A model generated the notes under the pieces. The model saw only the letters and a program-made list of their open reading frames with translations, did no database searches and was not told the origin of the DNA. Shown piece by piece: positions 1-64,000 of a DNA stretch of 64,000 nt. Made by a program: the position numbers and the translations under genes. Numbering within the stretch: the stretch's first letter is position 1; every line of letters begins with the position of its first letter. The DNA comes from Gemmatimonadetes bacterium T265. Lineage in GTDB: Bacteria > Gemmatimonadota > Gemmatimonadetes > Gemmatimonadales > Gemmatimonadaceae. The stretch lies in the NCBI GenBank assembly GCA_019973575.1, contig BPUI01000001.1, positions 2,120,342-2,184,341 of the forward strand, in the 5' to 3' direction.

Positions 1-689
1 ATCTCCTCGTACGCCTGGATGCGGTGGCACCGCCACGCCGGCGCCACGCCGTGCTCGGCGAAGAACTGCACGGTCCGGTTGTGGACGGTCTGGACGAGCG
101 TGTGGTCGCCGACCAGGAACGGGCGCGCCTGGAAGGCCTCGACCGACAGGGCGGCCTCGGGCGCGAGCGGGTCGGCCTCGGCGAGCGCGACGTACCCGTC
201 GTGGTAGGCGCCGATGACGATCGACGTCAGGCCGTCGCGGGCGACGGGCCCCCGGACCACGGCGGCCATCACGTCACCGGCCTCGAGGCGCTCGAGCGCG
301 TGCGCGCTGTACAGCGATTCGCCGACGGTCTCCACACCCGGCAGGGCCGCGACCAGGGTCGCGACGAACCGGGCCCCGATCGTGCCGAGGTTCGGCGCCA
401 GGATCACGTGGGCGCGCCCGGTCGCCCCGGCCGCAAGGGACCGCGCGAGGTCGGCGACGAGCGCGAGGTTCTGGACGACTGCGCGCGCGGGACCGAGCAG
501 CCGCTCGCCCGCCGGCGTCAGGGCGACCGTGCGACTGCTCCGCCGGAAGAGCCGAAGCCCGAGCTCGGCCTCGAGCTCGCGGATGCGCTGGCTCACCGCG
601 GCCGGCACGACGTGCAGGCGCGCGGCGGCGCGCGCGAAGTGCATCTCGTCGGCCACCGTGACGAAGTATTGCAGGTCCCGACCGTCCAC
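1..689 (-). CDS. LysR-family transcriptional regulator, C-terminus cut by window edge
   Basis: DNA-binding regulator of the LysR family. The N-terminus reads DGRDLQYFVTVADEMHFARA, followed by a winged helix-turn-helix segment (AAARLHVVPAAVSQRIRELE) and the usual LysR continuation LGLRLFRRSSRTVALTPAGE, residues about 2 to 70. The rest is the start of the periplasmic-binding-protein-like effector domain. About 229 residues are present; LysR proteins are near 300, so the last quarter lies outside the window. The start is a GTG at 689; no ATG is available in frame nearby. LysR proteins often control a divergent gene, and the fragment at 943 would be the candidate here, but that gene is broken. 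Effector and targets are unknown. Confidence 0.85.
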   Translation of the reverse strand, partial: MDGRDLQYFVTVADEMHFARAAARLHVVPAAVSQRIRELEAELGLRLFRRSSRTVALTPAGERLLGPARAVVQNLALVADLARSLAAGATGRAHVILAPNLGTIGARFVATLVAALPGVETVGESLYSAHALERLEAGDVMAAVVRGPVARDGLTSIVIGAYHDGYVALAEADPLAPEAALSVEAFQARPFLVGDHTLVQTVHNRTVQFFAEHGVAPAWRCHRIQAYEE

Positions 690-942
690 GTGCGTACTCC
701 GCGTTCGCTGTCGTACGCCGCGGACGGCCGACGCTCGTCGTCGTCTCGGTCCCGGCGGCCGCATCATGGTGGCGCCGCGGACCGCGGCGCCGCAATGCGC
801 ACCGATGACGCCACGGCGTGGCGCGTGCGGCGACGCGAGCCCGCGGATCGCGCGGTCACGTCACCGGGCGGGAAGCCTCGGCCCCGCCCGGGGGGCGGTC
901 GCGCGTCTGCGCGTCGCCAGGCAGCATCCTCACACGGAGAAC

Positions 943-1118
943 ATGATCAGTTCGCACGGTGGATCGTCGTGGCGGTCGCCGTGTTCAACGCCGGCGGTTA
1001 CGTGGCCGACGCCGTCGTCCCGTTCGGCGCGACGCAGCGCCTCGACAGTCCGCGGTGGCCGCCACACGCCAAGTTCCACAACGGCCAGTCGGTGCTCACG
1101 GGCATCGGCCTCGGGGTG
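943..1118 (+). pseudogene. Truncated DUF6640-like membrane protein fragment
   Basis: A short plus-strand reading frame (codons in phase with 945) encodes a hydrophobic segment WIVVAVAVFNAGGYVADAV, then the stretch SPRWPPHAKFHNGQSVLTGI, which resembles the start of small DUF6640-type membrane proteins (recalled pattern: first membrane helix, then WPPHARFHN). The family is normally about 130 to 150 residues; here only about 55 remain before homology stops at about 1118, where a transposase remnant on the other strand begins. The only nearby ATG (943) is one base out of frame, so the start also looks damaged. It is read as the surviving 5' end of a gene destroyed by an insertion. Confidence 0.45.
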
Positions 1119-1119
1119 C

Positions 1120-1818
1120 TATCGCCGACGCGTCGACGGCCGCGAGGAGCGCGGCGCCGTCCTCGCCCAGCGTGGGTAGCCGGCGCTCGCGCGCGGGGCC
1201 GCCGGCCGGCGTCCCGGCCCCCTCGACGCGGCGGTCGTAGCGCGCGTGCCACTCGGGCGGCGCGACGGCCCGAAGCCACCTCGGTGCGGCCGCGGCCACC
1301 GTATTGAGCGCGGCGCGGACCGACTCGCCGATGCGCTCCAGGCGGTTGCGGGTGCGCACCGCGGCCAGCACGTGCGTGCTGTCCGTGCGCTGCGTGGTGC
1401 GCGCCTTGATCAGGCCGCGCGCCGCGGCGTGCGCCAGCCGCCGGTCGAGCAGGACCTGCTCGCGGCCGCCGGCGACCAGGCGTGACCGGAACTCGGGGAG
1501 GACCGAGTGGGCGAGGCCCGGGTCCGTCAGCTCGAGCGAGAGCGCGTACTTCCAGTCGATCCGGGCCCGGACCGCCTCGGCGGCCTGCCGGTCCGAGAGC
1601 CCCTCCACGAACTAGAGCACGGTGACGACCGCCAGGCGCCACGGCGGCAGCGCCGGCTGGCCGCGCGCGGGAACGAGCGGGGCGAAGTCGGCGTCGGCGT
1701 ACAACGCGCCGAACTCGTCGCGCCGCCGCACGGCCAGAGGTGGGCGGCGGAAGGCGCGGCGCGCGACGGCCGCGGTCTGCTCGGGGACGGGCGGGATCGG
1801 ACCGGGCTGTAGCGACAC
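1120..1818 (-). pseudogene. IS1182-family transposase remnant, nonsense codon and 3' truncation
   Basis: The frame from ATG 1818 begins MSLQPGPIPPVPEQTAAVAR and contains FVEGLSDRQAAEAVRARIDW and RTDSTHVLAAVRTRNRLERI, patterns typical of the N-terminal half of IS1182-family DDE transposases. An in-frame TAG at 1612-1614 splits it; related proteins carry Gln at that place, so a single C-to-T change would explain it. The sequence ends after about 230 codons in the middle of the protein (family about 450 to 550 aa), exactly where the DUF6640-like fragment begins. It is certainly inactive. It looks like an old insertion whose right part was deleted together with the rest of the neighbouring gene. 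Confidence 0.7.
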
Positions 1819-2139
1819 GCGGCACCTCGGGACTGGGGAGCCCCACCCCCGCCGCGAACGCCGGGCCGATTCGCCAGCAGTGTCATCGCTGATTGTGAGA
1901 TGGGTACCGCGACGCGCATCACCGACCGTTCCGTTTCGTCCTCGCTCCTCGGCTGCCCGAAGTGGCGCCGGTGACGAGGGCGAGTTTGTCCATCGAGGGC
2001 TCCGGTTTTCGGGTTGGGTGCGCGAGCTGTCGGCGGTGGGCCACGGGTCACCGGTCGGCCACCCGGCCCAGCGGCCGGCAGCGTTGCGTCGGCGTCGCCC
2101 ACAGGATCCCGCGAGATGACGTCGGGCGACAGCCGAGAA
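1819..2139. other. Gene-free stretch beside the transposase remnant
   Basis: No convincing gene is seen. This should hold the outer end of the IS1182 remnant (upstream of its start codon), but without the partner end its terminal inverted repeat cannot be fixed. AT-richer patches near 1885-1945 are the only compositional feature. The quinone reductase gene ends at the right border. Confidence 0.4.
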
Positions 2140-3081
2140 TCATGGACTCCCGATCTGGAGAACCAGCTTGCCGCGCGCCTGTCCCGACTGGCTCAGCGCC
2201 GCGGCCGTGCGCCAGTCCTCCAGCGGGAACGTGCGGGCCACTGGGACCGAAAAGTCACCTGCGGCCGCCAGCCGCGCGTACTCGCCGAGCACGTCGTAGC
2301 GCAGCGTGGTCTCGGTGCCGAAGCTGGCGCGCGCGCCGAGGGCATCGGCCGCGGCGAAGTCGCTGAGCGTCAGCACGTGGGCCGGCGCCGTGACGGTCCG
2401 CACGAGGTCCGGCAACGCGTTGCTGACCGGTGCCGCGTCGAGGGCGACGTCGACCGGGCCGCCCGCGAGCGCCCGCACCCGCTCGACCATGCCGTCCCCG
2501 TAGCTGGTGACCTCGGCGCCGGCGGCACGCAGGGCGTCGGCGTACGTCGCGCCGGCGGTGGCAAGGACTCGTGCCCCGTGCCGCACCGCGATCTGCACCG
2601 CGGCGTACCCGACGGTCGAGCCGGCGCCGTGCACGAGCACCGCGGTACCAGCGCCGGCTTCGCCGTCGAGGACGCCGAGTGTGTCCAGCCCCCGGTAGGC
2701 CGTCTCGACCGCCATCGGCAAGGCGGCCGCCTGGACCGGGTCGAGCGCCGGCGGGCGCGGGACCCAGACGTCGAGGAGCGCCTGCCCGGACGCCCCCGCG
2801 GTCGCTCCCGTGTAGCGCGCCGGGCCGAGCACCGCGTCGCCAATCGCGACGCCGGTCACCCCGTCCCCGAGTGCGTCGACTGTGCCGGCGACTTCGAGCC
2901 CGATCCCGCGCGGCAGGTCACCGGCGAAGAGCCCGCCGCACAGCGCCCAGTCGGCCGGGTTCAGCCCGCACGTCTGGACGGCGACGCGAATCTGGCCCGG
3001 CCCGGGCGTGGGCGGGTCGGCGTCTTCGAGTCGCAAGACGTCGAGCGGGACGCCGTACTCGTGGAAGCGGAGGGTGCGCAT
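2140..3081 (-). CDS. NADPH:quinone reductase-like medium-chain dehydrogenase
   Basis: Oxidoreductase of the zinc-independent quinone reductase branch of the medium-chain dehydrogenases, 313 aa, cytosolic, expected to reduce quinones or alpha,beta-unsaturated carbonyls with NAD(P)H. The N-terminal GroES-like fold starts MRTLRFHEYGVPLDVLRLED and contains QTCGLNPADW. The nucleotide-binding motif appears as VHGAGSTVGYAAVQIA at about residue 150, a variant of the usual GAAGGVG loop. The catalytic-zinc cysteine and histidines are not evident. ATG 3081 is chosen because upstream codons run into the operator. The gene is divergent from a TetR gene (start 3169) and shares an operator palindrome with it, so repression by that protein is likely. 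Confidence 0.85.
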   Translation of the reverse strand: MRTLRFHEYGVPLDVLRLEDADPPTPGPGQIRVAVQTCGLNPADWALCGGLFAGDLPRGIGLEVAGTVDALGDGVTGVAIGDAVLGPARYTGATAGASGQALLDVWVPRPPALDPVQAAALPMAVETAYRGLDTLGVLDGEAGAGTAVLVHGAGSTVGYAAVQIAVRHGARVLATAGATYADALRAAGAEVTSYGDGMVERVRALAGGPVDVALDAAPVSNALPDLVRTVTAPAHVLTLSDFAAADALGARASFGTETTLRYDVLGEYARLAAAGDFSVPVARTFPLEDWRTAAALSQSGQARGKLVLQIGSP

Positions 3082-3097
3082 GGGTGCTCCGGATGAG

Positions 3098-3159
3098 GTG
3101 ACGACAGATCCTGTCGTCACGCATGCTAGCGGCGTGACGACAGGTTGTGTAGTCGTTAT
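3098..3159. promoter_or_regulatory. TetR-type operator: perfect palindrome plus degenerate second copy
   Basis: GTGACGACAG at 3098-3107 and CTGTCGTCAC at 3111-3120 form a perfect 10-bp inverted repeat around a 3-bp centre. GTGACGACAG recurs at 3134-3143 and is followed by a decayed partner arm around GTCGT (3152-3156). Both lie in the 87-bp gap between the divergent quinone reductase (3081) and TetR (3169) starts, where a TetR dimer would block both promoters. Confidence 0.75.
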
Positions 3160-3168
3160 CCTCACCGC

Positions 3169-3774
3169 ATGGCACGCTGGGAGGGCGACGCGCGCGGCCG
3201 GCTCGAACGCGCGGCGCTGGAGCTGTTCGACGAGCAGGGCTACGACCGCACGACGGTCGCGGAGATCGCCGAGCGCGCGCGCCTGACCGAGCGGTCGTTC
3301 TACCGCTGGTTCGCCGACAAGCGGGAGGTGCTGTTCGGCGGCAGCCAGGACCTCGTGCAGCAGCTGGTCTCGGCGATCGCCGCCGTCCCCGCGGACACGG
3401 GCGCGCTGCCCGCGCTGCTCGCCGCGTTCGCCACCGCGCCGGCGGTGTTCCGGCCCCGCGAGTTCCTGCGGAGGCGCGCGGCGGTCATCGCGGCCAACCC
3501 GCCGTTACGGGAACGCGAGCTGATCAAGCTGGCGTCGATCGCCGAGGCCCTCACCGCCGCCCTCGTGCACCGCGGCGGGGACCAGACGACGGCGCGCCTG
3601 GTCACCGAGGTCGGCATGGCCGTGCTCCGCCTGACGACCGAACGGTGGATGGCCGACGAGCGCGCCGACTTCGCCCAGGTGCTCTCGACCAGCGCGGCGG
3701 ACCTGCGCGCCGTCACGGCCGCGGGTATCCCGCGTCGGTCCACGCATGCGCGTCCGGTCGCCGACCTCGCATGA
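3169..3774 (+). CDS. TetR/AcrR-family transcriptional regulator
   Basis: Repressor of 201 aa. The N-terminal helix-turn-helix is clear: AALELFDEQGYDRTTVAEIA, then ARLTERSFYRWFADKREVLF (residues about 15 to 58), followed by an all-helical ligand-binding region. ATG 3169 gives the usual short lead before the first helix; a TTG at 3145 would lie inside the operator and is less likely. The divergent quinone reductase and the shared palindromes point to control of that gene and of itself, probably released by an electrophile or quinone. Ligand is unknown. A TTA codon not followed by GGC occurs here, which is rare in this window. Confidence 0.85.
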   Translation: MARWEGDARGRLERAALELFDEQGYDRTTVAEIAERARLTERSFYRWFADKREVLFGGSQDLVQQLVSAIAAVPADTGALPALLAAFATAPAVFRPREFLRRRAAVIAANPPLRERELIKLASIAEALTAALVHRGGDQTTARLVTEVGMAVLRLTTERWMADERADFAQVLSTSAADLRAVTAAGIPRRSTHARPVADLA

Positions 3775-3972
3775 CTGGCCGCCCTTCTACGCGTCGCGGT
3801 TGGCGCGATACGGGGGGCCCCCGAAGGGGCGCCCCGAGGCGAACGCCGGGCCGGGCCTCCTGGAACAGGTCGGCGCCTAACGCAGAAGGGACCCTGACCC
3901 TGATCCGCCGTTCCGAGCCGCCGGGCCTGCGTGCGGCACCGCGCCTCGGGCGCGCGGCCCTCGCTCGGGCGC

Positions 3973-4869
3973 TCAGGCCGTGGCGGGGGTGAGGGTGGCG
4001 GCGAGCACGTCGCGCATCGTCCGCGGGCGGCGGCCGAGCAGCCGCTCGAGCGTCGGGTCGACCGCGGCGAAGTCGCCGCGCCGCGCCGCCCGCCACGTCC
4101 CGAGCAGCATCTCCGCCATCGGCGCAGGGACGCCACGCGCGACCGCGGCGTCCTTCCACTCGGCGTCGGACACGACCACCCGCCGGACCTCGCGCCCGGT
4201 CAGCTCCGAGGCGACCGCCGCCAACTCGGCCAGGGTGACCGCCTCGGCCGCGGTCAGGGGCGGCGTGACGCCGTCCAGGGCGCCGCCCTCCAGCGCGCCG
4301 CCCGGCCGACCCTCCGCGGCGAGCAAGACCGCGTCCGCCTCGGCCAGGTCCGCGCGCGCGGTCCAGGCTACCGGCCCGTCCTCGGGCGCGCGGATTTCGC
4401 CGGCGGCGAGCCCAGGCCCGATCAGGTGCAGCGCGCTCTCGGCGTAGAAGCCGTGGCGCAGCGCCGTGAAGGGCAGGCCCCCCTCGGCCAGCACCGCCTC
4501 GGCCGCGGCGTGGTCGGCCGCCGGCGTGAAGGGCGAGTCGGCTCGCGCCCCCGCGTGGCTGGTGTAGAGCACGCGCCGCGCGCCGGCCGCGCGGGCCGCT
4601 CGGATGGCCGCCGCGTGCATGCGGCGCGCCGGCTCGCCGAGTTGGTCGACCGAAACGGCCAAGACCTGCTCGGCGCCGGCGAACGCCGCCGCCAGCGTCT
4701 CGGGCGCGGCGAAGTCGCCGACGCGGACCGCGACGCCGCGGTCGGCCAACGCCGCCGCCCGGGCGGGGTCGCGGACGCTCGCGACGACCTGGCCCGCGGG
4801 CACGCGGGTGAGCAACTGCTCGACGACGGCCCGGCCGAGTTGGCCGGCGGCTCCGGTCACGACGATCAT
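3973..4869 (-). CDS. NmrA/QorB-type NAD(P)-binding oxidoreductase
   Basis: Atypical short-chain dehydrogenase of 298 aa. The Rossmann motif MIVVTGAAGQLGRAVVEQLL opens the protein and ASVRDPARAAAL follows, as in QorB-like quinone oxidoreductases and NmrA-type redox sensors. A segment RRVLYTSHAGARADSPF near residue 100 corresponds to the family's YxSS/THAGA strand, and FTALRHGFYAESAL near 135 to its R-x-G-x-Y-x-E region. The catalytic Tyr-x3-Lys of classical dehydrogenases is missing, as is normal for this branch. It is divergent from a TetR gene, and the 104-bp gap holds four regularly spaced boxes. Probable role: reduction of quinone-like compounds, or redox sensing. Confidence 0.85.
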   Translation of the reverse strand: MIVVTGAAGQLGRAVVEQLLTRVPAGQVVASVRDPARAAALADRGVAVRVGDFAAPETLAAAFAGAEQVLAVSVDQLGEPARRMHAAAIRAARAAGARRVLYTSHAGARADSPFTPAADHAAAEAVLAEGGLPFTALRHGFYAESALHLIGPGLAAGEIRAPEDGPVAWTARADLAEADAVLLAAEGRPGGALEGGALDGVTPPLTAAEAVTLAELAAVASELTGREVRRVVVSDAEWKDAAVARGVPAPMAEMLLGTWRAARRGDFAAVDPTLERLLGRRPRTMRDVLAATLTPATA

Positions 4870-4898
4870 GCGCGCCTCTCATCGGTGGCGGGGCGGGT

Positions 4899-4973
4899 GA
4901 TACCTACGGTAACCGTACTCTGGTATCGATGGATTCGCAATCCAGATACCACTTCCGCAGTATCATTGGTATC
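4899..4973. promoter_or_regulatory. Four GATACC/GGTATC boxes at exact 23-bp spacing
   Basis: GATACC at 4899, GGTATC at 4922, GATACC at 4945 and GGTATC at 4968 alternate in orientation and start exactly 23 bp apart, so two GATACC-N17-GGTATC palindromes are separated by another 17 bp. Smaller palindromes sit between them (ACGGT-A-ACCGT at 4906-4916; GGATT-CGC-AATCC at 4931-4943). The last box ends directly at the ATG of the TetR gene (4974). The arrangement fits cooperative binding of two or more repressor dimers. Confidence 0.65.
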
Positions 4974-5831
4974 ATGATCGCATCGCCCACCCCGGACCCC
5001 CCACGTCGGCCGGACACCCCGGACGTGCTCGACGCGCGGGAGGACCCGTCGGACCGGCCGGACCAGCGGCAACGGATCGTGCGTGCGACGGCCGCGTTGC
5101 TGGACCAGGGCGGGCGCGAGGCGGTGACCACGCGCGCGGTGAGCGCCGCCGCCGGCGTCCAGCCGCCCGCGATCTATCGGCAGTTCGGCGACATGCGCGG
5201 GCTGCTCGACGCGGCCGCCCGCGAGACGCTCGCGGCATACGTCCGCCGGAAGACGGCGGACGCCGAGCCGGCCGCACGCGGGCCCGCGGCGGACGACCCC
5301 GTCGAGGCGCTGCGGCGCGGATGGGACCTGCACGTCGCGTTCGGGCTCGCCCACCCCGCCGCGTACGCGCTCGCCTACGGCGACTCGGGCGCGGCCGCCG
5401 CAGCGCGCGAGGGCGAGGGCGAGGCACTGCTGCGCGCGCTCGTGGCTCGCATCGCCGCGGCGGGGCGGCTCCGGGTGGACGTGCCGCACGCCGTGCGCCT
5501 GGTCGCGGCGGCCGCGACCGGGGCGACGCTGGCCCTCGTCGCCGCCCCGCCCGGGGCGCGCGACCCGCGGCTGTCGGCGGCCCTGCGCGAGGCCGTGCTT
5601 GCCGCGATCACGGCCGCGCCCGCGTCCGACGCCCCCCCCGATGTGGCGCCCGGCGCCGCGCGCGAGGCCGGGCGCGTGGCGTCGCGCGCCGTGGCCCTGC
5701 GCGCCGTGCTCGCGGAGTCTAACGCCGGGACGCCTGACGGCGCCCCCGACGGCGCGCCGCGTGCCCTCTCCCCGGCGGAGCGCGACCTGCTCGGCGAGTG
5801 GCTCGACCGGCTGGCCGGCGCGGACGCCTAA
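4974..5831 (+). CDS. TetR/AcrR-family transcriptional regulator
   Basis: Regulator of 285 aa. The DNA-binding domain is at residues about 33 to 80 (VRATAALLDQGGREAVTTRA, then SAAAGVQPPAIYRQFGDMRG). The effector domain that follows and an Ala-rich, loosely conserved C-terminal tail make it longer than typical TetR proteins (about 200 aa). ATG 4974 abuts the last GATACC box and shows no Shine-Dalgarno sequence; ATG 4929 is possible but lies inside the boxes. A leaderless message or an internal GTG at 5023 are alternatives. It is divergent from the QorB-like gene, which it probably represses. The TAA stop lies in the recurrent GCCTAAC context. Confidence 0.82.
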   Translation: MIASPTPDPPRRPDTPDVLDAREDPSDRPDQRQRIVRATAALLDQGGREAVTTRAVSAAAGVQPPAIYRQFGDMRGLLDAAARETLAAYVRRKTADAEPAARGPAADDPVEALRRGWDLHVAFGLAHPAAYALAYGDSGAAAAAREGEGEALLRALVARIAAAGRLRVDVPHAVRLVAAAATGATLALVAAPPGARDPRLSAALREAVLAAITAAPASDAPPDVAPGAAREAGRVASRAVALRAVLAESNAGTPDGAPDGAPRALSPAERDLLGEWLDRLAGADA

Positions 5832-5905
5832 CGTTCAGGCGCCTCGGGCGTGCGCGGACCGACGCGCGCGGTGGCGACGAAGGGAGCGGTCGGCGCCACA
5901 CTGGC

Positions 5906-6961
5906 TCACACGCGTGAAGGGATCGCGAACGCGGGCGCGTCCCGTCCGGGCGACCCTCCGGCCTCGGGCGGGGAGCGCCGGGGCGCTCCGCTGTCGGTCC
6001 CGGCGTTCCCCCCGGTGAGGCGTGCCCCGCCGCCGAACGCCCGCCGGTAGGCCACCGGGCTGGTGCCGGTCACGCGCGCGAACCGGTGCCGCAGCGCCGC
6101 CGCGGACTCGAACCCGGCGCGCGCCGCGACCTGCTCGACCGAGAGCGCCGTGGTCTCGAGCAGCGCCTGCGCGCGCCGCACCCGCGCCGTGAGCAGCCAC
6201 TGCAGCGGCGTCGTCCCGGTCTGCGCCCGGAACTGGCGCGCGAGCGTGCGCGGGCTCATCCCGGCCCGCCGCGCGATCTGCGGCAGGCTCAAGCGCCGGT
6301 CCAGGTGCGCCGCCAGCCACGCGAGCAGCGGCTCGAGCGCCACGTCGGAGGCGGGGTCCTGCCGGGCGATGAACTGCGCCTGCCCGCCCTCGCGGGCGAG
6401 CGGCATGACCGTCAGCCGCGCGGCATCGGCCGCGACGGCCGCGCCGTAGTCGCGCCGCACCAGGTGCAGGCACAGGTCGAGCCACGCGGCCGCGCCGGCC
6501 GAGGTGAGGATCTGGCCCTCGTCGACGAAGAGCACGTCGGGGTCGACCGTCACCGCCGGGTAGCGCTCGGCCAGCAACCGCGCGGCGCGCCAGTGCGTGG
6601 TCGCGCGGCGGCCGTCGAGGAGCCCGGCCGCCGCGAGCACGAACGCGCCCAGGCAGAGCGAGACGACGCGCGCGCCCCGGTCCGCCGCCCGCCGGAGCGC
6701 ACCGTACACGGCGTCCGGCACCGGCGCCTCGGGGTCGTAGCCGCCGGGCACGACGACCGTGTCCGCATCCACGAGGTCGTGCAGGCCCCACCGCACGCGG
6801 AGGTCGACCGCCCCCGCCCGCACCGCGCGGCGCTCCGCACACACGCGCACCCGGTACGGATCCGCGACGCCGGGCACCGCCGTGCGGCCGAACACCTCGC
6901 ACGGCATGCCGAGCTCGAACGGCATCACGCCGTCGAGGGCGAGCACGGCGATCGTCAACAT
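5906..6961 (-). CDS. GlxA/FtrA-type AraC regulator with DJ-1/PfpI domain
   Basis: Regulator of 351 aa with two domains. Residues 1 to about 190 form a DJ-1/PfpI-like class I amidotransferase fold: MLTIAVLALDGVMPFELGMP at the start and VVSLCLGAFVLAAAGLLDGR near residue 105, with a Cys at the nucleophile elbow. Residues about 220 to 315 carry the two AraC helix-turn-helix motifs, QIARRAGMSPRTLARQFRAQ and VEQVAARAGFESAAALRHRF, ending in the family signature SPVAYRRAF. ATG 6961 starts at the conserved first strand; earlier in-frame codons look unselected. It is divergent from the HD-domain gene at 7114. A direct repeat GAGCGTTC-GC (7052 and 7102, 50 bp apart) in the gap is a candidate binding site. 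The DJ-1 domain probably senses a small ligand. Confidence 0.88.
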   Translation of the reverse strand: MLTIAVLALDGVMPFELGMPCEVFGRTAVPGVADPYRVRVCAERRAVRAGAVDLRVRWGLHDLVDADTVVVPGGYDPEAPVPDAVYGALRRAADRGARVVSLCLGAFVLAAAGLLDGRRATTHWRAARLLAERYPAVTVDPDVLFVDEGQILTSAGAAAWLDLCLHLVRRDYGAAVAADAARLTVMPLAREGGQAQFIARQDPASDVALEPLLAWLAAHLDRRLSLPQIARRAGMSPRTLARQFRAQTGTTPLQWLLTARVRRAQALLETTALSVEQVAARAGFESAAALRHRFARVTGTSPVAYRRAFGGGARLTGGNAGTDSGAPRRSPPEAGGSPGRDAPAFAIPSRV

Positions 6962-7113
6962 CTGCCTGGCGGTGGCGGGGGTGGGGCGGGAAGCGAACCG
7001 CCCGCGGCGTGGCGCAATTTCGACGAACGACGGCAAAATCGCCACTCCTCAGAGCGTTCGGCACCGGCCAGACTGTCGGCCATGGAGCACCGCGGACCCC
7101 CGAGCGTTCTGCA

Positions 7114-7734
7114 ATGACCAGCACAACTCCCAACTTCGGTGACGTGCTGGCCGTGGGTCGGGCGTTAGACCTTCGGCTGCCGGACAGCCGCACCGTCGCG
7201 GACGCGTACGCCCGGGCGCGCGACGCCTCGGAGCCGTCGCTCTTCCACCACGTCGTGCGTTCGTGGCTCTACGCCGCCGCGCTCGCCCGCGCGCGGTCCC
7301 TTGCGCCCGACGCGGAGCTCCTGGCGGTGGCGACGCTGCTGCACGACCTCGGCCTCGCGCGCGCCTTCGCCGTGCAGCACGGCATGGGCGGGCGCCGGTC
7401 GGAGGTCGTCTGGGACGCGATCGCCCTGCACACGACGCCGTCGATCGGCCGCTTCAAAGGAGTCGACGTCGCCTGCTGCCAGTCCGGCATCGGGTGCGAC
7501 TACGGCGGCCTCGGCTACCCGGAGCTGTCCGGGCGGGAGCAGGACGTCATCCTCGCCGCGTACCCTCGGCTCGGGATGAAAGCGGCGCTGACGACGTGCC
7601 TGTGCGGGATCGCCACGCACCACCCCGAGACCACGCGGGACAACTTCATCGCGGAGTTCGGCGAGCGCTACGTGCCCGGGTACCGGCGCCCGTCGCTCGT
7701 CGACTTCCTCCTGCACGCACCCTTCGCCGAGTAG
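7114..7734 (+). CDS. HD-domain hydrolase, cyanamide hydratase-like
   Basis: Small metal-dependent phosphohydrolase-fold protein of 206 aa. Metal-ligand positions of the HD fold are visible: FHHVVRSWLYAA (residues about 47 to 58), then ATLLHDLGLARAF (HD pair near residue 73) and a later histidine in IALHTTPSIG. This spacing matches the HD-domain proteins related to fungal cyanamide hydratase and Ddi2. The later cysteine-rich part (VACCQSGIGCDYGGLGY) and the region around ATHHPETTRDNF are also typical of that group. ATG 7114 is the first start after a divergent intergenic region. Divergent transcription from the FtrA-like gene suggests that the regulator controls it. The substrate is not known; a nitrile or cyanamide-like compound would be a guess. 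Confidence 0.78.
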   Translation: MTSTTPNFGDVLAVGRALDLRLPDSRTVADAYARARDASEPSLFHHVVRSWLYAAALARARSLAPDAELLAVATLLHDLGLARAFAVQHGMGGRRSEVVWDAIALHTTPSIGRFKGVDVACCQSGIGCDYGGLGYPELSGREQDVILAAYPRLGMKAALTTCLCGIATHHPETTRDNFIAEFGERYVPGYRRPSLVDFLLHAPFAE

Positions 7735-7742
7735 GCAGCCCC

Positions 7743-8993
7743 GTGACTGCTCCCACCGACTCAAGCCCCACGTCCCCCGAAGAAGTCCCCGCCCACTTCG
7801 ACCGGGCGTTCAACGGTGCCGACGCCGACGCGGTGCTCGCCGTGTTCGACGAGACCCCGACGATGCGGATGACGGACGGCCGGGTCGTTGAAGCTGACCG
7901 GTCACAGCTGCGGGCGGCGTTCGCGCAAATGCTGTCCGTGCGGCCGCACATCCGCAACGAGGTGCGCCGCGGGCTGCGCTGCGACGACCTGGCCCTCGTC
8001 GTCATGGACTGGACCGTCACCGTGCACGACCCCGAGGGCCGGGAGCGGGTGGACCGCGGGACCGCCACCCAGGTGATGAAGCGGCAGGCCGACGGGAGCT
8101 GGCGCCTGAAGATCTCCAACCCCCTCGGCGTTGCGGGAGCGGCGGGAGTGCCCGCGCGCCGCGCGTCGCCCGACGCGCACGCACGGCACCCTGGCGCTGG
8201 GCGGAGACTCCGCGTGAATCGCCGCGTTGGTGACGCGTCCCTGTACGTCGAGGATAGAGGAGCCGGGGAACTCGCCCTCGTGTTTCTGCACTACCGGGGC
8301 GGCACGCACCGCACCTGGGACCGGGTCACCTCTCGGCTCGCGCACTCGTTCCGCTGCGTCGCCTACGACATGCACGGCTGGGGGCAGTCCGGCGCGGCGG
8401 ACGGCGGCTACTCCATGTCCGATCTGGCCGACGAGGCGGCCGCGCTGATCCGGCAGCTCGGCCTCACGCGGTACGTCCTCGTCGGGCACTCGATGGGCGG
8501 CAAGGTGGCCCAGCTCCTCGCGTCGCGCCGCCCGGCGGGGCTGGCCGGACTGGTCCTCGTCGCGCCCGCCGCGCCGACGCCCACGCACTTCCCCGAGGAC
8601 GCCCGTCAGCAGCAGATCCACGCCTACGACAACCGCGAGACGGTGCTCCAGACCATCACCTTCCTTAGTGCTCGTACGCCCGCGCCGGACGTGGTGGAAC
8701 AGATCGTCGCGGACAGCCTGAGCGGCGCCCCCGGGGCGAAGCTGGCGTGGCCGACCGCGGGCATCCTGGAGGACCTCTCGTCCGAGGTCTCGCGGATCGC
8801 CGTCCCGACGCTCGTCCTCGCGGGAGAGCGGGACCGCCTCGACTCGGTCGAGCAACACCGCCGCGAGATCATCGCCCGAATCCCCAACGCCCGCCTAGAG
8901 ATCGTCGCCGACAGCGGCCACCTCGTCCCCATCGACGAACCGGCGGCACTCGCCCGCGCGATCGCCGACTTCGGCGCCCAGGTGCCGGCGTGA
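7743..8993 (+). CDS. SnoaL-like domain fused to alpha/beta hydrolase
   Basis: One uninterrupted frame of 416 aa from GTG 7743, 8 bp after the HD gene. Residues 1 to about 130 form a SnoaL/NTF2-like fold (EEVPAHFDRAFNGADADAVL, MDWTVTVHDPEGRERV, WRLKISNPLG). After a low-complexity linker, residues about 158 to 416 are an alpha/beta hydrolase: LVFLHYRGGTHRTWD oxyanion strand, GHSMGG nucleophile elbow with the catalytic Ser, GERDRLDS acid and DSGHLVPI histidine. In relatives the two domains are separate proteins, and a GTG at 8214 would give a free-standing hydrolase. It may be a genuine fusion, or a loss of the stop between two genes, or two proteins made from one frame. Probably in one operon with the HD gene. 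Confidence 0.75.
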   Translation: MTAPTDSSPTSPEEVPAHFDRAFNGADADAVLAVFDETPTMRMTDGRVVEADRSQLRAAFAQMLSVRPHIRNEVRRGLRCDDLALVVMDWTVTVHDPEGRERVDRGTATQVMKRQADGSWRLKISNPLGVAGAAGVPARRASPDAHARHPGAGRRLRVNRRVGDASLYVEDRGAGELALVFLHYRGGTHRTWDRVTSRLAHSFRCVAYDMHGWGQSGAADGGYSMSDLADEAAALIRQLGLTRYVLVGHSMGGKVAQLLASRRPAGLAGLVLVAPAAPTPTHFPEDARQQQIHAYDNRETVLQTITFLSARTPAPDVVEQIVADSLSGAPGAKLAWPTAGILEDLSSEVSRIAVPTLVLAGERDRLDSVEQHRREIIARIPNARLEIVADSGHLVPIDEPAALARAIADFGAQVPA

Positions 8994-9334
8994 ATCTGGA
9001 CCAGCCTGGACTCCGGGCGTGAGCCCGCCGCGCGAACGGTAGCGGGTCGCGCGTGCGCTCAGGGCCGCACCCGTCCAGCCGACGGACGACACGCGGGGAC
9101 GACCGGGCACGCCGCCGGCGGCGTGCCCGCGGCGGCGAGAGGAGGGGGGGGACGCCGCCGAGCGCTTGGTCGGGAGGGCGGCTGCGACACCCACAGCGCA
9201 AGCGTTTGCGCGACCGTCGTCTCACCAGACCGCGGCGGACGAGCGTCGGAACGGGGGGCGGCTCCACAGCACGAGACCGGGTGTTAGGCGCATTCCGATG
9301 CGCGCCCGCCTAACTGCTCACAACCGACCATTCG
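8994..9334. other. Gene-free stretch
   Basis: No gene could be supported on either strand between the hydrolase fusion and the end of the histidine kinase. It holds three copies of the GTTAGGC/GCCTAAC heptamer within 60 bp (9283, 9308, 9334); the last one forms the TAA stop of the kinase. Confidence 0.4.
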
Positions 9335-12300
9335 TTAGGCACTCACGGGCGCGTCGGGCGGGGCGAGGCGGTGCCCGCCGAGGCTGACGCGCGTGGCCCG
9401 CGCGATCAGCCGCGCCACGGCGTCCCGGGCGCGGGCGAGCGCGGCGCCCTCGCGGGCACTCTCCCCGGCGCCCTCCCCGGCCCCGGCGCCGCTCTGCGCC
9501 GCGCGCCCCAGCGCGGCGTCGAGCTCCTCGCCCAGGAGCACCAGCTCGCGCGCGACCGCCGCGGCGGGCCACCTGAGCCGGGCGCGCTGCGCCCCGTGCC
9601 GCTCCGCGACCGTGGCCAGGATCGCCGTGCCGTCGCGCAGCAGTGCGGGCGTGTCGGGCCCGCCGGCGGCGAGCGTGCGCAGCGCGAGCGCGACGTCGGT
9701 GACGAACGTGGCCGCGTGGTCCTCCAGCTCGGCGTCGGTGCGCGGCCGGCCGTTCGGGGCCGCGGTGGGGATCGCCGGGTCGGCCCGCAGGCGCGCCGCC
9801 CACGCGCGCACCACGGGCCCGGCAGCGGCCAGCAGCGCGTCGCCGAGGCGCGCCAGGGCGGGGTCGGCGGCCCCCAAGGGGTCCCGCGCGTCGTCCCCAC
9901 CGTCGGGCGCCGCCCGCCCACCGCCCGGGGCGCCGACGGCGGGCGGGCGGTCAGCCGGTGCCCCCGCGGCCGGTGCCCCCGCGGCCGGCGCTCTCACGGC
10001 CGGTGCGCCCGCGGCCGGCGTCGGCGGGCGCGGCTGGGCCCGCCGCTCGGCCATCGGCAGCCAGAGTGTGAAGGTGCTCCCCGCCCCCGGCGTGCTCTCC
10101 ACCGTGAGATCGCCGCCCATGAGCCGCGCCAGCCGCCGGCTGATCGTCAGCCCGAGCCCCGTGCCGCCCACCGCGCGCGTGTACGGGTTCGTCCCCGCGC
10201 CGGCTTGTGTGAACGGCTCGAAAATGCGCTCCCGCTGGTCGGGCGCGATCCCCACGCCCGTGTCGGCCACGCGCAGCGCCAGGTACGGACCGCCGGCCGC
10301 CGCCGCCTCGCCCACCGCACACGTGAGCGCCACGCGCCCGCCCGCGGGCGTGAACTTGACGGCGTTGGCCAGCAGGTTGACGAGGACCTGCCGCACCCGC
10401 GGCTCGTCGCCCAGGTAGTGCACGTCGGCGGGCGCGTCGCACGCCTCGGTGAGCGCGAGGTCCTTGGCCGCCGCCTGCGGCCGCACGAGCGCGAGCGCGG
10501 CGTCCGTCGTGCCCGCGACCGCCACGGGCGCGCGCTCCACGCTCACCGCCCCGGCGTCGATCTTGGACAGGTCGAGCACCTCGTTCACGAGCCCGAGCAG
10601 GTGGCGCTGGCTCGCCTGGATGCGCTCGAGCTGCTGGCGCTGGGCGTCGGTGACCGGGCCGGTGATGCCTAACGCCAACAGCTCCGCGTAGCCGCCGATG
10701 GCGTTGAGCGGCGTCCGGAGCTCGTGGCTCATCGTGCTCAGGAAGTCGCTCCGGGCGCGGGTCGCCGCCTCCGCTGCTCGCCGCGCGTTCTCCGCGTCGG
10801 CGCGGGCCGCCTGGCTCTCCGCCAGCAGCCGCTCGACCCGGCGGCGGGCCCCCACCTGCTCGGTCACGTCCACGGCGAAGTTGAGAATCGCGACCACGTG
10901 GCCGCCGGCGTCGCGCACCGGCTCGAAGCGCAGGTCGAACCAGGTGTCCTGCACGCCGGCGCCGTCCCGGTCGTAGCGCACGAGCGTCTCCGGCCCGACC
11001 CACGGCTCGCCGGTCTGGTACACGCGGTCGTGCAGGTCGAACATCCCGCTGCCGGCGAGCTCGGGGAACGCCTCCGCCGGGACGAGCCCGGTGACGTCGC
11101 GCCCACCGCCGCTGACGCGCTTGAACGCCTCGTTGACGAGCGTGAAGCGGTGCTCGGGGCCCTCGAGCAGCGCGAGCGGCGCCGGCATGTGCAGGACGAC
11201 CGACCGGAGCCGCTCGCGCTCGGCCTCCAGCTCGGCCAGCAGCCGCGCGCGCTCCTGCTCGGCCCGCAACCGCGCGGTCACGTCGGTGAACGTGATACCG
11301 ATCTCCGCGTCCGCCCCCGGTCCGCCGGTCGCGTCGCCGATGCGCACCACCGTGAGCGTGAGGCCGGCCACGAGCTCGTCGTGCTCGTACAGGACCTCGC
11401 GGTACCCCGGCTCGCCCGTTTCGAGCACGCGCACGTAGTCCGCGAACACGCCGTCCGGCCCCGTCCCCGGCCAGATGCCGAGCACGGTGCCGGCCAGGAG
11501 CTGCGCGCGCGGCTGCCCGACGATGCGCGCGCCGGCCGCGTTCACGTAGGGGATCGTGAAGTCGACCACGGCGCCGTCCGGGCCGTACACGGGCCGGTGG
11601 ATGGCGAAGCCGAGCGGCGAGGCGTCCTGCACGGTCCGGAAGCGCGCCTCGCTCTCGGCCAGCGCCGCGCGCGCCGCCTCGCTCTCGGCCAGCAGTCGCT
11701 CGACCTCGCGCCGGGCGCGCACCTGGTCGGTCACGTCGATCGAGAAGTTCAGCACGCCGACCACCCGGCCGTCCACGTCGCGCACGGGCTCGTAGCGCAG
11801 GTCGAACCAGAGGTCCTCCGGCCCCAGCCCACTCTGGTCGTAGCGCACGGGCGTCTCGGGCGCGACCCACGCCGCGCCGCTCGCGACCACCTCGTCGAAC
11901 CGCTCGAGGATGCCCTGGCCGGCGAGCTCGGGGTAGGCCTCGCGCGGGGTGAGCCCGGTGAAGTCGCGCCCGCCGCTGATCCGCCGGAACGCCGCGTTGA
12001 CGACCGCGAGGCGGTGCTCGGACCCCCAGTGCAGCGCCACCGGCGCCGGCATCGCCAGCACGAGGAGCGCGAGCCGCTCGCGCTCGACGCGGAGCGCCGC
12101 CTCGGCCCGCACCCGCCCCGTGGTCTCGGTCAACACGTGCAGCCCGCCGCCCACCCGATTGGCTTCGTCGCGCACCGGGACGAACGCGTAGCTGAAGAAC
12201 GCCTCTTCGTCGCGCCCGTCGCGGCGGAGGACGAACCGCTGGTCCTCGTACGCGGGGACGGGGCCGCCGGCCATAACCCGCGCGAAGTCGGGCGCGAGCT

Positions 12301-12634
12301 GGTCCCAGACCTCGGCCCAGACCTCGCGCGTCGGGCGCCCGAGCGCCCCCGGGTGCTTGGCCGCACCGAGCACCGCGCGATAGGCGTCGTTGTAGACGAG
12401 CACCAGCTCCGGCCCCCAGGAGAGGGCCATGGGGCCGGGCGCCGCCAGACAGACGCCGACCGCGGTCCGCAGGCTCGACGGCCACCCATCGACGGGGCCG
12501 AGCGGCGTGGCGGCCCAGTCGAACGCGCGGCAGCGGGCGGCCATCTCGGAGTCGCCCGGGAACACGGCCTTGAGGACATCGTCGAGGGCGTCGTCCGCGG
12601 CGGCGGGCGGCCGCGGGGCGGCGGGCGTGGTCAT
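9335..12634 (-). CDS. Multi-PAS sensor histidine kinase with extra C-terminal domain
   Basis: Cytosolic sensor kinase of about 1099 aa without membrane segments. Four PAS-type modules occupy residues about 20 to 610; two are close copies of each other, each with a phrase like WFDLRYEPVRD. The dimerisation and phosphoacceptor site is SDFLSTMSHELRTPLNAIGG (about residue 630), and the ATPase domain shows NLLANAVKFTP, VADTGVGIAP and GGTGLGLTISRRLARLMGG (up to about 840). A Pro/Ala-rich repetitive linker (APAAGAPAAGAP) then leads to a helical domain (about 910 to 1050) recalling the RsbR/RsbRD N-terminal sensory fold. ATG 12634 is chosen over an upstream TTG-type start. There is no adjacent response regulator. 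Two internal heptamers sit at 9334 (stop) and 10667. Confidence 0.88.
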   Translation of the reverse strand: MTTPAAPRPPAAADDALDDVLKAVFPGDSEMAARCRAFDWAATPLGPVDGWPSSLRTAVGVCLAAPGPMALSWGPELVLVYNDAYRAVLGAAKHPGALGRPTREVWAEVWDQLAPDFARVMAGGPVPAYEDQRFVLRRDGRDEEAFFSYAFVPVRDEANRVGGGLHVLTETTGRVRAEAALRVERERLALLVLAMPAPVALHWGSEHRLAVVNAAFRRISGGRDFTGLTPREAYPELAGQGILERFDEVVASGAAWVAPETPVRYDQSGLGPEDLWFDLRYEPVRDVDGRVVGVLNFSIDVTDQVRARREVERLLAESEAARAALAESEARFRTVQDASPLGFAIHRPVYGPDGAVVDFTIPYVNAAGARIVGQPRAQLLAGTVLGIWPGTGPDGVFADYVRVLETGEPGYREVLYEHDELVAGLTLTVVRIGDATGGPGADAEIGITFTDVTARLRAEQERARLLAELEAERERLRSVVLHMPAPLALLEGPEHRFTLVNEAFKRVSGGGRDVTGLVPAEAFPELAGSGMFDLHDRVYQTGEPWVGPETLVRYDRDGAGVQDTWFDLRFEPVRDAGGHVVAILNFAVDVTEQVGARRRVERLLAESQAARADAENARRAAEAATRARSDFLSTMSHELRTPLNAIGGYAELLALGITGPVTDAQRQQLERIQASQRHLLGLVNEVLDLSKIDAGAVSVERAPVAVAGTTDAALALVRPQAAAKDLALTEACDAPADVHYLGDEPRVRQVLVNLLANAVKFTPAGGRVALTCAVGEAAAAGGPYLALRVADTGVGIAPDQRERIFEPFTQAGAGTNPYTRAVGGTGLGLTISRRLARLMGGDLTVESTPGAGSTFTLWLPMAERRAQPRPPTPAAGAPAVRAPAAGAPAAGAPADRPPAVGAPGGGRAAPDGGDDARDPLGAADPALARLGDALLAAAGPVVRAWAARLRADPAIPTAAPNGRPRTDAELEDHAATFVTDVALALRTLAAGGPDTPALLRDGTAILATVAERHGAQRARLRWPAAAVARELVLLGEELDAALGRAAQSGAGAGEGAGESAREGAALARARDAVARLIARATRVSLGGHRLAPPDAPVSA

Positions 12635-13362
12635 GCGCGCAAGGTCACGCCCGCGCGCGCCCCATCGCAAGCGCGGCCCTCGACCGATTGCCTGTCCCGC
12701 GTCCAACCGGGTCGCGTTCAGCGAGCGTTCGCGAGATTCCCGCCCCGCGCGGGCAGTTTGACTCCGAGATGGACTTGAGTCGCTTTGGCTCTCCCGGACT
12801 GTGATACGCGCGTACTCGGCCGCGAAGTCCGTCGTCTGCTCGCGCGCGCGTCTGGCGCGTAACGTCTCGTGCTGGGCTTCGGGACGGATCGTGATCGCGC
12901 GGCGCGCCGAGGTCGAGCGCGTGCACTGCGCGCGGAGCGGGCCGGTCCCGCACCGCGCGGGGCGCGTGATCCGCTCGGGCGCGCGCGAGCAGGGCGAGGC
13001 CGTCGAGGCCCGTCTCTACGGCCCGCGCCCGGCGGCCGGACTCGCTGACTCACCGTCCACATGGCCCCGAGCCCAGGCGTCGAGTCGCGGCGCTGTCGGC
13101 CGCACTCGAACGCGCCATACGCAACCCCGTCGCCCGCACGCCCGACCCCGATGTGGAGCGCATCGTTCGGCGCCGACCAGGGCCCACGCGATCTGGCGGT
13201 CCCTGGCCCGGCGACCCCGGACGCCGGGACGCGGCACCTGCAGCTTCTGCTGGGCGCGCGAGGCCGGCGGCGCCAGCAAGCGCGACGCGCCGCGGGCGCG
13301 GCCGGGCATGGGCGCATCGCACATCTCTCGACTTCACAAGAGACCGTCGGTGGGGCCCGGCA
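12635..13362. other. Long gene-free stretch
   Basis: About 730 bp between two minus-strand genes. All six frames give Arg- and Pro-rich translations typical of shadow frames in GC-rich DNA, without any recognisable motif, start context or third-position bias. It may hold the promoter of the histidine kinase (right of 12634), a decayed gene, or a structured RNA; none of these can be supported from the sequence. Confidence 0.35.
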
Positions 13363-16146
13363 TCACCGCCCGCCCAGCGCGGGTCCGGCACCCCGGCCGC
13401 CACCCGCGCACGCGGCCGCCGCGTCGTGCAGGCCCGCGCGCAGGTCCGCGAGGTGCGGGTCGTCCGCCGTCGGACCGGGGCGACGCGCGGTGTACGCCGC
13501 GACCGCCTGCCGGGCGAGCGCCTCGGCGCGCCGGCAGTCGCCGGCGTTCCGCAACAGCGTTGCCAGTGCGTCGAGCGGCTGCGCGGTCGCGTCCCACACG
13601 GTAACGTGCCGTGCGCGGAGCAGGCGCGCCGTCACCGCCAGCGCCTCCGCCTCATGCCCCCGCGCGGCCTCGGCGACGGCCAGCGCTTTTCGCGCCATGT
13701 TCACGTCGGGGTGGTCCGGGCCCTCCACCCGCGCGAACGTGTCCATCCCGCGGCGGAGTAGCCCGATCGCGGCGGCCGGTTGGCCGCTGCGGTACAGGAT
13801 CACGCCGAGCGTGTACGCACTGCCGGCCACGTCGCGGTGGACGTCGCCGTACAGGCGCTCGCGGCTCCGGAGCACGCGCCGCTGCACCCGCTCGGCCTCG
13901 GCGTACGCGCCGCTCCCCATCAACTCCCATGACAGCTCGGACTCGGCCGCGAGCACCTCCGGGTGGTCGGCGGGGAGCCGCCCGCGCTGGAGTTCGAGTG
14001 CCCGCCGGACGGCGCGCTCCGCCTCGCGGTGCCGGCCCGCGTTGCGCAGGATGATTGCCAGAAAGAAGTACGCGCGGGCCACCGCTGGATGCTCGCGCCC
14101 CTCCCAGCGCTCCCGGAGCGCGACGACCTGCTGCTCGAGCGCCGCCGCGCTGTCCGCGTCGTGCTCCATCAGGCGCACGCTGGCGAGTTCCTCGAGCGCG
14201 TCGGTGGGCGCCGGCCCCGGCGCACCGCGCTCGGCTCCGAGCGCCAGCCCGAGCAGGCGCTCGGCCTCGCCGTAACGGCCCTGCAGCCGGCGCAGGGTGG
14301 CGAGCTCCAGCCGCGTGGCGGCCAGGTCGATGCCGCCGTCGCCGGGGAGCGCCTCGCGCGCGGCGAGCGCCTGCGTGAGGAGGGTGTCGGCGCCGGCGAA
14401 GTCGCTCTTCGCCCGGCGCACGACGCCGAGCTCGTGGACGAGGCTGGCGAGCTCGGCGTCGGGGCCGGGGCGAGCGCCCAGCAGCTGGCGGCGGGTCGCG
14501 AGGCCGCGGCGGAGGAGCGAGTCCGCGTCGTCGTAGCGCCCCAGATTGCGCGCCACCACGCCCAGCGTGCGCAGCAGCTCCGCGCGCACCGCGGGCTGCC
14601 CGGCGAGTTCCCGCTCCAGACGGTCGGCGCCGAGTCCGAGTCCGAGCCGCGCGCCCGTCCGGCTTCCCTCCCGACGGTCCCCCACCTGGTACGGGTCGGC
14701 GTCCTGCGCGAGCGACGCGACGAAGCGCGTGACCTGCCGCGCCTTGGCTGCCTCCGCCGTGGCCTGAGCGAGCGCCCGCGCGATCCGCGCCTGCGCCCGC
14801 GCGGTGCGGGTTTCCTGCACCGTCGCGACGGCGGCCGTGCCGGCGAGGAGGGCGAACAGCCCCGCCGCCGCGGCGACGCCCCAGCGGTTGCGGCGCACGA
14901 AGGCGCGCGCCCGGTACGCGCGGCCGTTGGGCCGGGCGCGCACGGGGAACCCGGTGCGGTGCCGCTCAAGATCATCGAGCAGCTCCGCGGCCGAGGCGTA
15001 ACGGCGCTCGGGCTCGGGGTCGAGCGCCTTGAGGACGATCGTGTCGAGGTCGCCGGCGAGCCGGCGGCGGAGCCGGTCGGGCGTCGTGCCGCGCGCGGCG
15101 GCCACGTTCGGCGGCGCGGTGCGCACCGCGGTCGAGGGGCGGGCGGGGCGCGGGGCCGCGCCCGCCCCCGCCACGACACCCCAGGCGCCGCCCGGCCCGG
15201 CGGCGCTCGGCGGGCGGCGCCCGGCCAGCAGCTCGTAGAGCACGACGCCTAACGCGTAGACGTCGGTGGCCGTGGTCACCGGCTCGCCGCGCACCTGCTC
15301 GGGCGCGGCGTACTCGGGCGTCAGGAGCCGAACGCCCGCCTCGGTCAACCCGGCGCGTGCCGCATCGGCGCCGCCGTCCGCGGCGTCCTCGGCGAGCAGC
15401 TTCGCGATGCCGAAGTCGAGCAGCTTCACGTCGCCGGCGGCCGTGACGAGGAGATTGCCCGGCTTGAGGTCGCGGTGGACGACGAGGTTGCGGTGGGCAT
15501 AGGCGACCGCCGCGCAGGCTTGCTCGACCAGCCGCAGCCGCGCGGCCACGCCGAGGCGGCGCGCGTCGCAGTAGCGGTCGAGCGGCTCGCCGTCCACGTA
15601 CTCCATGGCGAAGAACGGCGTGCCGTCGTCGGCCACGCCGGCGTCGAGCAGCCGGGCCACGTACGGGTGGTCGAGCCGGGCGAGCACGCGCCGCTCGACG
15701 AGGAAGCGCTCGACCCGCTCGGGGGCGGCCAGCCCGCCGCGCACGAGCTTGAGGGCGACCTGCTTGCCCACGTCCTCCCGCACGGCCAGGTACACGGTGC
15801 CCATCCCCCCGCGCCCGATCTCGCGGACGAGCTGGTACGCGCCGACGCGGCGTCCGGCCACTGGCGCGGCCGCCACCGCGTCGTCCGACCCGGTCGCGAA
15901 CGGCCCGCCGGACGTCGCGCCGGAGGCCGGCGCGCCGAGGGCCACCGGCGACGGGCCGAGCCGGATGGACGCGTCCGCGTCGGCGGCGAGCATGCGTTCG
16001 ACCACGGCGCGCAGCGCGGGGTCGTCCGCGCACGCCGCGTCGAGGACCGCGCGCCGCGCGGCGGCCGTGTGCTCGACCGCGTCGTGGAACGCCGCCTGCG
16101 CGCGCCGCCACCGCTCGGGCGTGAGGCCCGGCCGGAGGTCAATCAT
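13363..16146 (-). CDS. Membrane-anchored Ser/Thr protein kinase with TPR domain
   Basis: Bacterial Hanks-type kinase of 927 aa. Residues 1 to 100 include a helical lead typical of ECF-linked kinases (PERWRRAQAAFHDAV). The kinase domain spans about 104 to 370: glycine loop IGRGGMGTVYLAV, VAL-K lysine (QVALKLVRGG), catalytic loop HRDLKPGNLLV, metal site LLDFGIAKLL and APEQVRGEPVTTATDVYALG. One membrane helix (GVAAAAGLFALLAGTAAVAT, about 422 to 441) separates it from an extracytoplasmic TPR-like tail (about 480 to 910) with repeated YxxAExLxRxAL patterns. It follows the ECF sigma gene by 18 bp and is surely co-transcribed. In such pairs the kinase is thought to act on the sigma pathway; here that is inference. 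Confidence 0.9.
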   Translation of the reverse strand: MIDLRPGLTPERWRRAQAAFHDAVEHTAAARRAVLDAACADDPALRAVVERMLAADADASIRLGPSPVALGAPASGATSGGPFATGSDDAVAAAPVAGRRVGAYQLVREIGRGGMGTVYLAVREDVGKQVALKLVRGGLAAPERVERFLVERRVLARLDHPYVARLLDAGVADDGTPFFAMEYVDGEPLDRYCDARRLGVAARLRLVEQACAAVAYAHRNLVVHRDLKPGNLLVTAAGDVKLLDFGIAKLLAEDAADGGADAARAGLTEAGVRLLTPEYAAPEQVRGEPVTTATDVYALGVVLYELLAGRRPPSAAGPGGAWGVVAGAGAAPRPARPSTAVRTAPPNVAAARGTTPDRLRRRLAGDLDTIVLKALDPEPERRYASAAELLDDLERHRTGFPVRARPNGRAYRARAFVRRNRWGVAAAAGLFALLAGTAAVATVQETRTARAQARIARALAQATAEAAKARQVTRFVASLAQDADPYQVGDRREGSRTGARLGLGLGADRLERELAGQPAVRAELLRTLGVVARNLGRYDDADSLLRRGLATRRQLLGARPGPDAELASLVHELGVVRRAKSDFAGADTLLTQALAAREALPGDGGIDLAATRLELATLRRLQGRYGEAERLLGLALGAERGAPGPAPTDALEELASVRLMEHDADSAAALEQQVVALRERWEGREHPAVARAYFFLAIILRNAGRHREAERAVRRALELQRGRLPADHPEVLAAESELSWELMGSGAYAEAERVQRRVLRSRERLYGDVHRDVAGSAYTLGVILYRSGQPAAAIGLLRRGMDTFARVEGPDHPDVNMARKALAVAEAARGHEAEALAVTARLLRARHVTVWDATAQPLDALATLLRNAGDCRRAEALARQAVAAYTARRPGPTADDPHLADLRAGLHDAAAACAGGGRGAGPALGGR

Positions 16147-16164
16147 CGGCGTTAGGCATACCCG

Positions 16165-16707
16165 TTAGGCGTCGCCCAGCTCGGCGGCGAGCCACGCGCG
16201 GGCGGCGCGCCAGTCGCGGTTCACCGTCGGCACCGAGACGTCGAGCAGCGCCGCCGTCTCCTCGGCGGTGAGCCCGGCGAAGTAGCGGCACTCGACGACG
16301 CGCGCGTGCCGCGGCTCGAGCGCGGCCAGCCGCTCCAGCGCCGCGTCGAGGGCGATCAGGTGCTCGGGGCGGAGCGGGGCGGCGGCCGCCGCCCCGTCGA
16401 GGGTGACGAGTTGCGCGCCGCCGCCGCGCTTGGCCCGCAGCCGCGCCCGCGCGGCGTCGACCAGCACCTGCCGCATCGCGCGCGCGGCGAGGGCGAAGAA
16501 GTGCGCGCGCCCGCGCCACTCCTGGTCGGCCGCGGGCACGAGCTTGAGGTACGCCTCGTGGACGAGCGCGGTGCTGGAGAGCGTGGCGCCGGGCTGGCCG
16601 CGCCGCACCAGGCGCGCCAGCCGCCGCAGCTCGGCGTAGACGGCGGCGAACACCCGGTCGAGCGCCTGCGCGTCGCCCGCGCCGGCCTCGCGGAGCAGGG
16701 TCGTCAC
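16165..16707 (-). CDS. ECF-family RNA polymerase sigma factor
   Basis: Small sigma-70-family factor of about 180 aa. Region 2 reads DRVFAAVYAELRRLARLVRR with TALVHEAYLKLV and RAHFFALAARAMRQVLVDAA, a pattern of the ECF group common in Planctomycetes, Acidobacteria and Gemmatimonadota. Region 4 is RVVECRYFAGLTAEETAALL followed by DVSVPTVNRDWRAARAWLAA, the -35 recognition helix-turn-helix. The start is uncertain: GTG 16707 puts the usual ten residues before region 2, and a TTG about 75 bp upstream is an alternative. The TAA stop lies in a GCCTAAC context. No anti-sigma gene is adjacent; instead the kinase-TPR gene follows by 18 bp, suggesting control by phosphorylation. Confidence 0.88.
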   Translation of the reverse strand: MTTLLREAGAGDAQALDRVFAAVYAELRRLARLVRRGQPGATLSSTALVHEAYLKLVPAADQEWRGRAHFFALAARAMRQVLVDAARARLRAKRGGGAQLVTLDGAAAAAPLRPEHLIALDAALERLAALEPRHARVVECRYFAGLTAEETAALLDVSVPTVNRDWRAARAWLAAELGDA

Positions 16708-16956
16708 GGTGCCCGGCAGCGCCGGACCGGGCGGCAGCGCGCCCGGTGGTCGCGGGCCCGGCGGAACGGCGTGCGTCGCCAATGATCGGTTTTGGCGCGG
16801 GGTGACGTGCTCTCCGGGTGGCGGGCGTGCGGCGTCTCGCCCGACGGCGTTTCGCAAGATGCCGCCGCGGCCACCGCCGCGGAATGCCGCGCCCGCTCGT
16901 GTGCTCCCCGTCCACCCCGGACGGGCCGTCGCTCGTGCCTTCCACCCCGTCCTCCA

Positions 16957-19023
16957 ATGTTTCCTCGCCCCCGGTCCCGCCCGCGCTGGACGCCGCGCGC
17001 CCTCTGGCGCGCCCTCCCAGCGCTCCTCAGCACGGCCGCGCTGGCGGTCGTCGCCGTGCTCGGGGCCTGCGCGCCCGACGCTCCCACGGCCCCGCACCTC
17101 GTGCCCGGCGCGCCGCGCGCCTACCTCGCGAGCACACCCGGCGCCTACACGCAGGTGGGCGCGGGCTACGTCCAAACCTGCGCGGTGAGCACGGGCGGCG
17201 CGGTCACCTGCTGGGGGGACAACGGCTTCGGCCAGGCGGCCGTGCCGCCCGGCCTCACGGGCGCCACGCAGGTAAGCGCGGGCACCTACCACACCTGCGC
17301 CGTCGTCACCGGCGGCGCCGTCAGCTGCTGGGGCGACAACAGCTCCGGCCAGACGAACGTGTCGGCCGGTCTCAAGGGCGTCACGCAACTCAGCGCGGGC
17401 GGGTACCACACCTGCGCCGTCATCACCGGCGGTACAGTCACCTGCTGGGGAAACAACGCCTACGGCCAGACGAGCGTACCGGCCGGCCTGAGCGGCGTCA
17501 CGCAGCTCAGCGCAGGATACCTGTACACTTGCGCGGTGACCGCCGGCGGCGCGGTTACCTGTTGGGGCTACAACGGCTCCGGCCAGGCGAGCGTGCCGGC
17601 CGGCCTGACCGGCGCCACGTGGGTGAGCACGGGCTTCTATCACACCTGCGCCGCGACCGCCGGCGGCGCCGTCAGCTGCTGGGGCGACGACAGCTACGGC
17701 CAGACGAACGTGCCGGCCGGCCTGAGCGGCGTCACGCAGTTGAGCGCGGGCGATTACTACACGTGCGCCCTGACGGCCGGCGGGACCGTGACCTGCTGGG
17801 GGCAGAACGCCTTCGGCCAGACGAACGTGCCGGCCGGCCTGAGCGGCGTCACGCAGCTCAGCGCGGGCTCGGCCGATGTCTGCGCCCTGAGCGCGGGCGG
17901 TACGGTCACCTGTTGGGGCTACAACGGCTACGGCCAGACGAACGTGCCGGCCCCGCCGCCGGCGAGCACGACGCGCGTGCTCCCGACGGCCGTGTTCACG
18001 GCGCCCGCCACGGCCGTCGCCGGGCAGCCGTTCGCGCTCGCGCTTACCGGCGCGCAGGTGCCGGGCTACCCCGCGGCCACGCGGTTCACCTACGCGTTCG
18101 ACTGCGGCGACGGCCAGGGGTACGCGGCCGCGTCGTCGAGCGCCACTACTTCCTGTCCGACGACGGCGGCCGGGCCGCGCGCCGTCCGGGGCAAGGTAAT
18201 AGACCAGGACGGCGACACGGCGGCCTACAGTGCCACCGTCACGATCGCCAAGGCGCCGCAGCATGTCGCCTTCACCTCGGTCGCGCCGAACCCGGCGTAC
18301 GTGGGGGCCACGTACGCGGTGAGCGCCACGGCGACCTCGGGCCTCGCGGTCGCGATCACGTCGGTCACGCCGACCGTCTGCACGGTGAGCGGGAGCACGG
18401 CCACCTTCGTCGCCGCCGGCGCCTGCTCCCTTGCCGCCGACCAGTCGGGCAGCGCGGCATACGCCGCCGCGTCGCAGGCCACGCAATCCATCACCGTCGT
18501 GGGGCGGCCGCAGGCGATCGCGCTCACCGCCACGCTGCCGGCGAGCGCCGTGGTGACGACCACGTTCACGCTCGCGGCCACCGGCGGCCCCTCGGGCAGT
18601 CCGGTCGTGTTCGCGTCGCAGACGCCGGCGACCTGCACCACCGCCGGCGCGAACGGCACGACGCTCACGCTCACGGCCGCCGGGTCCTGCACGGTGCAGG
18701 CGACGCAGGCGGGGAACGCGACCTACGCTCCGGCCGCGCCCGTCTCGCTCGGCCTCACGGTGCTCACCCCGGCGCAGGCGACGCAGCAGCTGCGGGCCGC
18801 GATCGCGGCCTCGGGGATCGCGGCGGACGTCGCCGCCGGCCTCACCAACAAGCTCGACGCCGCGGGCGCCTCACTCGCGGCCGGGCAGACCGGGGCGGCG
18901 TGCAACCAGCTCGCGGCCTTCCAGAACCAGGTGCAGGCGCAGCGCGGGAAGGCAGTCCCGGCCGCGACCGCCGACGTCTGGCTCGCGCAGGCCGCCCAGA
19001 TCCGCCGCGCCCTCGGCTGCTGA
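16957..19023 (+). CDS. RCC1-like repeat lipoprotein with Ig-like and FIMAH-type domains
   Basis: Exported protein of 688 aa. The signal ends in a lipobox (AVVAVLGAC, Cys about residue 36), so it is probably lipid-anchored at the surface. Residues 66 to 338 hold seven 39-residue repeats with the frame Q-L-S-A-G-x-Y-H-T-C...T-C-W-G-x-N-x-x-G-Q, each with two Cys that may pair; this is the RCC1/BNR-like beta-propeller type. Then come Ig-like or PKD-like segments (about 345 to 595; CGDGQGYA, PNPAYVGATYAVSATATS) and a C-terminal FIMAH-like helical module (AACNQLAAFQNQVQAQRGKA, ending RRALGC). ATG 16957 gives a proper signal peptide. A long stem-loop follows. Likely a surface binding or adhesion protein; ligand unknown. 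Confidence 0.85.
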   Translation: MFPRPRSRPRWTPRALWRALPALLSTAALAVVAVLGACAPDAPTAPHLVPGAPRAYLASTPGAYTQVGAGYVQTCAVSTGGAVTCWGDNGFGQAAVPPGLTGATQVSAGTYHTCAVVTGGAVSCWGDNSSGQTNVSAGLKGVTQLSAGGYHTCAVITGGTVTCWGNNAYGQTSVPAGLSGVTQLSAGYLYTCAVTAGGAVTCWGYNGSGQASVPAGLTGATWVSTGFYHTCAATAGGAVSCWGDDSYGQTNVPAGLSGVTQLSAGDYYTCALTAGGTVTCWGQNAFGQTNVPAGLSGVTQLSAGSADVCALSAGGTVTCWGYNGYGQTNVPAPPPASTTRVLPTAVFTAPATAVAGQPFALALTGAQVPGYPAATRFTYAFDCGDGQGYAAASSSATTSCPTTAAGPRAVRGKVIDQDGDTAAYSATVTIAKAPQHVAFTSVAPNPAYVGATYAVSATATSGLAVAITSVTPTVCTVSGSTATFVAAGACSLAADQSGSAAYAAASQATQSITVVGRPQAIALTATLPASAVVTTTFTLAATGGPSGSPVVFASQTPATCTTAGANGTTLTLTAAGSCTVQATQAGNATYAPAAPVSLGLTVLTPAQATQQLRAAIAASGIAADVAAGLTNKLDAAGASLAAGQTGAACNQLAAFQNQVQAQRGKAVPAATADVWLAQAAQIRRALGC
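17152..17970 (+). repeat. Seven tandem 117-bp coding repeats
   Basis: Seven in-frame tandem units of 117 bp (39 codons). They share long near-identical stretches around ACCTGCTGGGG and GTGCCGGCCGGCCTGAGCGG, with variation clustered at the residue after SAG and around the WG-x-N positions. Such similarity allows repeat number to change by recombination. Confidence 0.85.
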
Positions 19024-19034
19024 GCGTCGCCGGG

Positions 19035-19079
19035 CGCGGCGGCCGCCCCGTGCCCGCGTGGTACGGGGCGGCCGCCGCG
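19035..19079 (+). terminator. Strong stem-loop terminator of the repeat lipoprotein gene
   Basis: A perfect 17-bp inverted repeat (CGCGGCGGCCGCCCCGT at 19035-19051 and its complement at 19063-19079) with an 11-nt loop starts 12 bp after the lipoprotein stop codon. No run of T follows, as is common in very GC-rich genomes. Confidence 0.75.
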
Positions 19080-19129
19080 CGTCCTGCCGGCCCCCCGACC
19101 CGGGGAGCTGACCCGTACCGACGCGCCCC

Positions 19130-19312
19130 GTCCCGGACCTCCCGGACGGCGTCTACGCCGCCGCCCCGGAAGTCACGCAGGCGATCGCGGTCGTCGCGAG
19201 CGTCCCGGCCACGCCCGTGCTCGACGCCTTCGCCCGGCCCGACGGCGCGCTCGGCCCCGCCTGGGGCGGCCTCGCGGCCCCGGCGTTCTTCCGCCTCCAC
19301 GCCGCTACGTGA
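19130..19312 (+). pseudogene. Orphan coding fragment of an exported-type protein
   Basis: An open stretch without its own start codon reads VPDLPDGVYAAAPEV, VTQAIAVVASVPATP and VLDAFARPDGALGPAWGGLA, then stops at TGA 19310-19312. The LDAFxRxxGxLGxxW pattern is like the beginning of a concanavalin/LamG-type domain in exported proteins. Composition is host-like. It looks like a gene remnant left between the lipoprotein terminator and the broken esterase; a distal part of an exported protein cannot be excluded. Confidence 0.35.
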
Positions 19313-19384
19313 TGAGAGTGCGCGAATTCACGTCGAACCTCGTCAGGCCGCCGCCGCGCGCGGCCGAGCGCGTGCTACTCGCCG

Positions 19385-19979
19385 TCACTGGTACCGGAAC
19401 GGGAGCAGCGTCGACGCGGTCGAGGTCTGCACGTAGATCATCAGGTCGAAGTCGTGCGGGAGCTGCGTGGGGTAGTCGTACGTTGTCGCGGCAGCGCCCG
19501 GGTCGTAGGTCGCGCCGACCATCCGCACCGGGACCGGCCCCGTGAACGTCGCCGGGGCGCCCGCGTCGGTGACGCGCCGCGCGTCGAGCAGGAACAGCGG
19601 CACGCGGGTCGCGAGGGCCGGTGCGTCGAAGCCGTCGAGGGTCGACGGCGGCGCGGCCTGCGGCCCGACCGGCCCGGTGATCTGCCCCTCCGCGTCAGTC
19701 GGGAACGCGTTGAACATCCCCGTCCCGAACGCGAAGCCGACGTTGACGTAGTCCGTGCCGGATTGCAGGCCGAGGACGGACCCCATCCAGCCCGGCGCGC
19801 GCGAGACGTGGAGGTCGTGCGCCCAGAGCATCATGCGCGCGCCGGCCGGCAGCTGCGCCCGCAGCCAGCCGACGTTCTCCGCCATGTAGCCGTCGCGCGT
19901 CGTGTTCGGGAAGCCGTTGGCCGCGTAGTCCTCCCACTGCATGACGAGACGCGCGCTCTGGAGCGCCCGCGCGTACTCG
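19385..19979 (-). pseudogene. Erythromycin esterase-like gene, 3' part (split by IS21 element)
   Basis: C-terminal 197 codons of an erythromycin esterase family protein. It includes NVGWLRAQLPAGARMMLWAH, where the WAHDLHVSR segment supplies a conserved histidine, and ends in MIYVQTSTASTLLPFRYQ. It continues the gene whose 5' part lies at 22344-23147; the IS21 element sits between the two. Joining them through one copy of the 4-bp CTCG duplication gives the uninterrupted junction TSAAE-YARALQSARLV. This half has no promoter of its own that is visible and is probably not expressed. Confidence 0.88.
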
Positions 19980-20162
19980 TGATAGCACCGGTTTGATCTT
20001 GGACAGATCCAGCGGTCGAGAAGTGGACACCTTCTCGGGGAGAGGTCGAGGGCCGTAGCGCCGCAGGCGCAGAGGCCACGTCACCCGCTCCCCACCCTAC
20101 GATGACGCCGGACGGGCGGGCCGCGGGACGACCTCGGCCCCCCGCACCCCGAGCGTCCGACC

Positions 20163-21494
20163 GTGATCTCCCGGGAGCTGTCCATGACCGTGCGTTACCT
20201 CGCGCGTGAGGGCGAGCCCATCGCCGTCCTCGCCCGCCGCTTCGGCCTCAGCCGCCAGACCATTTACAACCAGCTCGCCCGCGCCACGACGGCGCCGGCG
20301 CCGCGTCCGCGCCGTCCCTCGGCGCTCGACCCACACCGCGACTACCTCGCGGCGCGTCTCGCTCTGTTCGATCTACCCGCCCCCGTGCTGCTCCGGGAGC
20401 TGCGCGCGAAGGGGTACACGGGCGGCCTCACCGTCCTGCGCGCCGCGATGCGCCCGCTCAAGGCGGCGCAGATCCAGCGCGTGACCGAACGCTTCGAGAC
20501 GCTGCCCGGTCGCCAGGCGCAGGCCGACTGGGGCGAGTGCGGCACGATCACCGTCGGCGCCGAGACGAAGAAGCTGTCGGTCTTCGTCCTCGTGCTCGGC
20601 TACAGCCGCATGCTGTACGCGCGCTTCACGACGAGCATGAAGCAGCCGGCGCTCTTCGGCTGTCTGCAGCGCGCGTTCACCGCGCTCGGCGTCCCGCGCG
20701 AGCTCCTGGTCGACAACATGAAGGCGTGCGTCGACCGGCACGACGTCGCCGCGGGCGTCGTGCACTGGGCGCCCGCCTTCCTCGACTTCGCCGAGCACTA
20801 CGGCGTGCTGCCCGTGGCGAGCCCGCCCTACTGGCCGCGGGTCAAGGGCAAGGTCGAGCGCGGGGTCGGGTACGTGAAGCACTCGTTTCTGGAAGGCCGC
20901 GCCTTCACCGACCTCGCCGACCTGAACGCGCAGCTCGAGCGCTGGCTCGCCACGGTCGCCAATCAGCGCGTGCACGGCACCACGAAGGCGATCCCTGCGG
21001 TGCGCTACGCGGAGGAGCAGCAGGCCATGCGGGCGGCCGCGGCCGTGCCGCCCTACGACGTGCGCCCGGTCGAGCTGCGCGTCGCGGCGCTCGACTGCCA
21101 CGTGAGCTACCGCGGCGTGCGCTACAGCGTGGCCCCGACCGCGGCGGGACACACGGTCACGATCCGGCCGAGCGGGGAGCTGGTCGGCGACCCCTTCGTC
21201 GTGCTGCTTGGTGAGCAGGTCGTCGCCACGCACCAGCGCCGCCCGCGCGGCACGCCCGACGTCACCCTGTCCGAACACGTGGCGGCGGTACGCGCGCTGA
21301 CGCGCGGCCAGAGCGCGACGGCCCGGCGTCCCGGCCACCACCGGCCGCACTTCGTGCAGCAGCCAGGGGCCGTGTTAGGCATGAGCGTCGACCTGCCGAG
21401 CGCGACGCTCGACGCCATCCGGCAGCTCGCCCCCGTGGTCGAGACGCGCGGCCTGGCGCAGTACGAGGCCATGCTCACCGGGGCCGCGGCATGA
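20163..21494 (+). CDS. istA: IS21-family transposase IstA
   Basis: Transposase of 443 aa that, with IstB, moves the element. The N-terminal helix-turn-helix (EPIAVLARRFGLSRQTIYNQ, residues about 20 to 39) binds the ends. The integrase-like catalytic core shows the DDE residues: QADWGE (about 120), VDNMKACVDR (about 183) and KGKVERGVGYVKHSF (about 232), followed by the Mu-transposase-like C-terminal region RGVRYSVAP. GTG 20163 is the probable start. The stop overlaps istB by 4 bp (ATGA at 21491), the standard IS21 arrangement for coupled translation. No damage is visible, so it may be active. One TTA codon lies in a GTTAGGC heptamer (21374), as in host genes. Confidence 0.93.
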   Translation: MISRELSMTVRYLAREGEPIAVLARRFGLSRQTIYNQLARATTAPAPRPRRPSALDPHRDYLAARLALFDLPAPVLLRELRAKGYTGGLTVLRAAMRPLKAAQIQRVTERFETLPGRQAQADWGECGTITVGAETKKLSVFVLVLGYSRMLYARFTTSMKQPALFGCLQRAFTALGVPRELLVDNMKACVDRHDVAAGVVHWAPAFLDFAEHYGVLPVASPPYWPRVKGKVERGVGYVKHSFLEGRAFTDLADLNAQLERWLATVANQRVHGTTKAIPAVRYAEEQQAMRAAAAVPPYDVRPVELRVAALDCHVSYRGVRYSVAPTAAGHTVTIRPSGELVGDPFVVLLGEQVVATHQRRPRGTPDVTLSEHVAAVRALTRGQSATARRPGHHRPHFVQQPGAVLGMSVDLPSATLDAIRQLAPVVETRGLAQYEAMLTGAAA

Positions 21495-22291
21495 GCGCGG
21501 CCGTCAGCTACGAGCGCGTGCGCGACCAGCTCGCCCGCCTCACGCTCGACGCGGCGCTCGCCTCACTCGACCCCGTGCTCGCGCGCGGGCAGGAGGCCGA
21601 GCAGACCACGGTCGAGGTCCTCGACGTGCTGTTAGGCCTCGAACTGGCGGCGCGCTTCGAGCGGCGCATCGCGACCAACCGGAAGCTCGCCGGGCTGCCC
21701 GCGCTCAAGACGCTCGAGAGCTTCGACTTCGCCGCGCAGCCCGAGGTGCCCAAAGCCGTCGTCGACGAACTCGCGACCCTGCGCTTCCTGCACCAGGGCG
21801 AGAACGTGCTGCTCTTGGGGCCGTGCGGGGTCGGAAAAACGCACATCGCGACCGGCCTCGCGGTCACGGCGCTCGCGCGGGGGCACCGCATCTACTTCCT
21901 CACGCTGCACGACCTCGTAACGAAGTCGCGGGCCGCGCGCGAGCGCAACCGGCTCGACGCCTTCCTGCAGCCGCTGCTCCGGCCCGAGCTCCTGGTGCTC
22001 GACGAGATCGGCTACCTGCCGCTGGAGCGCCCGGACGCGACCTGCCTCTTCGAGCTGGTCAACAAACGCTACCAATTGCAGAAGTCGATCATCCTCACGA
22101 GTAACAAGAGTTTTGGGGCGTGGGACGAGATTTTTCCGGACACCGCGCTCGCGACCGCCCTGCTCGACCGCCTCCTCCACCGCGCGACCACGCTCACCAT
22201 CCGCGGGGAGAGCTACCGCGTGCGGCACCGCCGCAAGGCTGGTCTGCCCGGCCCACCCCCGCACGCCGGAGGTGCCTCGCCCAGCGCGTAA
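21491..22291 (+). CDS. istB: IS21-family helper ATPase IstB
   Basis: AAA+ ATPase of 266 aa that helps IstA assemble on target DNA. The Walker A motif LLLGPCGVGKTHIATGLAV is at about residue 108, Walker B ELLVLDEIGYLPLE at about 165, and sensor SIILTSNKSFGAWDEIF at about 200, all as in DnaC-like IstB proteins; the arginine-rich ending (RGESYRVRHRRK) is typical. The start overlaps the istA stop (ATGA). The gene ends 2 bp before the inner right terminal repeat. Intact. A second GTTAGGC heptamer occurs at 21631. Confidence 0.93.
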   Translation: MSAAVSYERVRDQLARLTLDAALASLDPVLARGQEAEQTTVEVLDVLLGLELAARFERRIATNRKLAGLPALKTLESFDFAAQPEVPKAVVDELATLRFLHQGENVLLLGPCGVGKTHIATGLAVTALARGHRIYFLTLHDLVTKSRAARERNRLDAFLQPLLRPELLVLDEIGYLPLERPDATCLFELVNKRYQLQKSIILTSNKSFGAWDEIFPDTALATALLDRLLHRATTLTIRGESYRVRHRRKAGLPGPPPHAGGASPSA

Positions 22292-22343
22292 TGTGTCCAC
22301 TTCTGGACCGCTGAATCTGTCCACGTCGCCGGTGCTGTTGACA

Positions 22344-23147
22344 CTCGGCCGCCGACGTCGCGCCCGTGTAGGCGGCTTGCGCGCCGGCGAGCTGCGCGTG
22401 CGCACCCGCCACCGACGCCGCACACGCGAGGCGCACCGCCGGCGCGGTCTGCGCGGCTTGCGCGTACGACGCGGGGCCGGGCTGCGGGCCGTGGTTGCGA
22501 TAGGGCGCGAGGCACGCGTACGCGCTATCCACGGCGGCCGCCCGGGCCGGGTCCACCCGGTGCACGAACGCCGCGGCGCTGTCGATCGCGGCGCCGGGAA
22601 ACTGCATGTCGAAGCCGAAAAAGCGGACCTGCCGGTCCGGCGACACGCCCGCGTTGTACGTGCGCATCCAGCGGATCAGGTCGAGCACCTCCTGCGTGTT
22701 CCACGTCCAGAAGTACAGGTTGGACAGGAGCACGGCCGGGTCGCCCTGACCCGTGCGCACGTACAGATCGACCGCGTTGGCCTCGGGCAGCGACGCCTCG
22801 ATGGCGAAGGCAGTAAACCCCTTCTGCCGGACGAGGTACTCGAGTGCGCGGTGCTTCAGCTTGAAGAACTCGCGCGTGCCGTGCGTGGCCTCGCCGAAGG
22901 CGACCAGGTGCGCGTCGCCGACCATCGTGCCCAACGGCGCGAGGTCGCCGAGGTCGGCGGTCGGGTCCACCGTGGCCAGGGGGACGACGTTCGCCGCGAG
23001 CCAGTCGGAGGCGCTCGGCGTGCTCGCGCCCGGTCGCGCCGGCTGCGTCGGGTCGCGCCCGCAGCCGGTGAGGAGCCCCAGCCCGAGCGTCAGGGTGGCA
23101 GCGGCCGCCAAGTGCCGGCGGACGGCGCGGTGCGAGGGAGGGGACAC
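22344..23147 (-). pseudogene. Erythromycin esterase-like gene, 5' part (split by IS21 element)
   Basis: N-terminal 268 codons of an erythromycin esterase family protein. A lipoprotein signal precedes LTGCGRD; then come the family motifs LVAFGEATHGTREFFKLKHR (with the conserved Glu and His) and FAIEASLPEANAVDLYVRTG, and FFGFDMQFPG. GTG 23147 gives a short basic lead before the signal helix; an earlier GTG at 23228 adds 27 unconvincing residues. With the 3' part at 19385 the ancestral protein would have about 464 aa. Family members hydrolyse macrolide lactones (EreA/EreB), but most relatives in soil bacteria have unknown substrates, so resistance should not be assumed. The truncated product would lack the distal catalytic region. 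Confidence 0.88.
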
Positions 23148-23260
23148 GGAGGCGGGGCCTCGGGGTGTAGACAGGACGGCGGTGGCGACAGTCTCGGAGG
23201 CGGCACACGCCGCCGCCGCAAGCCGCACCGGCGCGCCCTACCCCCGGCCTGCCGTCGCCG

Positions 23261-24334
23261 TCACTCCAGGAAGCTGAGCGCCTCGCCGCGCCGCACGACC
23301 GTCGCGAGCGCCGCGTAGACCGCCGGGTCCAGCAGCCCGCCGACGAGCGTGCCCAGGTACTCCAGCGCGGCCTCGGGCGCCATCGCGCCCTGGTAGGACC
23401 GCGCCGACGTCACCGCGTCCCACGTGTCGGCGGCGGCGAGCACGCGCCCGCCCGGCGCGATCGCGGCGCCGACGATCGCGCGCGGGTAGCCGGCGCCGTC
23501 CCAGCGCTCGTGGTGGTCGGCGACCGCCGCCATGACGTCGTGCATCCCCGGCACCGCGCCTAACGGGGCGAGGATGGCGAGGCCGAGGCGGACGTGCTCG
23601 CGCACGTGGCCGCGCTCCTCGGGCGTGAGCGGGCCGGGCTTGTGGAGCACCTCGTCGCGCACCCCGATCGTCCCGACGTCGTGCAGACGCGCGGCCAGCC
23701 GCACCGACTCCACCATGTCCTCGTCGAAGCCCAGTTCCGCGGCGATCGACGCCGCGAGTGCGGAGACCCGCGCGGCCCGGCCCCCGGCGTAGGGGTCCTT
23801 CGCTTCGAGCGCCGCGACGAGCGCCTCGGCCACCGCCAGGCTCGTCGCCCGCATCGACGCCGCGGCCGCACGGCGCGCCTTGTCGGCCGCGCCGTCCTGC
23901 ACCGCGAGCTCGTCCCGCACCGCGTCCTCGGCCGACCGGCGGGCCAGCTCGAGCGCGCGGCGGCGCAGCGCGTCCTCGACCGCGGCCTCGAGCGCCGCGA
24001 GTTCGACCGGCTTGACGAGGTAGTCGACCGCGCCCGCGGTGAACGCCGCGCGCGCGCTCGCCGCGTCGTCGACCGCGCTCAGCATGACGACGGCGAGCGC
24101 CGGGTCGATCGCCCGCACGCGCGGCACGAGGTCGACGCCATTCATGCCGGGCATCCGCACGTCGCACAGCATCAGCGCGTAGTGCCCGGCCGGCGCGCCT
24201 TCGAGCGTCCGCAGCGCTGCCGCGGCGTCCGACGCCGCGGAGATCGTGTACCCGCGTCGCTCGAGGAAGCGGCCGATCGCGAGGCGGATCGTCTCCTCGT
24301 CGTCGACGACCAGCACGCGGACCGGGTCGCTCAT
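23261..24334 (-). CDS. Response regulator with HD-GYP phosphodiesterase domain
   Basis: Two-domain output protein of 357 aa. The receiver domain (residues 1 to 125) has the acidic pair VLVVDDEET, the phosphoacceptor Asp in LMLCDVRMPGMNG and the Lys in DYLVKPVE. A helical linker leads to an HD-GYP domain (about 160 to 345): AARLHDVGTIGVRDEVLHKP carries the HD pair and HHERWDGAGYPR the HH and GYP signature, with ADTWDAVTSARSYQGAM after it. Such domains hydrolyse cyclic di-GMP. The start overlaps the stop of the histidine kinase gene by 4 bp, so the two form a cognate pair. It probably lowers c-di-GMP when phosphorylated. Confidence 0.92.
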   Translation of the reverse strand: MSDPVRVLVVDDEETIRLAIGRFLERRGYTISAASDAAAALRTLEGAPAGHYALMLCDVRMPGMNGVDLVPRVRAIDPALAVVMLSAVDDAASARAAFTAGAVDYLVKPVELAALEAAVEDALRRRALELARRSAEDAVRDELAVQDGAADKARRAAAASMRATSLAVAEALVAALEAKDPYAGGRAARVSALAASIAAELGFDEDMVESVRLAARLHDVGTIGVRDEVLHKPGPLTPEERGHVREHVRLGLAILAPLGAVPGMHDVMAAVADHHERWDGAGYPRAIVGAAIAPGGRVLAAADTWDAVTSARSYQGAMAPEAALEYLGTLVGGLLDPAVYAALATVVRRGEALSFLE

Positions 24335-26550
24335 TCTCGCTCCTGGACGGAGGTGGTCGCGGAGCCCGCGGCGCGCCGCCCCGGATCGACCGGGAGCAGC
24401 ACGTCGAACGCGGCGCCCCCGTCGGGCAGGTTCTGCGCGCGCAGCTCGCCGCCGTGCGCGTGGACGATCCCGTAGCTCACGCTCAGCCCGAGGCCGGTGC
24501 CCTCGCCCGGCGGCTTCGTCGTGAAGAACGGCTCGAAGACCCGCCCCAACACGTCCGGCGGCACGCCCGGGCCGGTGTCGCGTACGCGCACGCCGACGCG
24601 GTTGGGCGCGGCGCGCCAGGCGCACACGGTGACGCGCCGCTCGCCCGGTGCCGAGCCGCGGAGGGCGTGTTCGGCGTTCGCGATCAGGTTGACGAACACC
24701 TGTTGGAGTTTGCGTTCGTCGCCTCGCACGGGCGGGAGGTCGGGTTCGATGTCGAGACGCACGTCGACGCCGGCCGTGCGCGCGGCGTAGGCGCGCACCC
24801 GCACCGTGCGTTCGAGGAGCGCGTCGAGCGCTACCGGCCCCCACGTCGGCGCCGCCTCGCGCGCGAACGTCAGCAGGTCGCGCACGACCGCGGTCGCCCG
24901 GTCCGCCTCGCGCTTGATGAGGCGCACGGCCTCGCGGTCCTCGGCGTCGAAGGGCGCGTCCGGCGGCGTTTCGAGGAGGAGTTCGGCGAACGCGGAAATG
25001 CCGGCGAGGGGGTTGTTCATCTCGTGCGCGACGCCCGCCACGAGTTCGCCGAGCGCGGCGAGCTTCTCGGCCTGTCGGAGCTGCTCCTCGCGCCGGCGTT
25101 CCTCGTCGAGGTGGGCGCGTTCCCGCTCCTCGCGCAGCAGGACGTCCATCGCGACGCCGACCGAGGGGCCGAGCAGACGGAGCGTTTCGAGCGTGTCGGC
25201 GCCGAGCGGCGCGTCCGACGAGTAGCGCACGCAGAGATCGCCCACCATGACGCCGCGCGCCATGATCGGGACGAGCACGACGCCGCCGAGTGGCGCGTCC
25301 TCGCCGGCGCGCCCGCGCTCGCGCAGCGCAGCGCCGTGGTCCGGCACCTCGACCACCTCGCCCCGGGCGAGCGCGTCGTGCGCCAGCGTCTGGACGAGCG
25401 GGCGCTCCGCGCCGGGCACGAAAGTCGTCTCGCCCGTCACGGCCAGGCAGCGGAGCACGCCGCGCTCGCGGTCGACCACGCTCAACACCTTGCCGGGTGC
25501 GGCGACCACGCGGGCCAGCGCGGCGAGGATCTTGGACGCGCCCGACGCCGCGTCGTCGGCGTCGAGGGCAACCTGCGCGACCGCCGCGGCCGCCTCGGCC
25601 CGCGACTGGGCGAGCCCGCGCGCGGCGAGCAGGCGCACGTTGCGCATCGCGAGCGCCCCGTGGTCGGCCAGGCGCCGCGCCAGCTCCGCGTCCGTGTCCC
25701 CGAACGCGCCGCGCGGCACGTTCACCACGCAGAGCACCGCCGCCACGTGCGCGTCGATGACGAGCGGTGCGGCGAGCACCTGGCGCATCGCGAACGGCAC
25801 CCCGTAGCGCGGGTCGATGCGCGGATCGTGCTCCGCGTCGTTGACGATGACCACCTCGCGCGAGCGCGCCACGTCGCCGAACAGCGACGGCTCCTGCATG
25901 AGGCGGGTGACGTGGCCGGCGAGCGGGTCGAGCGTGCCCGCGGTCGCCTCGACCCGCGCCTTCTCCGGGCGACCGGGCGAGTCGTCGAACGTCACGACGC
26001 AGGCGCCCGCGGCGTCGAACAGGTCGAGCGCGCCGCGCGCGAGCTGTGCGAGGGCGGCCGTCGCGTCGTCGCCGACCTGGGCGAGCTCGCGCGCGACCGC
26101 GGCGAGCGTCTCGGCCTCCCGGCGTCCCGGCACGCCGTCCGGGGCCCGTTCGACGACCACCGTCCACGCTGCGGCCCGGGCGCTGCCGACGCCCGGGAGC
26201 GGCAGGAGGCGCCACCGGGCCCGCGCGAGTCCGCCCGCGTCGTGCACCGTGAACGTCACCTCGCCCGCGTCGGGGGCGGCAAAGGCGTTCGCGACGGCGA
26301 GTGCTGCGGTCCCCTCGCCCGCGGCCCGGAGCGCCGACGGCAGGTCCACCCCCGGCCGGAGCACCGGACCGCCGGCGGCCAACTGTACGGTCGCAGCCGC
26401 GTCGGCCGCGACCAGGGTGCCGCGCGCGTCGACGGCCAGCACGAACGCGGCAGCCGCGGGGGTCGCCGACGCTTCCGGCGGCTCGGCGGCGCCGGCCGCG
26501 GCCGGCATCAGCGGCGAAAACGCCGCGAGGTCGGGACGGGAGGGCACCAC
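24331..26550 (-). CDS. Sensor histidine kinase with PAS and GAF domains
   Basis: Cytosolic kinase of 739 aa. A PAS-like segment (about 20 to 125) is followed by two GAF-type modules (about 135 to 300 and 310 to 465; PRYGVPFAMRQVLAAPLVID and VVLVPIMARGVMVGDLCVRY). The phosphoacceptor site AALGELVAGVAHEMNNPLAG (His about 508) is of the NtrB-like type, and the ATPase domain has NLIANAEHAL, VRDTGPGVPP and GEGTGLGLSVSYGIVHAHGG. The start is GTG 26550, 16 bp after the stop of the zinc-ribbon gene; no ATG is near. It overlaps the HD-GYP regulator by 4 bp, so together they make a two-component system likely acting on c-di-GMP. Confidence 0.9.
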   Translation of the reverse strand: MVPSRPDLAAFSPLMPAAAGAAEPPEASATPAAAAFVLAVDARGTLVAADAAATVQLAAGGPVLRPGVDLPSALRAAGEGTAALAVANAFAAPDAGEVTFTVHDAGGLARARWRLLPLPGVGSARAAAWTVVVERAPDGVPGRREAETLAAVARELAQVGDDATAALAQLARGALDLFDAAGACVVTFDDSPGRPEKARVEATAGTLDPLAGHVTRLMQEPSLFGDVARSREVVIVNDAEHDPRIDPRYGVPFAMRQVLAAPLVIDAHVAAVLCVVNVPRGAFGDTDAELARRLADHGALAMRNVRLLAARGLAQSRAEAAAAVAQVALDADDAASGASKILAALARVVAAPGKVLSVVDRERGVLRCLAVTGETTFVPGAERPLVQTLAHDALARGEVVEVPDHGAALRERGRAGEDAPLGGVVLVPIMARGVMVGDLCVRYSSDAPLGADTLETLRLLGPSVGVAMDVLLREERERAHLDEERRREEQLRQAEKLAALGELVAGVAHEMNNPLAGISAFAELLLETPPDAPFDAEDREAVRLIKREADRATAVVRDLLTFAREAAPTWGPVALDALLERTVRVRAYAARTAGVDVRLDIEPDLPPVRGDERKLQQVFVNLIANAEHALRGSAPGERRVTVCAWRAAPNRVGVRVRDTGPGVPPDVLGRVFEPFFTTKPPGEGTGLGLSVSYGIVHAHGGELRAQNLPDGGAAFDVLLPVDPGRRAAGSATTSVQERE

Positions 26551-26566
26551 GACGGGCGACCGCGTG

Positions 26567-27466
26567 CTACCGCGGCGCGACCGGCCCCGTCGCGGTCGCG
26601 AGCTTGAGGGCCGCGTCGATGTCGTTCCCGTGGCGTTGGTATTCTTCGAGGTTCTTGGCGCGCTCGGCCGGGGCCGCGGCGATAAGGCGGCGTTGCGCGT
26701 CGGCCAGCCGGGCGCGGTCACCCTGGAGTGCAGCGCCCTTGATGGCGAGGACGAGGCCGAGCAGGTGCGTCGGGTTGTTGCGGAGGATCGTGTCGGCCTG
26801 GGCGGCGGCGACCTCGCCGCGTCCCGCGACTTCGGCGATCCGGCCCATGTCGTAGCGCAGGTCGTTGTCGAGCGGGACGCCAGCCTGCGGCATGCGCCCG
26901 TAGTTCTGCAGCGCCATCGTCGCAAAGAACTGCGCGCTGTCGATCTTCCCCTCCCCCGAGAGCCGCATCACGCGGTCGAAGAGGCGGTCGGCGATGTCGC
27001 GTGGGGTCATCGTCGAGAGGTCGGGCGCGCGCCCGCCGCCCGCGCCGGCGAAGGGGGCGACGGGCGCGCCACCGGCGGCCGCCCCGCCGGCGTCGGGCCC
27101 GCCGGCCGCTGGCGCGACGCCCTCGCCGAGCGATGCCTGGGGGAGCGCGTTCTGGGGCGCGTCGAGGCCGCCACCACGCGACGCGCCGAGGTTGCGTCCC
27201 GCCGCCATCGCGGCGAGGGCGAGGAAGGCGACGAACGCGACGGCCCACGGCGCGATCTCGCCGAGGCTTCGGCCGCGCGTCCGCCCGCCCGCCGCCGACG
27301 TGTCAGACGCGGCAACGACCGCCGTTCCGCACCGGTGGCAGTAATTGGCGCCGGCCGAAAGCGCGGCGCCGCACGCGGCGCAGTACCGCGGGCGGACCGA
27401 CGCGCCTGGCGACGGCACGCCTGGCGACGGCGGGGGGGACGAGATCGGAGGCGCGGACGTCGACAT
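26567..27466 (-). CDS. Zinc-ribbon membrane protein with TPR-like tail
   Basis: Protein of 299 aa, function unknown. After a Pro/Ser-rich start it shows a four-Cys zinc ribbon (YCAACGAAL and YCHRCGTAV, residues about 28 to 48), one membrane helix (PWAVAFVAFLALAAMAAG, about 71 to 88), a low-complexity Gly/Ala/Pro stretch, and from about 155 a helical region with TPR-like pairs (DRLFDRVMRLSGEGKIDSAQ; ADTILRNNPTHLLGLVLAIK). The zinc ribbon should face the cytosol. ATG 27466 begins just before the ribbon. It lies between the CBS gene and the histidine kinase on the same strand and may be part of their operon. Confidence 0.78.
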   Translation of the reverse strand: MSTSAPPISSPPPSPGVPSPGASVRPRYCAACGAALSAGANYCHRCGTAVVAASDTSAAGGRTRGRSLGEIAPWAVAFVAFLALAAMAAGRNLGASRGGGLDAPQNALPQASLGEGVAPAAGGPDAGGAAAGGAPVAPFAGAGGGRAPDLSTMTPRDIADRLFDRVMRLSGEGKIDSAQFFATMALQNYGRMPQAGVPLDNDLRYDMGRIAEVAGRGEVAAAQADTILRNNPTHLLGLVLAIKGAALQGDRARLADAQRRLIAAAPAERAKNLEEYQRHGNDIDAALKLATATGPVAPR

Positions 27467-27539
27467 GCGGCGAAAGCTACACGCCGCCTGCCGACGCCGG
27501 GCCGGAGCTACGTCCCGCGCCGCCGCGCCGCGCTCAGCG

Positions 27540-27971
27540 TCACGGCCGCGAGATCGCCTCGACCGTCTGCTCCGCGCGCTTGTCGTTGGCCTGCAGCAGC
27601 ACGTCCGCCTGTGCGATGATGCCGACGAGGTCACCGCGCTCGTCGACGATCGGCACGCGCCGCACCTGCTCGCGCGCCATCAGGTCCATCACCTTCTGGA
27701 GGTCGTCCCGCTCGCGCGCCGTGTGCGCGTTGGGCGTCATCGCGTCGCGCACGCGCGCGTCCAGGTTCCCCTCGGCCACGACGCGGATCGCGAGGTCGCG
27801 GTCCGTGATCAGGCCGATCGGGCGCTTCGAGTTGCCGCCCTCGACGACGGGCAGGGCGCCGGTGTCTTCGCTGCGCATGAGCTGGGCGGCCTCGCGCACC
27901 GGCGTATCGGGCGTCACGGTGCGCGGGTTCCGGGTCATCACGTCCCCGGCGGTCCTCGGTTCGTTTGCCAT
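27540..27971 (-). CDS. CBS-domain protein
   Basis: Small protein of 143 aa made of two CBS motifs (TAGDVMTRNPRTVTPDTPVR, and ARVRDAMTPNAHTARERDDL with REQVRRVPIVDERGDLVGII). Such pairs form a Bateman module that binds adenosine nucleotides and is often a stand-alone energy sensor. ATG 27971 has a reasonable purine-rich GAGGATCC sequence just upstream. It is divergent from the type I glutamine synthetase gene (start 28077), with a 105-bp shared gap, and lies 73 bp upstream of the zinc-ribbon gene on its own strand. A link to nitrogen metabolism through energy sensing is possible but only suggested by position. Confidence 0.88.
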   Translation of the reverse strand: MANEPRTAGDVMTRNPRTVTPDTPVREAAQLMRSEDTGALPVVEGGNSKRPIGLITDRDLAIRVVAEGNLDARVRDAMTPNAHTARERDDLQKVMDLMAREQVRRVPIVDERGDLVGIIAQADVLLQANDKRAEQTVEAISRP

Positions 27972-28076
27972 CGGATCCTCCAGAAAGTTCGCGTCGGTCG
28001 TCGCGTCTTCCCGCGCGGCAGTCGCGGCGGGGAGCCGCCCCGGGCGCAAGCCACATGCCCGCCGTACCTTGCGCGC

Positions 28077-29534
28077 ATGCCCCGCTCGACGCCCCCGACC
28101 CGCCTCCAGGCGGCCCCGTCCACGACGTCGTTCGACGCGGCCGAACTCGTCGAACGCGCGCGTGCGGACGGCGTGCGCTTCCTCCGCCTGCAGTTCACCG
28201 ACATCCTCGGCGTGAACAAGAACGTCGAGGTGCCGGCCTCGCGCTTCGCGGAGGCGCTCGCCGGCGAGGTGCTGTTCGACGGCTCGGCGATCGAGGGCTT
28301 CGCGCGCGCGGAGGAGAGCGACATGCTCCTCCGCCCCGACCTCGCGACCTACCGCGTGTTGCCCTGGGGCGGCGCGCCCGCGCGCCCGGCGTCGTCGAAC
28401 GGGCACCGGCCCGCGGACGGCGAGGACGCGGGCGCAGAAGACGCGCGGGTCGCGCGCGTGATCTGCGACGTCACGACCACGGACGGGCGCGCCTTCGCCG
28501 GCGACCCGCGCGCGGTGCTCAAGCGCCAGCTCGCCGCGGCGGCCGAGCGCGGGTACGCGGTGCGCGCGAACACCGAGGTCGAATTCTTTCTCTTCCGACC
28601 CGGCCCCGACGGCGCGGTAACGACCGCGACGCACGACGTCGGCGGCTACTTCGACCTCGCCCCCGTCGACCTCGGCGAGGACGCGCGCCGCGCGATGGTC
28701 GACCTGCTCGAACGCCTCGGCGTCCCGGTCGTCGGTGCGCACCACGAAGGCGCCCACGGCCAGCACGAGATCGACCTCGGCGACGCCGCCGCGCTCGCCG
28801 CGGCCGACCACGTGATCACGCTCCGCTTCGTCGTGAAACACGTCGCGCGCCGCTTCGGCCTCGTCGCCTCGTTCATGCCCAAGCCCGTCTTCGGGCAGAA
28901 CGGGAGCGGGCTGCACACGCACCAGGCGCTGGTCGCGCTCGGCCCGGATGGACGGCCGGGGGAGAACGCGTTCGCGGACCCAGGCGCGGAATGGGGGCTC
29001 TCGCGCACCGCCCTGCACTACGTCGGCGGGCTGCTGCGCCACGCGCGCGGGATGTGCGCGGTGACCAACCCGCTCGTCAACTCGTACAAGCGCCTCGTCC
29101 CGGGCTTCGAGGCGCCGGTGCACGTGGCCTGGAGCCTGAAGAGCCGTACGCCGCTCGTGCGGGTGCCCGAGCGGCGCGGCGCGGCGACCCGGCTCGAGGT
29201 GCGCACGCCCGACCCGGCGGCCAACCCGTACCTCGCCCTCGCGGTGATGATCGCCGCGGGGCTCGACGGCGTGGCGACGGGCGCGGAGTGGCGCGAGCCG
29301 GTCGCGCAGGCGGTCGACGCGATGAGCTGGCGCGAGCGCCGGCGGCTGCGCATCGACGACCTGCCGCACGACCTCAACGAGGCGTGCGACGAGTTGGAGC
29401 GCGACGAGGTCGTGCGCGCGGCGTTAGGCGCGCACGTGACGCAGCACTACCTCGCGGCGAAGCGGGCGGAGTGGCGGGAGTACAGCACGCAGGTCACCCA
29501 GTGGGAGCTGGGGCGGTACCTGGCGCGGTATTGA
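28077..29534 (+). CDS. glnA: Glutamine synthetase, type I (alpha-like)
   Basis: Joins ammonia and glutamate using ATP; dodecameric, cytosolic; 485 aa. The beta-grasp N-terminal domain contains VRFLRLQFTDILGVNKNVEV and FDGSAIEGFARAEESDMLL. The catalytic domain has TEVEFFLF, HHEGAHGQHEIDL, FMPKPVFGQNGSGLHTHQAL (about residue 267), NPLVNSYKRLVPGFEAPVHV and the RTPLVRVPERRG/TRLEVRTPDPAANPYLA region that binds glutamate and ATP. No adenylylation-loop Tyr motif is visible near residue 400, so it looks like the GSI-alpha class, which is regulated by feedback and not by GlnE. An insertion with Gly/Asp-rich sequence near residue 110 is unusual. The TTA codon at 29423 lies in a GTTAGGC heptamer. Confidence 0.92.
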   Translation: MPRSTPPTRLQAAPSTTSFDAAELVERARADGVRFLRLQFTDILGVNKNVEVPASRFAEALAGEVLFDGSAIEGFARAEESDMLLRPDLATYRVLPWGGAPARPASSNGHRPADGEDAGAEDARVARVICDVTTTDGRAFAGDPRAVLKRQLAAAAERGYAVRANTEVEFFLFRPGPDGAVTTATHDVGGYFDLAPVDLGEDARRAMVDLLERLGVPVVGAHHEGAHGQHEIDLGDAAALAAADHVITLRFVVKHVARRFGLVASFMPKPVFGQNGSGLHTHQALVALGPDGRPGENAFADPGAEWGLSRTALHYVGGLLRHARGMCAVTNPLVNSYKRLVPGFEAPVHVAWSLKSRTPLVRVPERRGAATRLEVRTPDPAANPYLALAVMIAAGLDGVATGAEWREPVAQAVDAMSWRERRRLRIDDLPHDLNEACDELERDEVVRAALGAHVTQHYLAAKRAEWREYSTQVTQWELGRYLARY

Positions 29535-29618
29535 GCGGTACCGAGCGGTAATCGTCTGATTCGGTGAATTCGAGCGCCGCGGTGCGCGACGCGTTGCGCG
29601 GCGCGTCAAAGGCAGGCT

Positions 29619-29725
29619 GTCGTCCCGAGCGGAGCGAGGGACCTACCGTCCGGGGTGACGGGGCCGACCCGCCCAGGCTGGCCCCTCACGACGGAGAGTA
29701 GGTCCCGCGCTACGCTCGGGACGAC
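29619..29725. repeat. Intergenic inverted repeat of the GTC-TCC-GAGCG-GCG type
   Basis: Arm GTCGTCCCGAGCGGAGCGAG (from 29619) continuing into GGACCTAC, and an inverted arm ending at 29725 (complement GTCGTCCCGAGCGTAGCGCG continuing into GGACCTAC), enclose about 50 bp. The element can fold into a long hairpin. It belongs to the dispersed intergenic repeats (GTCATCCTGAG-like) seen in several soil phyla, and a diverged relative lies at 44340-44454. Confidence 0.7.
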
Positions 29726-29815
29726 AAGGAGGTGTGTCGCCCGAACTTCGTGGAGGACGTTAGCCCGGGATGGCCCCGGCCAAGGCGGGGGTCCATCCGT
29801 CCTGGCAGCCACTGC

Positions 29816-30253
29816 TTACCCGCGCGGCACCACGTGCGCGCGCAGCCACTCCGCGAAGCCCTCTTCCGAGATGGCGTCGGTCGCGAGTTCGAGCATCCGC
29901 TCCAACGCTGCGATCTCGTCGACGACGAGTTCGAGTCCGTTCATGTCGAGGAAGGTCGCGCACGACGTGAACGCCGTCCGTTTGTTTCCGTCACGATAGC
30001 CGTGGTTCTTGGCGAAGCCGAACGCGTACGCCGCGGCCAACCGCGGCAGGTCGCCTTCCACATAGGCGAACAAATTCTGCGGGCGCGCGAGGGCGGACTC
30101 GACGAGGTTTTCGTTGTTGACGCCCGACAGCCCGCCGAACAGCGCGAGGCTCGTGTCGTGGAGGTAGTCGACGAGGGCGCGGGTCAGCCACTGCGGCTCC
30201 GGCTCGACGGTCGTCGCGTAGGCGGGCGGTGCGCTTTCACGAACGCGATTCAT
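29816..30253 (-). CDS. doc: Doc/Fic-type toxin of a toxin-antitoxin pair
   Basis: Toxin of 145 aa of the death-on-curing branch of Fic proteins. The Fic active-site loop is complete: FAKNHGYRDGNKRTAF (His, Asp, Gly, Asn, Lys, Arg in the order H-x3-D-G-N-K-R, residues about 80 to 90). Phage P1 Doc phosphorylates EF-Tu and stops translation; other Fic enzymes add AMP, so the exact reaction is not certain. The N-terminal LTRALVDYLHD and the pattern LARPQNLFAY are typical of Doc-like proteins. ATG 30253 is preferred to GTG 30259. It follows the antitoxin gene by 9 bp on the minus strand. Confidence 0.88.
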   Translation of the reverse strand: MNRVRESAPPAYATTVEPEPQWLTRALVDYLHDTSLALFGGLSGVNNENLVESALARPQNLFAYVEGDLPRLAAAYAFGFAKNHGYRDGNKRTAFTSCATFLDMNGLELVVDEIAALERMLELATDAISEEGFAEWLRAHVVPRG

Positions 30254-30262
30254 GTGCACCCC

Positions 30263-30493
30263 TCACGCGTCGGCAAGCGCCTTGAGCGTGTTCCGGTAGC
30301 GTCGGAACACCCGCTCGGCGGATTCGAGTCCCTTTGCGAACGCCGGGTCATGCGCGCGGACGACGATGCCGTCTGTCGTCTGCGTCACGTGCACCTCGTC
30401 GCCCTCGCGAATGTTGAGCGCCTCGGTCATCGCGCTCGGCAGGGTAAGGCCGAGCGAGTTGCCATGCCGGCGCACCTTCAACGTCGTCGTCAC
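30263..30493 (-). CDS. AbrB/MazE-type antitoxin partner of Doc
   Basis: Antitoxin of 76 aa. The N-terminal 45 residues form a swapped-hairpin DNA-binding fold of the MazE/AbrB type (MTTTLKVRRHGNSLGLTLPS, then MTEALNIREGDEVHVTQTTD); the C-terminal tail (FAKGLESAERVFRRYRNTL) should block the Doc active site. Classical Doc partners are Phd proteins of a different fold, so this is a mixed pair, although AbrB-Doc pairs are known in genomes. GTG 30493 has a strong GGAGGT ribosome site 7 bp upstream. An inverted repeat at 30513-30544 is the likely operator for autoregulation. Confidence 0.85.
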   Translation of the reverse strand: MTTTLKVRRHGNSLGLTLPSAMTEALNIREGDEVHVTQTTDGIVVRAHDPAFAKGLESAERVFRRYRNTLKALADA

Positions 30494-30512
30494 TGGACTA
30501 CCTCCATTCCGC

Positions 30513-30544
30513 GTTATACGACTGTACTACGTTGGTCGTACAAC
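30513..30544 (-). promoter_or_regulatory. Operator-like inverted repeat upstream of the antitoxin
   Basis: GTTATACGAC (30513-30522) and GTCGTACAAC (30535-30544) are inverted with 9 of 10 positions matching and 12 bp between them. The segment is AT-richer than its surroundings and lies 20 bp upstream of the antitoxin start, where a toxin-antitoxin complex would repress its own promoter. Confidence 0.6.
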
Positions 30545-30577
30545 CGTACTGCCGAGGAGCACGCGAGGCAAGAAGCA

Positions 30578-30612
30578 CGACGGGCGGGGCTCCTCAGGAG
30601 CCCCGCCCGTCG
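30578..30612 (-). terminator. Stem-loop terminator after the type III glutamine synthetase
   Basis: A perfect 17-bp inverted repeat (CGACGGGCGGGGCTCCT and its complement) around a single C, 24 bp beyond the glutamine synthetase stop. Read on the minus strand the stem is followed by TGCTTCTTG, partly T-rich. It also insulates the toxin-antitoxin promoter downstream. Confidence 0.8.
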
Positions 30613-30636
30613 CCGTCCTGACCTCGGCCGAGTCGC

Positions 30637-32907
30637 TCAGACCGGGAACAGCATCTCCCGGTACTTCGGCAACGGCCACTGCTCGTCCGGCACCACCAAC
30701 TCCAGCGCGTCGCTCGCCGCCCGCACCGCGGCCATCGCGTCCGCGCCCTCGCTCGTGAGCAGCCGCGCCGTGGCGTCCTCGTCCCCGTGCCCGCCCTCGG
30801 CGCGCGCGGTGACCTGGGCGAGCGTCGCGCGCGCCGACTCCAGCGCCTCGATCATCCCGCCCACGCGGTCCGCCGCGGCCGCCTGCGGCACGCGAGTGAT
30901 GCCTGCCTCCTTCGCGTGCGCCGCCCCGCGCGCGAGCGCGTTCGCGTAGCCGTAGCCGGCCGGCAGCACGAGCGTGTCGACGACCTCGGCCAGCGTGTGC
31001 AGCTCGATCAGCATGTCCTTCACGTAGCGCTCGACGCGCACGTGGTAGCGGCTCTGCAGCTCCTCGGCGCTCAGGATCCCCGTGTCCGCAAAGAGCGTCT
31101 TCGTCTGCTCGGTCGTCAGCTGCTGCAGCGCCTCGGGCGTGCGGCGCAGGTTGAGGAGCCCGCGCCCCTCCGCCTCCGTCACCCACGCGTCGGCGTAGCC
31201 GTTCCCTTCGAAGCGGATCGCGCCCGACGCCTTGAAGCTCTCGCGCACCACGGCGAGCACCGCGTCGTCGATCTCGCCGCCGTTCGACGCGCCGCGCCGC
31301 GCGAGCTCGGCGCGCAGCTTGGTCGTCAGGTCGCTCACCGCCTCGGCCACCGCCGCGTTGAGGAGCATCACCGGGAACGCGATGCTCTGCGACGAGCCCA
31401 CCGCGCGGAACTCGAACTTCACGCCCGTGAACGCGAACGGCGACGTGCGGTTGCGGTCCGTGTTGTCCTTCTCGATCTCGGGCAGCTTCGCGACGCCGAG
31501 CCGGATGAGCGCCTGGTCGGCGTGCTCGTGGTCCGTGCCGGCGACGATGTTCTCGATCATCCGCGTGAGCGTCGCGCCCATGAACACCGAGATGATCGCC
31601 GGGGGCGCCTCGTTCGCGCCTAACCGGTGCTCGTTGCCCGCGGTCGCGATCCCCGCGCGCAGCAGCCCCTGGTGCTTGTGCACCGCCTGGAGCACGGCCG
31701 CGAGGAAGAGCAGGAAGCGCAGGTTCTGGTGCGGCGTCTTGCCCGGCTTGAGCAGGTTGAGCCCGTCGAGGTCGCCGTGGTCGGCCGCGACCGACATCGA
31801 CCAGTTGCAGTGCTTGCCCGAGCCGTTGATCCCGGCGAACGGCTTCTCGCTGAGGACCGCCTGCAGCCCGTGGCGCAGCGCGACCTTCCGCAGCGTCGCC
31901 ATGACGAGCTGGTTGTGGTCGACCGCGATGTCCGTCTCCTCGAACCGCGGCGCCATCTCGAACTGGCTCGGCGCGACCTCGTTGTGCCGCGTGATGATCG
32001 GGACGCCTAACTTGTAGAGCTCGTGCTCGACCTCCGCGATGCAGGCCTGCACGCGCTCGGGGATCCCGCCGAAGTAGTGGTCCTCGAGCTGCTGGCCGCG
32101 CGGCGGCGGCGCGCCGACGAGCGTGCGGCCGGCCATCACGAGGTCGGGGCGCATCGCGAACTGCTGCCGGTCGACGAGGAAGTACTCCTGCTCCGGGCCG
32201 AGGGTCGTGTAGACGCGCTGCACGCCGGTGTCGCCTAACAGCGCGAGCAGCTCCGCGGCGCGCTCGGAGAGCACGTCGGAGGAGCGGAGCAGCGGCGTCA
32301 TCTCGTCGAGCGCCTCGCCGTTGTAGCCGATGAACACCGACGGGATGCAGAGCGTGCGCGTCCCCGGGCCCTCGACGACGAACACCGGGCTCGCCGGGTT
32401 CCACGCCGTGTAGCCGCGCGCCTCCCACGTCGCGCGCAGCCCGCCACTCGGGAAGCTCGACGCGTCCGGCTCACTCTGGATGAGCTGCGCCGCGCTGAAG
32501 CTCTCGATCGGCTGGCTCTCCTCGTCGAACGAGAGGAAGGCGTCGTGCTTCTCGGCCGTCAGCCCGGTCTGCGGCTGGAACCAGTGCGTGAAATGCGTGA
32601 CGCCCTTCTCGACCGCCCACTCCTTGATCGCGTCGGCGACGGCGGGCGCGATGTCGGGGTCGAGCTTCTTCCCGAGGCGGATCGCGGCCTGCAGCTTGGC
32701 GAACGCCTTCTTCGGCAGCCGGTCGCGCATCTGGCGCGTGCCGAAGGTGTTGACGCCGAAGTACTCGGAAGTCGGCTTCGGCGCGGCGCCGTCGGCGTGG
32801 CTGCCGTTGCCGTTGGACGAGGCGCTCGGCAGCGGCCGGGTGACCGGGCGCGCGGCGGCCATGTCGCGCACGGCGACGCGGCGCGAGGAGGTCGTAGCGG
32901 TAGACAT
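30637..32907 (-). CDS. glnN: Glutamine synthetase, type III
   Basis: Type III enzyme of 756 aa, the usual length for GSIII (about 700 to 730) with a short Ala/Ser-rich lead. Motifs: FGVNTFGTRQMRDRLPKKAF near the N-terminus, THWFQPQTGLTAEKHDAFLS, LGPEQEYFLVDR, ITRHNEVAPSQFEMAPRFEE, EKPFAGINGSGKHCNWSMSV and GNEHRLGANEAPPAIISVFM; the last two hold the catalytic and metal-binding residues characteristic of the class. The C-terminus ends in EQWPLPKYREMLFPV, the conserved tail. ATG 32907 is chosen; upstream sequence lacks coding character. GSIII is usually induced by nitrogen limitation. Three TTA codons all lie in GTTAGGC heptamers. A terminator follows at 30578. Confidence 0.93.
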   Translation of the reverse strand: MSTATTSSRRVAVRDMAAARPVTRPLPSASSNGNGSHADGAAPKPTSEYFGVNTFGTRQMRDRLPKKAFAKLQAAIRLGKKLDPDIAPAVADAIKEWAVEKGVTHFTHWFQPQTGLTAEKHDAFLSFDEESQPIESFSAAQLIQSEPDASSFPSGGLRATWEARGYTAWNPASPVFVVEGPGTRTLCIPSVFIGYNGEALDEMTPLLRSSDVLSERAAELLALLGDTGVQRVYTTLGPEQEYFLVDRQQFAMRPDLVMAGRTLVGAPPPRGQQLEDHYFGGIPERVQACIAEVEHELYKLGVPIITRHNEVAPSQFEMAPRFEETDIAVDHNQLVMATLRKVALRHGLQAVLSEKPFAGINGSGKHCNWSMSVAADHGDLDGLNLLKPGKTPHQNLRFLLFLAAVLQAVHKHQGLLRAGIATAGNEHRLGANEAPPAIISVFMGATLTRMIENIVAGTDHEHADQALIRLGVAKLPEIEKDNTDRNRTSPFAFTGVKFEFRAVGSSQSIAFPVMLLNAAVAEAVSDLTTKLRAELARRGASNGGEIDDAVLAVVRESFKASGAIRFEGNGYADAWVTEAEGRGLLNLRRTPEALQQLTTEQTKTLFADTGILSAEELQSRYHVRVERYVKDMLIELHTLAEVVDTLVLPAGYGYANALARGAAHAKEAGITRVPQAAAADRVGGMIEALESARATLAQVTARAEGGHGDEDATARLLTSEGADAMAAVRAASDALELVVPDEQWPLPKYREMLFPV

Positions 32908-33107
32908 GAGGGCGGGCGGCGGGAAATGGCGAAGCGCGCCCGGCACGGCGGCGCGCTGAGTTGGCGTCGAGAAGCTACCCGCGTCCGTGCGGAATGTGCA
33001 CTGTGGCACGCGCACGACGCACCCGGCGGCGTTCGCCGGCGCTGATCTGCCACTCAGGATTGCAATCTGCCCCGCGAAATCTGCGCAGCCGTCGGTCGCG
33101 ACCTGCG

Positions 33108-33659
33108 CTAGCGCGAGCCGGCGACTCCCGCGCTTCGCGCCTGCGGCGGGCCGGCCTCGAGCGCGAGTTGGATGCGCTCGATCTGGCGCTCGTTGGGCGT
33201 GAGGAGTACGGCGAGAAGGTTGGCCGAGCGCACGAGAGTCGGCGTCGTGGACCAGGTATAGGTCTGGCCGCGCGGCGCGACGCGGGTCGTGTCGAGCGCC
33301 GCGACGTCGCGCGCGAGCGCGGCGGTGTCGTCGTAGACGAAGGTGTGTAGCTCACCGAGCCCCAGGTGCACGACCGTGCCGGGCGCATGTAGGAAGGCGA
33401 GACGCTCGGGCGCCGCGGTCGTGTCGACGTGTGGGACGAGCCCGGCCTTGTCCAACCGGTCGACGAGGCTGCACACGCGCCAGCGGCCGTCGTGTGGACA
33501 CTGTCCGGTCGGCCCTCCCGGGCGCGTCGCGAGCCGAGCGGCGGAGCCGGGAGTGGACGACGCCGTCCCGTCGGGCGCGCGCGCGGCGGACTCCCTACCC
33601 CCACACGCGCCGGCATACAGCGCGGCGAGCGCGCCCGTCCATGTGCGGCGGTGCGTCAT
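33108..33659 (-). CDS. Hypothetical exported protein
   Basis: Protein of 183 aa without a recognised family. The first residues (MTHRRTWTGALAALYAGACG) look like a short lipoprotein-type signal with Cys at about 19. A low-complexity Ala/Ser/Thr/Pro stretch follows, then a more ordered half with CPHDGRWRVCSLVDRLDKAG (a possible disulfide), GTVVHLGLGELHTFVYDDT and LVRSANLLAVLLTPNERQIE. The start overlaps the stop of the small upstream gene by 4 bp (33656-33659). The pattern suggests a periplasmic or surface protein. Function unknown. Confidence 0.65.
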   Translation of the reverse strand: MTHRRTWTGALAALYAGACGGRESAARAPDGTASSTPGSAARLATRPGGPTGQCPHDGRWRVCSLVDRLDKAGLVPHVDTTAAPERLAFLHAPGTVVHLGLGELHTFVYDDTAALARDVAALDTTRVAPRGQTYTWSTTPTLVRSANLLAVLLTPNERQIERIQLALEAGPPQARSAGVAGSR

Positions 33660-33865
33660 CCGCCGACGTCGAGCGCGGCCCCGTCCGACGGGCGGCGGTG
33701 GCTGCCGGGCGTCTCGGTGTACTCGGCCGGGGTCCGGGCGCCGTCCTCGGGGGACTCGGTGCCGGCGGGCGGCTGAGCGGGTGGGGGGACGTCGGTCGCC
33801 GCCGGAGGCGGTGGGGCGACGGACGATCCCGACGCGGGGCGCGGAGCGGGGGAGTCGGCAGTCAT
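33656..33865 (-). CDS. Small proline-rich hypothetical protein
   Basis: Open frame of 69 aa from ATG 33865: MTADSPAPRPASGSSVAPPP, then Pro/Ala/Thr-rich sequence to DGAALDVGG. It lacks structure and family features. Its TGA stop overlaps the ATG of the exported-protein gene (ATGA at 33656-33659), the main reason to think it is translated. It may be a leader or a disordered partner. Confidence 0.45.
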   Translation of the reverse strand: MTADSPAPRPASGSSVAPPPPAATDVPPPAQPPAGTESPEDGARTPAEYTETPGSHRRPSDGAALDVGG

Positions 33866-34007
33866 GGCCGGTCGTGCTTGCGAACGGCAGGCCATCGGCG
33901 CGGCAACGCGCTCCGCGCGCGACGCCCCTGGCGTGAACACGCCCGTCCGGAGCGGGTAAAACTCACGTAAGTTGTTGCGCGGACGAACGTTAGTGCTGAG
34001 GACTGCG

Positions 34008-34382
34008 ATGCGAAGCGACGGCCGGATGACGAGCGGGATGGAGCAGGTGGGAGGACTCGGGCGCGGGCGCGTGGAGCCTCTCGTCGACCTCGACGGGGCG
34101 GAGGCGGTCGACCTGGACCGTCTAGAGCGCGGGCTGGCGCTCGTCGCCGAACGCGTCGGCGAGGGACGGTACCGGGTGAGCGGCGGGGCGGGGGACCACT
34201 GGGTCGACCTCGTCACCTCCGCGCACCCGCGCTGCGACTGCGGCGACCACGTGTGGCGCGACCAGGTCTGCAAACACATTCTCGCGGCGCTGCTGCGCGA
34301 GGGGAACGAGCACGTCGTGCGCGCGCTCGGGACGGTGGTCGCTCGCGCGCGCCAGGCGGCGCCCGTCCGTCGCGCGGCGTAG
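34008..34382 (+). CDS. Small SWIM zinc-finger protein
   Basis: Protein of 124 aa. The C-terminal half has a SWIM zinc finger, CDCGDHVWRDQVCKHILAAL (C-x-C-x9-C-x-H), preceded by YRVSGGAGDHWVDL. SWIM fingers occur in SNF2-type helicases, RAD51-related factors and small bacterial proteins, where they bind DNA or proteins. This one stands alone, without an ATPase. ATG 34008 is preceded by a region with the near-palindrome AACTCACGTAAGTT (33960-33973). It is convergent with the following TetR gene. Role unknown. Confidence 0.75.
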   Translation: MRSDGRMTSGMEQVGGLGRGRVEPLVDLDGAEAVDLDRLERGLALVAERVGEGRYRVSGGAGDHWVDLVTSAHPRCDCGDHVWRDQVCKHILAALLREGNEHVVRALGTVVARARQAAPVRRAA

Positions 34383-34433
34383 CGCACAGGGCGATCGTGT
34401 TGGTCAAGGGTGGACCTCCGCCGAACGCAAGCG

Positions 34434-35027
34434 CTACTTGCTGTGGCGCGCCCGGACGGCGGAGTCCGGCAGCCCCGCCGCGAGGGCCGCGACCCCGCGC
34501 GCGAAGCCGTCGCGCGGCCCGCTCGCTCCGTACAGCCCCGCCGCCCCGAGCGCGACGAAGCCGTGGAGGAACGCCCACACGGCCACTGCACCCCCGGTGT
34601 CGTCCGCGTCGCCCGTGAGCGCGCCGACGACCGCCAGCAGCCGGTTCCAGAGGGCCTTCCGCTCCTCCCCGGGCCGGGCCTGGACGGCGGCGTCGGCGAG
34701 CAGCGCGTAGAGCGCGGGCCGTCCGCGGGCGAAGCGGACGTAGACGTCCGCGGTCGCCCGGAGCGCCGCCGCGGGGTCGCCCGACCGCTCGGCGGGCACG
34801 CGCGCGAGTGCGGCGTCGATCTCCGCCGCGAGCCCCGCCGCCGCGCACTCGGCGACGAGCGCCTCGAGCCCGGCGAGGTCGCCGACGTGCTTGTAGAGCG
34901 ACGCCGGCCGTACGCCGAGCGCGCCGGCGACCGCCCGCATGCCGAGGGCGGGGCGGCCCTCGCGCTCGACGAGCGCGAGCGCGGCGTCGACCACCGCGCC
35001 GCGACTCAGTTTGGCGGGATAGACCAT
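34434..35027 (-). CDS. TetR-family transcriptional regulator
   Basis: Repressor of 197 aa. DNA-binding domain at residues about 8 to 52: SRGAVVDAALALVEREGRPA, then GALGVRPASLYKHVGDLAGL. The all-helical C-terminal domain with RPALYALLADAAVQARPGEE and VWAFLHGFVALGAAGLYG is of the TetR_C_33/WHG type. ATG 35027 precedes the first helix by a few residues; the more upstream frame runs into the operator. It is divergent from the metallo-hydrolase gene, and inverted CGTACGTCTTGA repeats lie between them, so it should repress that gene and itself. Confidence 0.87.
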   Translation of the reverse strand: MVYPAKLSRGAVVDAALALVEREGRPALGMRAVAGALGVRPASLYKHVGDLAGLEALVAECAAAGLAAEIDAALARVPAERSGDPAAALRATADVYVRFARGRPALYALLADAAVQARPGEERKALWNRLLAVVGALTGDADDTGGAVAVWAFLHGFVALGAAGLYGASGPRDGFARGVAALAAGLPDSAVRARHSK

Positions 35028-35036
35028 GACGAACAA

Positions 35037-35091
35037 CGTACGTCTTGACGAGTGCGCGGGCAATGCGTACACTACCGCTTCAAGACGTACG
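35037..35091 (+). promoter_or_regulatory. Promoter with flanking TetR-type operator arms
   Basis: CGTACGTCTTGA (35037-35048) and its exact inverted copy TCAAGACGTACG (35080-35091) surround a sigma-70-like promoter for the plus-strand hydrolase: TTGACG at 35045-35050 and TACACT at 35068-35073, 17 bp apart. A repressor bound to the arms would cover both promoter elements. Confidence 0.72.
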
Positions 35092-35119
35092 ACGTTCATC
35101 TTGTCGACCGGAGCCCGCC

Positions 35120-35893
35120 ATGCGCGTCACCCGCCCCACCCCGACCCTCGCCGTCGCCACGCGCTACGGCTTCGTCAACGCCGCGCTCGTGCGCGACGGC
35201 GAGGGGACCGTCACCCTCGTCGACGCGGGCCTGCGGGGGAGCGCGCCCGCCCTCCTCGACGCCGCACGGGCCCTGTCCGGCGCCGCCGCGGCCGGCGGCC
35301 GGATCGCGCGCGTCGCCCTCACCCACGCCCACGTCGACCACGTGGGCTCGCTCGACGCGCTCGCCGCCGCGCTCCCCGGCGTCGAGGTCGCGATCGGCGC
35401 ACGCGAGGCTCGCCTGCTGGCCGGCGACATGGCGCTCCTGCCGGCCGAGGCCGATCGCCCGCTCCGCGGCGGCTTCGTGCCGGTCACGACGCGCCCGACG
35501 CGGCTGCTGGCCGACGGCGACCGGGTGGGCGCGCTCCGCGCGGTGGCGACCCCGGGGCACACGCCTGGGCACTTCGCCTTCTTCGACGAACGCGACGGCA
35601 CGCTGATCGCGGGCGACGCGCTCCAGACGGCGGGCGCCTGGGGCGCGGGCGTCGTCGTGGCGGGCGTGCCCGCGCCCGGCTTCCCGATCTCGCCGTTCAC
35701 GACCTGGGACCCCACCGCCGCGCTCGCCAGCGCGGAGCGGATCGCGGCGCTCGCCCCGGCGCGCCTCGTCACGGGGCACGGCGCGGTGCTGGCGCGCCCC
35801 GCGGCCGCCCTCGCGCGGGCCGTCGAGCGCGCGCGGCGGCGGCTCGACGGACGCCGGCCTGCGACGGCCGGGCGGGGCGCCCGGGCCGCGTAG
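35120..35893 (+). CDS. Metallo-beta-lactamase-fold hydrolase
   Basis: Hydrolase of 257 aa. Metal-binding motif THAHVDHVGS at about residue 69 (H-x-H-x-D-H), then PGHTPGHFAFFD at about 150, GDALQT at about 172 and VTGHGAV at about 220; together these give the full set of ligands for a di-metal site. It is of the general MBL-fold type (glyoxalase II/lactonase-like), not a proven beta-lactamase. No signal peptide is seen, so it is cytosolic. Start ATG 35120. The divergent TetR gene and the shared operator suggest induction by a small molecule that may be its substrate. Confidence 0.85.
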   Translation: MRVTRPTPTLAVATRYGFVNAALVRDGEGTVTLVDAGLRGSAPALLDAARALSGAAAAGGRIARVALTHAHVDHVGSLDALAAALPGVEVAIGAREARLLAGDMALLPAEADRPLRGGFVPVTTRPTRLLADGDRVGALRAVATPGHTPGHFAFFDERDGTLIAGDALQTAGAWGAGVVVAGVPAPGFPISPFTTWDPTAALASAERIAALAPARLVTGHGAVLARPAAALARAVERARRRLDGRRPATAGRGARAA

Positions 35894-35944
35894 CCGCCGG
35901 CTGGAGTCGCCCCGTCGAACGCCGGCCGTGTTACTCGACCGCAG

Positions 35945-36988
35945 TCAGAAGCTGAACCCCGCGACCAGGTTCGAGGCCACGCTCTTGTCGCGCCCGCGGT
36001 ACACCGTGACGCCGCCGTACACCCGGAGCGGGGCGCCCGGCGCGGTGACGAAGGCGCCGAGCCCGGGCACGAAGCGGGCGTCCGCGCCGAGTGTCGTGCG
36101 CGTGAACACGTCGAAGGCGACGGACGCCTTGAGACCACTCGGCGCGAGCGTGGCGCCCGCGGGCGGGGCGACGAGGAACGGGTAGAACACCACGTCGGTG
36201 TTCAGCACCACCGGGCGGCGCTCCGCGTAGTCGCCCGTTAGGCCCTGCCGCACGTCCGAGTAGGTGCGCTGGACCGAGCCGTCGGGCGACGTGATCACGT
36301 GCGTGTCCGTGATGCTGACCGCGGCCAGCTCGTCCGCGTTGTTCGTCTTCCGCACGCCGACCGACACGCCCGCGATCGTCGGGACGCGGCCGCCGAACTC
36401 CGCGTTGTAATGTGCGGTGAGCGAATATCCGGAGAAGTCGCGGCTCGCGAACTGCGCGGCGTACGGCTGGGTGGCGTCGTAGAGCGTGAACGTGGTGCGC
36501 TCGACGCCGGCCTCCACGGTGATCCAGTCGTAGACGAGCCCGAGCGGCTGCGCCGGGAGGCGGCCGGCGACGAGTTCCGCCGTCGAGGGCTGCGTGCTGA
36601 ACACGTTCCCGAGCCCGAACGAGGCGACGGCCCGTCCGCCCGAGACGAGCTCGTTCGAGCGGAGGAGGGCCGCGACGCTGCCCCCGGGGCGGGCCTGCAG
36701 CTCGAGCCCGTACCGCGGGCCGAAGCGCACCTCCTCGGTCGGGTGCCGCGCGCGCACGTCGCGCGCGTGCTCGTCGCGCCGGTCCAGCTCGTAACCGACG
36801 CGGAAGAGCGCCTCGTCGAAGGTGGCCTGGGCGAACCCGCCACGGTCGAGGACGATGCTGCCGTCCGCCTTGGCCGTGCTGAACGGGGACTGCGCCGCCC
36901 CGCGGCGCGCGCCGGCCACGGCCAGCAGCGCGACCGCGACGGCGCCCCATATGCGCGCGCCCACAATCCCGTTCACACGTTCGCTCAC
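35945..36988 (-). CDS. Hypothetical exported protein, probably beta-strand rich
   Basis: Protein of 347 aa with a Sec signal (GVVGARIWGAVAVALLAVAG-like helix ending near RRGAAQ, about residue 32). The mature part has alternating hydrophobic and polar strands (FGPRYGLELQARPGG, VASFGLGNVFS, VYDWITVEAGVERTTFTLY, VYGGVTVYRGRDKSV) and ends in LVAGFSF, with a terminal Phe, as outer-membrane beta-barrels do. No family is recognised. Start GTG 36988 overlaps the stop of the 106-aa gene by 4 bp. It may be an outer-membrane or surface protein made with that partner. Confidence 0.65.
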   Translation of the reverse strand: MSERVNGIVGARIWGAVAVALLAVAGARRGAAQSPFSTAKADGSIVLDRGGFAQATFDEALFRVGYELDRRDEHARDVRARHPTEEVRFGPRYGLELQARPGGSVAALLRSNELVSGGRAVASFGLGNVFSTQPSTAELVAGRLPAQPLGLVYDWITVEAGVERTTFTLYDATQPYAAQFASRDFSGYSLTAHYNAEFGGRVPTIAGVSVGVRKTNNADELAAVSITDTHVITSPDGSVQRTYSDVRQGLTGDYAERRPVVLNTDVVFYPFLVAPPAGATLAPSGLKASVAFDVFTRTTLGADARFVPGLGAFVTAPGAPLRVYGGVTVYRGRDKSVASNLVAGFSF

Positions 36989-37305
36989 GCGGCGATCCGG
37001 GCGAAGTTGACCGTCCCGCTGTCGTGCCCGATCCCGCGCTGGTCGGTCACCCCGGATTGCTCGTAGAGCGGCGCGGCCGCGCCCGCCTTCGTCAGCGTCA
37101 ACCGCCACGCCGTGCCGGGGAACGCGTTCATCGTGAAGTCGAAGACGAGGCGGCCGCCGTCGTCCGTCTCCACGTCGACGGACTTGGACGCGGCGTCGCC
37201 GAGCATCGTGTTCGCGGTCGCGGGCGAGCTGCCCGTCATGAGGACGGCCCAGTTGAGGGTGCCGTTCATGAAGGCCGACACCACGGCCGTGACCTGGACC
37301 GGCAT
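36985..37305 (-). CDS. Hypothetical protein coupled to the exported protein
   Basis: Protein of 106 aa, start ATG 37305 (MPVQVTAVVSAFMNGTLNWA). It has no signal peptide or membrane helix. The sequence is balanced and globular-looking, with VDVETDDGGRLVFDFTMNAF and a C-terminal DQRGIGHDSGTVNFARIAA. Its TGA overlaps the GTG start of the next gene (GTGA, 36985-36988), so the two are translated together. The large membrane protein gene is divergent at 37527. No family recognised. Confidence 0.6.
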   Translation of the reverse strand: MPVQVTAVVSAFMNGTLNWAVLMTGSSPATANTMLGDAASKSVDVETDDGGRLVFDFTMNAFPGTAWRLTLTKAGAAAPLYEQSGVTDQRGIGHDSGTVNFARIAA

Positions 37306-37526
37306 GACGCACCTCCGCACGTGGGCTCGCGCTGCAGGAGCGCGGGAAGACGGACGTCGCACGCGCGGGACGCCGCCCCGCGCCCGGGGCGGCGCCGCGA
37401 CGGCGCGCGCCGAACAATCGGCCCGCCGTCGCGTCTGTCAAGGGCGGGGCGCGACGCCTTGACGCCGCGCGGGATCGGCGTAGCGTAGCGCGCGACGACG
37501 ACCTCGATCGCCCGCGCCGTGTTTTC

Positions 37527-40082
37527 GTGAACGTCCTCGCCCCCTTCCCCCGTGCCGCGGCGCGCGCCGCCCTCGTGCTCCTCGCGTCCGCCCTCCGACT
37601 CGGCGCGCAGGACACGGTGCAGGTCGTCGGTGCCGCGCGGGTCCCGCTGCCCGCCGTCGGCGAGGGCGACAGCGTGGTCGTGCCGCTCCGCTACGCGCGG
37701 GCGCCCGCCGCGGCCGCGCCGGTCGTCTCGGTGCTGCAGGTCGTGCACGACGGGCGGCTGCTGGCGCCGACCGCGTTCCGCGCGGCCCTGCGCCCGCGGT
37801 GCCTAACGGCGGACGCGCCGCCCGCGCTCGTCGTGCACGCCGACGCCGCGCTCACGCGCGGGGCGGGGGAGTACGCGACGCTCGTCGAGGTCCTCGCGCC
37901 GGCGGCGGCGGGCAACCGGCCCGCGACACAGGACGTCGCGCTCACGTTCGTCCGCCCCGCCGCGCAGCTCGACTCCCTCCCGACGCTCCGCGTCGCGCAC
38001 GTCGTCTACTGGCCGTGGTGGCCGGGGGTCGCGACCCACGAACCGGACCGCGTGACGCTCACCGAGGTCGGCGGCCGCGTCGCGTTCGTCCCCGACACGA
38101 CCGCCGTGTGGGGCGACCTGCGTCGGGCCGACGTCGCGGCGTCGGGCGCCCGCGTCGGGCTCGGACTGCCGGCGCGCGTCGCCGCGGGGCGCCAGGGCGT
38201 GGCAACCCTCGCGATCGACGGCATGCCGGGCGCGGGCACGTCGTCGGCGCGGCTGCGCGTGGGGTCGGCGACGGTCGCCGGCGGCGCGGCCACGCTCGTC
38301 GTCGAGGTGGTGTCGCGGCTCTCGCTCGCCTGGCTTGTCGCGGCGATCGCCGCGGGCGTGGCGGCGGGATATTACGTCCGCCGCGTGTTGGAGGGCCGAC
38401 GCCTGATCGCCCTCGCGCTCGCCGCGGCCGGCACGGAGCGCGCGCGCATCGACGCCCTGCTCGCCGAGGCCCACGACCCGCCGCTCTGCGCCGACCTGGA
38501 CGCGGCCCGACGGGCGCTGGTGAAGGACGCGGGAACGCCCGGCGCGCCCGCCGACGCCGTCACAACCGCGGTGCATACCGCCGGCGCGGCGCGGACGGGC
38601 GCGCTGGACCGCGCCAACGCGCGCTACAAGACCGTCGCCGACGCGCTCGCACCCTGGACGCGCGAGCTGCCGACCGCCGACGCGGTGCCCGCCGCGCTGC
38701 GCGCCGCGGTCGCTCCGGTCCGTGCGGCAGTCGGCGCGGCCGGCAAGCTCCTCGCCGGCGGTTGGACGAGCAAGGCGGCCGACCAGCTCCACACGGCCGG
38801 CGTCGCCGTAGCCGACGCCGCACGCGCTGGGGAGGATTGGGCAACCGGGATCGCCAACCTGCTCGGCGCGGCCGACCCGTGGCCCGACACCGCGTTCGGG
38901 TCGCACGCGCTGGACCTCGAGAAGACCGCCGCCGACTGCCGCGATCTGTTCGCCGCCGCCGCGGGCGCCGGCGCCGACGCGCCCGGCACGGCGCCGGCAC
39001 TCGGCGCGGCCCTCCGCGCCGCGGTGACCCTCGACGCCGCGTTCACGGGCGGCGTGCTCGCCTACGACATCCCCGCGATCGTCGCCCAGGCGCGCGCGGA
39101 CGTCGCGACGATCACCGAGTGGAAGCTCGCCTCCGACGGGACCGCGGCCGCGAAGGTCGGCGACGCCGCAGACGCGATCACGGCCGCCCTCGCGCCGGTC
39201 GCCCCGGGCGCCAACGGCGCGGTCGCGGTGGTCGATCTGCACACGCTCGGCGATCGTTTGCGCGGGCTTGCCGACGCGCTCCGGGGCTTGTTGGACGAGA
39301 CGTGCGACGCCGTGCGTCAGCTCAAGCCCGGCGCGGACGCGTCGGCGGACGACGCGCTCGCGGCCACGATCCACGACGAGATCGACGCGGGCAAGTTCGG
39401 GCATGCCCTCCAACTGCTGGATACATGGCGCCGTCGACCCGACGCCACGGTCACCCACAAGTCGATCCGCGGCGACGCCCCGGCCGGCGTGCCGTTCGCC
39501 ACCGGCGCGATCACGGGCCCGGTGACGACGCGGGAAGTCGCGGTCGCCGCGATGCCCGACCTTACTCCGCCACGGGCCGCGGCCGGCCTGGTGATCGACG
39601 TCGACCCCGCCACCGCGGGCCTCGAGACCGTCGTCCGGCTACGCGTCGACGGCGCCGACGCGTCCGCGCTGCAGAACGTGCGCTGGTACGCCGACGGGCA
39701 TCCCATCGTGCTCGCGCCCGCGGCCCCGAACGCCTGGACGCTCCGACCGGCGCGCGAGGGGTCGCTCTTCCTGCGCGCGGTCGCGCGGCTCGCGCCGGAT
39801 GGTCCCGACTTCACCGCCGAGCGCCTCGTGCAGGTGCGCGACCCGCTCGGCGATCCGAACACGCGCAAGCGCGAGGCGGACCGCGCGGAACGGCACCAGA
39901 CCGCGCTCGTCGGCGTCGTCACCCTGCTCGTCGGCCTTCTCCTCTTCCGCAACGCCTTCGTCGGCACGCCGGAGCAGCTCGTCGTCCCGTTCCTCTGGGG
40001 GTTCCTGATCGACGTCAGCGTCGCCCAGCTCCGGACGTCCAGCGCGCCCCTCCTCGCCCGGACGGTGCCGCTTCCCGGTTGA
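37527..40082 (+). CDS. Large hypothetical membrane protein
   Basis: Protein of 851 aa, function unknown. A signal peptide (LAPFPRAAARAALVLLASAL, cleavage near LGAQ) leads to an extracytoplasmic domain of about 230 residues, then a membrane helix (LAWLVAAIAAGVAAGYYV, about 269 to 286), a long Ala-rich helical cytosolic region (about 290 to 640), a beta-rich segment (VVRLRVDGADASALQNVRWY) and a second helix near residue 795 (TALVGVVTLLVGLLLFRNAF), ending with a hydrophobic tail. The start is a GTG without obvious ribosome site. It is divergent from the 106-aa/347-aa pair. The design recalls a membrane scaffold or mechanosensitive-type protein, but no family is recognised. Confidence 0.65.
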   Translation: MNVLAPFPRAAARAALVLLASALRLGAQDTVQVVGAARVPLPAVGEGDSVVVPLRYARAPAAAAPVVSVLQVVHDGRLLAPTAFRAALRPRCLTADAPPALVVHADAALTRGAGEYATLVEVLAPAAAGNRPATQDVALTFVRPAAQLDSLPTLRVAHVVYWPWWPGVATHEPDRVTLTEVGGRVAFVPDTTAVWGDLRRADVAASGARVGLGLPARVAAGRQGVATLAIDGMPGAGTSSARLRVGSATVAGGAATLVVEVVSRLSLAWLVAAIAAGVAAGYYVRRVLEGRRLIALALAAAGTERARIDALLAEAHDPPLCADLDAARRALVKDAGTPGAPADAVTTAVHTAGAARTGALDRANARYKTVADALAPWTRELPTADAVPAALRAAVAPVRAAVGAAGKLLAGGWTSKAADQLHTAGVAVADAARAGEDWATGIANLLGAADPWPDTAFGSHALDLEKTAADCRDLFAAAAGAGADAPGTAPALGAALRAAVTLDAAFTGGVLAYDIPAIVAQARADVATITEWKLASDGTAAAKVGDAADAITAALAPVAPGANGAVAVVDLHTLGDRLRGLADALRGLLDETCDAVRQLKPGADASADDALAATIHDEIDAGKFGHALQLLDTWRRRPDATVTHKSIRGDAPAGVPFATGAITGPVTTREVAVAAMPDLTPPRAAAGLVIDVDPATAGLETVVRLRVDGADASALQNVRWYADGHPIVLAPAAPNAWTLRPAREGSLFLRAVARLAPDGPDFTAERLVQVRDPLGDPNTRKREADRAERHQTALVGVVTLLVGLLLFRNAFVGTPEQLVVPFLWGFLIDVSVAQLRTSSAPLLARTVPLPG

Positions 40083-40190
40083 CGGGGGAGCGCGCACCGG
40101 GCGCGGTTAGGTTGCACGGATGCCCGACCCCTTCCCTCCAGCGGCCGGCGTGCGCCCGTCGCGCCGTCCGTTCACACTCCACGCCGCGGG

Positions 40191-40679
40191 ATGACGGGCG
40201 ACCACCTGCTCGAGGGCCACCTCCACCGGTTCTGCGGCGGACGGTACCAGCTCGCGTCGGAACGGGTCACGATCCGGCTGAGCGGGATGCACGCCGAGGT
40301 CGACCGCGCGCTCTACCGCTGCGCGGCGTGCGGCGATGAGCAGCGCACGGTCGAGCAGCGCGAAGGCGCCGAACGCGACGCCGTTGCGCGCATGCGAGGC
40401 GAGCACGGACTACTCACGCCGCGCGAGATCCGCCGCCTGCGCGAGGATCTCGCGCTCAGCGCCGTGCAGCTCGGCGAACTCCTCTACGGGGTGCCCCGCG
40501 GGGTCGTCGAGGGTTGGGAACGCGGCCGGTATCTCCAGAACCGGGAGGCGGACGGGATGCTGCAGGCGTTGCGCGACCCGGAGGTGCTTGCGCGGAGGGC
40601 GGCGAAGGCGGGCGTGGTGCTGCCGACGGCGGAGCCGGCTGGCATGGCGGAGCTACATGGGGTCCGAGAGGTCACGTGA
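40191..40679 (+). CDS. MqsA-like zinc-binding HTH protein
   Basis: Protein of 162 aa. A zinc-ribbon-like knuckle YRCAACGDEQ (about residues 42 to 51) is followed by a helix-turn-helix of the MqsA/XRE type: LTPREIRRLREDLALSAVQL, then LLYGVPRGVVEGWERGRYLQ (about 75 to 115). MqsA antitoxins repress their own operon and neutralise MqsR, but no MqsR-like gene is adjacent, so this may be an orphan regulator. A Cys/His set near the N-terminus (HRFCGG) could complete the metal site. Start ATG 40191. Confidence 0.72.
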   Translation: MTGDHLLEGHLHRFCGGRYQLASERVTIRLSGMHAEVDRALYRCAACGDEQRTVEQREGAERDAVARMRGEHGLLTPREIRRLREDLALSAVQLGELLYGVPRGVVEGWERGRYLQNREADGMLQALRDPEVLARRAAKAGVVLPTAEPAGMAELHGVREVT

Positions 40680-40828
40680 TCGGCGGGTCGAGAGCGTCGC
40701 GGATCGGCCGGGGCAGGTGGAGCGACGGATAGGGCGTGGCTGGGCGCGCCCGCCTGGCACGCCCGCCCACCCACGCCCCACCCGTCGCCCAACCCGCCCC
40801 GCTCTCTTCGCTTCGCCTTCCATCCCCC

Positions 40829-43066
40829 ATGCCGCCGGCCGTCGTTCTACATCTTCACTTGCACCACCCTCCGCGCGAGGACCCGTGGCTGGGTCATCTT
40901 CCGCGCGACCCTGAGTCGTTTCCCGACCACGATCCGCTCGCTCGCGCGGAGCGGAAGTGTTACCGACCCCTTGCCGCCGCCCGGGTCACCGATCCGGACG
41001 GGCGGGTGCGGCGGATCGTCGACGTCTTCACGCACGCGAGCTTCGACGTCGCGCCGACCCTGCTCGCGTGGATGGCGCGGCGCACGCCGGCGACCTACGG
41101 CGCGGTGCTCGCCGCCGACCGGGCGAGCGCGCGGCGCACGGGGTACGGCAACGCGATCGCCCATCCGTACCACCATAGCATCCTTCCGCTGCTCAGCCGG
41201 CGTGACAAGGTGACCGAGGTACGGTGGGGGCTCGCGGAGTTCGCGCGCCACTTCGGGCGAGCGGCGGAGGGGATGTGGCTTCCCGAGATGGCCGTGGACG
41301 ACGAGACCCTCGACGTGCTCGCGCAGGAGGGCGTTCGGTTCACGCTGCTCGCGCCGCACCAACTCGACGGCGCGCCCCGGGGCGGGCGGCCCGGGCGCTA
41401 CCGTACCAGCGGCGGCCGCGAGCTCACGGTCTGCACCTACGACGCCGAGATCGGGCACGACGTCGCGTTCGGGCCGCTCGTCCGCGACGGGCTGGCGTGG
41501 GCGGCGCGACTGCGCGCCCGGCTGCATGAGCACGCCGACGTGCCATCGCCGGTCGTGGCCGTCGCGGCGAACGCGGAGACGTTCGGGCTGCACCACCGAT
41601 TCGGCGAGAAAGCGCTCGCCGGGGTGCTCGACGCGCTCGGCCGTCCGGGGCGCGGCTCCGGCGGCCTTCCCGAAGCGCCGACCCCGGTCGTGAACTTCGC
41701 TTCGGTGCTCGCGGCCGAGCCCGCGACCGACGAGCTCCGCGTGCACGCGCGCACGTCGTGGAGCTGTTTGCACGGGCTCGGGCGCTGGCAGGAGGCCTGC
41801 GGGTGCCGGTACGACGCGTCCACTGACCAGCGCTGGCGCGCGCCGCTCGTTGCCGCGCTGGCCGAGCTGCGGACCGCCGTCGACGAGCGGTTCGCGGCCG
41901 AGGGTGGGGCGCTCTTCGGGCACCTTCCGGGTGGGGCCGATGCGGCGCGCGACGCGTACAACGGCGCGCCCGCGACCGACCGCGTGCCGGCCGATGCACT
42001 CGCGCTCGCGGGCGGCGTGGTGCCGGAGACCGCCGACCCGGTGTGGGCGCGCGAGCTGCTCGAGATGGCCCGCGAAGCGCTCGCGATGGCCGACTCCGAC
42101 GGCATCGGGGCCGACGACCTCGCCGACCCCGCCACGCAGGCCGTCCTCGCCCACGCCGCCCGCGCGGCCACGCTCGCCGGGCCGCGCGCGGAGGTCGCCA
42201 GCGCGCGCCTCCGGCGCGCGCTGAGCATGTTGGCGGGGGATCACGCCGCGGCGGGCGCGGCGCGCGCCATCCTCGAGCGCCTGACGCCCGTCGGTCCGCC
42301 GCTCGCGGTTCGAGTCGCGGCCGGTGTGGCCGCGGTCGACGCGGTCGGCGCGCCGGACGGTCCGCCGCCCGCGTGGTGGGCCGACGTCGACCGCTCCGCG
42401 CCCAACGCGCCCGTCATCCACGTCGCCGACCGGCGGCTCGGCGACGGGGCGACCTACGTCGTCACCGTCGACGTCCCGAGTGCGAACGCCGCACCCGGAC
42501 GTGCGGTGCGGCGCGCCGACATCGACGCACGCGCGGTGACGATCCTCGTCCGCCCCGTCCCGGGCGCGCCCGGCGCGCGCCCCGCGTTCGCCGACGCCCT
42601 CGGCGCCGCCCTCAAGCTCGGCGATCTCCCCGAACCGGCCCGCGTCTGCGTCGAACTCGCGCTCCGGCGCGCCGTGGTGCAGCGGTTGCTCGACGCCGAG
42701 GATCGTGCGCGACTCGCGGCCGGAGAGGCCCGGCTGCGCGTGCTCGCCGGGGCCGCCCTCGTGCAGGCGATCGACGCGCTCGGCGAGGAGTTGCGCCACG
42801 AAGACTTTTTCGATTCGACGCTCGGACCGCGCAGTCCAAATGCGGCCGTGAGTGGTCCGGCCGTCGCGCGGGTCCTCGGCCTCGCCGACCTCGCCGAATC
42901 GGCCGGAGCGGGGACGCCGTTCGACGCGCAGACGGCGCTCTACCGGCTCGGCCTCTCGCTCCCGCGCGCCGCACGCGCGCAGCTCGCCCCGCTCGCGTGG
43001 CGGCTCGGCTTTTCGGCCCGCGGGTGGCGCGAGTTGGACGACGGCACGCCGGGTGCGGAGCGCTAG
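40829..43066 (+). CDS. DUF3536 / GH57-like glycoside hydrolase-fold protein
   Basis: Protein of 745 aa. The N-terminal half resembles the GH57 polysaccharide-deacetylase-like barrel (HLHLHHPPREDPWLGHLP start, IAHPYHHSILPLLSRRDK, AEGMWLPEMAVDDETLDVL; the last supplies the typical GMWLPE Glu). The second half fits DUF3536, with TSWSCLHGLGRWQEACGC and helical sequence. Related proteins occur with glycogen or glucan metabolism, but the substrate is unproven. ATG 40829 starts just before the barrel. It ends 7 bp before the first ATP-grasp gene, so it probably heads that operon. Confidence 0.82.
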   Translation: MPPAVVLHLHLHHPPREDPWLGHLPRDPESFPDHDPLARAERKCYRPLAAARVTDPDGRVRRIVDVFTHASFDVAPTLLAWMARRTPATYGAVLAADRASARRTGYGNAIAHPYHHSILPLLSRRDKVTEVRWGLAEFARHFGRAAEGMWLPEMAVDDETLDVLAQEGVRFTLLAPHQLDGAPRGGRPGRYRTSGGRELTVCTYDAEIGHDVAFGPLVRDGLAWAARLRARLHEHADVPSPVVAVAANAETFGLHHRFGEKALAGVLDALGRPGRGSGGLPEAPTPVVNFASVLAAEPATDELRVHARTSWSCLHGLGRWQEACGCRYDASTDQRWRAPLVAALAELRTAVDERFAAEGGALFGHLPGGADAARDAYNGAPATDRVPADALALAGGVVPETADPVWARELLEMAREALAMADSDGIGADDLADPATQAVLAHAARAATLAGPRAEVASARLRRALSMLAGDHAAAGAARAILERLTPVGPPLAVRVAAGVAAVDAVGAPDGPPPAWWADVDRSAPNAPVIHVADRRLGDGATYVVTVDVPSANAAPGRAVRRADIDARAVTILVRPVPGAPGARPAFADALGAALKLGDLPEPARVCVELALRRAVVQRLLDAEDRARLAAGEARLRVLAGAALVQAIDALGEELRHEDFFDSTLGPRSPNAAVSGPAVARVLGLADLAESAGAGTPFDAQTALYRLGLSLPRAARAQLAPLAWRLGFSARGWRELDDGTPGAER

Positions 43067-43073
43067 CGCTACA

Positions 43074-44300
43074 ATGCCCACGGTCATCTTCGCCGCGCCC
43101 TACCTCACGCCGAGCGCCGCGCGCATGGTGACGTCCGCCGCCTCGCTCCCCGGCGTGCGACTCGGCGTCATCTCGCAGGACCCGCTCGACAACGCGCCCG
43201 AGGACGTGCGGGCGGCGACCGCCCAACACTGGCGGGTCGACGACGTGCTCGACGTCGAGCAGCTCGCCGGCGCGGTCGCCGCGATCGGCGCGCGGATCGG
43301 CGCGCCGGACCGGCTGTTCGGCGCCTACGAGCAGCTGCAGGTGCCGCTCGCGGAGTTGCGCGAGCGGCTCGGGATCGTTGGGCTGCCGGTCGAGACCGCG
43401 CGCAACTTCCGCGACAAGGCGCGCATGAAGGAGATCCTGCGCGCCGCGGGCGTGCCGTGCGCGCGCCACGCGCTCGCGGAGACGGCGGCCGAGGCGCGCG
43501 CGTTCGCGGGGCGCGTCGGGTACCCCGTGGTCGTGAAGCCGCCGGCGGGGGCGGGCTCGGTCGCGACGTTCCGCGCGTCGAGCGACGCGGAGCTCGACGC
43601 GGCGCTCGCGGCCGCGCCCCCCGCGCCCGGCGACCCGGTGTTGCTCGAGGAGTTCGTCGTCGGGGACGAGCACTCGCTCGAGACGATCTCGCTCGACGGG
43701 CGCCCGGTGTGGCACTCGCTCACGCGCTACCATCCGACGCCGCTCGACGCGGTGCGGAACCCGTGGGTCCAGTGGTGCGTCGTGCTCCCGCGCGAGGCCG
43801 ACGACGCGCGCTACGACGACGCCCGGCGCGTCGGCGACGAGGCGCTCGCCGCGTTAGGCATGACCACGGGCCTCACGCACATGGAGTGGTTCCGGCGGCG
43901 CGACGGCTCAGTCGCGGTGAGCGAGGTCGCGGCGCGCCCGCCGGGCGCGCAGATCACGACGCTCGTCTCGCGCTCGACGGACACCGACTTCGTGCGGAGC
44001 TGGACGCGCGTGATGGTCGAGGGCGCGTTCGACCCGCCCGAACGGAAGTACGCGGCGGGCGTCGCGTTCCTCCGCGCGCAGGGGCGGCCGGGCGGCACCA
44101 TCCGCGGCACGCACGGGGTCGAGCGGCTCTCCGACGAGACGCGCGCCCTCGTCACCGACGCGCAGATGCCCTACGTCGGGTTCGGGGCGCGCCCCAGCTA
44201 CGAGGGCGACGGCTGGATCGTCGTGCGCCACCCCGAGACGGCGCCGGTCGAGCGCGCGCTCGCGGAGATCGTCTCCACCGTGCGCGTGGAGTTGGCGTGA
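43074..44300 (+). CDS. ATP-grasp ligase (first of the cluster)
   Basis: Enzyme of 408 aa of the ATP-grasp superfamily, expected to make an acyl-phosphate from a carboxylate and join it to an amine. N-terminal Rossmann-like part MPTVIFAAPYLTPSAARMVT; ATP-grasp core with FRDKARMKEILRAAGVPCAR (about residue 107), VGYPVVVKPPAGAGSVATFR (about 145) and LLEEFVVGDEHSLETISLDG, and the metal site near MEWFRRRDGSVAVSEVAARP. Start ATG 43074 is 7 bp after the DUF3536 gene. The similar length and layout of the gene at 44500 suggest an ancient duplication. Substrates unknown. Confidence 0.82.
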   Translation: MPTVIFAAPYLTPSAARMVTSAASLPGVRLGVISQDPLDNAPEDVRAATAQHWRVDDVLDVEQLAGAVAAIGARIGAPDRLFGAYEQLQVPLAELRERLGIVGLPVETARNFRDKARMKEILRAAGVPCARHALAETAAEARAFAGRVGYPVVVKPPAGAGSVATFRASSDAELDAALAAAPPAPGDPVLLEEFVVGDEHSLETISLDGRPVWHSLTRYHPTPLDAVRNPWVQWCVVLPREADDARYDDARRVGDEALAALGMTTGLTHMEWFRRRDGSVAVSEVAARPPGAQITTLVSRSTDTDFVRSWTRVMVEGAFDPPERKYAAGVAFLRAQGRPGGTIRGTHGVERLSDETRALVTDAQMPYVGFGARPSYEGDGWIVVRHPETAPVERALAEIVSTVRVELA

Positions 44301-44339
44301 CGGCGGCGCGGACGGCGTCCGGCTCGCTTCGCGGATCAC

Positions 44340-44454
44340 GTCATCCTGAGGGAGCGGAGCGACCGAAGGATCGCCGTCCGAGGAACGATCACTCGCGCGT
44401 GCGACGCGACCGCGGTCGCGAGGCGGAGCGATCCTTCGCTGCGCTCAGGATGAC
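44340..44454. repeat. Intergenic inverted repeat of the GTCATCCTGAG type
   Basis: The left arm GTCATCCTGAGGGAGCGGAG (from 44340), continuing GCGACCGAAGGATC, and the right arm ending at 44454 (complement GTCATCCTGAGCGCAGCGAA, continuing GGATC) are separated by about 50 bp. It lies between two ATP-grasp genes of one transcription direction, where its hairpin could reduce read-through. It is the less-diverged relative of the element at 29619-29725. Confidence 0.75.
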
Positions 44455-44499
44455 ACGAATCGGCAATAACTCACCACCAGCCTCACCTCCGCCCCGCCC

Positions 44500-45717
44500 A
44501 TGAACGTCCTCTTCATCGCCCCCGGCTACCCCGACGAGATGCCGCTCTTCGTGCGCGGCCTCGCGCGGCAGGGGGCGCGCGTCTTCGGCCTGAGCGACGT
44601 CGCCGAGTCGCAGCTGCCCGAGATGACGCGGCGCCACCTCGCGGGGTACGTGCAGGCCGACATCCGCGACGAGGCGGGCGCGGTGGGGACCGTACAGCGC
44701 GCGGCCGCCGGCCGCGTCACCTTCGACCGCGTGCTCTGCCTCTGGGAGCCGGGCGTGCTCCTCGCCGCGCGGCTCCGCGAGGCGTTAGGCGTGCCCGGGA
44801 TGGGCGTCGAGCAGGCGCGCCTCTTCCGCGACAAGGACCTGATGAAGCAGGCCGTCGCCGCGGCCGGCATCCGCGTGCCGTACCACCGGCGCGCGACGAC
44901 CGCCGCCGAGGTGCGCGAGGGCGTCGAGGCGGTCGGCTACCCGGCGATCATCAAGCCGATCGACGGCGCGGGCTCGATGGACACCTTCCGCGTCGACACC
45001 CCCGACGAGCTCGAGGCCGCGATCAAGCGCCTCGGCCACGTCGAGACCGTGAACGTCGAGGAGTTCATCGACGCCGAGGAGTTCACGTACGACACCGTGT
45101 GCGCCGGCGGGAAGATTCTCTTCGAGCACGTCGGCTACTACCGCCCGCGCCCGCTCGCGGCGCGCAGCAACGAGTGGATCTCGCCGCAGACGCTGTCGCT
45201 GCGCGACATCGACACCGACTGGGTGAAGGACGGCGTCGCCCAGGGGCACGACGTGCTCAAGGCGCTCGCCTTCGACACCGGCTTCACGCACATGGAGTGG
45301 TACCGCAAGGCGGACGGCGAGGTCGTCTTCGGCGAGATCGCCGCGCGCCCCGCGGGCGCGCGCACCGTCGACCTGATGAACTTCAACTCCGACATCGACC
45401 TGTTCACGGGCTACGCCGAGGCGGAGCTGAAGGGCACGTTCTCGCAGAACATCACGCGGGCGTACTACGTCGCGAACATCTTCAAGCGCGCGGAGGGGCA
45501 GGGGCGCATCGTCGCGATCGACGGGCTCGACGCGCTGCGCCGCCGGTTCGGGCCGGCGATCGTCAACGTCGACCTGCTGCCGGTCGGCGCGTCGCGGCGC
45601 GACTGGGTGCTCACGCTCATCTCCGACGGCTACGTGACCGTGCGCCACCCGGACAAGCAGACGCTCTGGGACATGGCCGACGCGGTGGGCACCGACCTGC
45701 GGCTCTACGCCGCGTGA
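44500..45717 (+). CDS. ATP-grasp ligase (second of the cluster)
   Basis: Enzyme of 405 aa. MNVLFIAPGYPDEMPLFVRG opens a Rossmann-like domain; the ATP-grasp core shows FRDKDLMKQAVAAAGIRVPY (about residue 108), VGYPAIIKPIDGAGSMDTFR (about 146), ETVNVEEFIDAEEFTYDTVC (about 185) and the metal-binding MEWYRKADGEVVFGEIAARP (about 266). It parallels the 43074 product through most of its length. Its stop overlaps the next gene (GTGA at 45714-45717), so they are translationally coupled. The TTA codon is in a GTTAGGC heptamer (44784). Carboxylate-amine or thiol ligase; substrates unknown. Confidence 0.85.
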   Translation: MNVLFIAPGYPDEMPLFVRGLARQGARVFGLSDVAESQLPEMTRRHLAGYVQADIRDEAGAVGTVQRAAAGRVTFDRVLCLWEPGVLLAARLREALGVPGMGVEQARLFRDKDLMKQAVAAAGIRVPYHRRATTAAEVREGVEAVGYPAIIKPIDGAGSMDTFRVDTPDELEAAIKRLGHVETVNVEEFIDAEEFTYDTVCAGGKILFEHVGYYRPRPLAARSNEWISPQTLSLRDIDTDWVKDGVAQGHDVLKALAFDTGFTHMEWYRKADGEVVFGEIAARPAGARTVDLMNFNSDIDLFTGYAEAELKGTFSQNITRAYYVANIFKRAEGQGRIVAIDGLDALRRRFGPAIVNVDLLPVGASRRDWVLTLISDGYVTVRHPDKQTLWDMADAVGTDLRLYAA

Positions 45718-46532
45718 CCACCACGCCGCGCCGCCGCTTCGCCCGGCGCCCGGCCGCCCCGGGCGCGATCGCCGTGCTGCGCGACGTCTTCTCGCCCGAG
45801 CTGCACAACCACCGCGACGTCTACGTCTACCTGCCCCCGTCCTATGGGCTCGGCGCGCCCGACGCGCGCTACCCGGTGATGTACATGCACGACGGGCAGA
45901 ACCTCTTCGACCCCGCGCTCAGCTTCGCCGGCGCGTGGCGCGTCGACCTCGCCATGCAGTCCGCCGCGCGCCTCGGCTACGAGGCGATCGTCGTCGGCGT
46001 GAGCAACACCGGCGGCTCGCGCATCGACGAGTACTCGCCGTTCTTCGACGAGCGCGTCGGCGGCGGCGGGACGGCGGACCGCTACGTCGACTTCCTGCTG
46101 CACACGCTCAAGCCCGTCGTCGACGCGCAGTTCCGCACTCGCCCGGAGCCCGCCGCGACCGGCGTGCTCGGCTCGTCGATGGGCGGCCTGGTGAGCGCGT
46201 ACGCGTTCTTTCGCGCGCCGCACGCGTTCCACATGTGCGGCATCATGAGCCCGGCGCTCTGGTTCGCGGGGCGCGCCATCCTGCCGTACATCGAGGCCGC
46301 CGACCCGCCGCCGGGGCGCGTCTGGCTCGACGTCGGCACCGCGGAGGGCGCGCGCACGGTGCACAACGTCCGCCTCCTGCGCGACCTGCTCGTCCGCAAG
46401 GGCTACGCGGAAGGCGGCGCCGCGGGCGGCGCGCGCGCGCTCAAGACCGTCATCGCCGCCCGCGACGCGCACAACGAAGCGGCCTGGGGCCGCCGCCTCA
46501 AGAAGGCCATCCCCTTCCTGCTCGGCTCTTAA
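45714..46532 (+). CDS. Esterase D / Fes-like alpha/beta hydrolase
   Basis: Hydrolase of 272 aa of the putative-esterase (Esterase D/enterochelin esterase-like) group. NHRDVYVYLPPSYGLG and YPVMYMHDGQNLFDP are characteristic; the nucleophile elbow is GVLGSSMGGLVSAYA (Ser about residue 162), and the last histidine is in AARDAHNEAAWGRRL (about 253). No signal peptide. Start GTG 45714 overlaps the ATP-grasp stop by 4 bp. A second, different hydrolase follows by 12 bp. It may hydrolyse an ester or amide of the cluster product or act as an acyl transferase. Confidence 0.85.
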   Translation: MTTTPRRRFARRPAAPGAIAVLRDVFSPELHNHRDVYVYLPPSYGLGAPDARYPVMYMHDGQNLFDPALSFAGAWRVDLAMQSAARLGYEAIVVGVSNTGGSRIDEYSPFFDERVGGGGTADRYVDFLLHTLKPVVDAQFRTRPEPAATGVLGSSMGGLVSAYAFFRAPHAFHMCGIMSPALWFAGRAILPYIEAADPPPGRVWLDVGTAEGARTVHNVRLLRDLLVRKGYAEGGAAGGARALKTVIAARDAHNEAAWGRRLKKAIPFLLGS

Positions 46533-46544
46533 CGCACGGCCCCG

Positions 46545-47267
46545 ATGCACACCGAACACCACCGCTGGCACAGCCCCGCGCTCGACGGCAAGCCGATGGA
46601 CCTGCTCGTCTACGGCCACGCCGGGGCGAAGCTGTTCGTCTTTCCCACCTCGATGGGGACGTACTACGAGTGGCCCGACCGCCGCATGCACTGGGTGCTG
46701 GGCGACCACCTCGAGCGCGGCTGGCTGCAGATGTACTGCCTGCACCACGTGCACGACGAGAGCTGGTACCGCCGCGACCTGCACGTCGGCGCGCGCGCGT
46801 GGCGCCACCTGCAGTTCGACAATTACGTGTACCACGAGGTCGTCCCGTTCAGCTACTCGCGGAACCCGAACGACTTCTTCATCGCGACTGGCGCGTCGTT
46901 AGGCGCGTACGACGCGGCGGTGTTCGCGATGCGCCACCCGGACGTCGTCCGCCGCCTCGTCGGGATGAGCGGGAGCTACGACATCCTCCGCCTCACGCAC
47001 GGCCAGCGCGACGGCACGGTCGACCAGGTGAACCCGATGGCGCTCGCCGCGGCGCCGATGAGCCACGACAAGCTCGCGCTCCACCGCCGGCAGGACCTCA
47101 TCATGGCGATCGGGCTCGACGACCCCGCGCTCGGCAACAACCGCGCGTTCTCGGGGCTGCTCTGGTCGCGGGGGATCGGCAACGCGCTCCGCGAGTGGCA
47201 GGGCTTCGCGCACGACTGGCCGTGGTGGGAGCGGATGCTCCGCCTGTACGTCGGCGGCCACGACTAA
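46545..47267 (+). CDS. Esterase-like alpha/beta hydrolase, second type
   Basis: Hydrolase-fold protein of 240 aa. It opens HRWHSPALDGKPMDLLVYGH and has LFVFPTSMGTYYEWPDRRM, then the nucleophile elbow FIATGASLGAYDAAVFAMRH (Ser about residue 118), and LVGMSGSYDILR. It resembles the small esterase family that commonly sits next to ATP-grasp genes in this type of locus (recalled, not searched). A histidine near the C-terminus (FAHDWPWWERML) could complete the triad. Co-oriented and spaced 12 and 21 bp from its neighbours. Substrate unknown. Confidence 0.8.
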   Translation: MHTEHHRWHSPALDGKPMDLLVYGHAGAKLFVFPTSMGTYYEWPDRRMHWVLGDHLERGWLQMYCLHHVHDESWYRRDLHVGARAWRHLQFDNYVYHEVVPFSYSRNPNDFFIATGASLGAYDAAVFAMRHPDVVRRLVGMSGSYDILRLTHGQRDGTVDQVNPMALAAAPMSHDKLALHRRQDLIMAIGLDDPALGNNRAFSGLLWSRGIGNALREWQGFAHDWPWWERMLRLYVGGHD

Positions 47268-47288
47268 TCCCCTCACCCTTCTCGACCG

Positions 47289-48671
47289 ATGAGCGACAAG
47301 AAAAAGCAGCCTCGCATCAAGAAGGGCGGCGCGAAGTCGTCCGCCGCCGCGGGCCCCCTCACCCCGCAGGGCGACCCGGCCCAGCCCGGCGGTGAGAAGC
47401 CGATCGGGGCGCCGATCGACGTGCCGATTGGCGCGCCGAGCGACGCGGGCCGGGGCGCGGCGCTCAGCACCGGCCCCGCCCCGTCGTTCGAGGCGCCCGA
47501 CGTGTACGCGCCCGAGGTGCCCGACCACGCGCCGGGCGCTCCCGTCGTTGACGCGACGGCGCACCCCGCGGGCGGCGCGTCCGCGGCAGTTCCCGAGATG
47601 CGCCCGCCCGAAGCGCCGAGCGCGGTCGACGTGGCCGCGGCGGCCGAGACCCTCGTCACCGAGGACGGCGGCGCGACGGCGCCGATCGGCACGCCGGCGG
47701 GCGCCCCGGCCGTGCACCGCGCCACGCGCGACGCGCGCGTCGGTCTCTTTGTGGGGCGCGAGTGGTCGTTCCCGCCGGAGTTCATGAAGGCCGTCGAGCG
47801 GCGCGACGCCGGCGTCGTCGCGGAGTTCGCGAAGATCGGCGCGCCGCACTTCGACGAGCCGCCCAAGTACGACCTGCTCATCGACCGCATCTCGCACGAG
47901 GTGCCGACCTACCGCAGCTATCTCAAGCAGGCCGCGCTCCGCGGCGCGGCGGTCGTCAACAACCCGTTCATGTGGACCGCCGACGACAAGTTCTTCGGCG
48001 CCGCGCTCGCCGACCGGCTGGGCGTCGCGAGCCCGAAGACGGTCGTGCTGCCCAACCGCGAGTACGTCCCGGGGATCGTCCCCGAGGAGTCGCTCCGCAA
48101 CCTCGAGTACCCGCTCGACTGGACGGGGATCGTCGAGTACGTCGGCATGCCGTGCATCCTGAAGGACGCGCACGGGGGCGGGTGGAAGGAGGTCTACGTC
48201 TGCCGCACGGCCGAAGAGCTCCTGCACAACTACAACACGAGCGGCCTGCTCACGATGATCGTGCAGGAGTTCATCGAGTTCGAGCACTTCGTGCGCTGCC
48301 TCGTGATCGGGCGCGACGAGGTGCTGCCGATGAAGTACGACCCGAAGCACCGCAAGTACGTCGTCGACCACGCGCACCTGAGCGCCGAACTCGGTGCCAA
48401 GATCGTCCGCGACGCGCGGGCGCTCTGCCACGCGTTAGGCTACGACATGAACTCGATGGAGTTCGCGATCCGGGGCGGCGTCCCGTACGCGATCGACTTC
48501 ATGAACCCGGCGCCCGACATGGACATCTACTCGCTCACGCCGACGTACTTCGAGTGGGCGGTCGAGCACATGGCCGACATGGCCGTGCGCCTGGCGACGG
48601 CGGTGCGCGACGGCCGCCACCGCGCCGTCGACCCCGCGTGGGTGTCGCTGTTCGGCGGGGCTGCGGTGTGA
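47289..48671 (+). CDS. ATP-grasp (RimK-like) protein with long disordered N-terminus
   Basis: Protein of 460 aa. The first 150 residues are low complexity: a basic start MSDKKKQPRIKKGGAKSS, then Pro/Ala/Gly-rich sequence with PIGAPIDVPIGAP. From about 150 follows an ordered region: VGLFVGREWSFPPEFMKAV, PPKYDLLIDRISHEVPTYRS, the ATP-grasp-type lysine segment GMPCILKDAHGGGWKEVYVC (about 300), MIVQEFIEFEHFVRCLVIGR and MEFAIRGGVPYAIDFMNPAP (metal site). Its GTGA stop overlap with the next gene links it to the fourth ATP-grasp protein. The disordered tail may dock a partner or tether the enzyme. Function unknown beyond ATP-dependent ligation. Confidence 0.78.
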   Translation: MSDKKKQPRIKKGGAKSSAAAGPLTPQGDPAQPGGEKPIGAPIDVPIGAPSDAGRGAALSTGPAPSFEAPDVYAPEVPDHAPGAPVVDATAHPAGGASAAVPEMRPPEAPSAVDVAAAAETLVTEDGGATAPIGTPAGAPAVHRATRDARVGLFVGREWSFPPEFMKAVERRDAGVVAEFAKIGAPHFDEPPKYDLLIDRISHEVPTYRSYLKQAALRGAAVVNNPFMWTADDKFFGAALADRLGVASPKTVVLPNREYVPGIVPEESLRNLEYPLDWTGIVEYVGMPCILKDAHGGGWKEVYVCRTAEELLHNYNTSGLLTMIVQEFIEFEHFVRCLVIGRDEVLPMKYDPKHRKYVVDHAHLSAELGAKIVRDARALCHALGYDMNSMEFAIRGGVPYAIDFMNPAPDMDIYSLTPTYFEWAVEHMADMAVRLATAVRDGRHRAVDPAWVSLFGGAAV

Positions 48672-50107
48672 GCGCCGTCCCGAGCGCGGTCGCGACCGCG
48701 GCCGCGTCTGCGGCTCCGGCCGACGCCATCTCGGCCTACCACGCGCTGCTCGAGGGCACCGCGGGCGCGCAGCTCGCAGCCGACACGCAGGGCGCGCTCG
48801 AGACCGCGCTCGCCCGGCGCGGGCTGATCTTTGGCACGCGGCCGCTCTGCACCGTCGTGCGGCCGCGCTTCTTCACACCCGCACAGCACGCCGCGCTCGG
48901 GCGGCGCATCGCGGGGCTCATGCGCGCCTTCAACGCCGCGCACCGCGCCGCGCTCGCCAATCCCGGCGTGCGCGCGCAGTTCCGGCTCGAGGAGTGGGAG
49001 GAGGCGCTGCTCACGACGGGCCCGCGCGCCGCCGTCTCCAGTCCGACCGCGCGCCTCGACGCGTTCATCGTCGACACCGCGGGCGACGGCGGCAGCTTCG
49101 CCCTCACCGAGGTCAACGGCGAGACGCCCGCGGGCGCGGGCTTCAACGACACGCTCACCGAGACGTTCCTCGAGCTGCCGGCGATGCGCGCCTTCGTGCG
49201 CCGCTGGCACGTGCTCCCCGTCTTCGCCCACTACGGCATCGTCGAGGCGGTGCTCGGCGCGTGGCGCCGTTGGGCCGATGCGGCGTCGCGCCCGACGCGC
49301 GGCGTCGCGCCCCGCGTCGCGATCCTCGACTGGGACGACGTGCCGACGCGGCTCGAGTTCCTCATGTTCCAGTCGTTCTTTCAGGCGGCGGGGTGCGACT
49401 GCGTGATCGCCGACCCGCGCGCGGCCACCTTCGACGCGAACGCCGGCGCCCTCGTCCTCGGCGGCGCGCCGATCGACGTGATCTACAAGCGCGTGCTCCT
49501 CACCGAGCTCGTCGAGCGCGCCGGCGTCGAGTGCGACGTGCTCCGCGCCTGGCAGGCCGGCGCCGTGTGCATGGTCAACCCCCCCGACGGCAAGATCCTG
49601 CACAAGAAGGCGTCGCTCGCCGTGCTCTCCGACGAGCGCAACGCGGGGCTGTTCGACGCGGCCGCGCGGGCCGCGATCGCCGACGGCATCCCGTGGACGC
49701 GCGTCGTCGAGGAGCGCCGCACGGTGCATGACGGCCGCGAGGTCGACCTCGTCCCGTACCTCACCGCCAACCGCGAGCGCTTCGTCCTGAAGCCCAACGA
49801 CGAGTACGGCGGCACGGGCATCGTGCTCGGCTGGACGGTCGACGCGGGCGAGTGGGAGCAGGCGGTGGCGCGCGCGCTCGCCGAGCCGTACGTGGTGCAG
49901 GAGCGCGTGCCGATCCCGTTCGAGGCGTACCCGAGCGTCGTCGACGGCGAGGTGCACCTGCTCGACCGGCTGATCGACACCGCCCCGTACGTGACCGACG
50001 GCGTGGTGATGGAGGGGCTGCTCTCGCGCCTCTCGACGGCGGCGCTGCTCAACGTGACGGCCGGCGGCGGGTCGCAGGTTCCCAACTTCGTCGTCGTGCC
50101 GCGCTGA
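48668..50107 (+). CDS. ATP-grasp-like protein, circularly permuted type
   Basis: Protein of 479 aa. After an Ala-rich start it has LTEVNGETPAGAGFNDTLTE (about residue 140), PRVAILDWDDVPTRLEFLMF, IDVIYKRVLLTELVERAG, MVNPPDGKILHKKASLAVLS (about 305) and FVLKPNDEYGGTGIVLGWTV (about 375), followed by YVVQERVPIPFEA. The order of acidic and Lys/Gly-rich motifs suggests a circularly permuted ATP-grasp fold; this is a judgement from motif order only. GTG 48668 overlaps the preceding stop by 4 bp. It ends ATAGGG-type VTAGGGSQVPNFVVVPR. Partner enzyme of the 47289 protein by context. Confidence 0.72.
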   Translation: MSAVPSAVATAAASAAPADAISAYHALLEGTAGAQLAADTQGALETALARRGLIFGTRPLCTVVRPRFFTPAQHAALGRRIAGLMRAFNAAHRAALANPGVRAQFRLEEWEEALLTTGPRAAVSSPTARLDAFIVDTAGDGGSFALTEVNGETPAGAGFNDTLTETFLELPAMRAFVRRWHVLPVFAHYGIVEAVLGAWRRWADAASRPTRGVAPRVAILDWDDVPTRLEFLMFQSFFQAAGCDCVIADPRAATFDANAGALVLGGAPIDVIYKRVLLTELVERAGVECDVLRAWQAGAVCMVNPPDGKILHKKASLAVLSDERNAGLFDAAARAAIADGIPWTRVVEERRTVHDGREVDLVPYLTANRERFVLKPNDEYGGTGIVLGWTVDAGEWEQAVARALAEPYVVQERVPIPFEAYPSVVDGEVHLLDRLIDTAPYVTDGVVMEGLLSRLSTAALLNVTAGGGSQVPNFVVVPR

Positions 50108-50225
50108 GCGCATCGCCCGAACACGAGCGCCAGCCCCCCTTGCGTCGTGGCACGGTTTGCGTAACACAAGAGCTGCGGCCCGATCCGTTTCAGCCGTCGC
50201 CATCCCGTCCCGTCGAGGTCCCGCC

Positions 50226-51563
50226 ATGATGAAGCCGCCTTCGCTCACGCTCGGGGTCGAAGAGGAGTACCAGATCGTCGACCCGAAGACGCGCGCCCTC
50301 AAGAGCTACATCAACCAGATCCTGGAACAGGCGCCGGGAGACGATGCGCCGGTCAAGCCGGAGCTGCACCAATCCATCGTCGAGGTCGGCACGCCGCCGT
50401 GTGAGACGCCGGCGCAGGTCCGCGACGAGCTCCGGCGGCTGCGCGGGACGGTTCAGGGGATCCTGCAGCCCGACGGCCTCACGATCGCCTCGGCCGGCAG
50501 CCACCCGTTCAGCCGGTGGTGGGACCAGGAGATCACGCCGCTGGAGCGGTACGAGGGCGTGAAGCACGACATGGGCGACCTCGCGCACCGGCTGCTCATC
50601 TTTGGGATGCACATCCACGTCGGCGTGGAGGACCGCGAGTTCGCCGTCGACGTCGTGAACGCGGCGCGCTACTTCCTGCCGCACCTGCTCTGCCTGACGA
50701 CGAGCTCGCCGTTCTGGATCGGGCGCAACACGGGGCTCAAGTCGTACCGCTCGACGGTGTTCCGCGGCTTCCCGCGGAGCGGCATCCCGCCCCGCATCCC
50801 GAGCTGGGGGGCGTTCCAGCAGTACGTGCAGGTGCTCACCGACACGCACTGCATCCCGAACGGCTCGAAGATCTGGTGGGACGTGCGGCCGCACTACAAG
50901 TACCCGACGGTCGAGTTCCGCGTCTGCGACGCGTGCACGCGGGTGGACGAGGCCGTGTGCGCGGCGGCCATCGTGCAGGCGCTCGTGCTCAAGCTCTACA
51001 AGCTGCGCCGCGACAACATGACGTGGCGCGACTACGCCCCGCAGCTCGTCGACGAGAACAAGTGGCGCGCGATGCGCTTCGGCCTGTCCGGGAAGCTCAT
51101 CGACTTCGGGAAGCAGGAAGAATGTCCCGCGCCGCAGCTCATCCGCGAGATGATCGACTGGTTCCTGGGCGATGCGGTGGACGAGCTCGGGTCGCGGCGC
51201 GAGATCGAGTACGCGTACCGCATTCTCGACGAGGGCTCGAGCGCGGACCGGCAGCTCGCCACGTTCGAGCGCACCGGGAGTCTGGAGGCCGTCGTCGATC
51301 AGATCATCGCCGAGACCGCGGAAGGCGTCGCCGTGGTGCCGCACGCCGTGGTGCCGCACGCCGCGGTGCGGGACGCCGCCGTGCAGGCCGCCGCGCAGCG
51401 TGCGGCGGCCGAGGCGGCGGCGAGCAAGTCGGACGACGAGGCGCTGGAGCGGCGGGCCGGCGGCGACCGGCGGGCCCGGCCGCGCCCGGAATCTCCTCTG
51501 GTCACGCCGGCCATCCGGATCGGCGACCTCGACATCGGGCAGCCGGTGGCCGGCGTACCCTGA
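50226..51563 (+). CDS. Carboxylate-amine ligase, GCS2 / YbdK type
   Basis: Member of the glutamate-cysteine ligase type 2 family, 445 aa (usual about 370 to 400). The motifs are clear: LTLGVEEEYQIVDPKTRALK, ELHQSIVEVGTPPCETPAQV, IASAGSHPFSRWWDQE, HIHVGVEDREFAVDVVN, SSPFWIGRNTGLKSYRSTVF and YPTVEFRVCDACTRVDEAVC. Such enzymes activate a carboxylate with ATP and couple it to an amine; E. coli YbdK has weak glutamate-cysteine ligase activity. A C-terminal tail (about 375 to 445) adds VPHAVVPHAAVRDAAV repeats and a charged, disordered end. It is separated from the ATP-grasp genes by 118 bp. Start ATG 50226. Confidence 0.9.
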   Translation: MMKPPSLTLGVEEEYQIVDPKTRALKSYINQILEQAPGDDAPVKPELHQSIVEVGTPPCETPAQVRDELRRLRGTVQGILQPDGLTIASAGSHPFSRWWDQEITPLERYEGVKHDMGDLAHRLLIFGMHIHVGVEDREFAVDVVNAARYFLPHLLCLTTSSPFWIGRNTGLKSYRSTVFRGFPRSGIPPRIPSWGAFQQYVQVLTDTHCIPNGSKIWWDVRPHYKYPTVEFRVCDACTRVDEAVCAAAIVQALVLKLYKLRRDNMTWRDYAPQLVDENKWRAMRFGLSGKLIDFGKQEECPAPQLIREMIDWFLGDAVDELGSRREIEYAYRILDEGSSADRQLATFERTGSLEAVVDQIIAETAEGVAVVPHAVVPHAAVRDAAVQAAAQRAAAEAAASKSDDEALERRAGGDRRARPRPESPLVTPAIRIGDLDIGQPVAGVP

Positions 51564-51639
51564 GCGAACGCGAATCGTCGAACGGGGGTATCATTAGGGC
51601 CCTTTCGAGTCCCGATTCCGCAACGACGACAAACGCCAG

Positions 51640-51686
51640 ACCCCCGCGGTCGTCCCGCTGCACGCCGCGCGGCCGGGCGCGGGGGT
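51640..51686 (+). terminator. Stem-loop in front of the gamma-glutamyl hydrolase gene
   Basis: ACCCCCGCG (51640-51648) and CGCGGGGGT (51678-51686) form a perfect 9-bp stem closed by 29 nt that can pair further internally. It ends 13 bp before the ATG at 51700 and is followed by TCTGCTTCG. It may terminate transcripts from the GCS2 gene, or act as an attenuator or as part of the leader of the hydrolase. Confidence 0.5.
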
Positions 51687-51699
51687 TCTGCTTCGCGAG

Positions 51700-52530
51700 A
51701 TGAGGATGTCCGTTTCTCACGCCACCACGCCCACGCGTCCGGTCTGTCGGACGGCGTCCCGCCCCGTGATCGGGGTGACGACGCAGACGCTGCACGCCAT
51801 CGCCGGGATCCCCGAAGGGCTGCCCGAGAGCTGGGTGATGAACCAGCGGTACTTCCGCGCCGTGGTCGAGATGGGCGCCGCGCCGTGGATGATTCCGCTC
51901 TTGCACGACGACGTCGACACCTTGCGCGCGATCTACGAACGCCTGGACGGGATTCTGATCCCGGGCGGGGTGGACATGGATCCCGACACGTACGGCGAGG
52001 AGATCCTCCCCGAGACCGGCCGCCTCGACCCGCCGCGCGACTGCGTCGAGCTGCAGCTCGTGCGCTGGGCCTGGGAGGACGGCATGCCCGTGCTCGGGCT
52101 CTGTCGCGGCGCGCAGGTGATCAACGTCGCGCGCGGCGGCTCGCTCTGGCAGGACATCCCGTCGCAGTGGAAGGATCCGAACGGCGGCGAGACGTTGATG
52201 CACGACTGCTACCCGACCAAGGGGTTCGCGCGCACGCACCACGCGCACGAGGTCGAGCTGAAAGACGGCACGCGCCTCCACGCCGCGATGCCACGCGCGT
52301 CGGTGCCCGTCAACAGCATGCACCACCAGTCGGTGAAGCAGGTGGGCGAGGGGCTGGTCATCTCCGCGCACGCGCCCGACGGCGTGGTCGAAGCGGTCGA
52401 GGCGGACCGGGACGCGTTCATGGTCGGCGTCCAGTGGCACCCCGAGGTGTTCGAGGTGCACGACCCGTTTACGCGGCATTTGTTCCGGGATTTTATGGGA
52501 GCGGCGGAGGGGTTTGCGAAGGCGGCGTGA
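51700..52530 (+). CDS. Gamma-glutamyl-gamma-aminobutyrate hydrolase-like (class I amidotransferase)
   Basis: Peptidase C26-type enzyme of 276 aa related to PuuD. It cleaves gamma-glutamyl amides. GVTTQTLHAIAGIPEGLPES begins the fold; LDGILIPGGVDMDPDTYG is conserved; the nucleophile Cys lies in MPVLGLCRGAQVINVARGGS (about residue 129) and the His/Glu pair in VGVQWHPEVFE (about 245). NSMHHQSVKQVG is the family's central motif. Start ATG 51700, or the second ATG at 51706. Following a GCS2-type ligase, it suggests that a gamma-glutamyl-type amide is both made and released. A palindrome beyond the stop ends transcription toward the convergent nth gene. Confidence 0.9.
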   Translation: MRMSVSHATTPTRPVCRTASRPVIGVTTQTLHAIAGIPEGLPESWVMNQRYFRAVVEMGAAPWMIPLLHDDVDTLRAIYERLDGILIPGGVDMDPDTYGEEILPETGRLDPPRDCVELQLVRWAWEDGMPVLGLCRGAQVINVARGGSLWQDIPSQWKDPNGGETLMHDCYPTKGFARTHHAHEVELKDGTRLHAAMPRASVPVNSMHHQSVKQVGEGLVISAHAPDGVVEAVEADRDAFMVGVQWHPEVFEVHDPFTRHLFRDFMGAAEGFAKAA

Positions 52531-52540
52531 CGCGGGGTCC

Positions 52541-52559
52541 GTGACGGTCGGACCGTCAC
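52541..52559. terminator. Bidirectional terminator palindrome
   Basis: GTGACGGTC-G-GACCGTCAC is a perfect palindrome in the 25-bp gap between the convergent hydrolase (stop 52530) and endonuclease III (stop 52556) genes; it includes the latter's stop codon. It would form a hairpin in both transcripts. Confidence 0.65.
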
Positions 52560-53263
52560 CTATACGTCGTCACCCCAACGCGCGCGCACATATCGAGTAC
52601 CGGGCACGTCGAGCATCGGGGTCGGACGCCGGTGCAGACGTGCTTCCCGAACGGCACCAGCCGGCGGTTGATCTCGACCCACCACCGCCGCGGTAAGACC
52701 CGTTCCAGCGCGGCGAGCGTCTTCTCGGGCGTCGCGGTCGTGACGTAGCCCCAGCGGTTCGTCACGCGGTGGACGTGGATGTCGACCGAGATGTACGGCG
52801 CCCCCGTGGCGACGCCGAGCGCGAGGTGGGCGCACTTTGGGCCCACGCCGGTAAACGACTGGAGCACGGCGTCGTCGGCCGGGAGCGCGCCGCCGAACTC
52901 CTCGACCGTGCGTGCCGCGATGGCGCGGATCTGCCGCGCTTTGGCCGGCGCGAACGACGATTCCGCGATGAGCGCGGCGAGTTCGTCGTCGGCGAGGGCC
53001 GCGACCGCGGCCGGTGTCGCCGCGCGCGCGAAGAGGCGTCGCGCCACGGGGAGCGAAACCTCGTCGTAGGTGCGGATCGACAGGATGCAGGCGACGAGCT
53101 GCTGGAAGATGGTGCTGTACGGCGGATGCTCGTCGTCGCCGTCCCGGAGAGCGAACATCGCGGCCGCCGGGTAAGGCGCGATCGCGTCGCCGACGCGGTC
53201 GAGGGCGAGGTCGACGTCGAACGGGCGCGAGGCCGGCGGGGGGAGTGGGGGCGTGGTCGGCAT
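52556..53263 (-). CDS. nth: Endonuclease III-like DNA glycosylase
   Basis: Base-excision repair enzyme of 235 aa for oxidised pyrimidines, with AP-lyase activity. The helix-hairpin-helix and catalytic Lys are in LQSFTGVGPKCAHLALGVAT (Lys about residue 143) and the catalytic Asp in YISVDIHVHRVTNRWG (about 160). The [4Fe-4S] loop has the Cys pattern C-x6-C-x2-C-x5-C in CTGVRPRCSTCPVLDMC near the end. The sequence YSTIFQQLVACILSIRTYDE matches the family's substrate-binding start, with SIRTYDE in place of the usual SAQTTD. ATG 53263 gives a short Pro-rich lead. Confidence 0.9.
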   Translation of the reverse strand: MPTTPPLPPPASRPFDVDLALDRVGDAIAPYPAAAMFALRDGDDEHPPYSTIFQQLVACILSIRTYDEVSLPVARRLFARAATPAAVAALADDELAALIAESSFAPAKARQIRAIAARTVEEFGGALPADDAVLQSFTGVGPKCAHLALGVATGAPYISVDIHVHRVTNRWGYVTTATPEKTLAALERVLPRRWWVEINRRLVPFGKHVCTGVRPRCSTCPVLDMCARVGVTTYR

Positions 53264-53304
53264 GGCGTATCCGCCCGGCACGGGCTGTGCGCGCGTGCCC
53301 CAGT

Positions 53305-53817
53305 ATGACGGGCTTCGAGGCCGGACATGCCGCGCGGCGGGAGCTGCACCGCGATCGTCCGGGACGCGAGGGGATGGAAGCCGAGCTCGTCGAGCGGCTG
53401 ACCGCGGAGTTGACGCCGTCGGCGGCGCGGCACGCGCTGGCGCGGTGTCTCGAAGGCGGCGTGACGCCGCCGGCCGCGCTCGCGCAGCTGCTGCTCGCCT
53501 GCCGCAACGTCACGCTCGTGCGCGAACTCGTCGACGAGGTGACGGCGCGCGCCGACGCCGACTCGCGCGCGGGAGACGCGCTCGTGCGCGACCGCGCCGA
53601 CGCGCTCACGCGCCTGTTCGTCGACAACGCGCCCGCGTGCGCCCGCGCGCTCGCGCGCTGGTCGCGCACGGACGAGGGGGCGGCCGGGGTGTGCGACGCG
53701 CTCGCGCACGGGGCGCCGACCGCGTCCGACGACGAGGCGACGGTCGTCGGGTACTACGAGGAGGTGTTCGCGCGCGTGGTGCGGGCCGGCGCCGACGCGG
53801 GCGGGGAGGCGGGCTGA
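53305..53817 (+). CDS. Hypothetical helical protein
   Basis: Open frame of 170 aa from ATG 53305; an internal ATG at 53374 would give 147 aa and a cleaner start (MEAELVERLTAELTPSAARH). The sequence is Ala/Glu/Arg-rich and probably all helical, with LARCLEGGVTPPAALAQLLL, VRELVDEVTARADAD and VVGYYEEVFARVVRAG. No known family is recognised. It lies between the endonuclease III gene (divergent) and the tRNA-Cys gene, on the host side of the island. Codon use is host-like. Confidence 0.55.
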   Translation: MTGFEAGHAARRELHRDRPGREGMEAELVERLTAELTPSAARHALARCLEGGVTPPAALAQLLLACRNVTLVRELVDEVTARADADSRAGDALVRDRADALTRLFVDNAPACARALARWSRTDEGAAGVCDALAHGAPTASDDEATVVGYYEEVFARVVRAGADAGGEAG

Positions 53818-53885
53818 CGCGGGGGTTGCCGGGGCCCGGAGGCGGGGTGATCTTGGGGGCTCCCCCGGCCGGCCGTGCGGGGCGC

Positions 53886-53957
<72 letters not shown>

Positions 53958-54135
53958 CCTTGCAGGACAACGACTTACGTCGCGAGGTGGTTCGCGCGTG
54001 GTCCAGATCCGGGTCCAGTTACCCCCGATCGCCCCGTGCTATTGCGTCCCGCGCGCCCCGCGTTTGCCTACCGGCGGCGCGGGTCGTCGCGCGTCAGGGG
54101 TCTCAACAGCCTGCCCGCGCGGGCCGCAGGAGCCT

Positions 54136-55344
54136 TCACGCCGTCCGCGGCACGCCGGACGGCGCGGGGCCGGGCTCGTCGACGAGGGAGCGGAGGTCGT
54201 CGCTCACGAGGTGCGCGTACGCCATCGTCGTTCGGATGTCCGCGTGCCCCATCGCCTGCTGGATGAGCGCGGGACTCTTCCCCGCCTGCAGCCACGTCGT
54301 CACGCGCCGGTGCCGGAGGTCGTGGCGCCGGAACTCGGCCGGGAGCTTGGCCCGGCGCGCGGCGCCGGCGACGGCCGCGTCGAGCGTGGCAATCCGCTCC
54401 CCCGCGCGGTGGTGTCGGCGCGTCGTGAGGTGGTGGAAGAGCCAGGGCGTGTGGTGTGCGGCGCCGTCGCGCCCCGGGTAGGTCGCGAGGCGGTATGCGG
54501 CCGCGTGCGCCCGGAGCGCGGCCACGAGGCGCGCCGTCATCGGCACGTCGCGCCCCTCGCCGCTCTTCGTCCGGTGCGCCTTGCCGCTCGCCACGGTGAG
54601 GAAGCCGCGGGCGAAGTCGACGTGCTCCCACCGGAGCCACAGCGCCTCCGACTGCGCCCGGAGGCCCGTCTCGCCGAGCACGAGTAGGTAGGCGGCGAGC
54701 ATGGGGCGCCCGACGGCCGCGCCGAGCAGCGCCTCATACTGCGCCGCGTCGAGGATGACCGGCGCGTGCGGGTCGCCCTTCGCCGCCTTCGCGAGCGTCA
54801 CCGGGTTCGTCTCGCGCAGCTCGCGCTCCGTCGCGACGGCGAACAAGCGGTGCAGGACGGCGCGGTCCTTCGCGACCGTCCGGAGCGTCACCGGGTCGGT
54901 CCGGCCCTTCCGGCGCGGCGCCGTGCGGCGCCAGGCGAGGAAGGCGACGACGTCGGCCCGCGTGACCGCGTCCACGCGCGGGTTCCGGCGCTGTAGGACG
55001 AAGAACGCGCGGATGGCCGCGAGCGAGCCACGGTAGGCGGTCTGCGTGCCCGGCGCGCGGGTGGGCAGCACGTCGCGCTCGTAGAGCGCACAGAGGTCGG
55101 CGATGCGGACGAGCACCCGCGCGGTCCGGGCGCGGCGCGCGCCGGCACGACTCCCGGTCGCCTCGAGGAGCTCGCGGTGCTTGGCCGTCGCGAACTGGCG
55201 CACGGCCTCGATCGCGGTGCCGGGCGGGAAGGTGAAACTGTGCCGCCGGCCACCGACCGCGAGGCGCAGGCGGTACGCGTCGCCCCGCGCGGTGATCGTG
55301 CCCGGCGTCGACTTCGCCGCGTCAGCCTTCCGGGGGCGGGGCAT
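54136..55344 (-). CDS. Tyrosine recombinase / integrase of the tRNA-Cys island
   Basis: Phage-type integrase of 402 aa that recombines attachment sites. A short Arg/Lys-rich N-terminal arm-binding part is followed by a core-binding SAM-like domain (about 100 to 190) and the catalytic domain: Arg in LGETGLRAQSEALWLRW, HDLRHRRVTTWLQAG (His-x-x-Arg), QAMGHADIRTTMAYAHLV with the nucleophile Tyr near residue 377. ATG 55344 (MPRPRKADAAKSTPG) is chosen; a longer start overlaps the tail of upstream DNA. It points at the tRNA-Cys, the usual layout of an island integrase. Confidence 0.93.
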   Translation of the reverse strand: MPRPRKADAAKSTPGTITARGDAYRLRLAVGGRRHSFTFPPGTAIEAVRQFATAKHRELLEATGSRAGARRARTARVLVRIADLCALYERDVLPTRAPGTQTAYRGSLAAIRAFFVLQRRNPRVDAVTRADVVAFLAWRRTAPRRKGRTDPVTLRTVAKDRAVLHRLFAVATERELRETNPVTLAKAAKGDPHAPVILDAAQYEALLGAAVGRPMLAAYLLVLGETGLRAQSEALWLRWEHVDFARGFLTVASGKAHRTKSGEGRDVPMTARLVAALRAHAAAYRLATYPGRDGAAHHTPWLFHHLTTRRHHRAGERIATLDAAVAGAARRAKLPAEFRRHDLRHRRVTTWLQAGKSPALIQQAMGHADIRTTMAYAHLVSDDLRSLVDEPGPAPSGVPRTA

Positions 55345-55419
55345 TGAGTCCTGCCCTCTTGGGGTCGCGCTTCGGTTCGGGTTCAGAGCCCGCTGTCGGC
55401 TCGGGCGCCCCGTGGCCAC

Positions 55420-56091
55420 TCACCGCTTGGTTCGACTCGCCCGGTCTCCCTCCTCAAGCACCGCCATCCATTCAGCCTCTTCGCGCTCTCGGTCGGTCCT
55501 AGTCCAAACGCCGACGTTGAACCGATCGTCAGTCTTCCCAAGTCGATCGAGCCGATCAGCTATCCGTGCAAGCGCCCGTGCCGCCGCTGCATCTGGCGAT
55601 TCCTCGACACCCACGATCCTCAGGAACGCTGAAGCGTTCAGTGTGAAGTATTCGCTCCGATCGGGTGCGTTTGGTGCTGCCGCATACGTGACCCGGAGTG
55701 TGAAGGCTTTCCGCTCGCGCTTCACGATGTTTCGGACAGTACCAGCGACGGTGCGAATCGCATCGCCGGCGCCGAGCACATCAAGCCCGGTCGTTACGAG
55801 CCCCAACTCTGAGATCGTCCGGTCTTGGAGAGTTGTCCAGTCGTCGCCTACGATGTGTAAGCGGACGCGGTATGCGGTCCCGGCGCCGACATTCCGAACG
55901 ACGAGATTGACGACTTGGAATGCGTGTGGGGACTGTTCGAGGTACACGATGACGGCGGGGTCTGTCTGCGCCTGGCGCAACCGACTAGTTTCGCGCAGCT
56001 GACGCCACGTCAGCCCCGTGTACACCGCGTTCACACCCAAACCGATTGCGGCGATCACCAAAGCGCCGAGCGCGATCTGCGAGTCGGTCAC
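55420..56091 (-). CDS. Hypothetical membrane-anchored protein of the island
   Basis: Protein of 223 aa. One N-terminal membrane helix (SQIALGALVIAAIGLGVNAV, about 4 to 23) is followed by a short charged region (LTWRQLRETSRLRQAQTDPA) and a cytosolic beta-rich domain (VNLVVRNVGAGTAYRVRLHI) ending in a charged helix. Such N-anchored beta-sandwich proteins are common in islands, but no family is named here. GC is lower than in host genes, with A/T-ending codons frequent. GTG 56091 overlaps the stop of the preceding small gene (GTGA), so they are coupled. Possibly a defence or conjugation accessory; unproven. Confidence 0.68.
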   Translation of the reverse strand: MTDSQIALGALVIAAIGLGVNAVYTGLTWRQLRETSRLRQAQTDPAVIVYLEQSPHAFQVVNLVVRNVGAGTAYRVRLHIVGDDWTTLQDRTISELGLVTTGLDVLGAGDAIRTVAGTVRNIVKRERKAFTLRVTYAAAPNAPDRSEYFTLNASAFLRIVGVEESPDAAAARALARIADRLDRLGKTDDRFNVGVWTRTDREREEAEWMAVLEEGDRASRTKR

Positions 56092-56294
56092 TCCGGGGCC
56101 GTTCCGTGCAACGCTGTCCGGGACGCGCTCCTCCTCGGTCCGGTGAACGGAATCCGGTCCACCGCGTCGACGAACGCGCGCACCTCGGGCGACGGCGGCG
56201 CGTCGTGCTCGCGCCACACGCCCCGGGCGTCGAACGTACCAGCCGCGGTAAGCGGAGCCGGGGCGCGCGCGTTTTTGGCGGGCCGATTGCTCAT
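56088..56294 (-). CDS. Small hypothetical protein coupled to the membrane protein
   Basis: Open frame of 68 aa (MSNRPAKNARAPAPLTAAGT, then FDARGVWREHDAPPSPEVRA and FVDAVDRIPFTGPRR). Its TGA lies inside the GTGA overlap with the membrane-protein start. The middle part (PPSPEVRAFVDAVDRIPF) looks like a short amphipathic helix. No family; the overlap is the main support that it is a gene. Confidence 0.5.
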   Translation of the reverse strand: MSNRPAKNARAPAPLTAAGTFDARGVWREHDAPPSPEVRAFVDAVDRIPFTGPRRSASRTALHGTAPE

Positions 56295-56365
56295 GGCACA
56301 TAAGGTGTGGGCGGGGAAGAACGGGGGCTCGTAGAGCAGGGCGATCGACGACCGGCTTCTTGCGG

Positions 56366-56869
56366 TCAGCCGCGTGAACGCCAGCCCGTGCTGAAATCGA
56401 GGCGCCGTACCAATTCGAACGTGTTACACGATTCGAGCTGAAACTGCCGACAGACATCGGGGACGTGACGGTTCGCGCGGGTCTGCTTCGGCTTCGAGGC
56501 TTCCGTCGTAACCACACACGCCCGGGGAGAAGCGCTGAGAGCATGAGCGATGAGAAACGGGTCACGCCCAAGCTTCTCGATCTCGACGTCCGTTAGGTCT
56601 CGTGCATACCCTTCGGCGACAACTCGCTGCACCACCTCTGCGGCGACGTCGGACGGGTATACAAGCGCAGACTTGACGGCACTCCTTCGGAGCCACTCGC
56701 CGAGCTCATCTTTCGACCCCGAAGCCTCTTCGTAGGTCTCCTCTGGCATCGCGACACGGTCCAGCATCGCTTGGGCGAGCAGCCACTCCCAGAACTCCGG
56801 AACGCGTGCGATCGGGTAATAATCGCGCGCTGCGTCTATCAACACATTTGCATCTAGTAGGTAGAGCAT
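56366..56869 (-). CDS. DUF4411 PIN-like toxin candidate
   Basis: Protein of 167 aa. It opens with LYLLDANVLIDAARDYYPIA, the PIN-domain nuclease start with an acidic metal ligand (D6), then VPEFWEWLLAQAMLDRVAMP, PEETYEEASGSKDELGEWL, and later acidic positions LGRDPFLIAHALSASPRACV and VVTTEASKPKQTR, as in DUF4411 proteins. PIN toxins cut RNA. The gene follows the XRE-ImmA gene by 14 bp, a standard toxin-antitoxin-like pairing. GC is lower than in the host genes. Start ATG 56869. Confidence 0.85.
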   Translation of the reverse strand: MLYLLDANVLIDAARDYYPIARVPEFWEWLLAQAMLDRVAMPEETYEEASGSKDELGEWLRRSAVKSALVYPSDVAAEVVQRVVAEGYARDLTDVEIEKLGRDPFLIAHALSASPRACVVTTEASKPKQTRANRHVPDVCRQFQLESCNTFELVRRLDFSTGWRSRG

Positions 56870-56883
56870 TCGGGCGGCTCGAC

Positions 56884-58086
56884 CTACCGCCCGCGGGCCC
56901 CAGCGCCAGCGATCAGCGTGCCGACGTTACCCGGCTTCACACCGAGCACACGGCCCGCTTTCGTTGTCGTCAGCGCGCCAGACAACAGCAAACGCGCTGT
57001 CGTCCGTAGCAGCGCCTCCCCGACACGGAATCGGCGCACGGCGTAATAACTGGGTCCGCCCGACGTCTCGCGCCCGCGTTCACGTTGGCGATCGCGCTCC
57101 TGTAGCCAATCTTGCCGGAAACCTTGACGCACTGCGCGCCACTCCGCTTCCGAGATCGCGCTACGACGGTACAAGCGATACGCCATCATGCTGCGGCTGA
57201 CGTTCCGCGCAGCAGCGAACTGCCCGATCCGCTCGGCGACTGTCGCGCCGGGGTTCGTGGTGAATTCGTGCACGACGTCGCCCATTTCGCTACTCGGGAG
57301 CAGAAACTCGGACGCGACATCGTTACAAAAGCGCTCGACGTCCCGATCAGGCGTGCCACCGCTCACTCCGGTCTCCCCGAGCAAAATGTGGGCGAGTTCA
57401 TGGAGCAGCGTAAACGACCACGCAGCCCTCGAATCCTGATCGTTGACGACCACGAACGGCGCCACGCTATCGGCAATTGCGAGCCCGCGAAAGCTCTCCG
57501 GGCTTAGCGCGGTGTGGTGACTGCCCAGGTTACTAAGCAAGATGACAAAGACGCCGGCTGCTTCAGCGGCCGCACGTAGCAGCCGGAATGCCTCATCAGG
57601 ATTCGAGGCGGCGCGGAACGCGGCAAGTGAAATCCCAAGCGTGGCCCGGATCCGACCCGCAACTGCCGTAACGCCGGCGTCGCGGCTCATCGACCCAACG
57701 AAGGCGAGTGGCGCGGGGTCTTCCTCATCCGCGAGTGCCGTGCGCACCAACGCCTGACGCGTCATCACATCCCGAATGAGCGCATCGAGAATCGGGCCGT
57801 CTGCGTCCGCCTCGTCGTCCGGCAAGGTACGGAAGTCGTGCCCGCGATCGCCCTGCGGGGGCGGTGATGCGAGATAGAACGCGAGGAGGGGGCGCCGGTA
57901 CTGCTTCGCCATTCGCACCAGAAGGGGGCGATTTGGCTCGGCGTCGCCACGCTCGAGCGCGGCAAGGCGGTCCCCCCCGGCGGCGTAGCCTGCTGGGGCG
58001 AGAGCGAGCTTGCGAGCCGCGTCCTCAAGACCGAGGCCGGCCGTCTCGCGCGCCCATCGCAGATTCTCCGGGTTGACGCGCGGCAT
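56884..58086 (-). CDS. XRE-family protein with ImmA/IrrE metallopeptidase domain
   Basis: Protein of 400 aa with two parts. An N-terminal helix-turn-helix (NLRWARETAGLGLEDAARKL, then AALERGDAEPNRPLLVRMAK, residues about 6 to 66) should bind the operon promoter. The ImmA/IrrE-type zinc peptidase motif is LLHELAHILLGE (about residue 230; HExxH), with the third ligand probably in the following Glu-containing helix (CNDVASEFLLPSSEM). The C-terminal 100 residues are island-specific (RLLLSGALTTTKAGRVLGV). As upstream partner of a PIN protein it is the presumed antitoxin and regulator. It is coded on lower-GC DNA. Confidence 0.88.
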   Translation of the reverse strand: MPRVNPENLRWARETAGLGLEDAARKLALAPAGYAAGGDRLAALERGDAEPNRPLLVRMAKQYRRPLLAFYLASPPPQGDRGHDFRTLPDDEADADGPILDALIRDVMTRQALVRTALADEEDPAPLAFVGSMSRDAGVTAVAGRIRATLGISLAAFRAASNPDEAFRLLRAAAEAAGVFVILLSNLGSHHTALSPESFRGLAIADSVAPFVVVNDQDSRAAWSFTLLHELAHILLGETGVSGGTPDRDVERFCNDVASEFLLPSSEMGDVVHEFTTNPGATVAERIGQFAAARNVSRSMMAYRLYRRSAISEAEWRAVRQGFRQDWLQERDRQRERGRETSGGPSYYAVRRFRVGEALLRTTARLLLSGALTTTKAGRVLGVKPGNVGTLIAGAGARGR

Positions 58087-58445
58087 ACGGCAGTCGTGGG
58101 GCGCTAAATCGTCACTGGCGCAGGGCGACCTGCGTTCGCAATGCGACACGGCGGAGACCGAACCGTGTGCGTCTGCGAAAACTAGCCGCCGCAGTGGAAC
58201 GCGGCGGACTCAGCGGTGGAAGATCCTCGCACCCGCCCCAGCTATCGTCTAGGCCGGGGTGGTGGGTCTAGGTAGCCGCGGTACAGGCTCGACGACGGTG
58301 GCCGTCCGGCACGCGCCTCTCGAACATGCCGGCGGTCGCGAGAAGCGTCCTTCTCGCAACCGAGCAAGTGCCGTAGGTTGGGGACGTGTTCGGGGCCGTC
58401 CGTCTGGACCGCAACGCCTCCTGTTCCGCCTGCCACCAGCGCCCC
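58087..58445. other. Divergent intergenic region of the island
   Basis: No gene is supported between the divergent XRE-ImmA gene and the small ORF at 58446. It must contain promoters in both directions; a sequence around 58355-58400 (AACCGAGCAAG, GTAGGTTGGGG) is AT-richer. A hairpin lies at 58338-58357. Confidence 0.4.
58338..58357 (+). other. Perfect hairpin in the island intergenic region
   Basis: GCGAGAAG-CGTC-CTTCTCGC is an 8-bp perfect stem with a 4-nt loop, extended after one mismatch by GGT/ACC. It may be a terminator, an operator or an RNA element; nothing else decides. Confidence 0.4.
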
Positions 58446-58664
58446 ATGACCCCCGACCCCTCAAACGACCGGGCGCACAACCTCGTCGAGTTGCGCCGTC
58501 TCGCGGACAAGTTCGACGGTCCCAGCGTGTCGCAGGCCGACGTGGAAGCGATGCTCCGCAACGACGCCGACGCGCTCACCTTCCGCGCCCGCCTGCGGCG
58601 GAGCGGGATGTCCGACGCCGAGGTCACGGCAGCCCTATTCGGCCCGTCGCACCCGGACGCGTAG
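58446..58664 (+). CDS. Small hypothetical protein upstream of recombinase
   Basis: Protein of 72 aa: MTPDPSNDRAHNLVELRRLA, then DKFDGPSVSQADVEAMLRND and ADALTFRARLRRSGMSDAEV. It is charged and probably helical; no family. A more upstream ATG (58386) adds 20 residues lacking coding character. The stop lies 4 bp before the start of the recombinase at 58669, so the two are likely co-transcribed. It might be an excisionase-like or accessory DNA-binding factor, by position only. Confidence 0.55.
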   Translation: MTPDPSNDRAHNLVELRRLADKFDGPSVSQADVEAMLRNDADALTFRARLRRSGMSDAEVTAALFGPSHPDA

Positions 58665-58668
58665 TACG

Positions 58669-59634
58669 ATGACGCTCCCGGTTCGTGTGACCCCGGCCGG
58701 CGCGCTCGCGCTCCCCTTCCGGGCGGAGGAGCTCGCGGCGGCGTTCGACTTCGCCGGGCAGGCGCAGTCCCCGGCGACGGCGCGGGCGTACACGTCCGAC
58801 GTGACCGTGTTCACCGCGTGGTGCGTGGCGCGCGCGCTCCCGTCCTGCCCGGCCGCGCCGGCGACCGTGGCCGTCTTCCTCGCCGACGAGGCGCAGCGTG
58901 GCGTGAAGGCGTCGACGCTCTCGCGCCGCCTCGCGGCGATCCGCTACGCCCACCTCGCCGCGCAGCTCGAGCCGCCGACGCAAGCTGAGGAGGTGCGCCG
59001 GGTGCTGCGCGGGATCCGGCGGGCCGTGCGTACCGCCCCCGCGAAGAAGGCGCCCGCGACGGCGGAGTGCGTCGTCGCGATGGTGAGCCACTGCCCGAAG
59101 ACGCTGGCGGGGTTGCGGGACCGCGCCCTCCTGCTGCTCGGCTTCGGCGGTGCGTTCCGGCGCTCTGAACACTCGGCGCTCGATGTCGCGGACCTTGACG
59201 AGTGGCCCGAGGGCCTACGCGTCACGGTCCGCCACTCCAAGACGGACCAGGAAGGTGCGGGCGCGGTCGTCCCGGTCGCGCGTGGGACCCACGCATGTCC
59301 GGTGAAGGCGCTCCGTGCGTGGCTCACCGGGGCCGCGATCACGAGCGGGCCCGTGTTCCGGCCCGTGAGTAAGTATGGGCGCCCGCGCGCCGCGTGCCTC
59401 TCGCCGTACAGTGTTGGCGAGATCGTGAAGGCGTACGCCGAGCGCGCGGGGTACGACCCTGCGCTCTTCGGCGGCCACTCACTCCGTGCGGGGTTCCTCA
59501 CCGGCGCGGCCGAACGTGGGAAACCGCTCGATCGGATGATGGCGGTGTCGCGCCACAAGCGCGTCGACACGGTGCTCGGCTACATCCGACGCGCGGACGA
59601 CTTCAAGGATCACGCGGGGGCCGGATTGCTCTGA
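58669..59634 (+). CDS. Second tyrosine recombinase of the island
   Basis: Site-specific recombinase of 321 aa. Core-binding domain: TARAYTSDVTVFTAWCVARA, KASTLSRRLAAIRYAHLAAQ. Catalytic domain: Arg in LLGFGGAFRRSEHSALDVAD (about residue 165), HSLRAGFLTGAAERG (about 269) and SRHKRVDTVLGYIRRADDF with the nucleophile Tyr (about 305). It has no arm-binding N-terminal extension and resembles the XerC/D-like integrases of mobile elements. Its TGA overlaps the ATG of the next gene by one base (TGATG at 59632). Two recombinases of different types in one island suggest nested elements. Confidence 0.9.
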   Translation: MTLPVRVTPAGALALPFRAEELAAAFDFAGQAQSPATARAYTSDVTVFTAWCVARALPSCPAAPATVAVFLADEAQRGVKASTLSRRLAAIRYAHLAAQLEPPTQAEEVRRVLRGIRRAVRTAPAKKAPATAECVVAMVSHCPKTLAGLRDRALLLLGFGGAFRRSEHSALDVADLDEWPEGLRVTVRHSKTDQEGAGAVVPVARGTHACPVKALRAWLTGAAITSGPVFRPVSKYGRPRAACLSPYSVGEIVKAYAERAGYDPALFGGHSLRAGFLTGAAERGKPLDRMMAVSRHKRVDTVLGYIRRADDFKDHAGAGLL

Positions 59635-60815
59635 TGGCTGACTCTGTAGTCGTTGCGGCCATCTCCGGCGCGGCGGGGAACCTGCTCAGTGATGGCGCGA
59701 AGCGCGTGGCTCCAGTGCTCTGGCGCGGAATGCGGGATGCGGTTCAGGAGGCGATGCAACGCGCGCTCCCGCAGGCGCGGTGGCGATTCGAGCAGAACAC
59801 GGCCACCTTCGTCAGCGCTCTCGCCGACGAAGTCGCGCGCGGGGCGGGCGCGAGCGAGGGTGAGGAAATCGCCGCCGCGATCGCTACGCAGCTTGAAGAC
59901 CCGGACGTGGCTGTAGCCGTCATGGACGCCCTGCGCGCCGCCGGACGCACGCCGCGCCCCGATCGCCACCGCGCGGTCGCGAAGCTGGTGGCCGCGCGGT
60001 TGGCCGCGCCGTCTGATTCCGGCGACGCGGTGGTGGCAAATCTCGCAGTGCGCGCAGTCGAAGCACTCGCGATGGAGCACCTACGCACGCTGGCGTTGCT
60101 CGCGCTGACCCACTACGTCGCGCGCCCAAATCCGGCGTCCCGCGCCTATCCTCGATTCCCCGAGCGACCGATTGAAACGCTGCCTGGCGCGGGTATTCTG
60201 GGCAACACGGCGCGGGACGCCCTGAGCAATTGGATTCGTGAGCTGACGGCCCCCGCGGAGGCGTACGCAGAGCATCTCGTTGCGCGCGCGCAACGAGGCG
60301 CCGAGGCCGTGGGCGTACCGGACGTACTCCCGGAGAGCCTCATGATCCATTTGATGGCTTCTGGATGCGTGATCCGGCACAACGGCGACCCGGTCATGGA
60401 CGAGGCGCTCACGCGCTTCATCGAGCCGCCGTCGTCGCCGTCGGCCTCCGCAGCCGACCGCGCGCGCGAACGTGCCGTCCAGACGGCGTACCGGGGTGCG
60501 CTGTTCTCCGCGACGCGAGGAGATGAGGTGCTCCGGCGTCTCAGCGACCTTTGGCGATCAAGCCTTCACCAGTTTTCGCTGACGCCTCCGGGCTTTCTCA
60601 TCGGGCTTGCGTCGTTCGACGCGGTAGCCGACGAGGACACCAGCACGGAGTGGCGATGGGCCGGTGTCGCGGAGCACGCGGTAGCGCGCTCTCCCTACGA
60701 GCCCGTACCAGCGTTCGACGAGCGGTGGTCGCGCGACCCGCGGTTTCATCGTGTGATCGAAGATACGCTCAAGGCCATGCAGGGGCGCGGTATAGCTCGG
60801 GGCGTCCTCGGATGA
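59634..60815 (+). CDS. Uncharacterised 393-aa protein coupled to the recombinase
   Basis: Protein of 393 aa, start ATG 59634 overlapping the recombinase stop. It opens with a hydrophobic-to-basic lead (ADSVVVAAISGAAGNLLSDG) and is otherwise helical: FEQNTATFVSALADEVARGA, DPDVAVAVMDALRAAGRTPR, AVEALAMEHLRTLALLALTH. It ends with Trp/Arg-rich sequence (FHRVIEDTLKAMQGRGI). The helical layout recalls LPO_1073/Vpar_1526-type proteins of defence islands, but that is a memory-based resemblance only. Coupling to an integrase suggests cargo or an immunity factor of the element. Function unknown. Confidence 0.7.
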   Translation: MADSVVVAAISGAAGNLLSDGAKRVAPVLWRGMRDAVQEAMQRALPQARWRFEQNTATFVSALADEVARGAGASEGEEIAAAIATQLEDPDVAVAVMDALRAAGRTPRPDRHRAVAKLVAARLAAPSDSGDAVVANLAVRAVEALAMEHLRTLALLALTHYVARPNPASRAYPRFPERPIETLPGAGILGNTARDALSNWIRELTAPAEAYAEHLVARAQRGAEAVGVPDVLPESLMIHLMASGCVIRHNGDPVMDEALTRFIEPPSSPSASAADRARERAVQTAYRGALFSATRGDEVLRRLSDLWRSSLHQFSLTPPGFLIGLASFDAVADEDTSTEWRWAGVAEHAVARSPYEPVPAFDERWSRDPRFHRVIEDTLKAMQGRGIARGVLG

Positions 60816-61498
60816 TGACCCGGCAGCACCACCGAGCACAGCGGTCGACCGCTGGCGCGAAGATCGTTGCCTGCGGACTCGCTCCGATAGTGCGGCGGAA
60901 GACTGGTGCCCTCACGGCGCCACGATGCCTTCGCATAGCGCGAATCCCGGTTCTCGCACGTTAGACGGCCGGGTGCCTTACGGCGCGCGGGGAACTCGTC
61001 GAGCACCATGTGGGCGACGAGCCACCCGCACTCCGCGTCGTCGGACGTGTCCTCGTTGAGCAGCGGGTCGAAGCGCGGCCGTGCGGGCGGGACGCGCGGC
61101 GCGTGCGCTCCGGCGAGTGCGGCCACGGCGGCCTCTGCGCGGGCCTCGTATTCGGCCGCGGCGCGTTCGTGCGCCGCTTTCGTGTCGCGTACCTCCGCGT
61201 CGGTCGACGTCACGCCCGGCCTGTGGCGCGCGAAGTCGACCGCATACCCTGCGCTGGTGGCCCCGTTCGCGATGCCGTCGGGACTGCCGACGTGGACCTC
61301 GACTCGGTGCCGGAGCGGCTGGACCTCGCGGTCCGTCCACCGGGCGAACGCCGTCGTCGAGGCGTCGAGGTGTGCGACGATTGTCGGCACCAGCGCGACC
61401 GGCGCATGGTCCGCGGAAGCGCCCGACACCAGCACGGCGGCGTCGTCGACGTTAGGCGGCCGGCTGCCGCGCGGCGCCGGGAAGTCCCGAGCGGTCAT
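60746..61498 (-). CDS. Hypothetical protein, ends uncertain
   Basis: Minus-strand frame of 250 aa from ATG 61498 (MTARDFPAPRGSRPPNVDDA). The part from 61498 to about 60965 has good third-position bias and sequence such as VPTIVAHLDASTTAFARWTD, RHRVEVHVGSPDGIANGATS and ECGWLVAHMVLDEFPARRK. The last 70 codons overlap the convergent 393-aa gene by 70 bp and look unselected, so the real end may be earlier with a frameshift near 60965. The frame is open upstream to GTG 61738, which could be the start and would add a segment TPFVYGDDLAPTHPACGVSP. No family. Carries one GTTAGGC heptamer (61451), hinting at host origin. Confidence 0.45.
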   Translation of the reverse strand: MTARDFPAPRGSRPPNVDDAAVLVSGASADHAPVALVPTIVAHLDASTTAFARWTDREVQPLRHRVEVHVGSPDGIANGATSAGYAVDFARHRPGVTSTDAEVRDTKAAHERAAAEYEARAEAAVAALAGAHAPRVPPARPRFDPLLNEDTSDDAECGWLVAHMVLDEFPARRKAPGRLTCENRDSRYAKASWRREGTSLPPHYRSESAGNDLRASGRPLCSVVLPGHHPRTPRAIPRPCMALSVSSITR

Positions 61499-61766
61499 GA
61501 GACGCGAGCAGACGGGGGAGACGCCGCACGCGGGGTGGGTCGGTGCGAGATCGTCGCCGTACACGAACGGGGTGCGCGGCCTCCGCGTCAAGAGCTTCGG
61601 ATCCTGGAGCCGGATTGCTACGTCCGGGGGCGCAGCCTGCCGGCCAGCCTCCACGACCTCGCACGCGACGCGGCGCCGAGCCGCGCGTGGGCGCACCGGG
61701 TGTTGTGGCGGGTGCGGTCCGGCGGGTAACGTGCTCACCCCGTCCCGCCCCCACTCCCCGACTGCC

Positions 61767-62054
61767 ATGCCTCCCGAGGTGTTCATCGTCCCGTTCGTCT
61801 TCGGCATCCCCGCCGTCGTCGTCCTCGCGTTCCGCTGGTTCCGACACCGCGAGCACATGGCCGCGCTCGCGCCCCCGCGCGCCGACGTGCTCGAGGCGCG
61901 CTTGGAGCACCTGCAGCGGGCCGTGGAAGCCGTCGCGGTCGAGGTGGAGCGGATCGGCGAGGGCCAGCGCTTCCTGACGCGCGCGGCCGCCGAGCGCGCG
62001 CTGCCCCAGCCCGACCTCCCGGCCGCGCGCGGACGCGTCGTGACCCCACACTGA
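61767..62054 (+). CDS. Small membrane protein with coiled coil
   Basis: Protein of 95 aa. One membrane helix near the N-terminus (VFIVPFVFGIPAVVVLAFRW) is followed by a charged stretch (FRHREHMAAL) and a heptad-rich coiled-coil (LEARLEHLQRAVEAVAVEVE, about 43 to 62), like PspB-type small membrane proteins. ATG 61767 is clear. No adjacent pspA. Typical of small envelope proteins near sigma/anti-sigma genes, but no such partner is in the window. Confidence 0.75.
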   Translation: MPPEVFIVPFVFGIPAVVVLAFRWFRHREHMAALAPPRADVLEARLEHLQRAVEAVAVEVERIGEGQRFLTRAAAERALPQPDLPAARGRVVTPH

Positions 62055-62264
62055 GGTCGGCGCCGATCGTGCCTTGCCTCCCACGTGACGCGGTCGTCCA
62101 CGCCGCGCGCGGCCGCCGGGCCGAGCTGCCCCGGCACACCGCGCGGCCCTTTCCCAACGTGGCGCCGTCGTTCGCGATGCCTCCGATCGACACGCGCACG
62201 ACGCGGCCGATCCCGCCCGCGCAGCCGCGGGTGTGCGCGGAGCCTTGTTGAGCACCAGCTCCGG

Positions 62265-63677
62265 ATGACCCCTCCCACGCCGACCCCCATGCCGCGCCTC
62301 CACACGCTCGCTCGCCGTCGGATGTGCGCGGCCGTGGCGTGCGTCGTCGCGGCGGCGGGGCTGGCCGCGGGCCGAGCGGGGGCACAGTCCGACGCGAACG
62401 CGTGGGCGCGGCGCCTCGCCGCCTACCCGCCCGCGCGCGAGCCGGACGAGACGACCGACGCGTTCCGCGCGCGCCGTCTGCGCGCCGCGGCGGGCGGCGA
62501 CACGATGCGGGTGTTTACGGTGCCCGCGGCCGACAGCAGCTTCACCTGCGGCGTGTCGGTGCGGTACGCCGCCGATTCCGGCGTCGCGTTCGTGAGCGTG
62601 TTCACGCCCAGCGTGCGGCCGGCCGACGACCGGCTCGTGGTCGCGCCGCTCGCCTGTGCGACGCGCGACGGGCGCCGAGACGGCGGACGCACGGCGCGCG
62701 GCGCGACCACGCGCGGCCGGCCGTTCGTCAGCGAGGAGACGGTCGCGGCCGTCCCGCAGGCGGGGGCCGGCATTCTCAGGGCATGGCGAGTCCTGCTGGA
62801 TCCCGCGACGGCGCGCGCCGTGGTGCCGTCGCTGCGGGTCCGAGCCGTGGTCGTGCTCGGGGCGGATCTCGACCGGCGCCTCGTCACCACCGTGCGCGAC
62901 TCCCTCGCGCCGACGTACGCCGATCGGACCGATTACACGCGCGTCGTGCATGTCGTGCGGGCGCGCACCGTGTCGCTCACGGTGGTGGACGTCCGCACCG
63001 GCGTGGTCTACGGCCGGGGCCCCGACCCGACCGCCGCGCAGCCGACCGCACAGCCGGCCACGCTCGCGGGGCCGGCCGGCGCGTCCGACGAGGTCCGCTG
63101 CGTGGACCTCCCGCCGGGCGCCGCACCGCCCGCGGTCGGCTGCGTCAACCTCGCGCACCGCGGCGGGCTGACGTTCCCGGACTTCCTCGTCACCTGGCGA
63201 CTGTACCGGTTCCCGACCCGCGGCGCGGCCGAGGCGGCGCGCTCCCCGACGGGCCTCGTCGCGGAGGCGGGCGGCGCCGTGTGGCTGAGCGAGGTCGCCC
63301 CGGCGCGCGAGCCGGTCGCGGCCCCGCCCGGCGGGACGCTGGTGACGGAGCGCGGCCCGCTGGTCCTCGCGCCGGCCCCCGCGTACGCGGCGAGCCTGGC
63401 GTACGCGGTGATGCGCCCCGGCATGCGGTCGCGCGTCCACGTGCACGCGGGGCCGGAGGCGTTCTACGTGCTGGCCGGCGCGCAGTGCCTCGAGACGCCG
63501 GCCGGGGCGGCGCGCACGCGCGCGGGGGAGGCGGCGGACGTCGCGGCCGGGGTTCCGATGGTGCTCGTGGCGGCCGGCCCGGGCGAGCGGCGCGCGCTCG
63601 CCCTCGTGCTGCACGACGCCGGGCGGCCGCAGGCCGAGGCCGCCGCGTGGCGCCCGGCCGGGGCGTGCGCGCCCTGA
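62265..63677 (+). CDS. Exported protein with C-terminal cupin domain
   Basis: Protein of 470 aa. Sec signal: LARRRMCAAVACVVAAAGLA, cleavage near GRAGAQ (about residue 45). The middle part (about 60 to 290) is strand-rich and unknown (AAVPQAGAGILRAWRVLLD; VRARTVSLTVVDVRTGVVYG). From about 350 a cupin domain follows: YAVMRPGMRSRVHVHAGPEA, FYVLAGAQCLETPAGAARTR, in which HVH and the Glu are metal-ligand positions. Two cysteines near residue 285 (RCVDLPPGAAPPAVGCVNLA) could form a disulfide. Start ATG 62265, or 62289 for a shorter lead. Function unknown; periplasmic or extracellular. Confidence 0.7.
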   Translation: MTPPTPTPMPRLHTLARRRMCAAVACVVAAAGLAAGRAGAQSDANAWARRLAAYPPAREPDETTDAFRARRLRAAAGGDTMRVFTVPAADSSFTCGVSVRYAADSGVAFVSVFTPSVRPADDRLVVAPLACATRDGRRDGGRTARGATTRGRPFVSEETVAAVPQAGAGILRAWRVLLDPATARAVVPSLRVRAVVVLGADLDRRLVTTVRDSLAPTYADRTDYTRVVHVVRARTVSLTVVDVRTGVVYGRGPDPTAAQPTAQPATLAGPAGASDEVRCVDLPPGAAPPAVGCVNLAHRGGLTFPDFLVTWRLYRFPTRGAAEAARSPTGLVAEAGGAVWLSEVAPAREPVAAPPGGTLVTERGPLVLAPAPAYAASLAYAVMRPGMRSRVHVHAGPEAFYVLAGAQCLETPAGAARTRAGEAADVAAGVPMVLVAAGPGERRALALVLHDAGRPQAEAAAWRPAGACAP

Positions 63678-63845
63678 CGCGGTGCGCACGCAGCTCGGCG
63701 CGGGCGCGATGCGGGCGGACCCGGGGTCGACGCTCGTAATCCGCCCGGGAACGACGCGTCCGAGGTCCTCGTGCCGGCGCTGGCGTCCGATGTCGCGTGA
63801 GCGTGGGGACCCCGCGCGGGCCCGGAGTCTGCCTCGCCCGTCCCC

Positions 63846-64000
63846 ATGACCGTACCAGACCTGGACCTCCTCGCGGCCGTCCTCGTGGGCGCGCCCGACC
63901 CCGAGATCGTCGCCCTCGAGGCGCGGCTCCGGGCCGCCCAGTTGGCGGCCGATGTCGCGGCGCTCGACACCCTGCTTGCCGACGACCTGCTCTTCACGGG
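63846..64000 (+). CDS. SnoaL/DUF4440-like protein, 3' end outside window
   Basis: Only the first 51 residues are present, from ATG 63846: MTVPDLDLLAAVLVGAPDPE, then VALEARLRAAQLAADVAALD and TLLADDLLFTG. The LRxAxLxxDxxxLxxLLADDLxFTG pattern is the usual beginning of DUF4440/SnoaL-like NTF2-fold proteins. It is on the strand of the cupin gene, after a 168-bp gap. Function cannot be told from the fragment. Confidence 0.7.
   Translation, partial: MTVPDLDLLAAVLVGAPDPEIVALEARLRAAQLAADVAALDTLLADDLLFT

Follow-up and report, generated by a model that had tools for sequence, protein, structure and literature searches.

A block of nine genes in the T265 genome probably encodes a pathway, independent of both the ribosome and non-ribosomal peptide synthetases (NRPS), for a small amide or oligopeptide of gamma-glutamyl type. 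The block holds five ligases from four families, all with intact active sites. Cross-phylum conservation and co-inheritance show that its genes are clustered far beyond chance.

Gene content and enzyme families

Within the window, that is the whole 64-kb stretch of DNA analyzed, positions 40829 to 52530 contain nine open reading frames, all on the plus strand. The features, with the evidence for each, are as follows.

40829..43066, plus strand: g1, GH57-type glycoside hydrolase with DUF3536 (Pfam)
43074..44300, plus strand: g2, L-amino-acid-ligase (Lal/BacD)-type ATP-grasp (Pfam; profile against solved structures)
44301..44499, no strand: g2-g3 spacer of 199 nt with a long hairpin (DNA fold)
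44500..45717, plus strand: g3, second L-amino-acid-ligase-type ATP-grasp, a paralogue of g2 (solved relatives)
45714..46532, plus strand: g4, alpha/beta-hydrolase esterase, PF00756 (Pfam)
46545..47267, plus strand: g5, divergent alpha/beta-hydrolase, core (Esterase score below cut-off; solved relatives)
47289..48671, plus strand: g6, RimK/LysX/Ddl-like ATP-grasp, core (rimK_fam; predicted structure)
48668..50107, plus strand: g7, predicted circularly permuted ATP-grasp, core (predicted structure)
50226..51563, plus strand: g8, GCS2 carboxylate-amine ligase, PRK13515 (NF010039)
51700..52530, plus strand: g9, Peptidase C26 gamma-glutamyl-amide hydrolase, PuuD-like (Pfam)

As described in an earlier, sequence-only reading of this DNA, g3 and g4 overlap by 4 nt (45714-45717), and so do g6 and g7 (48668-48671). 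The remaining intergenic gaps measure, from 5' to 3', 7, 199, 12, 21, 118 and 136 nt. The start of g2 was corrected to 43074. On the 5' side the block is flanked by an MqsA/HTH-like gene, and on the 3' side the same-strand run stops at a minus-strand HhH-GPD repair gene. Catalytic motifs are intact throughout the nine genes.

Pfam cut-offs were passed by g1 (GH57, 47.8 bits; DUF3536, 43.1 bits), g2 and g3 (ATP-grasp-type; 41.7 bits for g2), g4 (Esterase, 101 bits, with GxSxG at 153), g8 (GCS2) and g9 (Peptidase_C26, 208.5 bits against a cut-off of 20.5). No Pfam or NCBIfam model exceeded its cut-off for g5, g6 or g7. The DUF3536 protein, the GCS2-type ligase and the gamma-glutamyl-amide hydrolase named in the sequence-only reading were all recovered in this way, as was one of its two esterase-like hydrolases, g4. 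The other, g5, scores only 18.1 bits against the Esterase cut-off of 22, but its solved relatives are esterases (PF00756), and Ser118 and His223 are invariant.

The carboxylate-amine ligase g8 reaches 505.9 bits with NF010039 (PRK13515; cut-off 371), carries a GVEEE motif and has YbdK (1r8g, 3e-54) as its nearest solved relative. For g9, whose Cys135, His247 and Glu249 are invariant, the nearest solved relatives are Lin1909 and PuuD. Both proteins are members of these GCS2 and C26 families with intact catalytic residues; g9 nevertheless differs from PuuD in scoring below the PuuD equivalog cut-off (NF008471, 121.4 against 266 bits), and the putrescine pathway genes are missing from the block.

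The nearest solved kin of g2 and g3 are L-amino acid ligases, namely 4wd3 (4.5e-22) and 3vot for g2, and 4wd3 (4.1e-25), 3vot (5.7e-24) and BacD for g3, as found by profile search. The metal/arginine motif is conserved in both, following the E...ExxxR pattern of 4wd3, BL00235 and BacD. In contrast to these ligases, g2 and g3 are two co-inherited paralogues; the similarity is remote and their ligase activity is a prediction. No match to g6 was found in Pfam, and in NCBIfam it scored 34.5 bits with rimK_fam. Its model (pLDDT 84) gave ArgX and Ddl as best Foldseek matches, pointing to a standard-topology ATP-grasp near ArgX, LysX, Ddl and RimK. Its P-loop (KDAHGGGW) and metal motif (DFMN) are invariant, and a low-complexity N-terminal extension of ~140 residues (about 1-143) is absent from most orthologues.

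The structure of g7 was predicted with AlphaFold2 at pLDDT 90, the input alignment holding 19 relatives. The best matches among solved folds were YjfC/YgiC (Z 30), glutathionylspermidine synthetase (GspS, Z 28), the plant, human and yeast glutathione synthetases (Z 27-29) and Cp1B of the fungal E-64 pathway (Z 25.4, 16% identity), so that the glutathionylspermidine/eukaryotic glutathione synthetase fold is matched at Z 25-30 over 350-425 residues. Given these matches g7 is, by its predicted structure, a circularly permuted ATP-grasp ligase. GspS, YgiC, YjfC and eukaryotic glutathione synthetase share with it the fold (Z 28-30) and the ExN/RxD-type active-site motifs, but they are only 12-16% identical to g7, which lacks an amidase domain, and substrates may differ. 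The ATP-grasp P-loop is present in g7, and its residues R129, D131, E148 and N150 (RxD...ExN) are invariant in the Gemmatimonadota and in the distant set. By motif and order they are apparently equivalent to R139, D141, E163 and N165 of Cp1B, substitution of any one of which abolishes or strongly reduces activity (PMC12568646). With the Pfam model CP_ATPgrasp_2 (PF14403), g7 reaches 26.5 bits against a gathering threshold of 32, four distant copies reach 21-26 bits, and every copy with a bit score shown falls below the cut-off. Each of the 19 copies from Gemmatimonadota does, however, match the model at E <= 1 (best 2.9e-9), and the relatedness of g7 to this family is therefore not in doubt. 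The CP_ATPgrasp_1/alpha-E system was ruled out, PF04174 being absent from the T265 genome.

The count of four ATP-grasp proteins with at least three architectures thus stands, g2 and g3 being of one type and g6 and g7 set apart by predicted fold. Structure prediction had been suggested for all four, and g6 and g7 were both modelled as ATP-grasps, with differing topologies.

Conservation and co-inheritance

A genome-collection scan with g6 returned at least 543 relatives, and the best 80 loci were kept. Among these 80, g6 was present in 79, g7 in 70, g5 in 64, g8 in 47, g4 and g9 in 34 each, and g2/g3 in about 10. The core g5-g6-g7 recurs in this best-80 set in Gemmatimonadota, Chloroflexota, Planctomycetota, Acidobacteriota and Rubrobacter. 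Where the contig left room, g7 directly followed g6 in 65 of 68 of the 80 loci, spanning at least five phyla (Gemmatimonadota 40/40; Chloroflexota 17/17; Planctomycetota 3/6; Acidobacteriota, Rubrobacter and phylum-unassigned loci together 5/5), and in most g6-g7 loci g5 lay no more than 1.5 kb upstream. One Planctomycetota exception, L149, carries g7 and g8 together elsewhere in its genome. Nearly all distant loci are contigs of metagenome-assembled genomes (MAGs). A tree of g6 groups the sequences largely by phylum, with few exceptions.

Gene order is less constant. The neighborhoods of 20 relatives kept most genes in shuffled order, with g8 and g9 swapped and g2-g3 moved, and g4-g5 was inverted in other loci. 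As both order and membership vary, a single fixed nine-gene operon was ruled out. All 20 distant core genomes examined have a GCS2 protein above the PRK13515 cut-off; they had been picked largely because their GCS2 gene does not adjoin the core. In Chloroflexota the gene is usually unlinked to the core; these unlinked homologues are 46-57% identical to g8 and often adjoin an M17 aminopeptidase or amidohydrolase gene, which suggests peptide turnover. Conservation across phyla, which the sequence-only reading had named as support, applies to g5-g6-g7 with a GCS2 gene in the genome, often to g4 and g9, and not to the block as a whole.

Phylogenetic profiles were compared over 59 genomes of the order, T265 included, by Fisher tests that ignore shared ancestry. 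Both g7 and g8 occurred in 27 genomes and neither in 31; g7 was never found alone, and g8 only once, in a 74%-complete genome (p 5.8e-16; within the family only, p 1.6e-8). Pairwise divergences of g4 to g9 correlate (r 0.54-0.76, 0/300 permutations as high), which shows co-inheritance and partly reflects species relatedness.

The paralogues g2 and g3 adjoin each other wherever they are found and were paired in 15 of 15 cases among the 59 genomes. Every one of the 15 genomes with g3 is GCS2-positive (g2+g3 versus g8, Fisher p 9e-7). In several genomes the pair is found 40-190 kb away from the core, or on a different contig, and is still confined to g8-positive genomes; its tie to the core is thus not merely positional. 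As g2/g3 form an accessory pair, present in roughly half of the relatives that carry the core, the expectation that all four ATP-grasp proteins would co-occur with GCS2 was too strong.

A proposed pathway and its alternatives

An NRPS-independent amidoligase cluster is expected to combine at least two linked, co-inherited ligases of peptide type; in this block g2, g3, g6, g7 and g8 are such ligases. The combination of acyl-phosphate ligases, ester enzymes and gamma-glutamyl cleavage points to the stepwise synthesis and trimming of a gamma-glutamyl-type amide or oligopeptide. In the proposed pathway g8 would phosphorylate a carboxylate, probably the gamma-carboxyl group of glutamate, and couple it to an amine. 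Next, g7 and g6 would each turn a carboxylate into its acyl phosphate, to which another amine or amino acid would be joined; g5 (and g4) may hydrolyze or transfer an acyl ester. Removal of the gamma-glutamyl group, as deprotection or turnover, would fall to g9. In the subset of Gemmatimonadota that carry them, g2 and g3 might act as Lal-type dipeptide ligases, supplying or extending the chain. A ribosome-independent amide or oligopeptide, as the sequence-only reading had it, is still the best explanation of the enzyme families and their co-inheritance, although what the enzymes use and make, in which order they act and what the product does are all inferred from those families. More than one product could depend on these ligases.

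Alternatively, the target of g6 and g7 could be a protein or a ribosomally made carrier peptide, which they would tag with amino acids or short peptides and from which g9 and g5 would remove the tags. The structural neighborhood of g6 (RimK, LysX, ArgX) does include protein-modifying ligases and LysW carrier systems. We nevertheless consider this unlikely, as the relatives of g7 and g8 act on small molecules and a conserved small carrier or precursor reading frame is absent across the 80 loci. The only clusters in the small-ORF search of these loci consisted of apparent antisense shadow ORFs, and none was conserved across phyla, in agreement with the earlier remark that no precursor peptide is obvious. 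A distant, unlinked protein target for g6 and g7 is possible. A graspetide/RiPP or Pup-like system was rejected, no conserved precursor or modifier peptide having been found near the ligases in the 80 loci, though one encoded elsewhere in the genome might exist.

Repeated ligation could also yield a storage polymer, either a reserve of poly-amino-acid type or an alpha-glucan-bound peptide. RimK-type ligases are able to make poly-Glu, and in several Gemmatimonadota the block adjoins glycogen synthesis genes. L058 and L077 show the order GlgA, GH57 branching enzyme, g1, g2, g3, g4, g5, g6 ... g8, and L031, L037 and L060 have similar arrangements. However, in loci from outside Gemmatimonadota the core was seen with neither g2/g3 nor a glycogen module next to it, and the T265 genome has no GlgA above cut-off, although it keeps g1. 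Among the 59 genomes, DUF3536 is found in 15/15 g3-positive relatives and also in 12 core-negative ones. Storage is hence quite improbable as the function of the block. The glycogen neighbors in relatives, their confinement to Gemmatimonadota and the retention of g1 in GlgA-less T265 led us to treat g1 as a peripheral, loosely attached partner; as a core member it was ruled out, since it tracks glycogen genes and is frequent in core-negative genomes. The sequence-only reading had named scattered genes, or matches to glutathione, D-Ala-D-Ala or glycogen metabolism, as arguments against a common pathway, and such a match was found for g1 alone, which in relatives lies beside glycogen synthase and the GH57 branching enzyme. 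DUF3536 is scarcely covered in the literature searched.

The presence of a GCS2 enzyme and an enzyme of predicted glutathione-synthetase fold in one block, the latter matching the human, yeast and plant synthetases as given above, could indicate a glutathione-like low-molecular-weight thiol, in which GCS2 would form gamma-Glu-Cys and g7 would add the third residue. This is very improbable. BshA exceeded its cut-off in 53 of the 59 genomes, T265 included, with or without the core, and these genomes appear to use bacillithiol, whereas GshB exceeded the TIGR01380 cut-off in 0/59; a canonical glutathione pathway is thus unsupported. Moreover, g7 is nearest to YjfC/YgiC/GspS, g8 is of the YbdK/PRK13515 type, and the additional ligases and esterases would be left unexplained. 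That independent housekeeping or salvage enzymes became neighbors by chance would fit the variable gene order and the coming and going of g2/g3, g4, g9 and g1, but is hardly credible given that membership survives rearrangement, that the g7/g8 profile is near-perfect and that divergences are correlated. A known defense system was ruled out (0/9 genes match PADLOC), as was plasmid cargo (no plasmid match for g6, only distant ones for g7, at no more than 34% identity).

Relation to known systems

The CP_ATPgrasp_2 family was reportedly defined by Iyer et al. in 2009 from a Roseiflexus protein whose gene neighbors encode a GCS2-like ligase and an alpha/beta hydrolase, and that work may cover part of the core. 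No paper on RoseRS_2616/PF14403 was found in a literature search. Operons linking ATP-grasp and COOH-NH2 ligases for peptide metabolites are an established computational theme, according to PMC4431377, which cites Iyer et al. 2009; GCS2-like ligases near amidotransferase-like peptidases have also been described (PMC2588565). These predicted operons likewise link peptide ligases of several unrelated kinds with hydrolases and peptidases, without NRPS, and the block differs in adding a RimK-like ligase, paired Lal-type ligases, a C26 enzyme and a glycogen link, and in a g7 that scores under the CP_ATPgrasp_2 cut-off. The block is a variation on these operons and not a new category. The E-64 pathway, with the ATP-grasp Cp1B and the amide bond synthetase Cp1D, also forms amides stepwise without NRPS, and Cp1B shares the fold and apparently the catalytic residues of g7 (PMC12568646); it differs in being fungal, in using epoxysuccinate and in lacking GCS2, RimK-like and C26 enzymes, and there is no orthology. 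In the literature searched, no characterized pathway with this gene set was found.

A multi-ligase unit spread over at least five phyla, mostly in uncultured soil and water lineages, implies an important metabolite that annotation has missed, as g5, g6 and g7 have no family model above cut-off. That it represents a novel, widespread class of small molecules is a tentative and rather doubtful extension; in that case three to five co-inherited ligases would build a gamma-glutamyl-type oligoamide in several phyla, coupled to alpha-glucan synthesis in Gemmatimonadota. If true, the oligoamide might serve, for example, as a compatible solute, a reserve of both carbon and nitrogen or a peptide bound to glucan. 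Since the core is small (g5-g8), direct in vitro testing is feasible. As a bacterial member, g7 would join the few characterized stand-alone ligases with the glutathionylspermidine-synthetase fold. The spacer between g2 and g3 folds, as DNA, with a z of -3.6, and a 17-mer from one arm of its hairpin occurs in two copies in the genome.

Thiol usage and the surroundings of GCS2

Bacillithiol appears to be in use among these members of the order, since BshA exceeded its cut-off in 53 of the 59 genomes and GshB in none of the 59. In Chloroflexota that carry the g5-g6-g7 core, unlinked GCS2 genes often adjoin an M17 leucyl aminopeptidase (7/17 loci) or an Amidohydro_3 protein (4/17). Examples of these neighbourhoods are:
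L135:6344-7867
L145:5782-7425

Flanks of the block

Several Gemmatimonadota have a glycogen synthase gene together with one for a GH57 branching enzyme directly 5' of g1/g2:
L058:1-5227
L077:57-4850
L037:15722-19471
L060:78-3543
No GlgA over the cut-off was found in the window's genome, although the GH57/DUF3536 gene is retained there. Here, g1 is preceded by an MqsA-antitoxin-like protein (window 40191-40679), which scored 53.8 bits against TIGR03830 and thus fell under the cut-off of 61.8; one relative carries a 71% identical copy at the equivalent position (L032:18699-19115). Just 3' of the block, the following stretch has the appearance of an integrated element's boundary:
53886-58149, tRNA-Cys, then tyrosine integrase, DUF4411 protein and IrrE-like M78 protein
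54136-55419, minus strand, the tyrosine integrase

Features within the block

The g2-g3 spacer (window 44301-44499) contains an imperfect long hairpin (z -3.6), which is REP/MITE-like; the whole genome holds just two copies of a 17-mer from its arm. The ATP-grasp protein encoded by g6 begins with a low-complexity, Pro/Ala/Gly-rich extension of ~140 residues (window 47289-47717). This extension is missing from most orthologues and is present, in shorter form, in the nearest relative in the alignment (L031).
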